From assembly GCA_030433135.1 (NCBI GenBank), contig JAUILF010000007.1:1-47445 (forward strand): a DNA stretch of 47,445 nt, read 5' to 3'. Numbering within the stretch: the stretch's first letter is position 1; each line of letters starts with the position of its first letter. The notes under the pieces are model-generated. The model was not told the DNA's origin. It saw nothing but the letters and a program-made list of their open reading frames with translations, and did not search any database. This DNA is from Bacteroidia bacterium (GTDB taxonomy: Bacteria > Bacteroidota > Bacteroidia > Chitinophagales > Saprospiraceae). Position numbers and translations under genes: made by a program. Shown here piece by piece: positions 1 to 47,445 of the stretch.

Positions 1-1312
1 ATTTCAGGTCCTCAAATATCTTTTGAGCCTTCTCTGTAAGTTCCGGCTTATTCTTAACCAGGGGTAGAATGGCACATTTGATAGGTGCAATGGACGGATG
101 CATTTTCATCACAATACGGGTCGATTCATTGCCTTTGGCATCAGGTACCGTTTCCTCCTGTAAGGAATGACTCAGCGTAGCCAAAAACATCCGGTCGCAG
201 CCAATAGATGTCTCAATGACATAGGGTACATAATTCTTTTCCAACTCCGGATCGAAATATTGCATCTTCTTTCCTGATAACTCCTGATGGCTGGAGAGGT
301 CGAAATCTGTTCTGCTGTGAATTCCTTCCAGTTCTTTAAATCCGAATGGGAATTCAAATTGAATGTCAACCGCTGCATTGGCATAGTGAGCCAGATTGTC
401 ATGATCGTGAAAACGAAGTTTATGCTCAGGAGCACCCAGGGCTTTGTGCCAATTGATTCGGGATTCCTTCCAGTATTTGTACCATTCCATTTCATCACCA
501 GGTCGCACAAAATACTGCATTTCCATTTGCTCAAACTCGCGCATACGAAAGATAAACTGCCGGGCTACAATCTCGTTTCGAAAGGCTTTCCCGATTTGAG
601 CAATACCAAATGGAATCTTTTGTCTGCTGGTCTTCAGTACATTGAGGAAATTGACAAAAATGCCCTGTGCTGTCTCAGGTCTCAGGTATAATTTGCCTTC
701 CTCTCCGGTGATATTGCCTAATTGGGTCGAAAACATCAGATTAAATTGTCGCACCTCAGTCCAGTTGCGCGACCCACTTTCGGGACAGGCGATTTCAAGA
801 TCCTCGATCATTTGCTTCATGTCAGCCAGATCGCTGCTTTTCATAGCATTAGCCAGTCTTTTGGCAATAGCTTCTTTATCCGACATGTAGCGGATAACGC
901 GGTCATTGGTGCTTACAAACTGCTCGCGGTCAAAACTGTCCCCAAAGCGTTTGGCAGCTTTGGCAATGGCTTTTTCGGCTTTGGCCTCCAGCTTGTCCAT
1001 GTAGTCTTCGATCAGTACGTCGGCGCGGTACCGCTTCTTACTGTCCTTATTGTCGATGAGAGGATCATTAAAAGCATCGACATGACCACTGGCCTTCCAC
1101 GTTTTCGGATGCATGAAAATTGCAGCATCAATACCCACAATATTGGCATGTCGTTGCACCATGGACCTCCACCAAAACTCTTTGATATTGTTTTTTAGTT
1201 CTACACCATTGGGGCCATAGTCGTACACAGCGGCCAGTGTATCATATATTTCACTGGATTGATAAATGAATCCATATTCCTTGGCATGCGAGACAATTTG
1301 TTTAAAATCCAT
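1..1312 (-). CDS. glyS: Glycine--tRNA ligase, 3' part cut by the window edge
   Basis: Reverse-strand translation from ATG at 1312 reads MDFKQIVSHAKEYGFIYQSSEIYDTLAAVYDYGPNGVELKNNIKEFWW...RPETAQGIFVNFLNV...FRMREFEQMEMQYF, typical of class II GlyRS. Open to the window edge, so absent from the ORF track. Confidence 0.93.
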   Translation of the reverse strand, partial: MDFKQIVSHAKEYGFIYQSSEIYDTLAAVYDYGPNGVELKNNIKEFWWRSMVQRHANIVGIDAAIFMHPKTWKASGHVDAFNDPLIDNKDSKKRYRADVLIEDYMDKLEAKAEKAIAKAAKRFGDSFDREQFVSTNDRVIRYMSDKEAIAKRLANAMKSSDLADMKQMIEDLEIACPESGSRNWTEVRQFNLMFSTQLGNITGEEGKLYLRPETAQGIFVNFLNVLKTSRQKIPFGIAQIGKAFRNEIVARQFIFRMREFEQMEMQYFVRPGDEMEWYKYWKESRINWHKALGAPEHKLRFHDHDNLAHYANAAVDIQFEFPFGFKELEGIHSRTDFDLSSHQELSGKKMQYFDPELEKNYVPYVIETSIGCDRMFLATLSHSLQEETVPDAKGNESTRIVMKMHPSIAPIKCAILPLVKNKPELTEKAQKIFEDLK

Positions 1313-1346
1313 GTTGCTGATACGATCTTTCGTATGGTTTGGTTAA

Positions 1347-2927
1347 TCAGAATTCAGAGGTAAAATGAAATTGTACTTCAGGATAATTGTCCTGGGCCAT
1401 TTTTAGTGCCCAGGCAGATTCAGCTAAAAAGACATAGTGACCATCCTTGTCTGTGGCAATATCTCTTTTTCTCTCTGACAATAAACGTTGAAACTGTTCC
1501 TTGTTTTCGGATGTAAGCCAGCAGGCCTTATGTAAATTCAAAGGTTCGTAGTTGCAAGAAGCTCCGTATTCGTGCTCTAGACGGTATTGAATAACTTCAA
1601 ACTGAAGTGCTCCCACTGTTCCCAAAATCTTTCGTCCATTGTCTTCTTTGGTAAACAATTGGGCCACGCCTTCTTCGACCAGTTGACTCAACCCTTTGTC
1701 CAATTGTTTAGCCTTCATGGGGTTGGCGTTATTGATGTAGCGAAATAATTCGGGAGAAAAGCTGGGGATACCTTTAAAATGTAGTTCTTCACCCTCCGTT
1801 AGCGTGTCACCAATTTTGAAATTGCCAGAGTCATACAGACCCACGATGTCACCCGGAAAAGCTTCTTCAACGATGGACTTTCTGGCAGCCATAAATGCAG
1901 TAGGGTTGGAGAATTTCATGTTCTTTCCCTTTCGTACATGCAGGTAGTTGGTGTTGCGTATGAATTTGCCGGAGCAAATTCTCACAAACGCTATGCGGTC
2001 CCTGTGTTTGGGATCCATGTTGGCATGGATCTTAAACACAAAGCCACTGAATTTATCCTCTTCCGGAGTAACCAGTCGTTCTTCGCTCTCCCGGGCTTTG
2101 GGAGTGGGTGCTATCTCAATGAAACAGTCCAGAAGTTCTTTTACGCCAAAGTTGTTGATCGCACTGCCAAAAAAGACGGGCGAAAGGTTACCCTCAAGAT
2201 AAGCTTCCCGATCAAAAGAAGGGTAGACGGTAGTGACGATTTCCAGATCCTCACGCAATTCTTCCGCTGCGGCTTCACCCACATGGGTTTCAAGGTCGGA
2301 ACTGGCCGTATCGGTGATCTTGATAATTTCGTCAGCCTGTTGTTTGCCATGAGGCTGGAACAGGTTGAGTTGTTTTTCATACAGGTTATACACACCCTTA
2401 AATCGCTGTCCCATACCTACAGGCCAGCTCAGGGGACAAACAGTAAGGCCTAATTTTTCCTCTATATCATCCAGAAGGTCAAAACCATCCTTACCTTCCC
2501 GGTCAAGCTTATTGATGAATACGATCATTGGTGTCTTACGCATCCGGCAGACTTCGACCAATTTTTCAGTTTGAGGCTCAACCCCCTTGGCTACATCAAT
2601 CACTACGATCGCACTGTCAACTGCTGTGAGGGTGCGATAAGTGTCCTCGGCAAAATCCTGGTGACCGGGGGTGTCCAAAATATTGATTTTAAGTCCTTTG
2701 TATTCAAAGGCCATTACCGAAGTTGCCACGGATATCCCCCGTTGGCGTTCGATTTCCATAAAGTCAGATGTAGCGTGACGCTTGATCTTATTGCTCTTTA
2801 CGGCTCCCGCTTCCTGAATAGCACCCCCAAACAATAACAGTTTTTCGGTAAGGGTGGTCTTACCTGCATCCGGGTGACTAACTATCCCGAAAGTTCTTCT
2901 CTTCGCAATTTCTGGTTTGATACTCAA
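1347..2927 (-). CDS. prfC: Peptide chain release factor 3
   Basis: 526 aa translational GTPase; [40 protein letters not shown] motifs. Confidence 0.95.
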
Positions 2928-3155
2928 AGGTGACTCGTTGATAAAACGGCTGCAAAGATATAGTTAATGAGTTAAAGGACATCTGTATTTACCAGTAAAG
3001 TGCATTATTTGCCCGGAGGGTTAAACCGACAGACCTCGAAAGCTGAAAAGTGATGTGTTTTTCTACCGGACGTAACATTTTCGGAGCACCTGCGTCTCTT
3101 CTATAGTATTGATACAGATGATTTGTTATTGTCATAATTCAAGCTCTATCATAAG

Positions 3156-4700
3156 GTGAATAATACTCCTTCTTTTCTAAGGCAACACTGGGCGATCAGT
3201 TTGTTGATCCTCACAAAAATTTTGCTACATGTCTGGGTGATTAACCGATATGGCTTTCACCGGGACGAATTTTTGTATCTGGTACAGGGTAATCATTTGC
3301 AGTGGGGGTATTTAGAAGTTCCACCATTCATAGCAGTGATTGGTAAGATTGCTACCACCTTTTTTGGTACAGCTCTGTGGGGTATCAGGTTGTTTCCACT
3401 TATGGCCAGCCTGGCTACGCTCTGGTTGGTATATAGAATGGTAAGGTTGATGGGAGGTTCTAATTTTGCTGTCCTTTTGTCAGGGCTAGCCTTTCTCTTC
3501 TCCCCCTCACTACTTCGTTCAGGAATGCTTTTTCAACCCACTGTGTTCAATCAGTTATGCTGGACCTTGCTGGCATACTGGACACTAAAGATTGTGATCA
3601 CAGGAAAGGAGAAATACTGGTTTGTACTGGGAGTCACTATGGGAGTTGCCTTTCTGGTAAAATACTCTGTGCTGTTCTATATATTCGGACTGCTTGCCGG
3701 AGCCCTATTGACATCCGAACGCAAGTGGTTTTCCACCAGGTGGCCCTATCTTGCTGCTGCAATAGCCCTGGTGATTGTATTTCCCAATCTATATTGGCAG
3801 TATGCACATGACTGGCCTGTGATCCATCATATGGACGAACTGGCCCGTACCCAGTTGCGATATATGAGCCCCCTGGGGTTTATGTCAGGTCAGCTTTTAA
3901 TGCATTTTGTGGGAGTGATCATCTGGTTACCAGGTCTTATCTATGTATTCCTAAAAAGAGGGTCCAGGTTTCGAATTTTTGGATGGGCTTATGTCCTGGT
4001 TATCGCTCAGTTACTCTTCCTGAGTGGTAAGTCTTATTATAGTATTGGTGCATATCCGGTGCTGATAGCATTGGGTGGTATTGCCTGGACTGTTTGGCTC
4101 AAGGAATGGAAGGCTGTAATGATACTTTCTCCGGCTCTTGTTTTACTGGGATTATTGATTCTTCCTTATGGGATACCAATATTGTCGATTGATCGAATGG
4201 AGAAATATGGTGCTTTCATGGCAGACAAGTATGGTCTGGAGGTGCCACTCATTTGGGAGGATGGTGTGAGGCGGTCACTTCCCCAGGATTATGCTGACAT
4301 GTTTGGCTGGGAAGAGATGGTGGCAAAAACAGCTGATATTTATCATAACCTTGATCCTGAGGTCAGGAAGAAGACCATCATTTATGGAGGAAGTTATTCT
4401 CATACAGCTACCGCTAACTTCTACCGACATAAATACAACCTTCCCGAAATCGTCAGTATGAGCAACAGCTTTCTGTTTTGGGCTCCTGACGAGGTTGATT
4501 TTCACACACAGATCGAACTAGATGATGTTCCTCATTACTCATCGCCTTATTTCGATTCGGTAGAAATAGTGGACAGTATTGAAAACAAGTATGCACGGGA
4601 GCCCGGCTACATCATCCTCAATGCCAATCCGTCCATTGATGTGCCATCTACTTGGAAATCACTATTGAAGGAAGCCAGGGCCGAATTCAATGTCCGGTAA
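3156..4700 (+). CDS. GT39/PMT-like polytopic glycosyltransferase-family membrane protein
   Basis: 514 aa, many hydrophobic segments, N-terminal RYGFHRDEFLYLVQGNHLQWGYLEVPPF motif typical of GT39-like proteins; GTG start. Confidence 0.75.
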   Translation: MNNTPSFLRQHWAISLLILTKILLHVWVINRYGFHRDEFLYLVQGNHLQWGYLEVPPFIAVIGKIATTFFGTALWGIRLFPLMASLATLWLVYRMVRLMGGSNFAVLLSGLAFLFSPSLLRSGMLFQPTVFNQLCWTLLAYWTLKIVITGKEKYWFVLGVTMGVAFLVKYSVLFYIFGLLAGALLTSERKWFSTRWPYLAAAIALVIVFPNLYWQYAHDWPVIHHMDELARTQLRYMSPLGFMSGQLLMHFVGVIIWLPGLIYVFLKRGSRFRIFGWAYVLVIAQLLFLSGKSYYSIGAYPVLIALGGIAWTVWLKEWKAVMILSPALVLLGLLILPYGIPILSIDRMEKYGAFMADKYGLEVPLIWEDGVRRSLPQDYADMFGWEEMVAKTADIYHNLDPEVRKKTIIYGGSYSHTATANFYRHKYNLPEIVSMSNSFLFWAPDEVDFHTQIELDDVPHYSSPYFDSVEIVDSIENKYAREPGYIILNANPSIDVPSTWKSLLKEARAEFNVR

Positions 4701-4712
4701 CCTCTCTGGATG

Positions 4713-5996
4713 TTATAGGGATTTAGCCTGGAGTTCTATTTGATCCAGGAGTCCGTTGATAATGGTGGCATCGGTATGTTCATTCATCACAACCAGCCTG
4801 AGGTATCTGGATCCTTTTACTTCGGTAGAAGTGATGTAATAATCTCCCCGGGCCACCATCCTCTCTCTCAACTTTAGTTGGTCAAAATGCTCAGGGCGGT
4901 ACTGAAAGCAGATTATGTTAGATTCAACGGGAATGTTTACAGTGAAACCTGGCCTTTGATCAATGAGTGCTGCAAAGGCCCGGGCCTGGTCATAGAGATG
5001 AGTTATATACTTTGACATCCCTTCTTCACCCAGGCAAGCCAGTACCAAAAACAGTTTGGTGGCCAGTGCGGATTTCGTGCATTCTATTTGGAAAGGAAGG
5101 GTATCCACTCCGGGATTATCCTTAGGATGCAGGAGGTAGCTGGCTTTCTGCGAGAAAGTTTGTTCAAAGGCGTTACGATTGCGAAACAGCACAGCATGAG
5201 GACTATCCACATGGAGCCAGCAATGATGTTCCCGGCAGCACTCAGCCATTTCACGTATGGGATCATAAATTCCGGTCGAGGTGGCACAAGCATTGGCCAC
5301 TATAGCCATCACCCTTTGACCTCTTGCTCTCACCTCGGCAATGGTTTTTGCGAGCATTCCCGGTATAATTCTTTCGTATTGATCGGTAGGAAGGCTGATT
5401 ATTGCTTTGCTACCCAGGCCAATAATACTAACTGCCCGGGTTATGGAATAATGACTGCTGTCAGGTGCAAGGACCACCAGGTCATCCGGGGTTCCTTCTA
5501 ACCATGATTGGGGAGCAATGTGTGATCTGGCCGCCAGTAAAGCATGAATGTTGGATACGGATCCTCCGTGTGTAAAAACACCGGCTCCTGTATCAGACCA
5601 ACCAATCTTGTCCAGCATCCAGGAGACCATTTCGCTCTCAATGGTAGCAGCCGATTGTCCCATTTCATAAATGGACATAGGATTGGAGATCACCCCGTGA
5701 ATCAGCTCGCCAAGAGCACTGCCCAGATGTGGTGGCGCCACCTGATGTCCAATGTACGCCGGATGATGCATGTGTACACTATGCTTCAAATAACTCGACA
5801 GGAATTGGTCCAATTGCTGCAGGTTCATCCCACCTTGCTTTATAAGGTCGTGAAACCGAAGGTCTTTGCTGATCTCTGACATTGTTTGCAATTCCAGTAC
5901 TTTTCCGGAGCCCTCTAAATCCCTATCCAGATAATCAGCCAGTCGTTGCAAGATCAGATTGCCAGCAGCAATCAGGTTTTCTCCATTGGTTTTCAT
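4713..5996 (-). CDS. Group II pyridoxal-dependent decarboxylase homologue, apparently lacking the PLP-lysine segment
   Basis: 427 aa; HHPAYIGHQVAPP, NPMSIYEMGQSAATIESEMVSWM, GVFTHGGSVSNIHALLAAR, CWLHVDSPH are group II decarboxylase-like. The expected D-x-H-K segment between HVDSPH and AVLFRNR is absent. Confidence 0.8.
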   Translation of the reverse strand: MKTNGENLIAAGNLILQRLADYLDRDLEGSGKVLELQTMSEISKDLRFHDLIKQGGMNLQQLDQFLSSYLKHSVHMHHPAYIGHQVAPPHLGSALGELIHGVISNPMSIYEMGQSAATIESEMVSWMLDKIGWSDTGAGVFTHGGSVSNIHALLAARSHIAPQSWLEGTPDDLVVLAPDSSHYSITRAVSIIGLGSKAIISLPTDQYERIIPGMLAKTIAEVRARGQRVMAIVANACATSTGIYDPIREMAECCREHHCWLHVDSPHAVLFRNRNAFEQTFSQKASYLLHPKDNPGVDTLPFQIECTKSALATKLFLVLACLGEEGMSKYITHLYDQARAFAALIDQRPGFTVNIPVESNIICFQYRPEHFDQLKLRERMVARGDYYITSTEVKGSRYLRLVVMNEHTDATIINGLLDQIELQAKSL

Positions 5997-6017
5997 GGGC
6001 GGTTTATTAGAAAGACT

Positions 6018-6590
6018 TTATTGGCATTCCTTCCAGCGGAAACAATCAGTTGTATGATCGTTAACCATACCAACAGCCTGCATATAGGCGTAACAAATGG
6101 TGCTACCCACAAATTTGAATCCCTGCTTTTTGAGAACTTTACTCATCTGATCACTTTCGCTGGTGGTAGCAGGAACCTCATCCAGCGAAGACCATTGATT
6201 TATAATGGGTGTACCATCTACAAATTGCCATATATATTCTGCAAAAGACGGGTATTTTGACTTAATCTCCAGGTACTGCCTGGCATTGTTTACAACGGCT
6301 GCAATTTTTAGGCGGTTACGAATGATTCCCGGGTCCTGACGCAGCTCTTCCAACTTGGTAGCCGAAAATTCGACGATCTTCTCAGCATCAAACCCATCAA
6401 AGACCTCCTGATATCGCTTGCGCTTATTCAGCACGGTAATCCAACTAAGTCCGGCCTGGGCTCCTTCCAGGTTGAGCATTTCAAATAGTTTTTGATCGTC
6501 CCATTGCGGGACTCCCCACTCTTCATCATGGTACTGCAGGTATAGCTGAGAAGGCCCCACCCATCGGCATCTTGTCACAGAATCAGACAT
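6018..6590 (-). CDS. tag: DNA-3-methyladenine glycosylase I
   Basis: 190 aa; RCRWVGPSQLYLQYHDEEWGVPQWDDQKLFEML...GLSWITVLNKR...FVGSTICYAYMQAVGMVNDH. Confidence 0.92.
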   Translation of the reverse strand: MSDSVTRCRWVGPSQLYLQYHDEEWGVPQWDDQKLFEMLNLEGAQAGLSWITVLNKRKRYQEVFDGFDAEKIVEFSATKLEELRQDPGIIRNRLKIAAVVNNARQYLEIKSKYPSFAEYIWQFVDGTPIINQWSSLDEVPATTSESDQMSKVLKKQGFKFVGSTICYAYMQAVGMVNDHTTDCFRWKECQ

Positions 6591-6606
6591 TGTTCAAATA
6601 CATTAA

Positions 6607-6987
6607 TTATTTATCTGAATGCAGGGCTACCCGATTGCCTTCTGTATCTATGATCAGTGCCATATGCCCATGCTCACTAGAAATCATAGTTTTTTCTTTA
6701 ACGATTTTACCTCCGGATTCAACTACTCGTTCCAGGACATCTGACAAATCTGGGTTGGCATTGAGATAGACAACTACCCCATCCTCAGAGGGACGATAGC
6801 CAGAACCCTGGCATATGGCACAACCAACCTCCTTGTGTGGAAATACGCCCATTTTAAAAGTGCCAAAATCATTGATTTCCATTGCCATCTGAAATAGATT
6901 TTCATAGAAAACCCGGGCACGATGAAAGTTGATCACTGGAATTTCAAACCAGGTAGTCCAACTTCTGTCACCTGATGTTTCACTCAT
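6607..6987 (-). CDS. VOC (glyoxalase/bleomycin-resistance-like) family protein
   Basis: 126 aa; WFEIPVINFHRARVFYENLF and C-terminal ALIIDTEGNRVALHS. Confidence 0.85.
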   Translation of the reverse strand: MSETSGDRSWTTWFEIPVINFHRARVFYENLFQMAMEINDFGTFKMGVFPHKEVGCAICQGSGYRPSEDGVVVYLNANPDLSDVLERVVESGGKIVKEKTMISSEHGHMALIIDTEGNRVALHSDK

Positions 6988-7019
6988 TTTATTTGGTATT
7001 TGGATTGACGTGGAATAAG

Positions 7020-8093
7020 TTACTCAATCAGGCCGAGTACTTTAGCTCTTTTCTGCCATTCCGCACGGGCAAGTTTTTGCAGGTCTGCCACGGTATCCGT
7101 TTCGTCCATAATCTCAATACCGAGGAGAGTTTCCATTAGATCCTCCATAGTGACCAGGCCGGCAATAGACCCAAAATCATCAACTACGATCGCCAGGTGT
7201 GCTCTTTGCTTTGACAAAGTCTCAATCAGGTTGGGTAGAGGCACACTATCCTCGATAAAGGATACGGGTATTTTCAACTCTTCAAGCTTTACATCGTGAT
7301 TGTCAGCGGCCACCTGAGCCAGAATGTCATTCTTAAGGACCATGCCCGTAATTTCATCCGGACCTTCCTCAAAAATGGGGATGCGTGAAAATGGACTACT
7401 GGGATTATCATCATAGAATTGCTGGCAGGTGGTGCTTTGATCAGCAATGGCCATGACCGTCCTGGGAGTCATAATATCTCTGACGGTCAGCTCCTTCAGA
7501 CGGAGTAAATTACGTATGATGATAGATTCGCTTTTCTGCAAGGCACCACTTTCTTCACCCACTCTGGTCATAGCCGCGAAATCTGCCCTGCTTAGTACAC
7601 TCTTTTGCTTTTCCTTTTTCAACCCTTTGGTAATTCTTTGACTGATCCAGACCAGGGGCCACAGGATAATAATCAATATACGTATGGACTTAACCGTGAA
7701 AGGAGCCAGAGATCGCCATAGGTTGGCACCAATGGTTTTGGGAATGATTTCGGAAAGAATCAGGATAGCAAGGGTCATTAGCCCGGCAATCAAAGATTCA
7801 TAACCTATATGAACTCCCCAAAGGTCTAGTGACTGAGATCCAAATATCTTCCCTGCCTGTGCGCCAACTCCAATGGCACCCACGGTGTGAGCAATCGTAT
7901 TCAGTGTAAGAATGGCCGATAAAGGCCGGTCAATGTCACTCTTGAAGGTTTCTAATAGTCGACCCACCTCAGTTCCTTCCTGAACCTGCCTGTTTACATA
8001 TGAAGGTGTGATACTTAGTAGCACAGCTTCCCAAATTGAACACAGAAATGAGAAGATGATGGAAACGGTAAAAAAGATGAGAAGTAAGGTCAT
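7020..8093 (-). CDS. CNNM/DUF21 membrane protein with CBS domains (hemolysin C-like)
   Basis: 357 aa; N-terminal TM domain, VRDIMTPRTVM, HLAIVVDDFGSIAGLVTMEDLMETLLGIEI. Confidence 0.88.
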   Translation of the reverse strand: MTLLLIFFTVSIIFSFLCSIWEAVLLSITPSYVNRQVQEGTEVGRLLETFKSDIDRPLSAILTLNTIAHTVGAIGVGAQAGKIFGSQSLDLWGVHIGYESLIAGLMTLAILILSEIIPKTIGANLWRSLAPFTVKSIRILIIILWPLVWISQRITKGLKKEKQKSVLSRADFAAMTRVGEESGALQKSESIIIRNLLRLKELTVRDIMTPRTVMAIADQSTTCQQFYDDNPSSPFSRIPIFEEGPDEITGMVLKNDILAQVAADNHDVKLEELKIPVSFIEDSVPLPNLIETLSKQRAHLAIVVDDFGSIAGLVTMEDLMETLLGIEIMDETDTVADLQKLARAEWQKRAKVLGLIE

Positions 8094-8154
8094 AAAATCA
8101 GCGGCCTACCTTTGATCTGAGTCAAATGTACTAGATTTTTCGTGGGGACTCACA

Positions 8155-9822
8155 TTAGCGAATCACTGATATTTTTCCAAAATCAATAATCTTGTGATGA
8201 TCACTCGATATTGTATACAAGTAAATGCCACCAGGGATGTCCGGTGATAGTGAAAGGTTGTTCAATCCCCGGTAGACTGCAGCCTCCCACACTCGTCGTC
8301 CCATCAAATCTGTTAGCGTCAGAAGGTTCTTTCCCGGCTTTCCATCAATCTGAACAAAGAGTTGATCCCGGGTGGGATTGGGTCCGATAAGTACTGAAGG
8401 TGTCTGAGCCTGATTGACTGTGGCAGTTGTCTGTGATCCGATTTCACAGTCATCGTGGTGAACCATATGGGAGGCAGTGTCAATGACCATATGTTCATCT
8501 CCATTCTGATATCCCGTTATCGAAAAAAAGAATAGCATCATTTCATCCGTTGTAGCCTCCCCCACAGTTACATCCACTGGCACATCTCCCGGTAAATGGT
8601 GGTTGGATGTTGTGTTGTTATAGCTTGCAACTCCGTGTACAGTTGACCAGGCTGGTATCTTGACCGGCTTTTTGAATGAATAGAATCCCTGCCATTCGAA
8701 GTCCCAGTGAGGTATGTCTATCAAAGGTATAGTGTCACCTCTGATGGTGGTGGCATAGGCCTTCATGGATTCACAGATAAGGTGGGCGTGCGGTGCGATG
8801 CCGACCAGTGTTACATCAAAAGGTACAGGGAAAAACTTCTGATGAAAAGTTTGTCGCGTATTGGCGGGTATATATAAAGGCCTGTCCATGCTGGAAAAGT
8901 GGTTGAGAACCGGTAAAACTTCGACTCTGCGCAAATCTTCTTTATCTGAAAACCGGATGCGAATGCTGGTGCTGTCCACCATTCCGGCATTTCCTTCCGG
9001 ATAGTGAAGTTGTGCTACTATGGTAGCTCCTTTGGGGAAAAAGATTCCCATTCCTTCCGGTGTGTAGGTGGCACTTGATCCGGGCACCCATCCGGCAATC
9101 ATTGATGCCGAATTGGTTCCTACCCCTCCAAAACAAGTATATCCCGGGTCCGGATCTGAATGATCTTTTTGTTGTGGAATCCCTGAAGTGTCCTGATATA
9201 AGATGACGTGATGAACGATACTGCGATTGCCTGGTATGATCTCTACACCAGTGATGTATTTGTCTTCAGACTCATTGGTCATGGCAACAAAACAACGATA
9301 CAGATCCAGCTCTCTGAGATCCGGGACCGTGAATTCGGGTAGCTGAATCACCAGATCCGGGTCGGCAATTTCAAATTCAGTCTGAACATTGGGCGGTGAT
9401 GGTTCTTCCGTACTGTTTCCGGGGAGTGCTCCCGTCTCAACCCAGTCCCGGAATAGTTGCACTTCCTCATCGGAAAGTGATCGTTTTCCAGCAATTTGAT
9501 GGCTGTTTCCCGGAGGCCAGGGAGGCATGATTCTGGTCGAAATGGCAGCTTCCATCGCATAGCGATACTGGAAGGCATTATCATAACTCTGAAGGGGGAA
9601 GGGAGCAATTCCCTTATCGTTATGACACGGTGTACAGTGTGAGTATACCAGGCAGGCTATGTGATCAGACCAGGTTACCTCCTGGGCATCAAGGGGTACA
9701 TGTAAGGAGATGATGACCATCAGTACACAAATACATCTCCCGGGTAAGGAAATGACAGCTTTCAATTTGACCTTCTCTATCATAATGCCACGTTGATGAG
9801 GTAATAACCCGGTATGTGTCAT
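8155..9822 (-). CDS. Ascorbate-dependent copper monooxygenase-like protein with N-terminal CxxCH motif and T9SS-like C-terminus
   Basis: CTPCHNDKGIAPFPL haem-c-type motif, HHVILYQ, GIAPHAHLICESMK, C-terminal PNPTRDQLFVQIDG...GIYLYTISS. An internal Met at 9783 is an alternative start. Confidence 0.8.
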   Translation of the reverse strand: MTHTGLLPHQRGIMIEKVKLKAVISLPGRCICVLMVIISLHVPLDAQEVTWSDHIACLVYSHCTPCHNDKGIAPFPLQSYDNAFQYRYAMEAAISTRIMPPWPPGNSHQIAGKRSLSDEEVQLFRDWVETGALPGNSTEEPSPPNVQTEFEIADPDLVIQLPEFTVPDLRELDLYRCFVAMTNESEDKYITGVEIIPGNRSIVHHVILYQDTSGIPQQKDHSDPDPGYTCFGGVGTNSASMIAGWVPGSSATYTPEGMGIFFPKGATIVAQLHYPEGNAGMVDSTSIRIRFSDKEDLRRVEVLPVLNHFSSMDRPLYIPANTRQTFHQKFFPVPFDVTLVGIAPHAHLICESMKAYATTIRGDTIPLIDIPHWDFEWQGFYSFKKPVKIPAWSTVHGVASYNNTTSNHHLPGDVPVDVTVGEATTDEMMLFFFSITGYQNGDEHMVIDTASHMVHHDDCEIGSQTTATVNQAQTPSVLIGPNPTRDQLFVQIDGKPGKNLLTLTDLMGRRVWEAAVYRGLNNLSLSPDIPGGIYLYTISSDHHKIIDFGKISVIR

Positions 9823-10011
9823 TCAAATATGATACCTAAATAGATGACGAACCCCCGTTGTCTGATCTTTCCTCTAGAAGTTAAGGCAATACATCTAAAA
9901 GTTGGAACAATATTCCATTTACCCGGGTGATTTTAGATACTTTGGCATTCCAACAACCCCTCCCGAACCTTTTTGCTTGATCATGCATTGTTAGACGTTT
10001 AAAATCATCTC

Positions 10012-13000
10012 ATGAAAAAAATCACGTTAACCTTTATGGCATTGTGTCTGTTTACTTCTTGGGCACATGGACAAATCAGTGCCAAACTGATGCGATATAT
10101 GGATGTATCTGAAACTCAGATTGTGTTTGTTTATGGAGGAGATATCTGGATTGTGTCAAAAGAGGGAGGCATGGCTACCCAACTTACGCATTCACCGGGT
10201 GAGGAATCATGGCCTCGGTTTTCACCGGATGGATCTAAGATCGGATATACAGCCAGTTATCGTGGCAATATGGATGTCTATACATTACCTACTTCAGGAG
10301 GACTTCCGCAGCGGGTAACCTGGCAGTCCTTTCCTGACCGGATGATTGAATGGCATCCAGATGGGGAGCAAGTACTTTTTGCTTCACGTCGTGAGTTGGG
10401 ACAAAGATCTTCGCGTCAGTTCTTTTTGGTTTCGGAGGAGGGAGGTATACCACAAAAACTCGACATTCCATATGGTGAGCTAGCATCCTTTTCACCCAAT
10501 GGTGAACAATTGGCATACATTACCAAGATTACTGAGAACTATCCGTTTAAGCGTTACCGGGGCGGACTTGCTTCCGACATATTACTATATGATTTCTCTT
10601 CCGGGCAGGTTGAAAAGATCACGGATAACCCGGCCAACGATGGCAAACCAGCATGGGCTGGAGACAAAATCTATTTTTTGTCCGACCAGGGAGATGAAAT
10701 GAGATTAAACATATGGTCTTATGATACGAACAACCAAAGTACCCGTCAGGTGACTCATTTTACCGATTTTGACATCTCCTTCTTGTCTGCCGGACCTCAA
10801 GATCTGGTTTTTGAGGTTGGTGGTGATCTGCATTTACTGGATCTTGCCACTGAAAGTGACAGGGTGGTTGAGGTAGATGTAATCAGTGACCTTTCGATCG
10901 AAATGCCCAGAAAGGAAGATGTAAGGCGCAATATCCAGAATGTGACAGTAGCACCAAAGTCCCGGAGGGTCATTTTTGAAGCAAGAGGAGAATTGTTTAA
11001 TGTGCCGGCAAAGGATGGATATGTTGTAAATATGACCCGTTCCAGTGGTGCGTTTGATCACAGTCCTGCCTGGTCACCAGATGGGGAGTTTGTCGCTTTC
11101 TGGAGTGATCAGAGTGGAGAATACGAAATTCATTTGCACTCCGTGAGAGATGAAACGACTCGCCAGATCTCTAACCGGGGAAGTGGGTATGGATACAATC
11201 TTAATTGGTCACCGGATAGTAAGAAAATTGCCTTCATTGACGAAAAGAACGACATCTCGATATTGGATCTCGATACGGAGGAGATCCGTGTGGTTGATAA
11301 TGCAGATTGGAATGTAGGCCATGGTAGTCGTTATGGCTACACAATTGAGTGGTCTCCCAATTCAGAGTGGATTACTTATACCAAGGGGCTGGAGAATGCC
11401 AACAATGCGGTCTTTGTCTGCAATGTGATGGATGATGAAGTTTTCCAGGTTACCAGTGGGTTTTACCAGGATTCTGATCCGGTTTTTGGAAAGGATAGTA
11501 AGTATTTGTTTTTTCTCACTAACCGCACGCTTTCTGCAGCATATTCAGACATGGGAGATGGTACATGGATTTACCCTAATGCTACCCGAATCGCGTCTCT
11601 GAGTCTTACCCCCGATGCACCTTCACTACTGGCCCCGCAAAACGATAGCCTGGAGCTGGAAGACAAAGAGGACGAAAAGGAAGATGAAGAATCTCCAGAT
11701 TCGGAAGGTGATGATGGAGAAGAGGAGCAAGACGAGGAAGAGGGAGAAGAAGTTGAAAAGGACGAGGAAGAGGAAGTGGAAAGACTGGTGATAGATTTTG
11801 ATAATATCGAATCTCGATTAAAGATGCTTCCACCAGATGCCGGCAACATAGGAGGGATTGCCACTTTTGATGGAAAAATTGTCTATTTGCGGTTTCCGAA
11901 TACAGGTTCAGGTAGCCGGTCGGCATCTTTGGTTGTTTATGACCTGAAAGATCGCGAAGAGAAGACGATCATCGAAAATGTGCAAGGTGGTGCCGTGACT
12001 GCTGACGGCAAGGCTTTGATCGTAAGAAGTAACGGTAAATATGGAATCGTAAAGCCCGCACCAAACCAAAAGATTAAGGATCCTATTCCCACGGATGGCC
12101 TGGTTATGGATTTGGTGCCCAAAGATGAATGGCGCCAGATTTTTAACGATACCTGGCGAAGACATCGTGACTTTTTCTATGACCCGAATATGCACGGTGT
12201 AGATTGGAATGCCCTTAGGGAGCAATATGGTACGTTGATTGAAGATGCACGAACAAGATGGGACGTCACCAACATACAGTCTAACCTGGTTTCTGAACTC
12301 AGTGCCGGACATACCTACTCATCCGGAGGTGATGTGGAAAGAGTCAATGCTGTACAGACAGGTTTTCTGGGTATTGACTGGGAACTGACCGGTGGAAAAT
12401 ATCGGATCAAGAGAATCGTAAAACCAGCACCCTGGGATGTGGAGGTCAGGTCACCATTTGATCAACCAGGAGTTGACGTCGAAACTGGCGACGCGATTCT
12501 GGCAGTGAACGGGATCCCATTGGCAGTCGATAAAGATCCATACGCCATGTTTGAGGGATTGGCTGGTAAAACAGTAATGTTGGAAATAGAGAATGAAGAG
12601 GGCAATCATCGTGAGATTATCGTTGAGTGTTTGAGTCAGGGGGAAGAACAACATCTCAGATACCTGGAATGGATCGAGCGCAACAGATTGATGGTCGATA
12701 GTTTGTCCGATGGCAAACTTGGTTATGTCTACATGTCTAATACCAGTAGCCGGGGACAGCTGGAGCTTGTAAAGATGTATTATGGTCAACTGGACAAGAA
12801 GGGTTTTGTCATTGATGAGCGATTCAATGGAGGAGGCCAATTGGCGGACCGGTTTTTGGAATTGATTCAAAGGCCGGTAGTATATAACCTGCACTGGCGA
12901 CATGGAAAAGACCATACCTGGCCAATCAAGGCCAATACAGGCCCGGTCGGAATGTTAATCAATGGGTGGGCCGGATCCGGCGGCGACGGATTGCCCTGGG

Positions 13001-13335
13001 CTTTTCAGGAATTGGAAGCTGGTCCGATTGTGGGTGAAAGAACACTGGGTATTCTGGTGGGACCAGCCACCGGACATCGCCTGATTGATGGTGGCCGGAT
13101 TACGGTACCCGGGGCCAGGCTATACGATAATGACGGGCATTGGTTTTGGGAAGGTGAGGGGGTAACTCCTGATATTGAGGTTTGGGATGATCCCAACCTG
13201 TTGATGGAAGGCCGTGATCCTCAGATGGAGCGTGTAGTCTCAGAGGTGTTAAAGCTATTGGAAACCAATCCACCCATGAAGACACCGGCACCGGACCTGG
13301 AAGATCGAACGGCAGAAGGGTTGCGGGGAAAATAG
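10012..13335 (+). CDS. Tricorn protease-like S41 family peptidase (beta-propeller + PDZ + S41)
   Basis: 1107 aa; signal peptide, repeated SPDG/WSPDG propeller motifs, PDZ-like GDAILAVNGIPL, FNGGGQLADRFLELI, catalytic-Ser region INGWAGSGGDGLPWAF. Confidence 0.9.
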   Translation: MKKITLTFMALCLFTSWAHGQISAKLMRYMDVSETQIVFVYGGDIWIVSKEGGMATQLTHSPGEESWPRFSPDGSKIGYTASYRGNMDVYTLPTSGGLPQRVTWQSFPDRMIEWHPDGEQVLFASRRELGQRSSRQFFLVSEEGGIPQKLDIPYGELASFSPNGEQLAYITKITENYPFKRYRGGLASDILLYDFSSGQVEKITDNPANDGKPAWAGDKIYFLSDQGDEMRLNIWSYDTNNQSTRQVTHFTDFDISFLSAGPQDLVFEVGGDLHLLDLATESDRVVEVDVISDLSIEMPRKEDVRRNIQNVTVAPKSRRVIFEARGELFNVPAKDGYVVNMTRSSGAFDHSPAWSPDGEFVAFWSDQSGEYEIHLHSVRDETTRQISNRGSGYGYNLNWSPDSKKIAFIDEKNDISILDLDTEEIRVVDNADWNVGHGSRYGYTIEWSPNSEWITYTKGLENANNAVFVCNVMDDEVFQVTSGFYQDSDPVFGKDSKYLFFLTNRTLSAAYSDMGDGTWIYPNATRIASLSLTPDAPSLLAPQNDSLELEDKEDEKEDEESPDSEGDDGEEEQDEEEGEEVEKDEEEEVERLVIDFDNIESRLKMLPPDAGNIGGIATFDGKIVYLRFPNTGSGSRSASLVVYDLKDREEKTIIENVQGGAVTADGKALIVRSNGKYGIVKPAPNQKIKDPIPTDGLVMDLVPKDEWRQIFNDTWRRHRDFFYDPNMHGVDWNALREQYGTLIEDARTRWDVTNIQSNLVSELSAGHTYSSGGDVERVNAVQTGFLGIDWELTGGKYRIKRIVKPAPWDVEVRSPFDQPGVDVETGDAILAVNGIPLAVDKDPYAMFEGLAGKTVMLEIENEEGNHREIIVECLSQGEEQHLRYLEWIERNRLMVDSLSDGKLGYVYMSNTSSRGQLELVKMYYGQLDKKGFVIDERFNGGGQLADRFLELIQRPVVYNLHWRHGKDHTWPIKANTGPVGMLINGWAGSGGDGLPWAFQELEAGPIVGERTLGILVGPATGHRLIDGGRITVPGARLYDNDGHWFWEGEGVTPDIEVWDDPNLLMEGRDPQMERVVSEVLKLLETNPPMKTPAPDLEDRTAEGLRGK

Positions 13336-13494
13336 CTTGAAGGGCTGGTTCAGAGGACTGGAGTGAGATAGTCCGTTGCATGTCGGTTTCACCTACCTCA
13401 TTTCGAAGAAGAGATGAAGCAGGAAGATTCAGACTTCGGACAACCATGGGCATTTAATTCGAGGGTACCCTAAACCTTAAACCCTAAACCCCTT

Positions 13495-13893
13495 TCATTC
13501 ATACCTCTTGAATCGTTTGCTTCTGAATTTACTTGGTTCTCCGGTAGATGTAATTCGCCTGTATCGTCTATAACCTCTCCAGGCAATAAAGCCACCTCCC
13601 AGGATCGCACCGAATTTGATGATGTATCGACTGGTAGAACTCGAGTAGTCGGTGAATTCTCCCAGATAGCCAAGTAAGAGAATCCCGGCACCTACCAGAA
13701 GTTGTATGAGGGCTCCCTGCTTGCCGGTTGTTTTCTTAATATAATCCACTTCAAATTCCTGAAGGTGAGCGATGATGTGGCCTTTTTCTTCCGGGGACAG
13801 GGGGTACTTTTTCAGTTCATTGTCTATGAAATAGGAGTCCTTGCCCTTCCTGATCAGGTGCTCCATTTCCTCTATGATAGGGTCTAAATCCAT
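13495..13893 (-). CDS. Small uncharacterised membrane protein
   Basis: 132 aa ORF with two hydrophobic stretches (ALIQLLVGAGILLLGYL; FGAILGGGFIAW) and a basic C-terminus. Confidence 0.6.
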   Translation of the reverse strand: MDLDPIIEEMEHLIRKGKDSYFIDNELKKYPLSPEEKGHIIAHLQEFEVDYIKKTTGKQGALIQLLVGAGILLLGYLGEFTDYSSSTSRYIIKFGAILGGGFIAWRGYRRYRRITSTGEPSKFRSKRFKRYE

Positions 13894-13950
13894 TTGTATC
13901 TATGAGATTTACTTAAAAATACCAAATGGGAAATCTACTGCATAGTCTTA

Positions 13951-14541
13951 TTAAAGAGAAAACAGCAACATGATAGAGAGAAGAGATGAAAACCCCGGAT
14001 TTGCCAGCAGTTGCTTCTTTAGTGCCTGCTTGCCTTTGTTTAGTTGGACTTTAACCGTATTGGAGGAGATTTGTAGTTGCTTTGCAATAGTTTGATTATC
14101 CTTTCCTTCCAGATAGCGCATCCTAAAAATCTGCTTCCTTCTTCCCGGTAACGAATCAATCATGTGGTTGAGCATATGCAACTTTTCGGTTTCCAGCACT
14201 ACCTGTTCACCTGTCTTGGGCAGCTGCAACTCATATTGACGGATAAACTGCTCTCGTTGATCCCGATTTCGGGCAATCTTTTTCAGGTAGTTAAAAGCTG
14301 TGTCTTTCGCTAGTTTGTATATGAGAGGTTCAATTTTTTCATACTGCGAAAATACTTCTTGCTTTCGCCATAGTAAGAAAAACACATCTGCCGTCGCTTC
14401 TTCGGCCAGGTAGGGAAGTCGGAGAAACCTCAGACAATAGCTATACACCAAACGCTCATACTTTGTAAACAAAGAGTTGAATTGCCTGGTATGATCAGCA
14501 GACTTCTGGTCACTTGGTTTTGTAACGTTTTTCTGTTTCAA
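13951..14541 (-). CDS. ECF-type RNA polymerase sigma-70 factor
   Basis: 196 aa; YERLVYSYCLRFLRLPYLAEEATADVFFLLWR (region 2), RMRYLEGKDNQTIAKQLQISSNTVKVQLNKGKQALKK (region 4). Divergent from fecR. Confidence 0.92.
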   Translation of the reverse strand: MKQKNVTKPSDQKSADHTRQFNSLFTKYERLVYSYCLRFLRLPYLAEEATADVFFLLWRKQEVFSQYEKIEPLIYKLAKDTAFNYLKKIARNRDQREQFIRQYELQLPKTGEQVVLETEKLHMLNHMIDSLPGRRKQIFRMRYLEGKDNQTIAKQLQISSNTVKVQLNKGKQALKKQLLANPGFSSLLSIMLLFSL

Positions 14542-14721
14542 GTCCTTTGGCAGTAGTTGTGACTAGAAAGTTAGAAAAATGATCAAAACGGAGTTAGTGA
14601 TTCGATAGAAAATAACAGTATAAATTCACAACAATTGGAATTATTGGGCTGTCAGATGGAAAGTTGAAAGAAAAATTGGTCTGGAGTAATCCTTTTTGAC
14701 TTTCACATTGGTGTACTATGT

Positions 14722-15747
14722 ATGAGCCATGAGAGTCTAAAAAACAATCTCCTACGCAAGTTATATCAGGGAACCTGTACTCGTGACGAACTTATACAGC
14801 TATTTGATCTCCTGTCTGATCCGTCGGTAGATTCCCCACCAGCCGTGATGCAGGAATTGCTGCAAAATTTGGAGCAGACAGTCCCGGATGATCCGGAACG
14901 GATAGCCCGGATTCAGGCGAGGATTGCTCAAAAGAAAAATTATTCAGTATCCAGTGATAAAGCACAAAAGCGTAGCAGATGGGGGAAAAAAATAAAGGAA
15001 TGGCAAATTGCAGCGACTATTTTGACTCTTTTTGCTGCTGCAACCTGGTTGTTGGGGAGCAACTTCCTGTCTTCAAACGATATATATAATACAGACTTTG
15101 GTGAAATCATCGAAGTTGAACTGCCCGATGGTTCTCAGGTCTCCCTCAACGGAAACTCAAGACTGGAACTACAAGGTTCATGGAAGGAGGGGGAAGACCG
15201 AAGGGTGTTATTACATGGAGAAGCCTACTTTAAGGTAAAGAAGAAGCCGGCTACCAATGCTAAGTTTAGTGTGGTGACAGCGGACGTAACGGTTAATGTG
15301 CTGGGTACTTCTTTTAACGTGAACACACATCAATCAGAAACCAGGGTTTTTCTTGAGGAGGGCGATGTAAGTATAGAGCTTGAGGATTCACCTCAACTGA
15401 TTGCTCTCAAACCCGGCCAGGTACTGCGTTATTCAGCAGTAGAGAAGAAGTTGATACCTCCTGAGGAGATAGAAGAAGACCTGGAAGTCTCCTGGAAGGC
15501 CGGTATTATGGAATTTAGAAACACACCTCTTAACAATATTCTGTTACGGATTGCAGATGCTCATCATCTCGATTTCACCATTGCTGACGATGAGCTGAAA
15601 AACCGGGAGTTTACGCTGGCATTACCCACCGGTGATATGGATGTTACCATGCAAATACTCAGCAAGACGACCGGAACACTGATCAATAAGGAAAACGGAG
15701 AATATGTATTAAGAATAAAACCGGAAAAAGAAAAAGAAGAGGATTAA
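14722..15747 (+). CDS. FecR family anti-sigma factor
   Basis: 341 aa; single TM, EVELPDGSQVSLNGNSRLE, VLLHGEAYFKVKK, VLGTSFNVNTH; C-terminal DUF4974-like region. Confidence 0.92.
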   Translation: MSHESLKNNLLRKLYQGTCTRDELIQLFDLLSDPSVDSPPAVMQELLQNLEQTVPDDPERIARIQARIAQKKNYSVSSDKAQKRSRWGKKIKEWQIAATILTLFAAATWLLGSNFLSSNDIYNTDFGEIIEVELPDGSQVSLNGNSRLELQGSWKEGEDRRVLLHGEAYFKVKKKPATNAKFSVVTADVTVNVLGTSFNVNTHQSETRVFLEEGDVSIELEDSPQLIALKPGQVLRYSAVEKKLIPPEEIEEDLEVSWKAGIMEFRNTPLNNILLRIADAHHLDFTIADDELKNREFTLALPTGDMDVTMQILSKTTGTLINKENGEYVLRIKPEKEKEED

Positions 15748-15814
15748 ACCCTATGTATTGGCCTACACTGGTAATATCCCCTTCTATTTAGTGACTTTAA
15801 AAACGGACAAAATT

Positions 15815-18800
15815 ATGAATTTCTTACTGCTACACAAAAGGTGTGGATCTTCGATCCCCACCTTTCTGGCTGTGTTGATGCTGGGCTTTCCAGTTATTGG
15901 TGCTGCCACTGCTTCGTTCGTGGACCAGGAACGTTTCCTGACCGAAGTTTTTGACGAGCTGGGTGAAAAATATCAGGTCTTCTTTAACTACGAGGCAAAA
16001 TCCCTACACGGGGTGAAAGTCGACTTTGAGTTTCGAAAGGAGGAGAAGCTTCAACAGGCAGTCGACCGGTTGCTCGCTCAGACCGATCTGCGTTATGACG
16101 TAGTGGATGAGCGTTACTTTATTATTTATCATGATAACAAACAAAGCCGCAAAAGTGCCCGTAAGATTGAGCGCAAGCTCAAACAACTGAACAATTTGCA
16201 GCGAAAGTCTGATGTGAAGGTGCATCGGAACTCAGGTGATCAATCTTTTGATCGTACCAGGGTGTTGCTGGAAGCCGTGGCTGCTCAGGCCCCAAGAGTA
16301 AATGTAACAGGGACCGTGCTGGATGAAACTGGTGAGCCACTCATTGGTGTGACCGTTCTGATTGAAGGAACCACCACCGGAACGGTAACTGACTTCGACG
16401 GAACCTTCGAGATTGATGTCGAGGATGAAAATGCCAGCCTGGTGTTTTCGTATACCGGATACCTGACCAAGACCATACCACTGGAAGGCAGGTCTCAACT
16501 TGACATTATTATGGAGGTAGAGGTTTCTGCATTGGAAGAAGTGGTTGTTGTGGGATACGGAACGCAAAAGAAGGTAAATCTAACCGGGGCCGTTGCTTCA
16601 GTGGGTAGCGAATCTCTGGAAAAGCGACCTATAGCCAGTACCGGTATGGGGTTGCAAGGGCTGATACCAAATCTCAACATCTCCATAAGAAACGGTGATC
16701 CGACCCGGGAAGCCGATTTCAATATTCGGGGATATGAATCCATTAACGGTGGTAACCCGCTGATCCTGGTAGATGGTGTTCCTATGGATATCGAGCGTAT
16801 TAATCCGAACGATATCGCTAGTGTCAATGTCTTGAAAGACGCTTCTGCAGCCGCGGTTTACGGGGCGCGGGCAGCTTTTGGTGTGATCCTCGTTGAAACC
16901 AAAAAAGGAAAATCCGGAAAAGTTAACATCAACCTTTCTACGGAATTATCTGCTGCCAAACCCATTTTTAACATGGATCCGGTAACCGATCCATATACTT
17001 TCGTTACGGCCAGAAATATGGCCAACATCCGAACCAATGGTGCTCCTTCATACACGGACGAATTTGTGGCAGCAACGAAAGCTTTTTCAGATGGTACCGG
17101 ACCCGAATGGGGAGTGGTGGATGGAGTGTTGCAATACTATGGTTACAATCATTACCAGGAAGATCTGATGACTGATTATGCTCCTCAACAGAAGTATGAT
17201 ATGAGTGTTTCAGGAGCTACCGAAGGCGCCAACTATTATGTGTCATTTGGTCTGTTGAACAAAGATGGATACCTGGACAGCGACAATAATGAAAACTTCA
17301 AGCGCTATAATGCATTGGCCAAGATCGATTTCCAGGTAAACAATTGGCTCAGTCTGGACGAAAAAGTAGTATTTAACTCTCAGGTGAGTGATAAACCTCA
17401 CTTCTATAATTGGGATGTTAACATCAATACGGTGGCACGGGTAAATCCCATATTACCGATAAAATTTCCAGACCTGGATCATTATCTGGAACCGGGTGAC
17501 CGAGATGAGTTTGCCCAGTATATTGGCCGTGATTTTGCCAGCCTCAATTTCTTTCCCTACCTCGAGCAGGGTGGAAGAGAGACCTTCACCGTCAATGACC
17601 TTTGGCTAACCCAGGGGATTAACATCACGCCATTTAATGGTTTTCGTATCCGGGGAGAATTTTCCTACAACACCTACCATAGGAATTACGAAGATGTAGC
17701 CAGCAAGGTAGAAGTGATTGAAAACCGAGACCTGACCGGCCTGATCATAGGCAACGGATTTAGCGGCAATGACTGGATCAATACGCGCTCTGACTACAAT
17801 CAGTATTATGTACTCAACACCTATGCAGAATATGTACACGATGCCATGGAATCCCATTTTTTCAAGGCTATGGTCGGCTTCAATCAGGAATTTGGTCGCT
17901 ATACACATACCAGGGCACAGGCAAATACACTTATTACGCCGTTGGTTCCGGATCTTAATGCAACTACAGGAACACAGCAGACCTTTGGTGGTAAGAGTGA
18001 AGTGGCCATTCGCGGAGTATTCTACCGGTTGAATTACATCTATCGGGACAAATACCTCTTTGAGGCTAACGGCCGTTACGATGGGACCTCGAGATTCCCG
18101 CAGGATGATCGTTTTGGGTTCTTTCCGTCCTTTTCAGTGGGTTGGAGAATATCTGAAGAAGGCTTTATGGATGGCACCCGGGGTTGGCTGGACAACCTTA
18201 AGTTAAGGGCTTCATATGGAGAGTTGGGTAACCAGATTATCACAGATAACAACGGAAACCAAATCTTTTACCCATATGTGGCCACCATGGGAATAGGTAC
18301 ATCTCCTTATATGTTGTCCAATACTCGTATACCCTTTGTTTCCGCAGCCGGGCTGGTTAGTCCAACGTTGACCTGGGAAAAAGTGATTTCCAGAAACCTG
18401 GGTATTGACATTACGATCTTGAATCAAAGGCTGGATTTCTCCTTTGATATTTATACTCGTGATACCAGAGATATGCTGACAGATGTAGAATATCCTGCCA
18501 TCCTTGGTACGGACGCTCCCCAGGCTAATGCAGCCGATCTGCGTACCGCAGGTTGGGAAGGTTCGCTCACCTGGCGCGATCGGATCGGTGGAGGTGATTT
18601 TAGTTATGACGTGACTTTTGCCCTTTCCGACTGGCAGACCGAGATCACTAAATATGACAATCCAACAGGTGCTCTTAGTGAATACTATGAAGGACAGAAA
18701 ATTGGAGAAATATGGGGATTTGAAACCGTTGGTATTTTCCAATCAGATGCAGATGTAGATGCAGCTCCTGATCAGTCCAATATAGGAGCCAACTGGAGAA

Positions 18801-19417
18801 TGGGTGATATTCAATATGCCGATTTGAATGGAGATGGAGAGATCAGCAGAGGTAACGAAACTCTGGATGACCCTGGTGATTTGACCATTATTGGTAATTC
18901 CACTCCCAGGCTTAATTTTGGTATTAACCTTAATGTCCGCTGGAGAAACTTGTCTTTGCGTACTTTCTTCCAGGGAATTGGCAAGCGTGATTACTGGCCA
19001 TCGAGTGGTAACTGGACCTGGTTCTTCCCATTCAATGCCGGTCATGTGGAGAATTACTTCATTACAGATTCCTGGACTGAAGATAATCGGGATGCCTATT
19101 TCCCGGCTGCTCATATCTCTACTAACGACAAGAAAAACCTGCAGGTTCAGTCCCGTTTCATACAGCAGGCCAGTTACATGCGTTTGAAAAACCTGACCCT
19201 GAGTTACGATTTTTCTCCTGCTCTGGTGCAGAGATTGGGTATGACTGGTGCGCAGGTATATATCGCTGGTATGAACCTGTTTGAGATTACGAAGATTCGC
19301 AAGCCGTTGGATCCGGAATCATTGCATACCAACGTTCTTTCGGGTGAAAATTTCAATGGTGCGGTTGAGTACCCCATGCAGAGAATTTATTCCTTCGGAG
19401 CTAACATTACTTTTTAA
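15815..19417 (+). CDS. SusC/RagA family TonB-linked outer membrane protein with N-terminal STN domain
   Basis: ORF open from 15758, likely start Met at 15815. STN-like N-terminus, carboxypeptidase-regulatory-like domain GTVLDETGEPLIGVTVLIEG, plug VVVGYGTQKKVNLTGAV, ADLNGDGEIS near C-terminus. Confidence 0.93.
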   Translation: MNFLLLHKRCGSSIPTFLAVLMLGFPVIGAATASFVDQERFLTEVFDELGEKYQVFFNYEAKSLHGVKVDFEFRKEEKLQQAVDRLLAQTDLRYDVVDERYFIIYHDNKQSRKSARKIERKLKQLNNLQRKSDVKVHRNSGDQSFDRTRVLLEAVAAQAPRVNVTGTVLDETGEPLIGVTVLIEGTTTGTVTDFDGTFEIDVEDENASLVFSYTGYLTKTIPLEGRSQLDIIMEVEVSALEEVVVVGYGTQKKVNLTGAVASVGSESLEKRPIASTGMGLQGLIPNLNISIRNGDPTREADFNIRGYESINGGNPLILVDGVPMDIERINPNDIASVNVLKDASAAAVYGARAAFGVILVETKKGKSGKVNINLSTELSAAKPIFNMDPVTDPYTFVTARNMANIRTNGAPSYTDEFVAATKAFSDGTGPEWGVVDGVLQYYGYNHYQEDLMTDYAPQQKYDMSVSGATEGANYYVSFGLLNKDGYLDSDNNENFKRYNALAKIDFQVNNWLSLDEKVVFNSQVSDKPHFYNWDVNINTVARVNPILPIKFPDLDHYLEPGDRDEFAQYIGRDFASLNFFPYLEQGGRETFTVNDLWLTQGINITPFNGFRIRGEFSYNTYHRNYEDVASKVEVIENRDLTGLIIGNGFSGNDWINTRSDYNQYYVLNTYAEYVHDAMESHFFKAMVGFNQEFGRYTHTRAQANTLITPLVPDLNATTGTQQTFGGKSEVAIRGVFYRLNYIYRDKYLFEANGRYDGTSRFPQDDRFGFFPSFSVGWRISEEGFMDGTRGWLDNLKLRASYGELGNQIITDNNGNQIFYPYVATMGIGTSPYMLSNTRIPFVSAAGLVSPTLTWEKVISRNLGIDITILNQRLDFSFDIYTRDTRDMLTDVEYPAILGTDAPQANAADLRTAGWEGSLTWRDRIGGGDFSYDVTFALSDWQTEITKYDNPTGALSEYYEGQKIGEIWGFETVGIFQSDADVDAAPDQSNIGANWRMGDIQYADLNGDGEISRGNETLDDPGDLTIIGNSTPRLNFGINLNVRWRNLSLRTFFQGIGKRDYWPSSGNWTWFFPFNAGHVENYFITDSWTEDNRDAYFPAAHISTNDKKNLQVQSRFIQQASYMRLKNLTLSYDFSPALVQRLGMTGAQVYIAGMNLFEITKIRKPLDPESLHTNVLSGENFNGAVEYPMQRIYSFGANITF

Positions 19418-19436
19418 CCACCAGAAAACATTCGAA

Positions 19437-21206
19437 ATGAAGAATATGAAATATATAATAGTCCTTGCAACCCTCATTTTGGTGAGTTGCAACAACGATT
19501 TTCTGGAAAGATATCCACTGGATGAAATCAGTAATGAGACTTTCTGGAATACAGAGAATGACCTGGCTGTTTACAATAACAGTATCTATGACCGGGCTCG
19601 TAATGATAATGAAGTCCCGATTTTGATGGCTCATGATGACGGATTTGACAGTCATCGATATGGCATTTGGTACATGGATGAGTTTACGGACAATATTGCG
19701 CCCCGACACTCTCGTCATACCCGTTATCAGCAAGTAAGAGCCGGTAAACACCCTGTTCCACCTGAGCCTCAATGGTTTGGGTATCGTGATGGCACTTGGG
19801 AGTTTGTCCGTGCGATTAATGTGGGGCTTGACAATTATCAGAAGGCTAGTATACCTCAGGAAGTGATCGATAAGTATGCGGGAGAAGCCCGGTTGTTTCG
19901 TGCCTGGGTCTATGCAGATAAGGTCTCCAAGTTTGGAGATGCTCCCTGGGTGGATCACGAACTTACCATTGATTCAGAGGAGCTAAATGCTCCCAGGACA
20001 CCGCGTGAGGAAGTCATGGCTAACGTATTAGAAGATCTGAACTTCGCTACCCAGGCCCTTCCCGATGACTGGGGAGATGGTGGTGGACCGGGCAGGTTGA
20101 ATAGGTGGGCTGCCTTGCTGGTCAAATCCAGAATATGCCTCTTTGAAGGTACATGGAGGAAATACCACGGAGGATCTAATCCGGATATGTGGTTGCAGGA
20201 AGCTGCCGATGCAGCTAAGGAAGTGATGGATAATGGTCCATATGAGTTGTATGTTACGGGTGACATCGAGCATGACTACAACGCCATTCACCGCGTGACT
20301 GCTGATCTGACCGGTGTACCTGAAGTTATGTACTGGAGAAGGTATTTGCTGGGAGTATTTACCAATCACGTTCAGAGTTATCACCGGGGTTACAATGGAG
20401 GTGCTACTAAGAGCATGGTAGAAGACTATCTATGTACTGATGGGCTGCCCATCACTTTGTCACCCCTGTACCAGGGAGATGCCCAGATTGAAGATGTTTT
20501 TGAAAATCGTGATCCACGGCTGAGGCAAACTATTTTACATCCTGATGATGTGCAGTTTTATGGATATGGAAATAACGACACCAGGCCTTATCCTCGCTTG
20601 CGTGGTATGGAAGGTGGTCAGACCATTGAAACCGGATACCATATCATCAAGGTATATGATGTGAACACTGCCTATGCTACCTACAATACTTCCAACACAC
20701 CGGCTATCATCATGAGGTTTGGTGAAGTATTGCTCAACTATGCCGAAGCAATGGCTGAACTGGGTACCATAACTCAGGGAGACCTGGACATCAGTATAAA
20801 TCTCCTCAGAGATCGGGTGGGTATGCCGCATCTGGACATGAACAATGTTCCGGTTGATCCCCGGTATGAAGACGATGGAGTAAGTCCGCTTATCGTAGAA
20901 ATCAGGAGAGAACGAAGAGTGGAGTTATTTATGGAAGGATTCAGATATAATGATCTGCGTCGTTGGAAGCAGGGTAAAAAGCTGGAACAGCCGGATCTGG
21001 GTATGCGTTGGGATGATGCCGCTATTGAACGTTATCCGCTGGCCAATGTGGTATCCACAATGGTAGATGGTGTACCATATATCGACATTTATCAGGGAAC
21101 GGATTGGGCCGATCCGGTGTTTGACGAAAGTAAACACTACTTGTGGCCTATACCGCTGACAGTTATTGCACAGAATCCCAATATTCAGCAGAACCCGGGT
21201 TGGTAG
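19437..21206 (+). CDS. RagB/SusD family nutrient-uptake lipoprotein
   Basis: Likely start at 19437 (MKNMKYIIVLATLILVSCNNDFLERYPLDEISNETFW, lipobox); C-terminal RRERRVELFMEGFRYNDLRRWKQGK and LWPIP. Confidence 0.93.
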   Translation: MKNMKYIIVLATLILVSCNNDFLERYPLDEISNETFWNTENDLAVYNNSIYDRARNDNEVPILMAHDDGFDSHRYGIWYMDEFTDNIAPRHSRHTRYQQVRAGKHPVPPEPQWFGYRDGTWEFVRAINVGLDNYQKASIPQEVIDKYAGEARLFRAWVYADKVSKFGDAPWVDHELTIDSEELNAPRTPREEVMANVLEDLNFATQALPDDWGDGGGPGRLNRWAALLVKSRICLFEGTWRKYHGGSNPDMWLQEAADAAKEVMDNGPYELYVTGDIEHDYNAIHRVTADLTGVPEVMYWRRYLLGVFTNHVQSYHRGYNGGATKSMVEDYLCTDGLPITLSPLYQGDAQIEDVFENRDPRLRQTILHPDDVQFYGYGNNDTRPYPRLRGMEGGQTIETGYHIIKVYDVNTAYATYNTSNTPAIIMRFGEVLLNYAEAMAELGTITQGDLDISINLLRDRVGMPHLDMNNVPVDPRYEDDGVSPLIVEIRRERRVELFMEGFRYNDLRRWKQGKKLEQPDLGMRWDDAAIERYPLANVVSTMVDGVPYIDIYQGTDWADPVFDESKHYLWPIPLTVIAQNPNIQQNPGW

Positions 21207-21231
21207 TCAGTAATTAAAGTTTAGATATTTG

Positions 21232-21258
21232 TGAGGTCGGATCTTGTATTCGACCTCA
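21232..21258 (+). terminator. Hairpin between susD-like gene and L-domain gene; possible terminator/attenuator
   Basis: TGAGGTCG...CGACCTCA 8-bp perfect stem with 11-nt loop, followed by aactgtttt. Confidence 0.45.
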
Positions 21259-21292
21259 ACTGTTTTAGCATGTTCCGTTAGTTGGGATTACC

Positions 21293-22597
21293 ATGATAGG
21301 GCCTGATATGATAGAGAGAGTAGAACCTGTGTTCTTGATCTTGCTCCTGGTTGCTACCGGGTGCACAGCCTCTTTTGGGCAATCCCGGTTTGAGGGAGAC
21401 TTAACCTTTGAAAGCCAGGACCAGCTGGATTCTTTCCTGCTGTATTGTGCTGACTGTGAATCTGTTTCGGGTAATGTCACTATCGAGGAAAAAGGCGTGC
21501 AGGAAATTACTAACCTCGAGGCACTCCACGGGATCACCTCTGTAGGTGGTCTTGAGATCAGAAACAATTCCAAACTGATTGACTTAAAGGGTTTAGAAGG
21601 TCTTGCGGAAGTCCATGGTGGATGTGTGATTTCTGGAAACAGTGCGCTGGAATCATTGGCTGCATTGCAGGCATTAACCAGTGTGGGAGAAAGTATCAGG
21701 ATTTCCTCCAATAGATTACTGGAAAAGGTAGCTTCTTTTAAAAACTTGAAAGTGGTCAACGGTGATTTGTCTTGTTCGGATAATCCCCGATTAAACAACC
21801 TTGATGGTTTTCAGAATATCAGGAATGTAAAAGGCAACCTGATCATCAGAGGGTGTGGCAGGCTGGTATCCATGATGGGAATGCAAGGTTTGCAAAGCAT
21901 TGGAGGGCAATTGCTGGTGGCCGAAAATGACAATTTGCTCGACCTGTCAGGACTTGACCAGCTCTCCTATATTGGAGGAGATTGTATTGTGGATCAACAC
22001 GCTGAGTTGATTTCGCTTTCCGGAATGCCACAACTAGTGACCATAGATGGATTTCTTCAGGTAGTAAATAATCCCCGGTTAACCAGTCTGCGAGGTCTGG
22101 AATCCCTGCGTAGTATTTCCGGATTACTACAGGTATACAACAACAATTCCCTGGAAACACTATCGGGGATTGATAGCCTCGTTGATGTGCATATTGATGA
22201 TCTGGCAATCATAGATAACCCCCGGCTGGATCAATGTAACGTTTCCAGTATTTGTGGATTCCTGCAAGCCAATGAAAACAGGCATTCCATCTCAGGTAAT
22301 GATGAGGGGTGTAATACCCGAAAAGAAATACTCGATCTTTGTCAAAGAGGTGGTATTACTATAACACCTGGGCCTAACGAAATTGTCTTTTATCCCGTTC
22401 CGACCACTGGACTGGTTTACTTCACAGGTTCTATTGTCAACCCTACCTTAAGTGTCGCTGATATCGCCGGTCAAAGACTAATACAAGAGCAATATGATGG
22501 AGGAGCTATTGACCTGACATTATTACCCTCGGGTGTTTACCTAGTGGAGTTGCACTCCGACCGGAAAACCATCCGAAGTTCCATTTTGAAATTATAA
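21293..22597 (+). CDS. Receptor L-domain/leucine-rich-repeat-like secreted protein with T9SS-like C-terminus
   Basis: 434 aa; repeated GNVTI/GGLEI/GGQLLVAENDNLLDLSGLDQL units; C-terminal FYPVPTTGLVYF...LPSGVYLVELHSDRKTIRSSILKL. Confidence 0.75.
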   Translation: MIGPDMIERVEPVFLILLLVATGCTASFGQSRFEGDLTFESQDQLDSFLLYCADCESVSGNVTIEEKGVQEITNLEALHGITSVGGLEIRNNSKLIDLKGLEGLAEVHGGCVISGNSALESLAALQALTSVGESIRISSNRLLEKVASFKNLKVVNGDLSCSDNPRLNNLDGFQNIRNVKGNLIIRGCGRLVSMMGMQGLQSIGGQLLVAENDNLLDLSGLDQLSYIGGDCIVDQHAELISLSGMPQLVTIDGFLQVVNNPRLTSLRGLESLRSISGLLQVYNNNSLETLSGIDSLVDVHIDDLAIIDNPRLDQCNVSSICGFLQANENRHSISGNDEGCNTRKEILDLCQRGGITITPGPNEIVFYPVPTTGLVYFTGSIVNPTLSVADIAGQRLIQEQYDGGAIDLTLLPSGVYLVELHSDRKTIRSSILKL

Positions 22598-22607
22598 CCA
22601 ATTCGAC

Positions 22608-24494
22608 ATGATCTTTTCTTCCCGAATTTATTATTCGCTAATCCTGGCTACTGCATATTGTTTTTTCCTAAGTTATACTCCTTTAATGGGGCAGCAGCAT
22701 GGGGATATACCGTCTCTTGAGAATCCGGTAAATACAGCATATTTGACAGATCAACTCAGCACCGAGACCCCTCGATTGATACTCACTCCCGACATCCAGA
22801 GGGACCTCCGACAGAAGGTCAGCAGTGTTCCGGAAGTAGGTAACTACTACCAGGCAATTAAACTCAATGCCGATGAGATCATGAAGGAACCCCTCCTTGA
22901 AAGAAAGCAAGTAGGAAGGAGATTGCTGGCTGTTTCCCGGGAAATGTTGTACCGGATGGGAATTCTGGGGATGGTTTACGTGGTGGATGGTGATAAGGAA
23001 GTCCTGGAACGGATCAATGAGGAATTGCTGGCAGTATGTGCCTTTAGCGACTGGAATCCATCACATTACCTGGATGTTGCCGAAATGTCTCTGGCGTTGG
23101 CACTTGCCATTGATTGGGTTGGTAAGGATTTGCCTCAGTCTACAGTAGAACTAACCAGGAAAAATCTGATAGAAAAGGGATTAATACCGAGTTACAATAA
23201 GGAGGGGAATACGGGCTGGATAAACGGCTCCAACAATTGGAACCAGGTTTGCCACGGGGGTATGATCGCAGCTGCTATTGTGACGGCAGAAGAGGATCCC
23301 GACCTGGCGGCCAGGACTATTGCTAGAGCACTTGATGGAATACCGCACGCCATGATCGAATACGGACCGGATGGTGTTTACCCGGAAGGGTCAACTTATT
23401 GGGGTTATGGAACCAGTTTTTCTGTGATGACATCTTCTATGCTGCAAACTGCATTTGGTACCGATTTTGGTCTGGCAGAATATCCTGCGTTCCTCGAAAG
23501 TGCAGACTTCAGAGTACTGTGCAATGCACCTTCTGGCTGGTACTATAATTTTGCAGACTGTGGTGACCGCAGAGGGCAAAATGGAGACATTACACTTGCC
23601 TGGTTTGCTACCTACACCGGCAATGCTTCCTACTATGAGAAAGAACGTTTTCTGCGGCCAGCGGCTGACATGGGAAAACTCTCACGAATAGCGGGACCGG
23701 GATTGGTATGGTTATCACAATTTGAGGAAACTAAGGCAACCAGCCTTCCCGAAGCATGGAAAGGTGATGGAGCTAACCCGATTGTGATCTTCCGTGGCTC
23801 GGAGCAGGACACACGGGATTATTATTTTGGTGGCAAGGGAGGCAGAGGCACAGTCAATCATGGCAATATGGATGGTGGTTCATTCATCTTTGAACTGGAT
23901 GGTGTGCGATGGTCTGTAGATCCGGGTAACCAGAGTTATCATGCTCTGGAAAAAACGGGTTTTAATCTGTGGGGAAGATGCCAGGAATGCGAGCGTTGGA
24001 CCCTGATAACCAAGAACAATTTCGGGCACAGCACCTTGACAGTCAATAATGAACTTCATGTTACGGATGGATTTGCATCGATCACTGCCTTCAGTAATGG
24101 TGACCAGCCATCAGCCAGTATTGATCTCACCAAGGCATTTGGGGGGAATATGACGAAGGCTGTTCGAACGTTTACCAAAGAGTCAGACCATTCGTTATTG
24201 ATTGAGGATGATATTGAACTCTCTGATTCTACTCAATCTATAACCTGGCAGATGATTACTACCGCAGAGGTGCAACTTGAAGCAGGCCGGGTCATACTAA
24301 GCAAGGATGGGAGGCAATTGGAAATACGTAACCTGTCACATCCGGCACTGATGCCCGGAGTCATTTCCCTGGATCCTCCACCCATTGAGCTCGATCGCAG
24401 GATCGGAGGTCTAAAGCGCCTGGAATTCAGATATCCGGCCTATATGTTTGAAGGTGATGAAGGAAACATTCGAATTCAACTGGCTGGTATGTAG
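22608..24494 (+). CDS. Heparinase II/III-like polysaccharide lyase family protein
   Basis: 628 aa; helical N-terminal region with NGSNNWNQVCHGGMIAAA, DGVYPEGSTYWGYGTSF; C-terminal RGTVNHGNMDGGSFIFELDGVRWSVDPGNQSY. Confidence 0.8.
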   Translation: MIFSSRIYYSLILATAYCFFLSYTPLMGQQHGDIPSLENPVNTAYLTDQLSTETPRLILTPDIQRDLRQKVSSVPEVGNYYQAIKLNADEIMKEPLLERKQVGRRLLAVSREMLYRMGILGMVYVVDGDKEVLERINEELLAVCAFSDWNPSHYLDVAEMSLALALAIDWVGKDLPQSTVELTRKNLIEKGLIPSYNKEGNTGWINGSNNWNQVCHGGMIAAAIVTAEEDPDLAARTIARALDGIPHAMIEYGPDGVYPEGSTYWGYGTSFSVMTSSMLQTAFGTDFGLAEYPAFLESADFRVLCNAPSGWYYNFADCGDRRGQNGDITLAWFATYTGNASYYEKERFLRPAADMGKLSRIAGPGLVWLSQFEETKATSLPEAWKGDGANPIVIFRGSEQDTRDYYFGGKGGRGTVNHGNMDGGSFIFELDGVRWSVDPGNQSYHALEKTGFNLWGRCQECERWTLITKNNFGHSTLTVNNELHVTDGFASITAFSNGDQPSASIDLTKAFGGNMTKAVRTFTKESDHSLLIEDDIELSDSTQSITWQMITTAEVQLEAGRVILSKDGRQLEIRNLSHPALMPGVISLDPPPIELDRRIGGLKRLEFRYPAYMFEGDEGNIRIQLAGM

Positions 24495-24698
24495 TCTATA
24501 TGGAGTAATCATGGCCAAGAGAGGTCCTCACACCAGTAAGTACATTCCAGGGTTAAAACCGGAACCCCTGACCCTCCCTCTCGTGGCCTTCAGGAAATCA
24601 TTCAAATTTATTTGATTGTACCCAACTATTATTGGTTATATTAATTTTCCCTATGCGGTGAATTGAGATCACTGTTCATTATCAAAATTGAGTATTTA

Positions 24699-27600
24699 AT
24701 GTCGATTAGAGTAGCCATACGACATACCACGAGGTATACATACGAGCGCCACATCACCTTGTCACCTCAGGTAGTTCGATTACGCCCTGCCCCACACACC
24801 CGTACGCCGATAAAAGGTTATTCATTACATATTGAGCCGGATGATCATTTTATCAATTGGCAGCAGGATCCCTTCGGAAACTATATGGCCAGACTGGTTT
24901 TTCCCAATAAAGTCAAGGAGTTCCTGGTGGATGTGGAGGTAGTGGCAGACATGATCGTCATAAATCCGTTTGATTTTTTTATTGAAGACTATGCCCAGAA
25001 GTTTCCATTTACCTACCATGAGGATACCAGAAAAGAGCTCAATTCTTATCTGGAATGTCTGGAAGCCGGCCCGTTATTGACTTCGTGGTTAGAAGGAGCA
25101 AGGAAGCTGAAGGAGGAGGAAATGAGTACGATAGATTACCTGGTTGCAATCAATCAGAAGCTAAATCAGGACATCTTTTATAGAATACGTATGGAACCGG
25201 GAGTGCAGACCTGTGAGCAAACACTTGAATCCTCCAGTGGTTCATGTAGGGATTCTGCGTGGCTTCTGGTTCAGGTTATGCGACACCTGGGTTTGGCAGC
25301 CCGATTTGCTTCAGGGTACCTGGTACAGCTAAAAGCAGACCAGCAGTCATTGGATGGTCCTTCCGGGCCCGAAGAAGACTTTACAGATCTTCATGCCTGG
25401 GCCGAGGTGTATATACCCGGTGCTGGGTGGATTGGACTGGATCCCACTAGTGGATTATTTGCGGGGGAAGGTCACATTCCATTGGCATGTACCCCATCAC
25501 CCAGGAGCGCTGCTCCCATCAGTGGTAATGTTGAGGCATGCAAGACCGAGTTTTTCTTTGAAAATAAAGTGGTTAGGATCGAAGAAAAACCCCGTGTAAC
25601 CAAACCGTATACAGATCGGCAGTGGGAAAGGATCGTTCAGCTGGGGCATCAGGTGGAATCCGAACTGGAAGCACACGATGTTCGTCTGACCATGGGAGGG
25701 GAACCCACATTTGTGGCTGTTACTAATCAGGATGCTGCGGAATGGAATACGGCAGCAGATGGAGAGCACAAACGGAAGCTGGCAAACGAGCTTTTCAGGA
25801 AGATGAGAGACTCGTTTGGTCCCGGTGGTTTGATGCAATATGGACAGGGCAAATGGTATCCCGGAGAACCTCTTCCCCGGTGGAAACTGGCTTGTTACTG
25901 GCGCAAAGACGGAAAACCTATTTGGAAAAAAGACCATCTTTTGGCCGATCTTTCAAAACAGTATGACTACAAAATGGATGCCTCGAAGCAGTTCATGGAT
26001 AAGTTAGTCGAATACCTGCACATTGACAGTTCCAACATCACTCCTGCCTACGAAGATCCATTTTACTTTATATGGGAAGAACAGAAGTTACCGGTGGATA
26101 TTGATCCACATGATATGGATCTGGAAGATCAGTTGGAACGGAAGAAACTTTTGGAAATTCTCGATAAGGGAATCAAAACGCCAGTGTCATATGTTGTACC
26201 TATCCAGTGGAACCAGTTTGCTGAGGGCTGGGAAAGTTGCCGTTGGCAATTCAGGCGAAACCACTTGTTTCTCTTACCGGGAAATTCACCTGCGGGTCTG
26301 CGCTTACCACTTGACGCTCTTGGAAAACCGGAGGATGAAAATGACCCCTTTCTCAATAAGGTGGATCCATTTGCTGAAACAGAGCCACTACAGATAGATG
26401 ATGCGAGGTCATCCAGCAAATTTCTGACGAGTCATAAGGTATTGAACACAGCACTTCTCACAGAGGTCAGAGATGGCAAATTATTTGTATTTCTGCCGCC
26501 GATGATTCTTCTTGAGCAGTATCTCTTGTTGGTACAGGCTGTTGAAGAAGTGGCCAGCCAGTTAGACATGCCTGTATTTATAGAGGGGTATGATCCGCCA
26601 TCAGATGATCGAATTCAAAAGTTTATGGTCACACCGGATCCGGGCGTTATCGAAGTAAATATTCACCCCAGTAAGTCATGGGCTGAATTGCTATCGCATT
26701 TCGATATTCTTTTTGATCATGCTGCCTCATCCGGACTCACTACCGAAAAATTCAATTTAGATGGCAAACATACCGGCACCGGTGGTGGAAACCACATTAC
26801 GCTCGGAGGAACATCACCCAAAAACAGTCCCCTTTTACGGCGTCCCGATCTTTTGCAAAGTCTGATAACTTTCTGGCAGCATCATCCTTCACTCTCTTAT
26901 CTGTTTTCTACCCAGTTTATAGGACCAACCAGCCAGGCTCCCCGGGTCGATGAGGGCAGGGATGAGATGTTATACGAACTGGAAATCGCTTTTCAGCAGA
27001 TACCCGGAGACCTGAAAGAAGACCAGGTCCCATACTGGTTGGTGGACCGGCTATTCAGAAATCTGCTTATTGATGTGACAGGTAATACACACAGAGCTGA
27101 GTTTTGCATAGACAAGCTTTATTCTCCGGATTCTTCCAGCGGCAGACTGGGTATACTTGAATTTCGTGGATTTGACATGCCACCTCATTACCGTATGTGT
27201 ATGGTGCAATTTCTGTTGATCCGCGCTCTGGTGATGAGGTTTTGGAAAGAACCTTACCGTAAGAAGTTGGTGAGATGGGGAACTGCTTTGCATGATCGAT
27301 TCTTACTACCTCACTATTGTTACCAGGACTTAGCCGAAGTAATTCGTGATTTGAATGAGCATGGTTATGATTTTGAGATGGGCTGGTTTGAACCGTTCTT
27401 TAGTTTTCGCTTTCCTTTTCTCGGGGAGCTGCAGGTAGACAACATTCACCTTGAGGTAAGGATGGCCATCGAACCCTGGCATGTACTTGGTGAAGAAATA
27501 TCAAGCATGGGCACTGCCCGGTTTGTTGATTCTTCATTGGAGAGAGTGCAGGTAAAAGTCACCGGGTTAACCGACAAGCGGTACAAGCTATTGTGTAATG

Positions 27601-28037
27601 GATATCAGATACCTTTTCAGAGAACAGATACTCAGGGAACCTATGTGGCTGGCATTCGTTACCGCGCCTGGCAACCGCCATCAGCGCTACATCCAAACCT
27701 TCCGGTAGACACCCCCCTGGTTTTTGACCTGTATGATACCTGGACCGAGAAGTCGATCGCTGCATGCAAGTATCACGTAGCACACCCAGGAGGACGTAAC
27801 TATGATACGGCACCGGTAAATAGTTATGAAGCTGAAGCACGAAGAACCTCCCGCTTCTTTGAATTTGGACATAGCATAAATCTGGTCGAACCTACCGTTT
27901 CTGTGCCTGTCGCAACCGGTAGGTTTGTTACCCGGATTCATCATCCCACAGTCAAGGGTCGTATTGAGGATATCCAGAGTGAAGATTATCCCTATACCAT
28001 GGACTTGCGTCGGATCAAACATATCTCCCGAAGTTAA
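24699..28037 (+). CDS. Transglutaminase domain + DUF2126 (putative amidoligase) fusion
   Basis: ORF from 24663, likely start Met at 24699 (MSIRVAIRHTTRYTYERHITLSPQVVRLRPAPHTRT). TG Cys/His/Asp: GSCRDSAW, LHAWAEV, GLDPTSG. DUF2126-like LTMGGEPTFV, YGQGKWYPGEPLPRWKL, GTGGGNHITLGG. Confidence 0.9.
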   Translation: MSIRVAIRHTTRYTYERHITLSPQVVRLRPAPHTRTPIKGYSLHIEPDDHFINWQQDPFGNYMARLVFPNKVKEFLVDVEVVADMIVINPFDFFIEDYAQKFPFTYHEDTRKELNSYLECLEAGPLLTSWLEGARKLKEEEMSTIDYLVAINQKLNQDIFYRIRMEPGVQTCEQTLESSSGSCRDSAWLLVQVMRHLGLAARFASGYLVQLKADQQSLDGPSGPEEDFTDLHAWAEVYIPGAGWIGLDPTSGLFAGEGHIPLACTPSPRSAAPISGNVEACKTEFFFENKVVRIEEKPRVTKPYTDRQWERIVQLGHQVESELEAHDVRLTMGGEPTFVAVTNQDAAEWNTAADGEHKRKLANELFRKMRDSFGPGGLMQYGQGKWYPGEPLPRWKLACYWRKDGKPIWKKDHLLADLSKQYDYKMDASKQFMDKLVEYLHIDSSNITPAYEDPFYFIWEEQKLPVDIDPHDMDLEDQLERKKLLEILDKGIKTPVSYVVPIQWNQFAEGWESCRWQFRRNHLFLLPGNSPAGLRLPLDALGKPEDENDPFLNKVDPFAETEPLQIDDARSSSKFLTSHKVLNTALLTEVRDGKLFVFLPPMILLEQYLLLVQAVEEVASQLDMPVFIEGYDPPSDDRIQKFMVTPDPGVIEVNIHPSKSWAELLSHFDILFDHAASSGLTTEKFNLDGKHTGTGGGNHITLGGTSPKNSPLLRRPDLLQSLITFWQHHPSLSYLFSTQFIGPTSQAPRVDEGRDEMLYELEIAFQQIPGDLKEDQVPYWLVDRLFRNLLIDVTGNTHRAEFCIDKLYSPDSSSGRLGILEFRGFDMPPHYRMCMVQFLLIRALVMRFWKEPYRKKLVRWGTALHDRFLLPHYCYQDLAEVIRDLNEHGYDFEMGWFEPFFSFRFPFLGELQVDNIHLEVRMAIEPWHVLGEEISSMGTARFVDSSLERVQVKVTGLTDKRYKLLCNGYQIPFQRTDTQGTYVAGIRYRAWQPPSALHPNLPVDTPLVFDLYDTWTEKSIAACKYHVAHPGGRNYDTAPVNSYEAEARRTSRFFEFGHSINLVEPTVSVPVATGRFVTRIHHPTVKGRIEDIQSEDYPYTMDLRRIKHISRS

Positions 28038-28079
28038 ACCCGAACTATACATTAGGCCTTTCTTTGACGTACTGACGTA

Positions 28080-28410
28080 CTGACGAATCGCTACGCGATT
28101 GTCAGCATTCCTTCGCGATTGTTAGTACTGACGGCCTACGGCGTCACTAGGCACACTCACTGACGATTCTTCGGATGTCAGCACTACGCACACCCACACC
28201 CCACACGCACACTCACAATTACTGATGATTCTTAGGATGTCAGCGCTACGCACACCCACCCTTACTGACGATTCTTCGGATGTCAGCACTACGCACACTC
28301 ACCCTTACTGACGATCCTTGGGATGTCAGCGCTACGCACACCACACCTACTGAGGATCCTTCGGATGTCAGCACAGGCACACCCACACCCACACTCACAC
28401 TCACACTCAA
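28080..28410. repeat. Degenerate tandem array of CTGAC-N-GTCAG hairpins separated by CA-rich tracts
   Basis: Hairpin units at 28160-28181, 28222-28243, 28265-28286, 28308-28329, 28350-28371 (core CTGACGATTCTTCGGATGTCAG, then CACTACGCACACnCACCCTTA), plus diverged units at 28080-28105 and 28128-28146; spacing about 43 bp for the last units. Confidence 0.9.
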
Positions 28411-28475
28411 GTTGTGGATATCTTTTAAAAAGTGGAAGTATTAACCGTTGAAACAAACAGTATATTCGCTGTATT

Positions 28476-31046
28476 ATGCTCACGAGTTACTTAAAGGATC
28501 ATCAGAAGGATACTCTTACCTTTTTTGATGAAATGGTAAACCCGGATGGGGTAATATGGGAACATTGGAGAAAGCTACTGAACAGCTATGATCAAATGAG
28601 CCTGGATACCATGGTTCGTAAACATCGTGAGGTTCAGCGTTTGTTGCGAGAGAACGGTGTTACCTACAATGTCTATGGTGATCCGGAAGGTATCAATCGA
28701 CCCTGGGATCTTGATCCTATTCCTATGGTCTTTAGTAGTTCTGACTGGCAGCAGATAGAGGATGGACTCTTGCAAAGAGTAGATCTTCTGAATCATATTT
28801 TGCTGGATTTATATGGATCACGAACCTTGCTTCGAGCGAGCAAGATTCCGCTCGAAATGATATACAATCATGGTGGATTTCTGAGGCAGGCAGATAAATT
28901 GCGACTGAAAAGTGATTTGCAACTGATCCATTATTCCGCGGATATGGCCAGGGGGCCGAATGGTCAGATGTGGGTACTGAACGATAGGACTGATGCACCT
29001 TCTGGTGCAGGCTATGCATTGGAAAACCGTGCTGCCATGACCAGGGTTTTTCCAAAACTTATTCGTGAAAACAAGGTGAGAAAGATCTCATCCTACTATC
29101 AGACGTTAAGAGATACTCTTTCTGGTCTGGCACCGATTCATACCGACAACCCCAGGATTGTGATTCTCTCACCCGGGGCTACTAATGAAACCTATTTTGA
29201 GCATGCTTATTTGTCATCCTTTTTGGGATTTACCATGGCTTTTGGCCAGGATTTGACGGTTCGAGATGGTTATGTATGGTTGCGTACGGTGAGAGGACTG
29301 GAAAAAGTGGATGTCATCCTGAGACGTGTAGATGATGTCTATTGCGATCCGCTGGAGTTTAAGGGTGATTCTCAATTAGGTGTGGTGGGTTTGATGGAAG
29401 CAGTTAGACAAAAGAAGGTATCTGTGGTCAATCCCATTGGTTGCAGAATCCTTGAAAACCCGGGACTAATGGCGTTTCTGCCTTCACTCTGTCGGGAGAT
29501 TCTTGGACAGGATCTCATATTACCGTCCGTGGCTACCTGGTGGTGTGGACAGGAGAGGGAGAAAAAGTATGTTCTGGATAATCTTCCCGGTCTGATTATA
29601 AAGAGTATTTACCGGGATCATGAAAATCACTCCGTTGATGGGGCCGGACTTTCCCACACCGAACTGGAGTTTTGGAGAAACAGAATCAGGAAACACCCAT
29701 ATCTGTTTGTTGGCCAGGAACGGGTTCACTTTTCCACAACCCCTTCGTTGGTTGATGGCAACCTGGAGGCCAGGAATGCTTTGTTCAGAAGTTATGTTGC
29801 CGCGAATCTGGAGTCAGAATCTTATGTGGTTATGCCCGGAGGGTTGGCCAGGTCCTCAATTTCTCGTGGATTTTTCAAGGTTTCCAGTCAGATGGGTGGA
29901 ATCAGCAAGGATGCCTGGGTGGTGGGACAAAGTAACGGCAGGGATGGCAAGATCAAGGTCGGAGAAAGTACCGACCAATCTCTGCGCCCCACGCACAACG
30001 TACTTCCCAGCAGGTCGGGCGAAAGTCTTTACTGGCTTGGCCGGTATCTCGAAAGAGTGGTCTATACGTTGAGGTTGATGCGTATTGTGCTGAAAAAATA
30101 TAACGAGTCTGACGGTCAATTCTCAGACGATGAGGACCAGGCACTTCTTATCCTGTTGAAGAGTCTTACCGTATTGACATCGACTTATCCGGGGTTTGTG
30201 GGAGTAAAAACAGACAGGCAAACTGCCAGAGAAAACTTGGCTCATCCGAAGCAAGAACTTGTCTCACTGGCCCTGGATGCGGATCGCCCGGGTACGCTGG
30301 CACATTCATTACAGGCAGTTTTTAGTAACAGTTTCACTGTTCGTGACAGATTGAGTCTTGATACGTGGCGTATTCTGGATAGTATGAAGGAACAATGGAG
30401 TCAACTTGGAAGTGACAGCGATCTTGCTACTATACACAATGCTTTGGACCATTTGATTATCGAGCTAATGGCTTTTAATGGTTTGAGTATTGACAGTATG
30501 ACCAGAGAATCGAGTTGGCAGCTGCTCAATATTGGCAGATACGTGGAATCAGGTGTGTTCTCAGCAAACCTGATGAGATACACATTGGGTGAGAGCAGAA
30601 ATTTGGAGGTGGAAAAAATCCTGATGGATGTTGTGTTACAATGCAATGACAGCCTGATAACCTATCGTTACCGTTATCGTTCTAATCTTCAGTTGGCAGG
30701 AGTCTTGCAATTGCTGATCACTGTAGATGAAAACCCACGTGCTTTACTACATTTTTTACATGAGATTGAAAAACTGGTAAATAACCTGCCCCGTGGTGAT
30801 CAGGGCTCCACCTTTGTTGCCTTGCAAAAGAAGATTCTCGAGTGCAGGATGATTATCCAGCTTTGCGATATTGAGACTCTCACTCGATCAGAACCCAAAA
30901 ATCATGTACGCGAGGCATTGGATGACCTCCTGTATAAGGTTGCAAACCTTTTAGGTAATACTTCGGATCTTATTGTCGAAAACTATTTTAGCCATACTTT
31001 GAATCAATATAGTTTTGTTCAAAGCCAAAGATTACCCAATATATGA
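28476..31046 (+). CDS. Circularly permuted ATP-grasp fused to alpha-E domain
   Basis: 856 aa; N-half parallels the 33899-35332 protein (NVYGDPEGINRPWDLDPIP, APSGAGYALENR, TYFEHAYLSSFLG, RTVRGLEKVDVILRRVDD); C-half SRSGESLYWLGRYLERVVYTLRLMR is alpha-E-like. Confidence 0.9.
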   Translation: MLTSYLKDHQKDTLTFFDEMVNPDGVIWEHWRKLLNSYDQMSLDTMVRKHREVQRLLRENGVTYNVYGDPEGINRPWDLDPIPMVFSSSDWQQIEDGLLQRVDLLNHILLDLYGSRTLLRASKIPLEMIYNHGGFLRQADKLRLKSDLQLIHYSADMARGPNGQMWVLNDRTDAPSGAGYALENRAAMTRVFPKLIRENKVRKISSYYQTLRDTLSGLAPIHTDNPRIVILSPGATNETYFEHAYLSSFLGFTMAFGQDLTVRDGYVWLRTVRGLEKVDVILRRVDDVYCDPLEFKGDSQLGVVGLMEAVRQKKVSVVNPIGCRILENPGLMAFLPSLCREILGQDLILPSVATWWCGQEREKKYVLDNLPGLIIKSIYRDHENHSVDGAGLSHTELEFWRNRIRKHPYLFVGQERVHFSTTPSLVDGNLEARNALFRSYVAANLESESYVVMPGGLARSSISRGFFKVSSQMGGISKDAWVVGQSNGRDGKIKVGESTDQSLRPTHNVLPSRSGESLYWLGRYLERVVYTLRLMRIVLKKYNESDGQFSDDEDQALLILLKSLTVLTSTYPGFVGVKTDRQTARENLAHPKQELVSLALDADRPGTLAHSLQAVFSNSFTVRDRLSLDTWRILDSMKEQWSQLGSDSDLATIHNALDHLIIELMAFNGLSIDSMTRESSWQLLNIGRYVESGVFSANLMRYTLGESRNLEVEKILMDVVLQCNDSLITYRYRYRSNLQLAGVLQLLITVDENPRALLHFLHEIEKLVNNLPRGDQGSTFVALQKKILECRMIIQLCDIETLTRSEPKNHVREALDDLLYKVANLLGNTSDLIVENYFSHTLNQYSFVQSQRLPNI

Positions 31047-31975
31047 TCTTCTGCCACGCACAACAATTGGGCGTTATGATATCGTCATATATCAAAGAGA
31101 GTATGTTGATTTTTACCTGCTGCCTGGTGGCTAATGTCGGTACCAGCCAGGTTGTTTTTCCATCTGATCCGGGTGAGGCTGAGTTTATTACACAGGATAT
31201 TGGCAGATTTTGGATGGCTTTTGATGAGCTTCATCTGGGTGGAAACCCTTTCAGAGAATACCTGGATAACGGTAGTATCGGGTTAAAAGATTTCATCCCA
31301 AACCGGATTGAAAGTGCGAGAAACCTGAAGAAAGTCGTGAAAAAAAATGTGGCCCATTATGAAAAGATAAGGGAGCATTCACTTATGGTTGATCAGTTTG
31401 TCCCTGATATCAAACAGGCCTACCAGTCTTTCAAGACATTATATGAAGAGGCAGTTTTTCCCCCTACTTATTTTGTGGTGGGTGCCATGAACTCCGGAGG
31501 GACATCTACCTCAAATGGTCTGATCATAGGAGTGGAGCTTCAGGATAAAATAGAGAATGTTCCGTTTATTGTTGCTCACGAATTAATTCACTTTAATCAG
31601 CATTATCCGATCAAGAGATACACTTTGTTGGAGCAAAGTATTAAGGAAGGCAGTGCTGACTTTATAGGTGAAATAATATCGGGAAGGAATATTAATGAAC
31701 TTGCATTTAACTACGGAAATAATCATGAAGAAGAATTATGCAGGGAATTTGTTGAAATAATGGACGGTCACAATTTTCATGGTTGGCTTTATGGCAGTAG
31801 AGGAAAAAAAGAAGGCAGACCTAATGATCTGGGCTACTGGATTGGATATAGAATTTGTGCTGCTTATTACCAAAAGGCTACAGACAAGAAGCAAGCCCTG
31901 ATCGATATTTTAACGATTTCCGATTTTTCAAATTTCCTGGATCAGAGTGGTTATCTGGCAAACTTTCTGAATTAG
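31043..31975 (+). CDS. Exported HExxH metallopeptidase-like protein (DUF2268-like)
   Basis: 310 aa (alternative Met at 31076); hydrophobic N-terminus, VAHELIHFNQHYP zinc-site motif and downstream EGSADFIGE as candidate third ligand. ATGA overlap with the upstream gene. Confidence 0.7.
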   Translation: MIFCHAQQLGVMISSYIKESMLIFTCCLVANVGTSQVVFPSDPGEAEFITQDIGRFWMAFDELHLGGNPFREYLDNGSIGLKDFIPNRIESARNLKKVVKKNVAHYEKIREHSLMVDQFVPDIKQAYQSFKTLYEEAVFPPTYFVVGAMNSGGTSTSNGLIIGVELQDKIENVPFIVAHELIHFNQHYPIKRYTLLEQSIKEGSADFIGEIISGRNINELAFNYGNNHEEELCREFVEIMDGHNFHGWLYGSRGKKEGRPNDLGYWIGYRICAAYYQKATDKKQALIDILTISDFSNFLDQSGYLANFLN

Positions 31976-31990
31976 ATATATTTAACAGCC

Positions 31991-32887
31991 GTGAAGTACA
32001 AGGTTACACATATTACTAAGTATCGCTACGAATTTCCGGCTACACTATGCCATAATCTGATTTGCCAGGGCCCGGGAAATCACCCCTTTCAGAAAGTACT
32101 ACAATACCAATGTTCTATAGATCCCGAGCCACATTTGCGGCAGACCCGTCAGGATTTTTTCGACAATCAAATCGTTTATTTTTCTATTGAGCGCAGTCAC
32201 TCTCAGCTACAGGTCAAGGTTAATAGTGAGGTGGAATTATCTAAGCCGGACTGGATGGATATTAATCCGGAAGAAACCAAGCCATGGGAGGAAGTGGTAG
32301 ATTGGCTACATACTACCAAAGCCATGAATGACACAAGGCAATTTTATCTCGAGTCTCCCCATGTTTCTTTTCACGATGAAATCAAGGCCTTTGCCCTGGA
32401 GTCTTTTTCACCAGGGCGTCCGATAATGGCTGCTGCCTGGGATCTTACTGAGAGGTTGTATAAAGAGTTTGACTTTACGCCCGGCTTTACAGAAATCAGT
32501 ACACCGGTTGGGACTGTCTTTAAATACCGAAAAGGAGTATGTCAGGATTTTGCTCATCTGGCACTTTCGTGTCTGCGATCCTTAGGCTTGAGTGCCCGCT
32601 ATATCAGTGGATACATCGAGACTATTCCACCGCCGGGTAAACCCAAGCTCGTTGGTGCCGATGCCTCTCATGCTTGGATAGCACTTTTCGTTCCCGACCT
32701 GGGGTGGGTTGAATACGATGCAACCAATAAATTATTAGTGAGCGATCAGCACATTCGTGTTGCCTATGGCCGTGATTTTTCAGATGTTGTCCCATTGAAA
32801 GGAATCGTATATAGCGGCGGAGAACAAGAGATGAAGGTGAGTGTCGATGTGAAGAGACTACTTTCAAATGGCACAACCGCTGACTGA
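31991..32887 (+). CDS. Transglutaminase-like family protein
   Basis: 298 aa; N-terminal MKYKVTHITKYRYEFPATLCHNLI; Cys/His/Asp: GVCQDFAHL, ASHAWIALF, EYDATN. Start codon is GTG at 31991. Confidence 0.9.
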   Translation: MKYKVTHITKYRYEFPATLCHNLICQGPGNHPFQKVLQYQCSIDPEPHLRQTRQDFFDNQIVYFSIERSHSQLQVKVNSEVELSKPDWMDINPEETKPWEEVVDWLHTTKAMNDTRQFYLESPHVSFHDEIKAFALESFSPGRPIMAAAWDLTERLYKEFDFTPGFTEISTPVGTVFKYRKGVCQDFAHLALSCLRSLGLSARYISGYIETIPPPGKPKLVGADASHAWIALFVPDLGWVEYDATNKLLVSDQHIRVAYGRDFSDVVPLKGIVYSGGEQEMKVSVDVKRLLSNGTTAD

Positions 32888-32896
32888 TATTCTATC

Positions 32897-33877
32897 TTAT
32901 TCTGAAGTCTGTTCCTGATATTGATCCTGAGACATTTCGTGATGAAAAAATGTTTCCTGAATCGCGTCATTGACTTCATTAATATGTTTTTGCAGGTCAT
33001 CGATGAATTCGTGCAGGCCCTGTCCAATCACCTCATCAATCCGTTTGTATTCAAGATGTGACTTCAGGCTGCCCAACGTTCTTTCAGCCTCATTACTGTA
33101 GCCCATACGATTTCCGGAAATATCATGTAATGCCGTCTGTGCCTGTGTAAGACAGTGCAGTACGGATCTGGCAAAATATCGGTCGAGGATAAGAAATTCG
33201 GCAATATCATTAGTTTTGATGGTACCATATACTTTACGGTACATGTCATACGCACTGACAGATTTTAAGAGGGATCCCCATTGGACCAGATCTATGGTTG
33301 AACCCACAGCCCTGGTATGAGGTAATAGTATATGATATTTTACATCCAGTACCCGCAATGTCTTGTCGGCTCGTTCGAGGTACTGACCAATGGCACGAAA
33401 ATTCCAGCCTTCGTTACGGGAAATAGTGGAATCAAAAATACCATACAGTAGTTGACACCCCCGTTTGACCTCATTAAAAAATGTTCGAGGATCGTTTTCG
33501 AGTACATTTTCTATATCTCTCTCTTCTTTGATATAATAGTACAGGTTATTGATTTGTTCCCAGAGCTCCTTGGTTATCTCTGGCCGAATCTGTCTTGCAT
33601 TTTCACGGGCTTTTATGATGCAGTTGCGAATGGAGTTTGGGTTTTCCAGGTCAAAACTGAGAAAGGAAACTACATTGGTCTTATTGACCTGACCGTAATG
33701 TTCCTGGTATAATTCGTAATCACCAGTCGTAATAATTAATGGTTCCCATTGCTCTGGTGTTCCCGGAGCCATTTCCAGAGATAAATTGTAATTGACATCG
33801 ATAAACCGTGCATAGTTTTCGGCCCTCTCGATATACCGGCTCATCCAATAAATGGAATTTGCGGTTCTACTCAGCAT
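32897..33877 (-). CDS. Alpha-E domain protein
   Basis: 326 aa; MLSRTANSIYWMSRYIERAENYARFIDVNYNL; collinear with the C-half of the 28476-31046 protein. Confidence 0.9.
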   Translation of the reverse strand: MLSRTANSIYWMSRYIERAENYARFIDVNYNLSLEMAPGTPEQWEPLIITTGDYELYQEHYGQVNKTNVVSFLSFDLENPNSIRNCIIKARENARQIRPEITKELWEQINNLYYYIKEERDIENVLENDPRTFFNEVKRGCQLLYGIFDSTISRNEGWNFRAIGQYLERADKTLRVLDVKYHILLPHTRAVGSTIDLVQWGSLLKSVSAYDMYRKVYGTIKTNDIAEFLILDRYFARSVLHCLTQAQTALHDISGNRMGYSNEAERTLGSLKSHLEYKRIDEVIGQGLHEFIDDLQKHINEVNDAIQETFFHHEMSQDQYQEQTSE

Positions 33878-33898
33878 TTAAGTTTGTTTTTCTTTTTG

Positions 33899-35332
33899 TT
33901 AATAAAGTACCCAGGTATCCTTGCTTCCTCCTCCCTGAGAAGAGTTAACTACCAGGGATCCTTTCTTTAACGCCACCCGGGTCAGCGCTCCTGGTATAAT
34001 TTTGATGTCTTCACCAAAGAGGATATAGGGACGAAGGTCAACATGTCTTCCCTCCGGTTGTCCATCTATCATGGTTGGCACTCTGGAAAGAGAAATGGTT
34101 GGCTGGGCAATATATTTATGGGGCTGATCCAGGATTTTTTGTTTGAATTCATTTTGTTCTTCCCTGGTGGATTTTGGACCTATTAACATTCCATAGCCAC
34201 CTGATCCATCAGTTTTCTTTACCACCAATTGGTCAATGTTGTCGAGTACGTATTGTTTTTCGTCTTCTCTGGAACACAGGTATGTGTCGACATTTTTGAG
34301 AATAATATCCTCATTCAGATAATATTTGATGATATCGGGTACATAAGCATAAATGGCTTTATCATCCGCAACGCCATTGCCAGGTGCATTGGCCAGGGCT
34401 ACATTGCCTTTACTGTATGCATCAAAAATACCGGGTACACCCAACAATGAATCCTTCCGAAAAGTAAGTGGGTCCAGAAAGTCATCATCAATTCTCCGGT
34501 ATATCACATCGACTCTCTCTAGTCCCCGGATTGTCTTCATAAATACAAATCCGTCCTTGACCAGCAAATCACTTCCTTCCACCAGCTCTACGGCCATTTG
34601 CTGTGCTAAATATGAATGCTCAAAGTAAGCCGAGTTATAAATGCCTGGAGTTAGTACAGCTATAGTGGGTGATGTTAAATCTGAAAGGTGGGCAAGTGTC
34701 TTGCGCAATTCCATGGCATAATCGGTGACCGGCCTTACGCGCAGTTGTTCAAAAACATCCGGGAATGTTCTTTTCAGAATTTCCCTGTTTTCCAGCATAT
34801 AAGATACTCCCGATGGACATCTGAGATTATCCTCCAAAACTCTAAATTCACCATTAGCATCCCTGATCAGGTCTGTGCCAATAATGTGACACCAGATTTT
34901 TCGAGGCACATCTAGACCAACGCATTGTTTCAAAAAAGATGGACAGTCCAGGATCAGGTGCTCGGGAATAATCTTGTCTTTGAGGATCTTTTGATCATGA
35001 TAGATGTCTTCCAGAAATAAATTAAGTGCATAAATCCTTTGCCGGAGGCCTCGTTCCATCATGCTCCATTCTTCACCTGTAATAATTCGCGGAACAAGGT
35101 CCAGTGGCAAGATCCTTTCAATACCCTGATCGTCACTGTAAACGTTGAATGTCATACCGATCGATCTTTGAGCCCTGTCACTGGCGTATTGAAGTTGTTT
35201 CATGCGTTCACGACTCATGGCTTCAAACTTCTTTCTGAGAAGTTGAAACCCGGGTCTTACCTGCCCAGAAGTATCAAACATTTCATCATAAAATGTCTCT
35301 ACTTCGTAATGCGAGAAATCAATGCTCGACAT
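33899..35332 (-). CDS. Circularly permuted type 2 ATP-grasp protein
   Basis: 477 aa; FNVYSDDQGIERILPLDLVPRII, NLRCPSGVSYMLENR, TIRGLERVDVIYRRIDDDFLDPL, VVKKTDGSGGYGMLIGP. Confidence 0.92.
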   Translation of the reverse strand: MSSIDFSHYEVETFYDEMFDTSGQVRPGFQLLRKKFEAMSRERMKQLQYASDRAQRSIGMTFNVYSDDQGIERILPLDLVPRIITGEEWSMMERGLRQRIYALNLFLEDIYHDQKILKDKIIPEHLILDCPSFLKQCVGLDVPRKIWCHIIGTDLIRDANGEFRVLEDNLRCPSGVSYMLENREILKRTFPDVFEQLRVRPVTDYAMELRKTLAHLSDLTSPTIAVLTPGIYNSAYFEHSYLAQQMAVELVEGSDLLVKDGFVFMKTIRGLERVDVIYRRIDDDFLDPLTFRKDSLLGVPGIFDAYSKGNVALANAPGNGVADDKAIYAYVPDIIKYYLNEDIILKNVDTYLCSREDEKQYVLDNIDQLVVKKTDGSGGYGMLIGPKSTREEQNEFKQKILDQPHKYIAQPTISLSRVPTMIDGQPEGRHVDLRPYILFGEDIKIIPGALTRVALKKGSLVVNSSQGGGSKDTWVLY

Positions 35333-35655
35333 ATATATTTTCCTGGATTTTTGTTCAATTAAGGAATTGGATACTCTTATCTATATCGGACTGACTTATC
35401 CGATCATCACCACTTCTTAATATAGACATTTTTTGCAGAAGAGTCAGTTCGATCACTTTCTAAATGACTTCTGGAGGCCATGGAAGATGGGTTGGGTTTC
35501 AAGATTGAAGATGGCTGTTTCCGGGCAGATGAAGTCGGCTTTGACACTCGGCCTTCAGGGCTAATCAGTGCGATTTTTGTGATATTACTTGTTTGGAAAT
35601 CACATTTTTTCCTCAAAAAGTGATACCAGGCAATAGTGGAACCCGGCGTGGAAGT

Positions 35656-36648
35656 TCATAATTCGGCCAGGTAAATAGAGTCCGTCAAACCCTGTAAAAA
35701 GGAGATCAATTGCTTTTCTTCCTCCTCACTCAATATAAAGGACTTCAATTTGTCACTTTGCGTAGTTGTTGGATCCTGTCCTGCTTTCTGGTAATGAGTA
35801 AGTACCTCCTCCAGAGTCTGGAGGCTGCCATCATGCATATAGGGTGCTGTAATGGCAATATTTCTGAGACTGGGCACGCGAAATTTTCCCAAATCGACCG
35901 AATCAAGGGTGATGAGTGACCTGCCCGGATCTTCATATACCTGGTAGAGTCCATTGTTTTCAAACTGATTGTTGGTCAGGTTAAATCCGGAATGACAAGA
36001 CGTGCAGTTTAGTCTTTCACTTCTGAAGAGCTCCAACCCTTTCTGTGCGCCAGGAGATAGTGCTGTGGAATCCCCCTGCATGAAATGATCGTATGGTGAG
36101 TCGCTACTGATCAGTGTACGCACAAAACTAGCCAGAGAACGGGTAATTACGTATGCATCAAGATTTCTACCATAGGCAGTCATGGCCATCTTCTGATAAT
36201 GTCTATCTTTTTCCAGCCGCTTCACCAGTTTTTGAATTGGTATGCCCATCTCATTTTCATCTTCAATCGGAACCAGTGGTTGTAGTTCGAGACTGCGGAC
36301 TCCACCATCTTTGTTGATCAGGTCCAGATAAGCTGCGTTGAGTATGGAAGGTGAGTTCCGATTTCCCATTCGGCCATGAATTCCGGGAGAGATCGCTTTC
36401 CCATCAGTAAAAGCAAGCTCCGGAAGGTGGCAACTGCGACAGGAAATACTGCTGTCCAGCGAGAGGGATTTGTCAAAAAACAATCTTTGGCCCAATTCCA
36501 CCCTTGCCGTGGTGGGTACATTATCTTCCGGAATCTTCATTTCCGGAAAATAATCAGGAACTTTAATCTCAAATGAGGGCTCCTGGCAACCGGGCCATAT
36601 GATCAGTATGATACCGAATATTGTCAGCCAACTATGCATATTGCTCAC
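35656..36648 (-). CDS. Di-haem cytochrome c peroxidase / MauG-like protein
   Basis: 330 aa; two haem-c motifs CRSCH and CTSCH; FRVPSLRNIAITAPYMHDGSLQTLEEVLTHY. Confidence 0.9.
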   Translation of the reverse strand: MSNMHSWLTIFGIILIIWPGCQEPSFEIKVPDYFPEMKIPEDNVPTTARVELGQRLFFDKSLSLDSSISCRSCHLPELAFTDGKAISPGIHGRMGNRNSPSILNAAYLDLINKDGGVRSLELQPLVPIEDENEMGIPIQKLVKRLEKDRHYQKMAMTAYGRNLDAYVITRSLASFVRTLISSDSPYDHFMQGDSTALSPGAQKGLELFRSERLNCTSCHSGFNLTNNQFENNGLYQVYEDPGRSLITLDSVDLGKFRVPSLRNIAITAPYMHDGSLQTLEEVLTHYQKAGQDPTTTQSDKLKSFILSEEEEKQLISFLQGLTDSIYLAEL

Positions 36649-37385
36649 TCCAGGGTGAGTGCATTTCCCAGGTTTTCGTGGAGTAGCTCAGCCAGTGGGA
36701 GGTTGTTTCCGGTATGAGTATCCAATTCAGTACTCAGGTCTACTCCTGTAAAGAAAGTAGCCAGATCGAAAGAAAAGGTCAGGGTATTTTCTCCTCCTTC
36801 CAGGTCAATTTGGGTAGTGAGGTCGAAGTTCTTCAGCATAGGGTCTGATCCCAGGTGGTAGGCCACTCCGGTTTCCGTTACGCCGTCCCCGTCTGTATCT
36901 GTATTTCCATCCATTCTTAAGAACTTATATCCGGTATTCCAGTTCCAATGCATAGCCGGGTCCTGTATGCCCAGTGGATCGTTACTCGGTCTCGACGTAA
37001 AATCAGTTTCACTCTGAGAGTTGGTCGTCGGGTCTACACCGACAAAAAAACGTGCTTTGGAAATGTCACTGACTTCGATTTCGCCATTGAGAGTGGCTGT
37101 GTTGTCCAGGCCTGCCAGGAGATATTGGTTTTGCAGTCCGATTGTCGTACCATTTGCCTGTTCGAGTTCGATGCCACCGATATAGAAATTGGCTACATCG
37201 AAGCTGACGGTAGTTCCATTAATGGTATAGTCTTTCCCTAATTCAAGTGATTCACCATCAACGTGGAAATCAAAAGCAAAGGCCAGGGTTGCCATATCCG
37301 GTTCACTATCGTTGTCTTTGGAGCAAGCTAGACCAAAAAGAGCCAGAATGATTGCTAAGCTGAAGTATTTTATTGCAGGTTTCAT
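36645..37385 (-). CDS. MbnP-like lipoprotein (paralogue 1)
   Basis: 246 aa; lipobox FGLACSKD, VANFYIGGIEL, DPAMHWNWNTGYKFLRMDG, GVAYHLGSD, DTHTGNNLPLAELLHENLGNAL. Confidence 0.8.
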   Translation of the reverse strand: MKPAIKYFSLAIILALFGLACSKDNDSEPDMATLAFAFDFHVDGESLELGKDYTINGTTVSFDVANFYIGGIELEQANGTTIGLQNQYLLAGLDNTATLNGEIEVSDISKARFFVGVDPTTNSQSETDFTSRPSNDPLGIQDPAMHWNWNTGYKFLRMDGNTDTDGDGVTETGVAYHLGSDPMLKNFDLTTQIDLEGGENTLTFSFDLATFFTGVDLSTELDTHTGNNLPLAELLHENLGNALTLE

Positions 37386-37386
37386 A

Positions 37387-38127
37387 TTATTCAGTGGTTG
37401 TATATATGCTGTTGGATAAATTTCGTGCCAATTCTGTTGCAGCCGGTAATTGACTCAGGCTGTGCAATTGTGGATTGGCTTCAATGTCGTATATCTGATC
37501 TCCTTCAAAAGCGGATTTCAGATCAAATATGATATCGATTGTACCTCCAGTGGTGGATACCGGTAAGTTGATTTCCTGCATGACTTCATTGGATCCCAGG
37601 TGGAGGGCTATTCCGGTTTCAGCTTCCCCATCATTGTCAAGATCAATCCAGCCTTCTATTTTGGCAAAGATATAGCTGTCCCAGGCTACCCAGTATTCTC
37701 CCGGGCGGGCAAGGGGATGGCCACTGGCATAATCAGCCGGAACACTTTGGTTTTGGCTTTCTGTCAGACCCATGTTGAAAGAGATTTCCTCTATCTTACT
37801 CACATCAACTTTGTCGGTGCGGTACTGAAAGCCTTCCATCGAACTACTCAGATCGGTGTGACTGGAGGTGAGATTGACAAAGTCCACAGGCTCGATTTCC
37901 TGCACATCCTCAGAGGAACGGTACGTCAGGTCAGAAAGGTAGAAACTAAACCGGGTGAACTGAATCGTTTTTCCATCAGGATATGCGTAGTCCTGAAACA
38001 TGACCAGTGGTTCGCCTCCATATTCCAGTTTGAAGATGAGACTAACATTAGTTTTGTCGTCTTCATCACAGCTCCCGAATGTCAAGATTGCCATGAACAA
38101 GAAAGCCCATTTTAAGGTTTGACTCAT
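37387..38127 (-). CDS. MbnP-like protein, diverged (paralogue 2)
   Basis: 246 aa; same layout: FSFYLSDLTY, GEYWVAWDSYIFAKIEGWIDLDNDGEAETGIALHLGSNEVM. Confidence 0.7.
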   Translation of the reverse strand: MSQTLKWAFLFMAILTFGSCDEDDKTNVSLIFKLEYGGEPLVMFQDYAYPDGKTIQFTRFSFYLSDLTYRSSEDVQEIEPVDFVNLTSSHTDLSSSMEGFQYRTDKVDVSKIEEISFNMGLTESQNQSVPADYASGHPLARPGEYWVAWDSYIFAKIEGWIDLDNDGEAETGIALHLGSNEVMQEINLPVSTTGGTIDIIFDLKSAFEGDQIYDIEANPQLHSLSQLPAATELARNLSNSIYTTTE

Positions 38128-38227
38128 AGTTCTATCCGATTAAGACAACAACGCTAGCCACATGGGGTTAGTATTATTTATGAGAGTATTTACGTTAGTA
38201 AAGATGGAAACAAACGGCACCTGTTAA

Positions 38228-39313
38228 ATGTTTGCGAAAGTTGCTACCATAATATTGATTGCAACAGTGCTTTTCTCTTCCTGTAAAAAAGACAAGGGAG
38301 GCGACCTGGAGGACATTCCCTATAGCCCTGTGGAAGTAGATATTGTACCACCGGTGGGATTTCCCGCGATGTCCATTCCAGCGGACAATCCTACGACCAG
38401 AGAAGGGGTTTCATTGGGGCGAAGACTTTTTTTTGATCCCATACTTTCGGATGATTTTTCCATGTCCTGTTCCTCCTGTCATTTGCCTGGAGGTAGTTTT
38501 ACTGATCAGTTGGCTGTGAGTAATGGGATAGATGGTATTCCCGGCCGAAGGAGTTCCATGTCTCTGCTTAATATTGGATTTGCAGACAATGGCCTGTTTT
38601 GGGATGGAAGGGTGGAGACTTTGGAAGAACAGGCCTTGATACCGGTGGAGGATCCTATAGAGTTGCATACCACCTGGCCTACGGTGATAGAACGATTAAG
38701 AGACGACGATATCTATCCTGAATTATTTCGTGTGGCTTTTGGTATTAAGGATCGATCAGAAATTACTAAAGAACTAGCTGCCAGGGCAATGGCACAATTT
38801 GAGCGGACACTGATCAGCAGTGGCAATTCCAAATACGATCGTTGGATCCGAAATGAGGTGGAAATGACGGACGAAGAATATCTGGGAATGGTCTTGTTTT
38901 TTGATCAGGATCCAACAATTACGGATGCCGAGTGCGGGCATTGTCACAATGCTCCCTTATTTACGACCAATGAATATTTCAATAATGGTATTGAAGACAC
39001 GGACAACCTCAATGGATTTCCTGATGAGGGTAGGGGGGAAGTGACCGGCGATCAATTTGATAATGGTCGTTTCAGAGCACCCACTTTGAGAAATATACAG
39101 TTTACTGCTCCCTATATGCATGATGGCAGATTTAATACATTGGAGGAAGTAATTGATCATTATGATTCGGGAGGTCATTTTCAACCCAATAAAGATCCTC
39201 TAATTCGTCCCCTGGGATTACTTCCTTATGAAAAGGAAGCCCTGATTGCTTTTATCAATGCACTCTCAGATACTACTTTCCTGGAAAATCCAGAGCATCA
39301 GAGTCCCTTTTAG
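38228..39313 (+). CDS. Di-haem cytochrome c peroxidase / MauG-like lipoprotein
   Basis: 361 aa; lipobox LFSSCKKD; haem-c motifs CSSCH and CGHCH; FRAPTLRNIQFTAPYMHDGRFNTLEEVIDHYDSGG. Confidence 0.9.
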   Translation: MFAKVATIILIATVLFSSCKKDKGGDLEDIPYSPVEVDIVPPVGFPAMSIPADNPTTREGVSLGRRLFFDPILSDDFSMSCSSCHLPGGSFTDQLAVSNGIDGIPGRRSSMSLLNIGFADNGLFWDGRVETLEEQALIPVEDPIELHTTWPTVIERLRDDDIYPELFRVAFGIKDRSEITKELAARAMAQFERTLISSGNSKYDRWIRNEVEMTDEEYLGMVLFFDQDPTITDAECGHCHNAPLFTTNEYFNNGIEDTDNLNGFPDEGRGEVTGDQFDNGRFRAPTLRNIQFTAPYMHDGRFNTLEEVIDHYDSGGHFQPNKDPLIRPLGLLPYEKEALIAFINALSDTTFLENPEHQSPF

Positions 39314-39386
39314 TCTGAATTAAGAATTTCCCTCAGAAATTCATATTCTGTAATTGCGATAATTCGAAATGAAACCAGGCGATATC

Positions 39387-39705
39387 TGTAGCTTGCAACT
39401 ACAAACCGATCGTGTTTGGCCGAATACTGAAGACTCTCGGTTGAAGGGTTGCTTTGCTAGACTAGTTCTGAGAAGATTGGGCTAAAGCCCTCTTGTTTAT
39501 GGCCTATTAACCGGCCGCTAAAGCAGCCGGTAATGAAGTTGAAGGATTGCTTTGCTAGACTGGTTCAGGGAAAATTGGGCTAAAACCCTCTTGTCTATGG
39601 CCTACTAACCGGCCGCTAAAGCAGCCGATAGTTTGAGGTGTGGTATTGAAGCTATCTCCTACAGCAATAGACACCGTTGTTTGTAGCTTGCAACTACAAA
39701 CCGAT
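39387..39705. repeat. Intergenic repeat island: two ~92-bp imperfect direct repeats flanked by two copies of a 24-bp palindromic repeat
   Basis: TGTAGCTTGCAACTACAAACCGAT at 39387-39410 and 39682-39705. Copies of TTGAAGGnTTGCTTTGCTAGACT...GGGCTAAAnCCCTCTTGT...CCGGCCGCTAAAGCAGCCG at 39441-39532 and 39539-39629. Confidence 0.9.
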
Positions 39706-40080
39706 ATTATTCTGGTCAATTAGTGTTTTCATATGATCTATGTAGTTTGGTGTTTGTAGCTCCTACCAAATAGGAAAAAGGAACACGCCCATACGGGGCT
39801 CAGGATCAAAGTCCTGAATCCCAAAGCCTTTCAGGCTTACCATCCAAGTGCAAGTGGATTGATCTTAGGTCTTTTAGTTTGCAGGCCTGAAAGGTCTGGA
39901 CCTGGTAGAATGGGTCAACGCCCCATTTGAATGATGCCCAGTGTGTTGGCCTGTAAGGTCACGTTCAATTTTGGTGACTCAATGTTATCGCTAAATACAT
40001 AGTAGGCAACTACGGATTGTTATTGGAATGGCTTGACTATTTAACCCGAGGTGAATAGGAATTAATAGTATGATCACCAA

Positions 40081-40115
40081 AGAAAAAAAGAGGTCATTCA
40101 AATGAATAACCTCTT
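40081..40115 (-). terminator. Rho-independent terminator downstream of MbnP paralogue 3
   Basis: On the minus strand: AAGAGGTTATTCA-TT-TGAATGACCTCTT followed by TTTTTTCT. Confidence 0.85.
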
Positions 40116-40144
40116 CTCTGATTTGGGGGTGAATTCCTAAATTA

Positions 40145-40873
40145 TTATTGAATGGAAATCGCATTGTCAAGATTATCGCGCAGACGTGTGGCCAGGGGAA
40201 GGTTGTTTCCCGTATGGGTGTCCAGCTCGGTACTCAGATCAACTCCTGTGAAAAATTGAGCCAGGTCGAATGAAAAGGTCAGTGTATTTTCTCCCTCATC
40301 GATAGAAACGTTGGCAGCATACTCCAGGTTCTTGAGCATGGCATCTGATCCCAGGTGGTAGGCAACGCCGGTATCCACTGTGCCGTCACCGTCTGTATCC
40401 ACATCGCCATCAAATCGTACAAACTTATAGCCTGTATTCCAGTTCCAGTGCATCGAAGGATCCTGAATACCCAGGGGGTCAGAAGATGGACGGCTGGTAA
40501 AGTCGGTTTCAGATTGACTATTGGTAGATGGGTCCACTCCAATAAAAAACTTTACATCAGTAATATCACTTCTTTCTATTTCATTCGACAGAGTGGCAGA
40601 ATTTTGCAATCCTCCCAGTAGATATTGGTCTGTCAGATTAATAGTGGTTCCATTGGCCTGCCCAAAGCTAATCCCTCCTATATAATAGTTGGCCACATCA
40701 AAGGAAACAGCATCTCCATTAATAGTATAAACCTTACCAAATTCGAGATCCTCTCCACCTACACTAAAATCAAATTCAATTTTCAATGTTGCCGGGTCCA
40801 TGTCTTCATCTTTCGAGCAACTGTAAATGAGTGAAAGTATCAGAAGTGATGTTGTGATTTTTAAAAGATTCAT
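40145..40873 (-). CDS. MbnP-like lipoprotein (paralogue 3)
   Basis: 242 aa; lipobox LIYSCSKD; strongly similar by eye to 36645-37385 (SQSETDFTSRPSSDPLGIQDPSMHWNWNTGYKFVRFDG). Confidence 0.8.
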   Translation of the reverse strand: MNLLKITTSLLILSLIYSCSKDEDMDPATLKIEFDFSVGGEDLEFGKVYTINGDAVSFDVANYYIGGISFGQANGTTINLTDQYLLGGLQNSATLSNEIERSDITDVKFFIGVDPSTNSQSETDFTSRPSSDPLGIQDPSMHWNWNTGYKFVRFDGDVDTDGDGTVDTGVAYHLGSDAMLKNLEYAANVSIDEGENTLTFSFDLAQFFTGVDLSTELDTHTGNNLPLATRLRDNLDNAISIQ

Positions 40874-40931
40874 TGTTTATAAATTTTTGAAATAAATTAA
40901 ATGGTTAAATAAATGGGGGTTTACACTGTAT

Positions 40932-41363
40932 TTATTGAATGCTGAGTTGCACTTGTTCTGTTTCCAGTCCGGCTGAATCCGATTCGCCCCAGACGCTGGC
41001 TTCGAGAATATATTTGGAATCCTTTCTGATGCCATTTGATGGATCGAGAAGAATAGTATCCTGAAATCGGAATGACAGGTCTGAGCCATTAACCTCCTTG
41101 AGGTGTGGTTCGTCATATATGATCTCCCCATCGGCCTCTCCCATGATTCGCACACTGATATGATGAACCGGCAGACCGGCATGACTTTCGAATTCCACAT
41201 CGATATGCAGGCTATCACCGAGGTATTTTACCGTTGGCAATGGCCGGTAGATATGTGCGTGATATTGATAATCCGGTTGGTTAAGTGGTTGCTCCTGCTT
41301 CGAACAGCCAAATGTCACAAACAGTATTACTGCAATGGTCAGGCGTTTGTGTAAGCAATACAT
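40932..41363 (-). CDS. Small uncharacterised lipoprotein
   Basis: ORF from 41411; internal Met at 41363 (MYCLHKRLTIAVILFVTFGCSKQEQ) gives a lipoprotein signal and removes most of the overlap with the upstream gene. Confidence 0.65.
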   Translation of the reverse strand: MYCLHKRLTIAVILFVTFGCSKQEQPLNQPDYQYHAHIYRPLPTVKYLGDSLHIDVEFESHAGLPVHHISVRIMGEADGEIIYDEPHLKEVNGSDLSFRFQDTILLDPSNGIRKDSKYILEASVWGESDSAGLETEQVQLSIQ

Positions 41364-41367
41364 AGGC

Positions 41368-42267
41368 TTAGAAATTATATCCCAGCTGAATGGAGTAACG
41401 TGTGTTGGCACTCAATTCATCGTCGGAGTAATGTTGAACTACAGGTTGATATAAAACCACACCCAGCTGGATGCGATCAATCCTTAGGTTTCCACCAAAG
41501 GACAAAAACAGTCCTGATCCACCAGTACCATGTACACTGAGTTCGTTAGCATAGCGGTCCTTTTCCGTTTTTTCCGCATAAACCCCCACTTTGGGGATGA
41601 CAGAAAGGGTGCCGGTGATGCGTTTTTCCCAGTAAGCCAGGCCTTGAATACTATACTGGTTTCCGAATCGATATCCTCCGGTACTGGTGCCATTGATGAC
41701 TACATTGGTAGAGGCAACCAATCCCAGGTATCTTTTGGAGAAAACCATATTGTTTCTTTGTACGAAAGCCCAGCTTCCTTTACCTACATTGAAGTTTTCT
41801 GGTAGATCTTCCTCGTGAATAACGGGATCATAATTTCCTGTAGGAGCTTGCAGACCTGCAGTTACTTCCAGGAATAAGGTTGCATTTTCTTTATCTGATT
41901 GGCCGTTCAAAAGCACATAGCCCACCGTTAGCTGTGCATCTGACAGCCCTTGTAATTGCTGGTTGTTTTCGAAGACTGTGCGCTCATTCCACCTGTATGG
42001 TAGACTGGCCTGGGCAGTAAATCTGTTACTGAGATAATAACGAAAGTTGACATCCAGCGAATGGAATCGATCTGTTGATCCATCACCAAATTGGGGATCG
42101 CCAGTATATTTGGCAAGATTGTATCCGAGATATAGAGAATTGACGCGATAATTGGTCAGAAGACCCATTCCTGTCAGTCCGGCACCACAACCGCAAGCGT
42201 CGCATGCCATTATACTTTCTACACTCAGAAACCCCAAGATGGCAAGAAAGTATAGTTTCTTTACCAT
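41368..42267 (-). CDS. Predicted outer-membrane beta-barrel transporter-like protein with CDACGCG N-terminus
   Basis: 299 aa; signal peptide then CDACGCGAG; alternating amphipathic pattern with C-terminal aromatic (YSIQLGYNF). Confidence 0.65.
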   Translation of the reverse strand: MVKKLYFLAILGFLSVESIMACDACGCGAGLTGMGLLTNYRVNSLYLGYNLAKYTGDPQFGDGSTDRFHSLDVNFRYYLSNRFTAQASLPYRWNERTVFENNQQLQGLSDAQLTVGYVLLNGQSDKENATLFLEVTAGLQAPTGNYDPVIHEEDLPENFNVGKGSWAFVQRNNMVFSKRYLGLVASTNVVINGTSTGGYRFGNQYSIQGLAYWEKRITGTLSVIPKVGVYAEKTEKDRYANELSVHGTGGSGLFLSFGGNLRIDRIQLGVVLYQPVVQHYSDDELSANTRYSIQLGYNF

Positions 42268-42309
42268 GGTTGAGATTAAGGAATTAAAGGAATTTTCGTC
42301 AGGTATCCT

Positions 42310-42678
42310 TTAAGCCTTGGGAGGATGGAAAACTCTAATGAGATCAGGGTCATCCGGAAATAATTTGACAGACGTGTTCAAACGATGTTGCTTTTGAACA
42401 TCAGGTACAGTCATTGCCATAGTTCCACTGGGCATCATATAAGTGGATTGATCCCCTTGATTAAGAAATGGTAGATTCTGTTTCTGATCCTGGTTTTTTT
42501 CAATTTCTGATACCAAGTAACAGGACCCATAACACATCGAGGCCGGTGTGTTGACATCAATGCAAAGATTACTGGATATGTAGTCCTGGTTGAACTTGAA
42601 TGATACAACCCGAATAAAGTCACTGGTAGACACCAGCATCATTACTGCCGACAAAAATATGGCCAGTAGCTGTTGCAT
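42310..42678 (-). CDS. Small exported Cys-containing protein (CYGSCYL motif)
   Basis: 122 aa; N-terminal hydrophobic segment, NLCIDVN...SMCYGSCYLVSEIEKN. Same strand and closely spaced with 41368-42267. Confidence 0.6.
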   Translation of the reverse strand: MQQLLAIFLSAVMMLVSTSDFIRVVSFKFNQDYISSNLCIDVNTPASMCYGSCYLVSEIEKNQDQKQNLPFLNQGDQSTYMMPSGTMAMTVPDVQKQHRLNTSVKLFPDDPDLIRVFHPPKA

Positions 42679-42773
42679 AAGTCGAAATTAATGGATTTAG
42701 GGTTCTCATACAATGTGAAGTGATCACAATTTCAGAATATTAACAACTTTTGATTGTTATCACCACACTCACA

Positions 42774-42828
42774 CCCCAACCCAAACCCAAACTCACACCC
42801 AAACCCTACTGACGACCGCCGGTGTCAG
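42774..42828. repeat. C-tract array plus CTGAC-N-GTCAG hairpin upstream of the desaturase gene
   Basis: C-runs at 42774-42777, 42780-42782, 42786-42788, 42798-42800, 42804-42806, then CTGACGACCGCCGGTGTCAG at 42809-42828; resembles the 28080-28410 array. Confidence 0.8.
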
Positions 42829-42894
42829 CATTCACACCATTCTCAGAACTATGTTGTACTTTTGCCGTTTTTATGGGTGAAGCAAAGTGAATTC

Positions 42895-43941
42895 ATGACC
42901 GAAATCGAAAAGGAGAATCAGGAGATCAAGGACGCTCTGAAAGATTGGCCAAAGATCGTTTCCAAATACGGCAGACCGGACAAGAAGAAGGCGGTTATTC
43001 AGTTGGCCAACACGTTTTTACCTTTTATCGCACTTTGGATACTGATGTACTTCAGTCTCAACTGGTCGTACTGGATTACGCTGGGACTGGCGTTGATCAA
43101 TGCCTTTTTCATGGTGCGGATCTTCATTATTCAGCATGATTGTGGTCATCAATCCTTTCTTAAACGTCGAAACGTCAATAATGCCATAGGACTTTTTTGC
43201 AGCTTTTTTAGTGCTATTCCCTATAAGTACTGGTCCAGATCTCATGATTACCATCACGGACATAATGGACAGTTGGAAGTCCGGGATATTGGTGACATCC
43301 ATACACTGACGGTCAATGAATACAAGGAAAAGAGCTTTTTTCAACGATTAGCTTATCGAATTTTTCGCAATCCGGTAGTACTTTTCATCCTGGGACCTAT
43401 CTATTACATTTTGATTAATGTACGTTTTCCACTTATTAAATTGAAGGGGTGGAAGACGGTCAAGAGAGCCCAGTTTTACAATAATGTATACCTGATCCTG
43501 ATTTACACCATCATTGCCGCTGCGGTGGGCTGGAAGAAATTCTTCATGGTTCAAATTCCCATTATTGTACTCTTTGCGATCATTGCTGTTTGGTTTTTCT
43601 ACGTGCAGCATCAGCATGAAGACACCTACAAGCAATGGAAATCTAACTGGGAGTACCTGCTGTCGGCAGTAAAGGGAAGCACCTATTACAAGTTGCCCAA
43701 GATGTTTCAGTGGCTGACTGGAAACATCGGTCTGCACCACATTCACCACTTGAACGCCAAAATCCCGAACTACCACTTGACAAAATGTGCGGAAGAGAAT
43801 CCTGTCCTTACCAAATATGTAACTACCATCGGTTTTTGGGAAAGTCTCAGGTGCATGTTCAATCATCTCTGGGATGAGGAAAACCAATGTATGATCAGTT
43901 TTTGGAGATTTCACCGAATGGAGAGAGCGGGAGCCATCTAG
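42895..43941 (+). CDS. Fatty acid desaturase
   Basis: Likely start Met at 42895 (MTEIEKENQEIKDALKDWP); His boxes HDCGH, HDYHH, HHIHH. The track ORF start at 42754 runs through repeat DNA and is unlikely. Confidence 0.88.
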   Translation: MTEIEKENQEIKDALKDWPKIVSKYGRPDKKKAVIQLANTFLPFIALWILMYFSLNWSYWITLGLALINAFFMVRIFIIQHDCGHQSFLKRRNVNNAIGLFCSFFSAIPYKYWSRSHDYHHGHNGQLEVRDIGDIHTLTVNEYKEKSFFQRLAYRIFRNPVVLFILGPIYYILINVRFPLIKLKGWKTVKRAQFYNNVYLILIYTIIAAAVGWKKFFMVQIPIIVLFAIIAVWFFYVQHQHEDTYKQWKSNWEYLLSAVKGSTYYKLPKMFQWLTGNIGLHHIHHLNAKIPNYHLTKCAEENPVLTKYVTTIGFWESLRCMFNHLWDEENQCMISFWRFHRMERAGAI

Positions 43942-43944
43942 GAC

Positions 43945-44282
43945 GGTTGTCGGTTGCCGGTGATGGGTTGCCGGTGTCCACCTAGTAGGTGTAAATAAAA
44001 AGGTTTTATCTATCATAGTAGGTCATGGACGTATTACAACTGCTGTTGATTCCCATTCAATCGATTGATAAGCATTGAGGGTGTAGATGGCATACCTGTA
44101 AATTTGGTAAGATCCAACACAAACCGATGGTTGTCGGTAGCCGGTCGTGGGTTGCCGGCGTCCAGCCAGGAGGTGTAAGTAGGCTTGATCGAGGACAAGA
44201 GGTCATTTACATATTACATCGGCTATCGATTCCCTCTTAATTTATTGGCATACAAAGAAGATAAGGTGTGGATTGGCATACG
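43945..44282. repeat. Two ~152-bp degenerate direct repeats in the convergent intergenic region
   Basis: Copy A 43945-44095 and copy B 44129-44282: GGTTGTCGGTnnCCGGTnnTGGGTTGCCGGnGTCCA...GGTGTAA...AGGTCAT...TATTACA...GGTGTnGAT..GGCATAC. Confidence 0.8.
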
Positions 44283-44399
44283 TGGTACCTTGGAAGGGAT
44301 GTAGCTAAGCTGGTGGTTGCCAGCCAGAGGCTGGTAAACCGTTTGCCGACCTTAAGAAAATGCCCTTAATACTGCATATTGCCGATTACCGGCCACCCA

Positions 44400-45626
44400 T
44401 CACCGTCCACCGTCCTTCACCCAATCCCCCAGATATTCAAAGGCTGGCTTGAGTTTGCCATCTTCAGTGATGGTCGCTCTTTCAAGCATTTCGCTGGGGT
44501 CGCCTCGCAGTAGTTCTCCCAGGATTTTGGTGATGAATTGTTTTCCAAAGGCCTTGGATGATTCCCGGGGTAATTCGTTGGGCAGGTTGTCGATGGTCAT
44601 CATATCGATGCTACCTTTCTGAAAGGGCTCTGTTTCCTGGCCGGTGAACGGGTCGTAGCCAAATACCGGGGCATCAATTGCCGTAACCCTGATGGTGGAT
44701 GGTATGCTGGAATGAGGAGCAAGATCGCAGGAGATGTCCGCAATCACACGAAGGTTGAAATCCGGACGACGCATTTGCTCCAGGGTGAAGAATGCCGGGG
44801 CCTCCCGTACATAATGAATGCCGTTGATCATAATGTCACTGACGGTGCAAAAGGGAAAGAAGGTGCTTTCGAATCCTTCGGGGTCATTGTAGAAAGCCGA
44901 TTTGTCAAAGTAGTCATCATCTTTTGATTTGAGATAGTGATGGGGCAGCAACTGGGTAAATACGGGGTAGGGATAATTTTGCTCCAGGAAATCATGGGCT
45001 TCTACCTGCCTGATTCCCATATCCTGCAGTGCTTGCAATGCACCTGTACCCACGCGACCGGTCCCTGTCAGTACAATACGGACGGGAGGAATCTTAATCG
45101 AATGGTATAGTTCCCTGGCCTGAGCATATCCGGTTAGGTCTCTCATTCTGGGCAGGACGAAACTCTGGCTGCGCTGTGCCCAGGTCCACAGAGCATTATG
45201 GGCACCAACTATGCCGGCGTAATGACCGAATGCGATGATGCGATGCCCATGGGTATTGGTCAGTAATTCGTAGTCCACCAGTGTGATCCTGTGTCTGAGT
45301 ATAGCTGCGAGCAGTGCTTTGTTGTATTCCTGCATCTTGATCGTATGTGAAAAGAAGAAATAAGTCTTCCCGGGAATCAATTGATCCACCGGCACTTCCT
45401 TAACCCCCATTAGTACAGAACAATCCCCGACAGAATCAACTACCGGCACACCCAGGTCCGAATACTCCTGATCTTTATAGCAGCGTGAAGGAGAAGATTC
45501 AAATACAATGTTGATATCCAGTTCTTTACGAAGAAAAGCAGCCTGAGTAGGTGTAAACGGAACTCTGGACTCAGGCGGCACTTTTCTTTCCCGGATCACG
45601 CCAATTTTCAGTGGTGAAGTCTTCAT
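44400..45626 (-). CDS. Alanine dehydrogenase/PNT-like, saccharopine dehydrogenase-type NAD(P)-binding protein
   Basis: 408 aa; IGVIRERKVPPESRVPFTP N-terminus, RIVLTGTGRVGTGALQALQDMG Rossmann motif. Confidence 0.8.
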   Translation of the reverse strand: MKTSPLKIGVIRERKVPPESRVPFTPTQAAFLRKELDINIVFESSPSRCYKDQEYSDLGVPVVDSVGDCSVLMGVKEVPVDQLIPGKTYFFFSHTIKMQEYNKALLAAILRHRITLVDYELLTNTHGHRIIAFGHYAGIVGAHNALWTWAQRSQSFVLPRMRDLTGYAQARELYHSIKIPPVRIVLTGTGRVGTGALQALQDMGIRQVEAHDFLEQNYPYPVFTQLLPHHYLKSKDDDYFDKSAFYNDPEGFESTFFPFCTVSDIMINGIHYVREAPAFFTLEQMRRPDFNLRVIADISCDLAPHSSIPSTIRVTAIDAPVFGYDPFTGQETEPFQKGSIDMMTIDNLPNELPRESSKAFGKQFITKILGELLRGDPSEMLERATITEDGKLKPAFEYLGDWVKDGGR

Positions 45627-45768
45627 GGATAAGTTGGATATCAGACAAAATTAAGCATCCAGGTAGGTTAAATTTTGCTTTTGGCAGGACTATTGGGTTA
45701 CTTTTTGGGAATTGTTTACATTAATTTAACATTGACTTAATGATAGTTTAATCTTAAATTTATTTGTC

Positions 45769-46170
45769 ATGAAGTATTTGCTTTTTTCCTTTTGCGTAGT
45801 CGGTTTGCTTTCAGTGACGTATGCCCATGAGTTTCCAGATCTTCCAGGTAAGGGAGAAGAGCCTGTACTGGCCACATTTGCCATTTCAATTCACATTGAC
45901 CGTCATGACAATGCACCAATCTACCAGGAAATTCATCTGATGACCGATCTGGAACAGGGATTTCACCTGGGTAAGGGCAAAGATGTTATCGGGGATATAG
46001 ACCAAATTGACTGGCGTCGGGATCTCGTTTTTGTGAAGATTACACAAATTGATCCTGATTTTCCGGCTTCAGAGACTATTTCGATGATTCGCCACACCGA
46101 TCAGGGTATCCAGGTCAAAAGCATTGGACACCAATCTGAGGATTTTGCCATGACGGTGGCCGTCAATTAG
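45769..46170 (+). CDS. Small exported protein of unknown function
   Basis: 133 aa with signal peptide MKYLLFSFCVVGLLSVTYA; no recognised family. Confidence 0.6.
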   Translation: MKYLLFSFCVVGLLSVTYAHEFPDLPGKGEEPVLATFAISIHIDRHDNAPIYQEIHLMTDLEQGFHLGKGKDVIGDIDQIDWRRDLVFVKITQIDPDFPASETISMIRHTDQGIQVKSIGHQSEDFAMTVAVN

Positions 46171-47377
46171 CTATTTCTTTCATGACCTTAACGGTCCTTT
46201 CGATATCCGATTCATTGTTGTAGATGGATATGCCCATTCGCGTAACTCCTCCTCTTTCCAGTAGTTGCAGAACCTCAGTGGTTCGAATGGCATAAAAATG
46301 CCCATCCCAGGCATTGATACCCTTACTTCCCAGCTTTTGACAAAGCTCAGCTGCCGAAAATTGATCCATTGTAAAAGAGATCGTAGGTGCCCGTTGATCG
46401 AGATCAGTAGAAGGTCCGTATATCTGAAGGCCATGGATGTCACTGAGTCCTTTGCTGAGCATTCGAATCAAATGCATTTCATGTACATGAAGCTGGTTCA
46501 TGCAATCTATGAGTTTCGAACGCAGGTCCGAGCCCGAACTCAGGGAGGCCAGGAAGTCAATAGCAGCCTCAACACCGGCAATGGCTGCATGATTCAGAGT
46601 GCCGGTTTCGATTTTGTAGGGGGCCACTTGCTCCTGGGTTCGCAGGTTGTCACATTTCAATTCATCGAGAAGACCGGGTCTGGAATAGAGGATTCCAACA
46701 TGAGGTCCATAGAACTTATAGGCCGAACAAAGTAGAAAATCACAGTCAAGTTCCTTGACATCAATGGAAAGGTGGGGTGCATAGTGTACAGCATCCACCA
46801 ACAGTCGGGCACCAACCGAGTTACAAAGGCTGCGTATCCGGGCAATGTCATTGACGGTCCCGAGAATATTGGAGGCGTAGCCTACACAAACCAGTCTGGT
46901 TTTGTCAGAAATATCATGGGCAAACTGGTCCAGGTCGAGGGTTCCATCTTCTTTTAATTTGATTTCCCTGCATACGATACCGCGTTCTTCCAAAACGAGC
47001 CAGGGTCCCCGGTTGGATTCGTGATCTAGCTGGGTTATAAAGATTTCATCACCCGGCTCAAAAGTGCGCATCAAGGCCTTACTCAGGGAAAAGTTGAGAC
47101 TGGTCATATTCTGCCCGAAAGAAACACAGTAGGGACTGGAAGCTCCCAGGAATGTGGCGATCTTTTCCCGAGTCTGCATTAGCAGTTGGTCTGTACGGGC
47201 ACTGTGGCCGAAATGGCCATGCGAATTGGCGTTGGATGTTTGATAATAATCTGAGATAGCATCAATAACGGACTGTGGCACCTGAGTGCCGGCAGGACCA
47301 TCCAGAAAAACGGTGGTATGGCTCTCGCGACTCCCGATTATTGCAGGGAATTGGGATCGAATAGCTTCTGTATTCAT
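46163..47377 (-). CDS. Cysteine desulfurase-like class V aminotransferase
   Basis: 404 aa; FLDGPAGTQVPQSVIDAI, LVDAVHYAPH, PLP-Lys region DFLLCSAYKFYGPHVGILY, GVTRMGISIYNNESDIERT. Confidence 0.9.
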   Translation of the reverse strand: MNTEAIRSQFPAIIGSRESHTTVFLDGPAGTQVPQSVIDAISDYYQTSNANSHGHFGHSARTDQLLMQTREKIATFLGASSPYCVSFGQNMTSLNFSLSKALMRTFEPGDEIFITQLDHESNRGPWLVLEERGIVCREIKLKEDGTLDLDQFAHDISDKTRLVCVGYASNILGTVNDIARIRSLCNSVGARLLVDAVHYAPHLSIDVKELDCDFLLCSAYKFYGPHVGILYSRPGLLDELKCDNLRTQEQVAPYKIETGTLNHAAIAGVEAAIDFLASLSSGSDLRSKLIDCMNQLHVHEMHLIRMLSKGLSDIHGLQIYGPSTDLDQRAPTISFTMDQFSAAELCQKLGSKGINAWDGHFYAIRTTEVLQLLERGGVTRMGISIYNNESDIERTVKVMKEIAN

Positions 47378-47445
47378 AGGGTTAATTAGATTTGGAGAAA
47401 TGGATGGTCAACTAGCTTTCGACAGAATCCTCCACCATTGAAAGG

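Follow-up and report, generated by a model that had tools for sequence, protein, structure and literature searches.

Gene content of the locus and its setting

The window, i.e. the whole stretch of 47,445 nucleotides that was analysed, is one entire contig of a 6.3 Mb genome in 577 contigs, 91% complete, and its closest named relatives in trees are from Bacteroidota. Positions 24699-35332 are filled by six open frames. Each has a strong Pfam match, which confirms all the domains proposed for them in the initial annotation:

24699..28037, + strand: fusion of a transglutaminase (TG) domain (N-terminal ~270 aa) to DUF2126; Pfam Bact_transglu_N, Transglut_core and DUF2126 (1280 bits)
28476..31046, + strand: CP_ATPgrasp_2 and Alpha-E fused in one chain (Pfam)
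31043..31975, + strand: DUF2268/GldB-like HExxH protein (Pfam)
31991..32887, + strand: short TG; Pfam Bact_transglu_N and Transglut_core
32897..33877, - strand: standalone Alpha-E (Pfam)
33899..35332, - strand: standalone CP_ATPgrasp_2 (Pfam)

NCBIfam yielded no matches for these proteins. The short TG gene, ending at 32887, and the minus-strand alpha-E gene, at 32897, are convergent and separated by 9 bases, as originally reported. The locus encodes two CP-ATP-grasps, two alpha-Es, two TGs and a single DUF2126; no CP_ATPgrasp_2 or Bact_transglu_N was found by a genome-wide domain search beyond these two of each, all inside the locus. Co-encoding of CP_ATPgrasp, Alpha-E and Bact_transglu_N/Transglut_core domains recognized by Pfam assigns the locus to the predicted CP-ATP-grasp/alpha-E/TG amide-ligation class and supports the link made at the outset to the amide-ligating systems predicted by Iyer, Aravind and colleagues.

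In both TG domains, all columns with a conservation of 93% or more across 182 TG domains are intact, and the Cys, His and Asp attributed to both of them are kept (Cys183/His232/Asp248, and Cys184/His227/Asp243 in the short TG). A survey of fused loci reveals that in relatives a short TG gene comes after the fused ATP-grasp/alpha-E gene, and that TG-DUF2126 adjoins the fused gene in nearly every locus of sufficient length. The short TG of the window has 61-65% identity to the fused-set TG of Imperialibacter, Algoriphagus and Cellulophaga versus ~30% to TGs from split sets. Sequence identity thus identifies it as the partner of the fused set and leaves the minus-strand pair without a TG of its own. 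As there is also only one DUF2126, the locus does not hold the two full sets back to back that had been described. The DUF2126 region, intact at 190 of 191 family-wide conserved columns, is a putative GS-like amidoligase. Most top PDB matches of its model (pLDDT 71) are GS-family proteins, and this lean of statistically weak matches (best E 0.038) agrees with the Pfam description.

Co-occurrence of the HExxH gene with fused and split sets had been put forward at the outset as a check. It was found in 0 of the other 120 loci examined, and its nearest homologues, 44-48% identical, are unlinked to such modules; we therefore reject it as a module member. Its G+C is 0.40 (vs 0.45), and the encoded protein begins with an apparent signal peptide. 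The gene is probably a lineage-specific insert outside the system. Anbu and Peptidase_Mx are the peptidases that recur beside these modules; the HExxH protein could conceivably substitute for them functionally, but its likely export argues against this role. A gene with Peptidase_Mx (PF15887), a type present in Winogradskyella and Cellulophaga loci, is missing from this locus, and the genome's copy is unlinked (G000:C173). In other loci a metallopeptidase gene combining a Zn-ribbon and Peptidase_Mx repeatedly adjoins the split ATP-grasp/alpha-E (L171:13447-14496, L175:13441-14493, L113:19798-20841) and is a candidate extra member of the module.

Other features of the window deserve mention. 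Between the TG-DUF2126 and fused genes, positions 28078-28371 contain at least five hairpin-like repeats of 22-23 nt, of the type CTGACGATTCTTCGGATGTCAG, at ~43 nt spacing and with CACAC-rich spacers, where zero are expected by chance. An RNA element in this interval (28037-28476) was considered and rejected: Rfam has no match and folding is not better than that of shuffles. Positions 35656-39313 carry two genes for MauG-type di-haem peroxidases adjoining two MbnP-family genes. Positions 14722-24494, adjoining the locus, resemble a polysaccharide-use locus, encoding a TonB-dependent receptor with a FecR regulator, a RagB/SusD-like lipoprotein (the SusD-like call is from sequence alone), an L-domain protein with a sorting tail and a heparinase II/III-like protein. 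A Tricorn-protease-like protein with S41 peptidase and PDZ domains is encoded at 10012-13335.

Split and fused ATP-grasp/alpha-E sets

The standalone ATP-grasp matches the solved structure 3n6x across its entire length and is intact at 59 of 61 family-wide conserved columns. It keeps E167 and N169 (E-x-N), K325 and the G378-G381 loop expected of a catalytic ATP-grasp, and is predicted to be a catalytic ligase. Its standalone alpha-E partner is intact at 8 of 8 conserved columns and retains the RENAR and both E-R motifs. A search with its AF2 model (pLDDT 85, pTM 0.86) against solved structures gave nothing at E<=0.001. Within the alpha-E sequence the helical E-R segments YIERAENYARFIDVNYNLSL and YLERADKTLRVLDVKYHILL are related to each other, which suggests that the protein arose by internal duplication.

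The minus-strand pair is 63-69% (ATP-grasp) and 48-58% (alpha-E) identical to its counterparts in Anbu operons. The values are 67-69% and 53-58% for the ATP-grasp-alphaE-Anbu-TG four-gene operons that three genomes from its family carry (L081, L084, L088), with which the split ATP-grasp of the window also clusters on the tree. By sequence the pair is thus of the Anbu-operon type, without Anbu or the TG of that operon. No gene of the proteasome family, be it Anbu or HslV, was found in the 91%-complete genome, Anbu having been sought with Pfam, whose model is weak for this protein, and with an alignment of nine relatives, so that its absence is not final. Eleven other genomes of the family have the split ATP-grasp/alpha-E genes divergent from TG-DUF2126, with Anbu detected in 10 of the 11; each has one CP_ATPgrasp_2 match, in a frame of standalone length, and hence no fused gene. 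ATP-grasp/alpha-E sets without Anbu are common among the surveyed loci. Two loci hold a split-type ATP-grasp alone, with alpha-E and TG not nearby (L031:9324-10754 and L033:9339-10844).

The two ATP-grasps of the window are not copies of each other. In a tree of 144 ATP-grasps, built with a quick method and with SH-aLRT as its only support measure, one branch (SH-aLRT 100) divides 87 fused from 57 split proteins. The two types are ancient sister clades, and a recent duplication of one half of the locus into the other is rejected. Of the 57 split copies, every one has E167 and N169 as well as the lysine of DDK and the Gly loop; we take these residues to correspond to the E-x-N metal motif, the ATP lysine and the Gly-rich loop of permuted ATP-grasps. 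The segments KVYEYN, NKAILP and VKPIAGRCGSN of the E. coli glutathionylspermidine synthetase Gss, a permuted ATP-grasp, resemble by eye RVLEDN, DDKAIYAY and VVKKTDGSGGYGM of split proteins, and profile alignment of the family to Gss with hhalign gave no supported alignment.

The E-x-N motif is found in 0/87 fused copies. Position E167 is mostly N, D, G or S in this clade, N169 is R and S234 is E in 87/87, K325 is replaced by P or other residues, and the positions of Gly378, Tyr380, Gly381 and D432 are unconserved. In the fused copy of the window the E-x-N site is occupied by N169 and R171, P329 is present and the Gly loop is lost, so that this copy departs from a catalytic ATP-grasp. The alpha-E domains differ likewise: R91, E92, N93, R95 and N110 show a conservation of 96% or more among 54 split alpha-Es and are lost in most fused ones, and the fused alpha-E half of the window is without the RENAR motif. 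Given its loss of the E-x-N, Lys, Gly-loop and RENAR elements, the fused chain is predicted to be a paralogue that has turned non-catalytic or been re-purposed. Since the conserved residues predicted to bind Mg and ATP are missing, a role as a second ATP-dependent ligase is unlikely. Given that fused copies have acquired invariant residues of their own (R171, E238), rewiring of the site is a possible alternative to its loss of function.

Co-occurrence and arrangement of the two sets

Genomes with a fused gene almost always carry a split one. With all samples pooled this is the case in 111 of 113 fused-bearing genomes (G884, met in two samples, is counted once), and split-only genomes are common. 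Loci found through the fused gene lie in split-bearing genomes in 78 of 80 cases (46/46 and 32/34), the exceptions being two fused-only MAGs, G937 and G953. In two Bacteroidota samples all seven fused-bearing genomes also have a split copy, and 18 of 22 and 43 of 49 genomes with a CP-ATP-grasp have no fused copy (one of the 43 by a fragmentary match). Among 321 evenly drawn Gammaproteobacteria, 27 of 27 fused-bearing genomes hold another CP-ATP-grasp and 64 genomes are split-only (hypergeometric 7e-17, kinship ignored). In these genome counts, which ignore relatedness, fused and split are told apart by open-frame length, and two genomes, G1213 and G1258, are uncertain. The dependence is one-way: fused copies depend on split ones, not the reverse.

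Of the 80 fused loci, 22 have split ATP-grasp/alpha-E genes no more than 10 kb away, a lower bound as many contigs end early, and 17 of the 27 fused-split pairs in the Gammaproteobacteria draw are within 12 kb. Mapping on the tree gives no fewer than 10 changes of linkage state and no fewer than 6 of the convergent layout. The split set is found in tandem upstream of the fused one (Poribacteria, an Isosphaeraceae MAG, a Thioalkalivibrio MAG), downstream in the same orientation (Cellulophaga baltica, a Phycisphaerales MAG), or in divergent or convergent orientation and accompanied by an Anbu-like gene (Methylobacter and kin). The exact mirror order of the window recurs in Tamlana sp. I1 and T. 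haliotis (L160, L178) and, with an intervening Peptidase_Mx gene, in two Winogradskyella (L171, L175). These varied layouts and repeated changes of linkage imply that the mirror is neither unique nor necessary for function; closeness of the two sets is favoured, orientation is not. The neighbourhood survey foreseen in the initial annotation thus bore out the co-occurrence of fused and split sets, in contrast to that of the HExxH gene, and its view that the two halves belong together gains from the near-universal co-occurrence and the repeated adjacency.

A proposed composite amide-ligation system and its relatives

The almost constant presence of a split copy in fused-bearing genomes suggests that the fused and split ATP-grasps operate as one machine. 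We privilege the hypothesis, with a probability of about 0.5, that the locus encodes one composite amide-ligation system in which the fused chain would be a non-catalytic partner of the active split pair, and not two parallel pathways. The locus would act as a single cytosolic system for amide ligation and trimming. Judging from its fold and intact motifs, the minus-strand ATP-grasp with its alpha-E would be an ATP-dependent ligase that activates a carboxylate by forming its acyl phosphate and then couples it with an amine. DUF2126 would add another amidoligase, of GS-like type, and hydrolysis or transfer of an amide or peptide bond through Cys-His-Asp would fall to the two TG domains. The fused ATP-grasp/alpha-E, presumably unable to bind Mg-ATP normally, would aid the active pair by substrate binding, scaffolding or allostery. 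Such a partner role would explain why the fused gene is almost never found without a split ATP-grasp, and we infer that the two chains are physical partners.

Strong conservation of the fused clade (mean column identity 62%), with its invariant N169R and S234E, its WWCGQ motif, and the retained C-terminal SKD motif and Lys preceding the loop, would also suit a fused chain that still ligates, on another substrate and through a rewired active site, so that the two sets would run two linked steps towards one product. We consider this unlikely, since the fused clade shows no conservation at K325, D432 or the Gly loop, a sign of relaxed constraint rather than re-tuning, and the fused alpha-E has lost RENAR too. 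Less credit still goes to the initial proposal, in which two complete sets run in parallel to give two related products and one gene pair acts on what the other makes. The locus does have two each of ATP-grasp, alpha-E and TG, and in many genomes the split pair alone is a working locus type, but the sets are unequal, with one DUF2126, a split pair lacking TG and Anbu, and a fused ATP site predicted to be degenerate; furthermore the fused set depends on the split one and not vice versa. This proposal is left unsupported.

It is very improbable, in our judgement, that an Anbu operon in decay left the minus-strand pair behind and that this pair lies close to the fused set by accident. Anbu was not found in the genome, close relatives have the ATP-grasp-alphaE-Anbu-TG operon and the majority of fused loci have no linked split set, all of which would fit decay; yet both genes are full length with their conserved columns nearly all or all intact, Anbu-less sets are frequent and the mirror layout recurs elsewhere. 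We thus retain the composite system as the preferred reading. Its generalization is more tentative and falls somewhat short of an even chance: a widespread amide ligase might be an obligate pair, in which an active ATP-grasp/alpha-E, with an alpha-E fold unseen in solved structures, works with a pseudoenzyme fusion bound to the TG-amidoligase.

The gene family has been predicted since 2009 to make peptide-like products, and the literature searched names none. A dead-looking paralogue with a near-constant intact partner makes it testable which chain binds ATP, whether the two form a complex and what their deletion does. The system is probably linked to nitrogen limitation, by analogy with related genes. 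Burkholderia cenocepacia I35_5080-5083 are NtrC/sigma54-dependent, with 6- to 9-fold lower expression in an ntrC mutant (PMC5491218), P. putida PP_2685 and PP_2688 are ~16- to 22-fold up in nitrate versus ammonium (log2 4.44 and 3.99; PMC8050072), and correlations in marine metagenomes link these domains to urea metabolism (PMC3597751).

Several known systems can be compared to the locus. The retropepsin-like rlo operon (PMC12239564), which has an ATP-grasp and an inactive TG, differs in architecture and was rejected as a match. The Burkholderia genes I35_5080-5083 (PMC5491218) encode DUF404/DUF407, DUF403, TG-like and large TG-like proteins similar to those of the locus; unlike in the window, no fused ATP-grasp/alpha-E is described among them. 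The minus-strand pair is of the type of the Anbu operon (ATP-grasp, alpha-E, Anbu, TG; PMC5666114, PMC6376114), from which the window departs in that the pair has no detected Anbu or Anbu-operon TG and converges on a fused set. In Yersinia the ATP-grasp of this operon releases phosphate from ATP, and the operon proteins gave no stable pull-down or complex with Anbu (PMC6376114). In 2009 Iyer, Abhiman, Burroughs and Aravind predicted CP-ATP-grasp/alpha-E/transglutaminase peptide systems whose domains, fusions and neighbourhood logic, as relayed in PMC5666114 and PMC3597751, are the same as here. The parts and general setting are ordinary and the components already known; the asymmetry and near-obligate pairing do not appear in the literature searched, outside which the founding 2009 article lies, and may be partly known. 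Beyond systems of that type, as so relayed, the present locus has unequal ATP-grasp paralogues, one intact and one apparently degenerate, and a one-way dependence of the fused on the split set.
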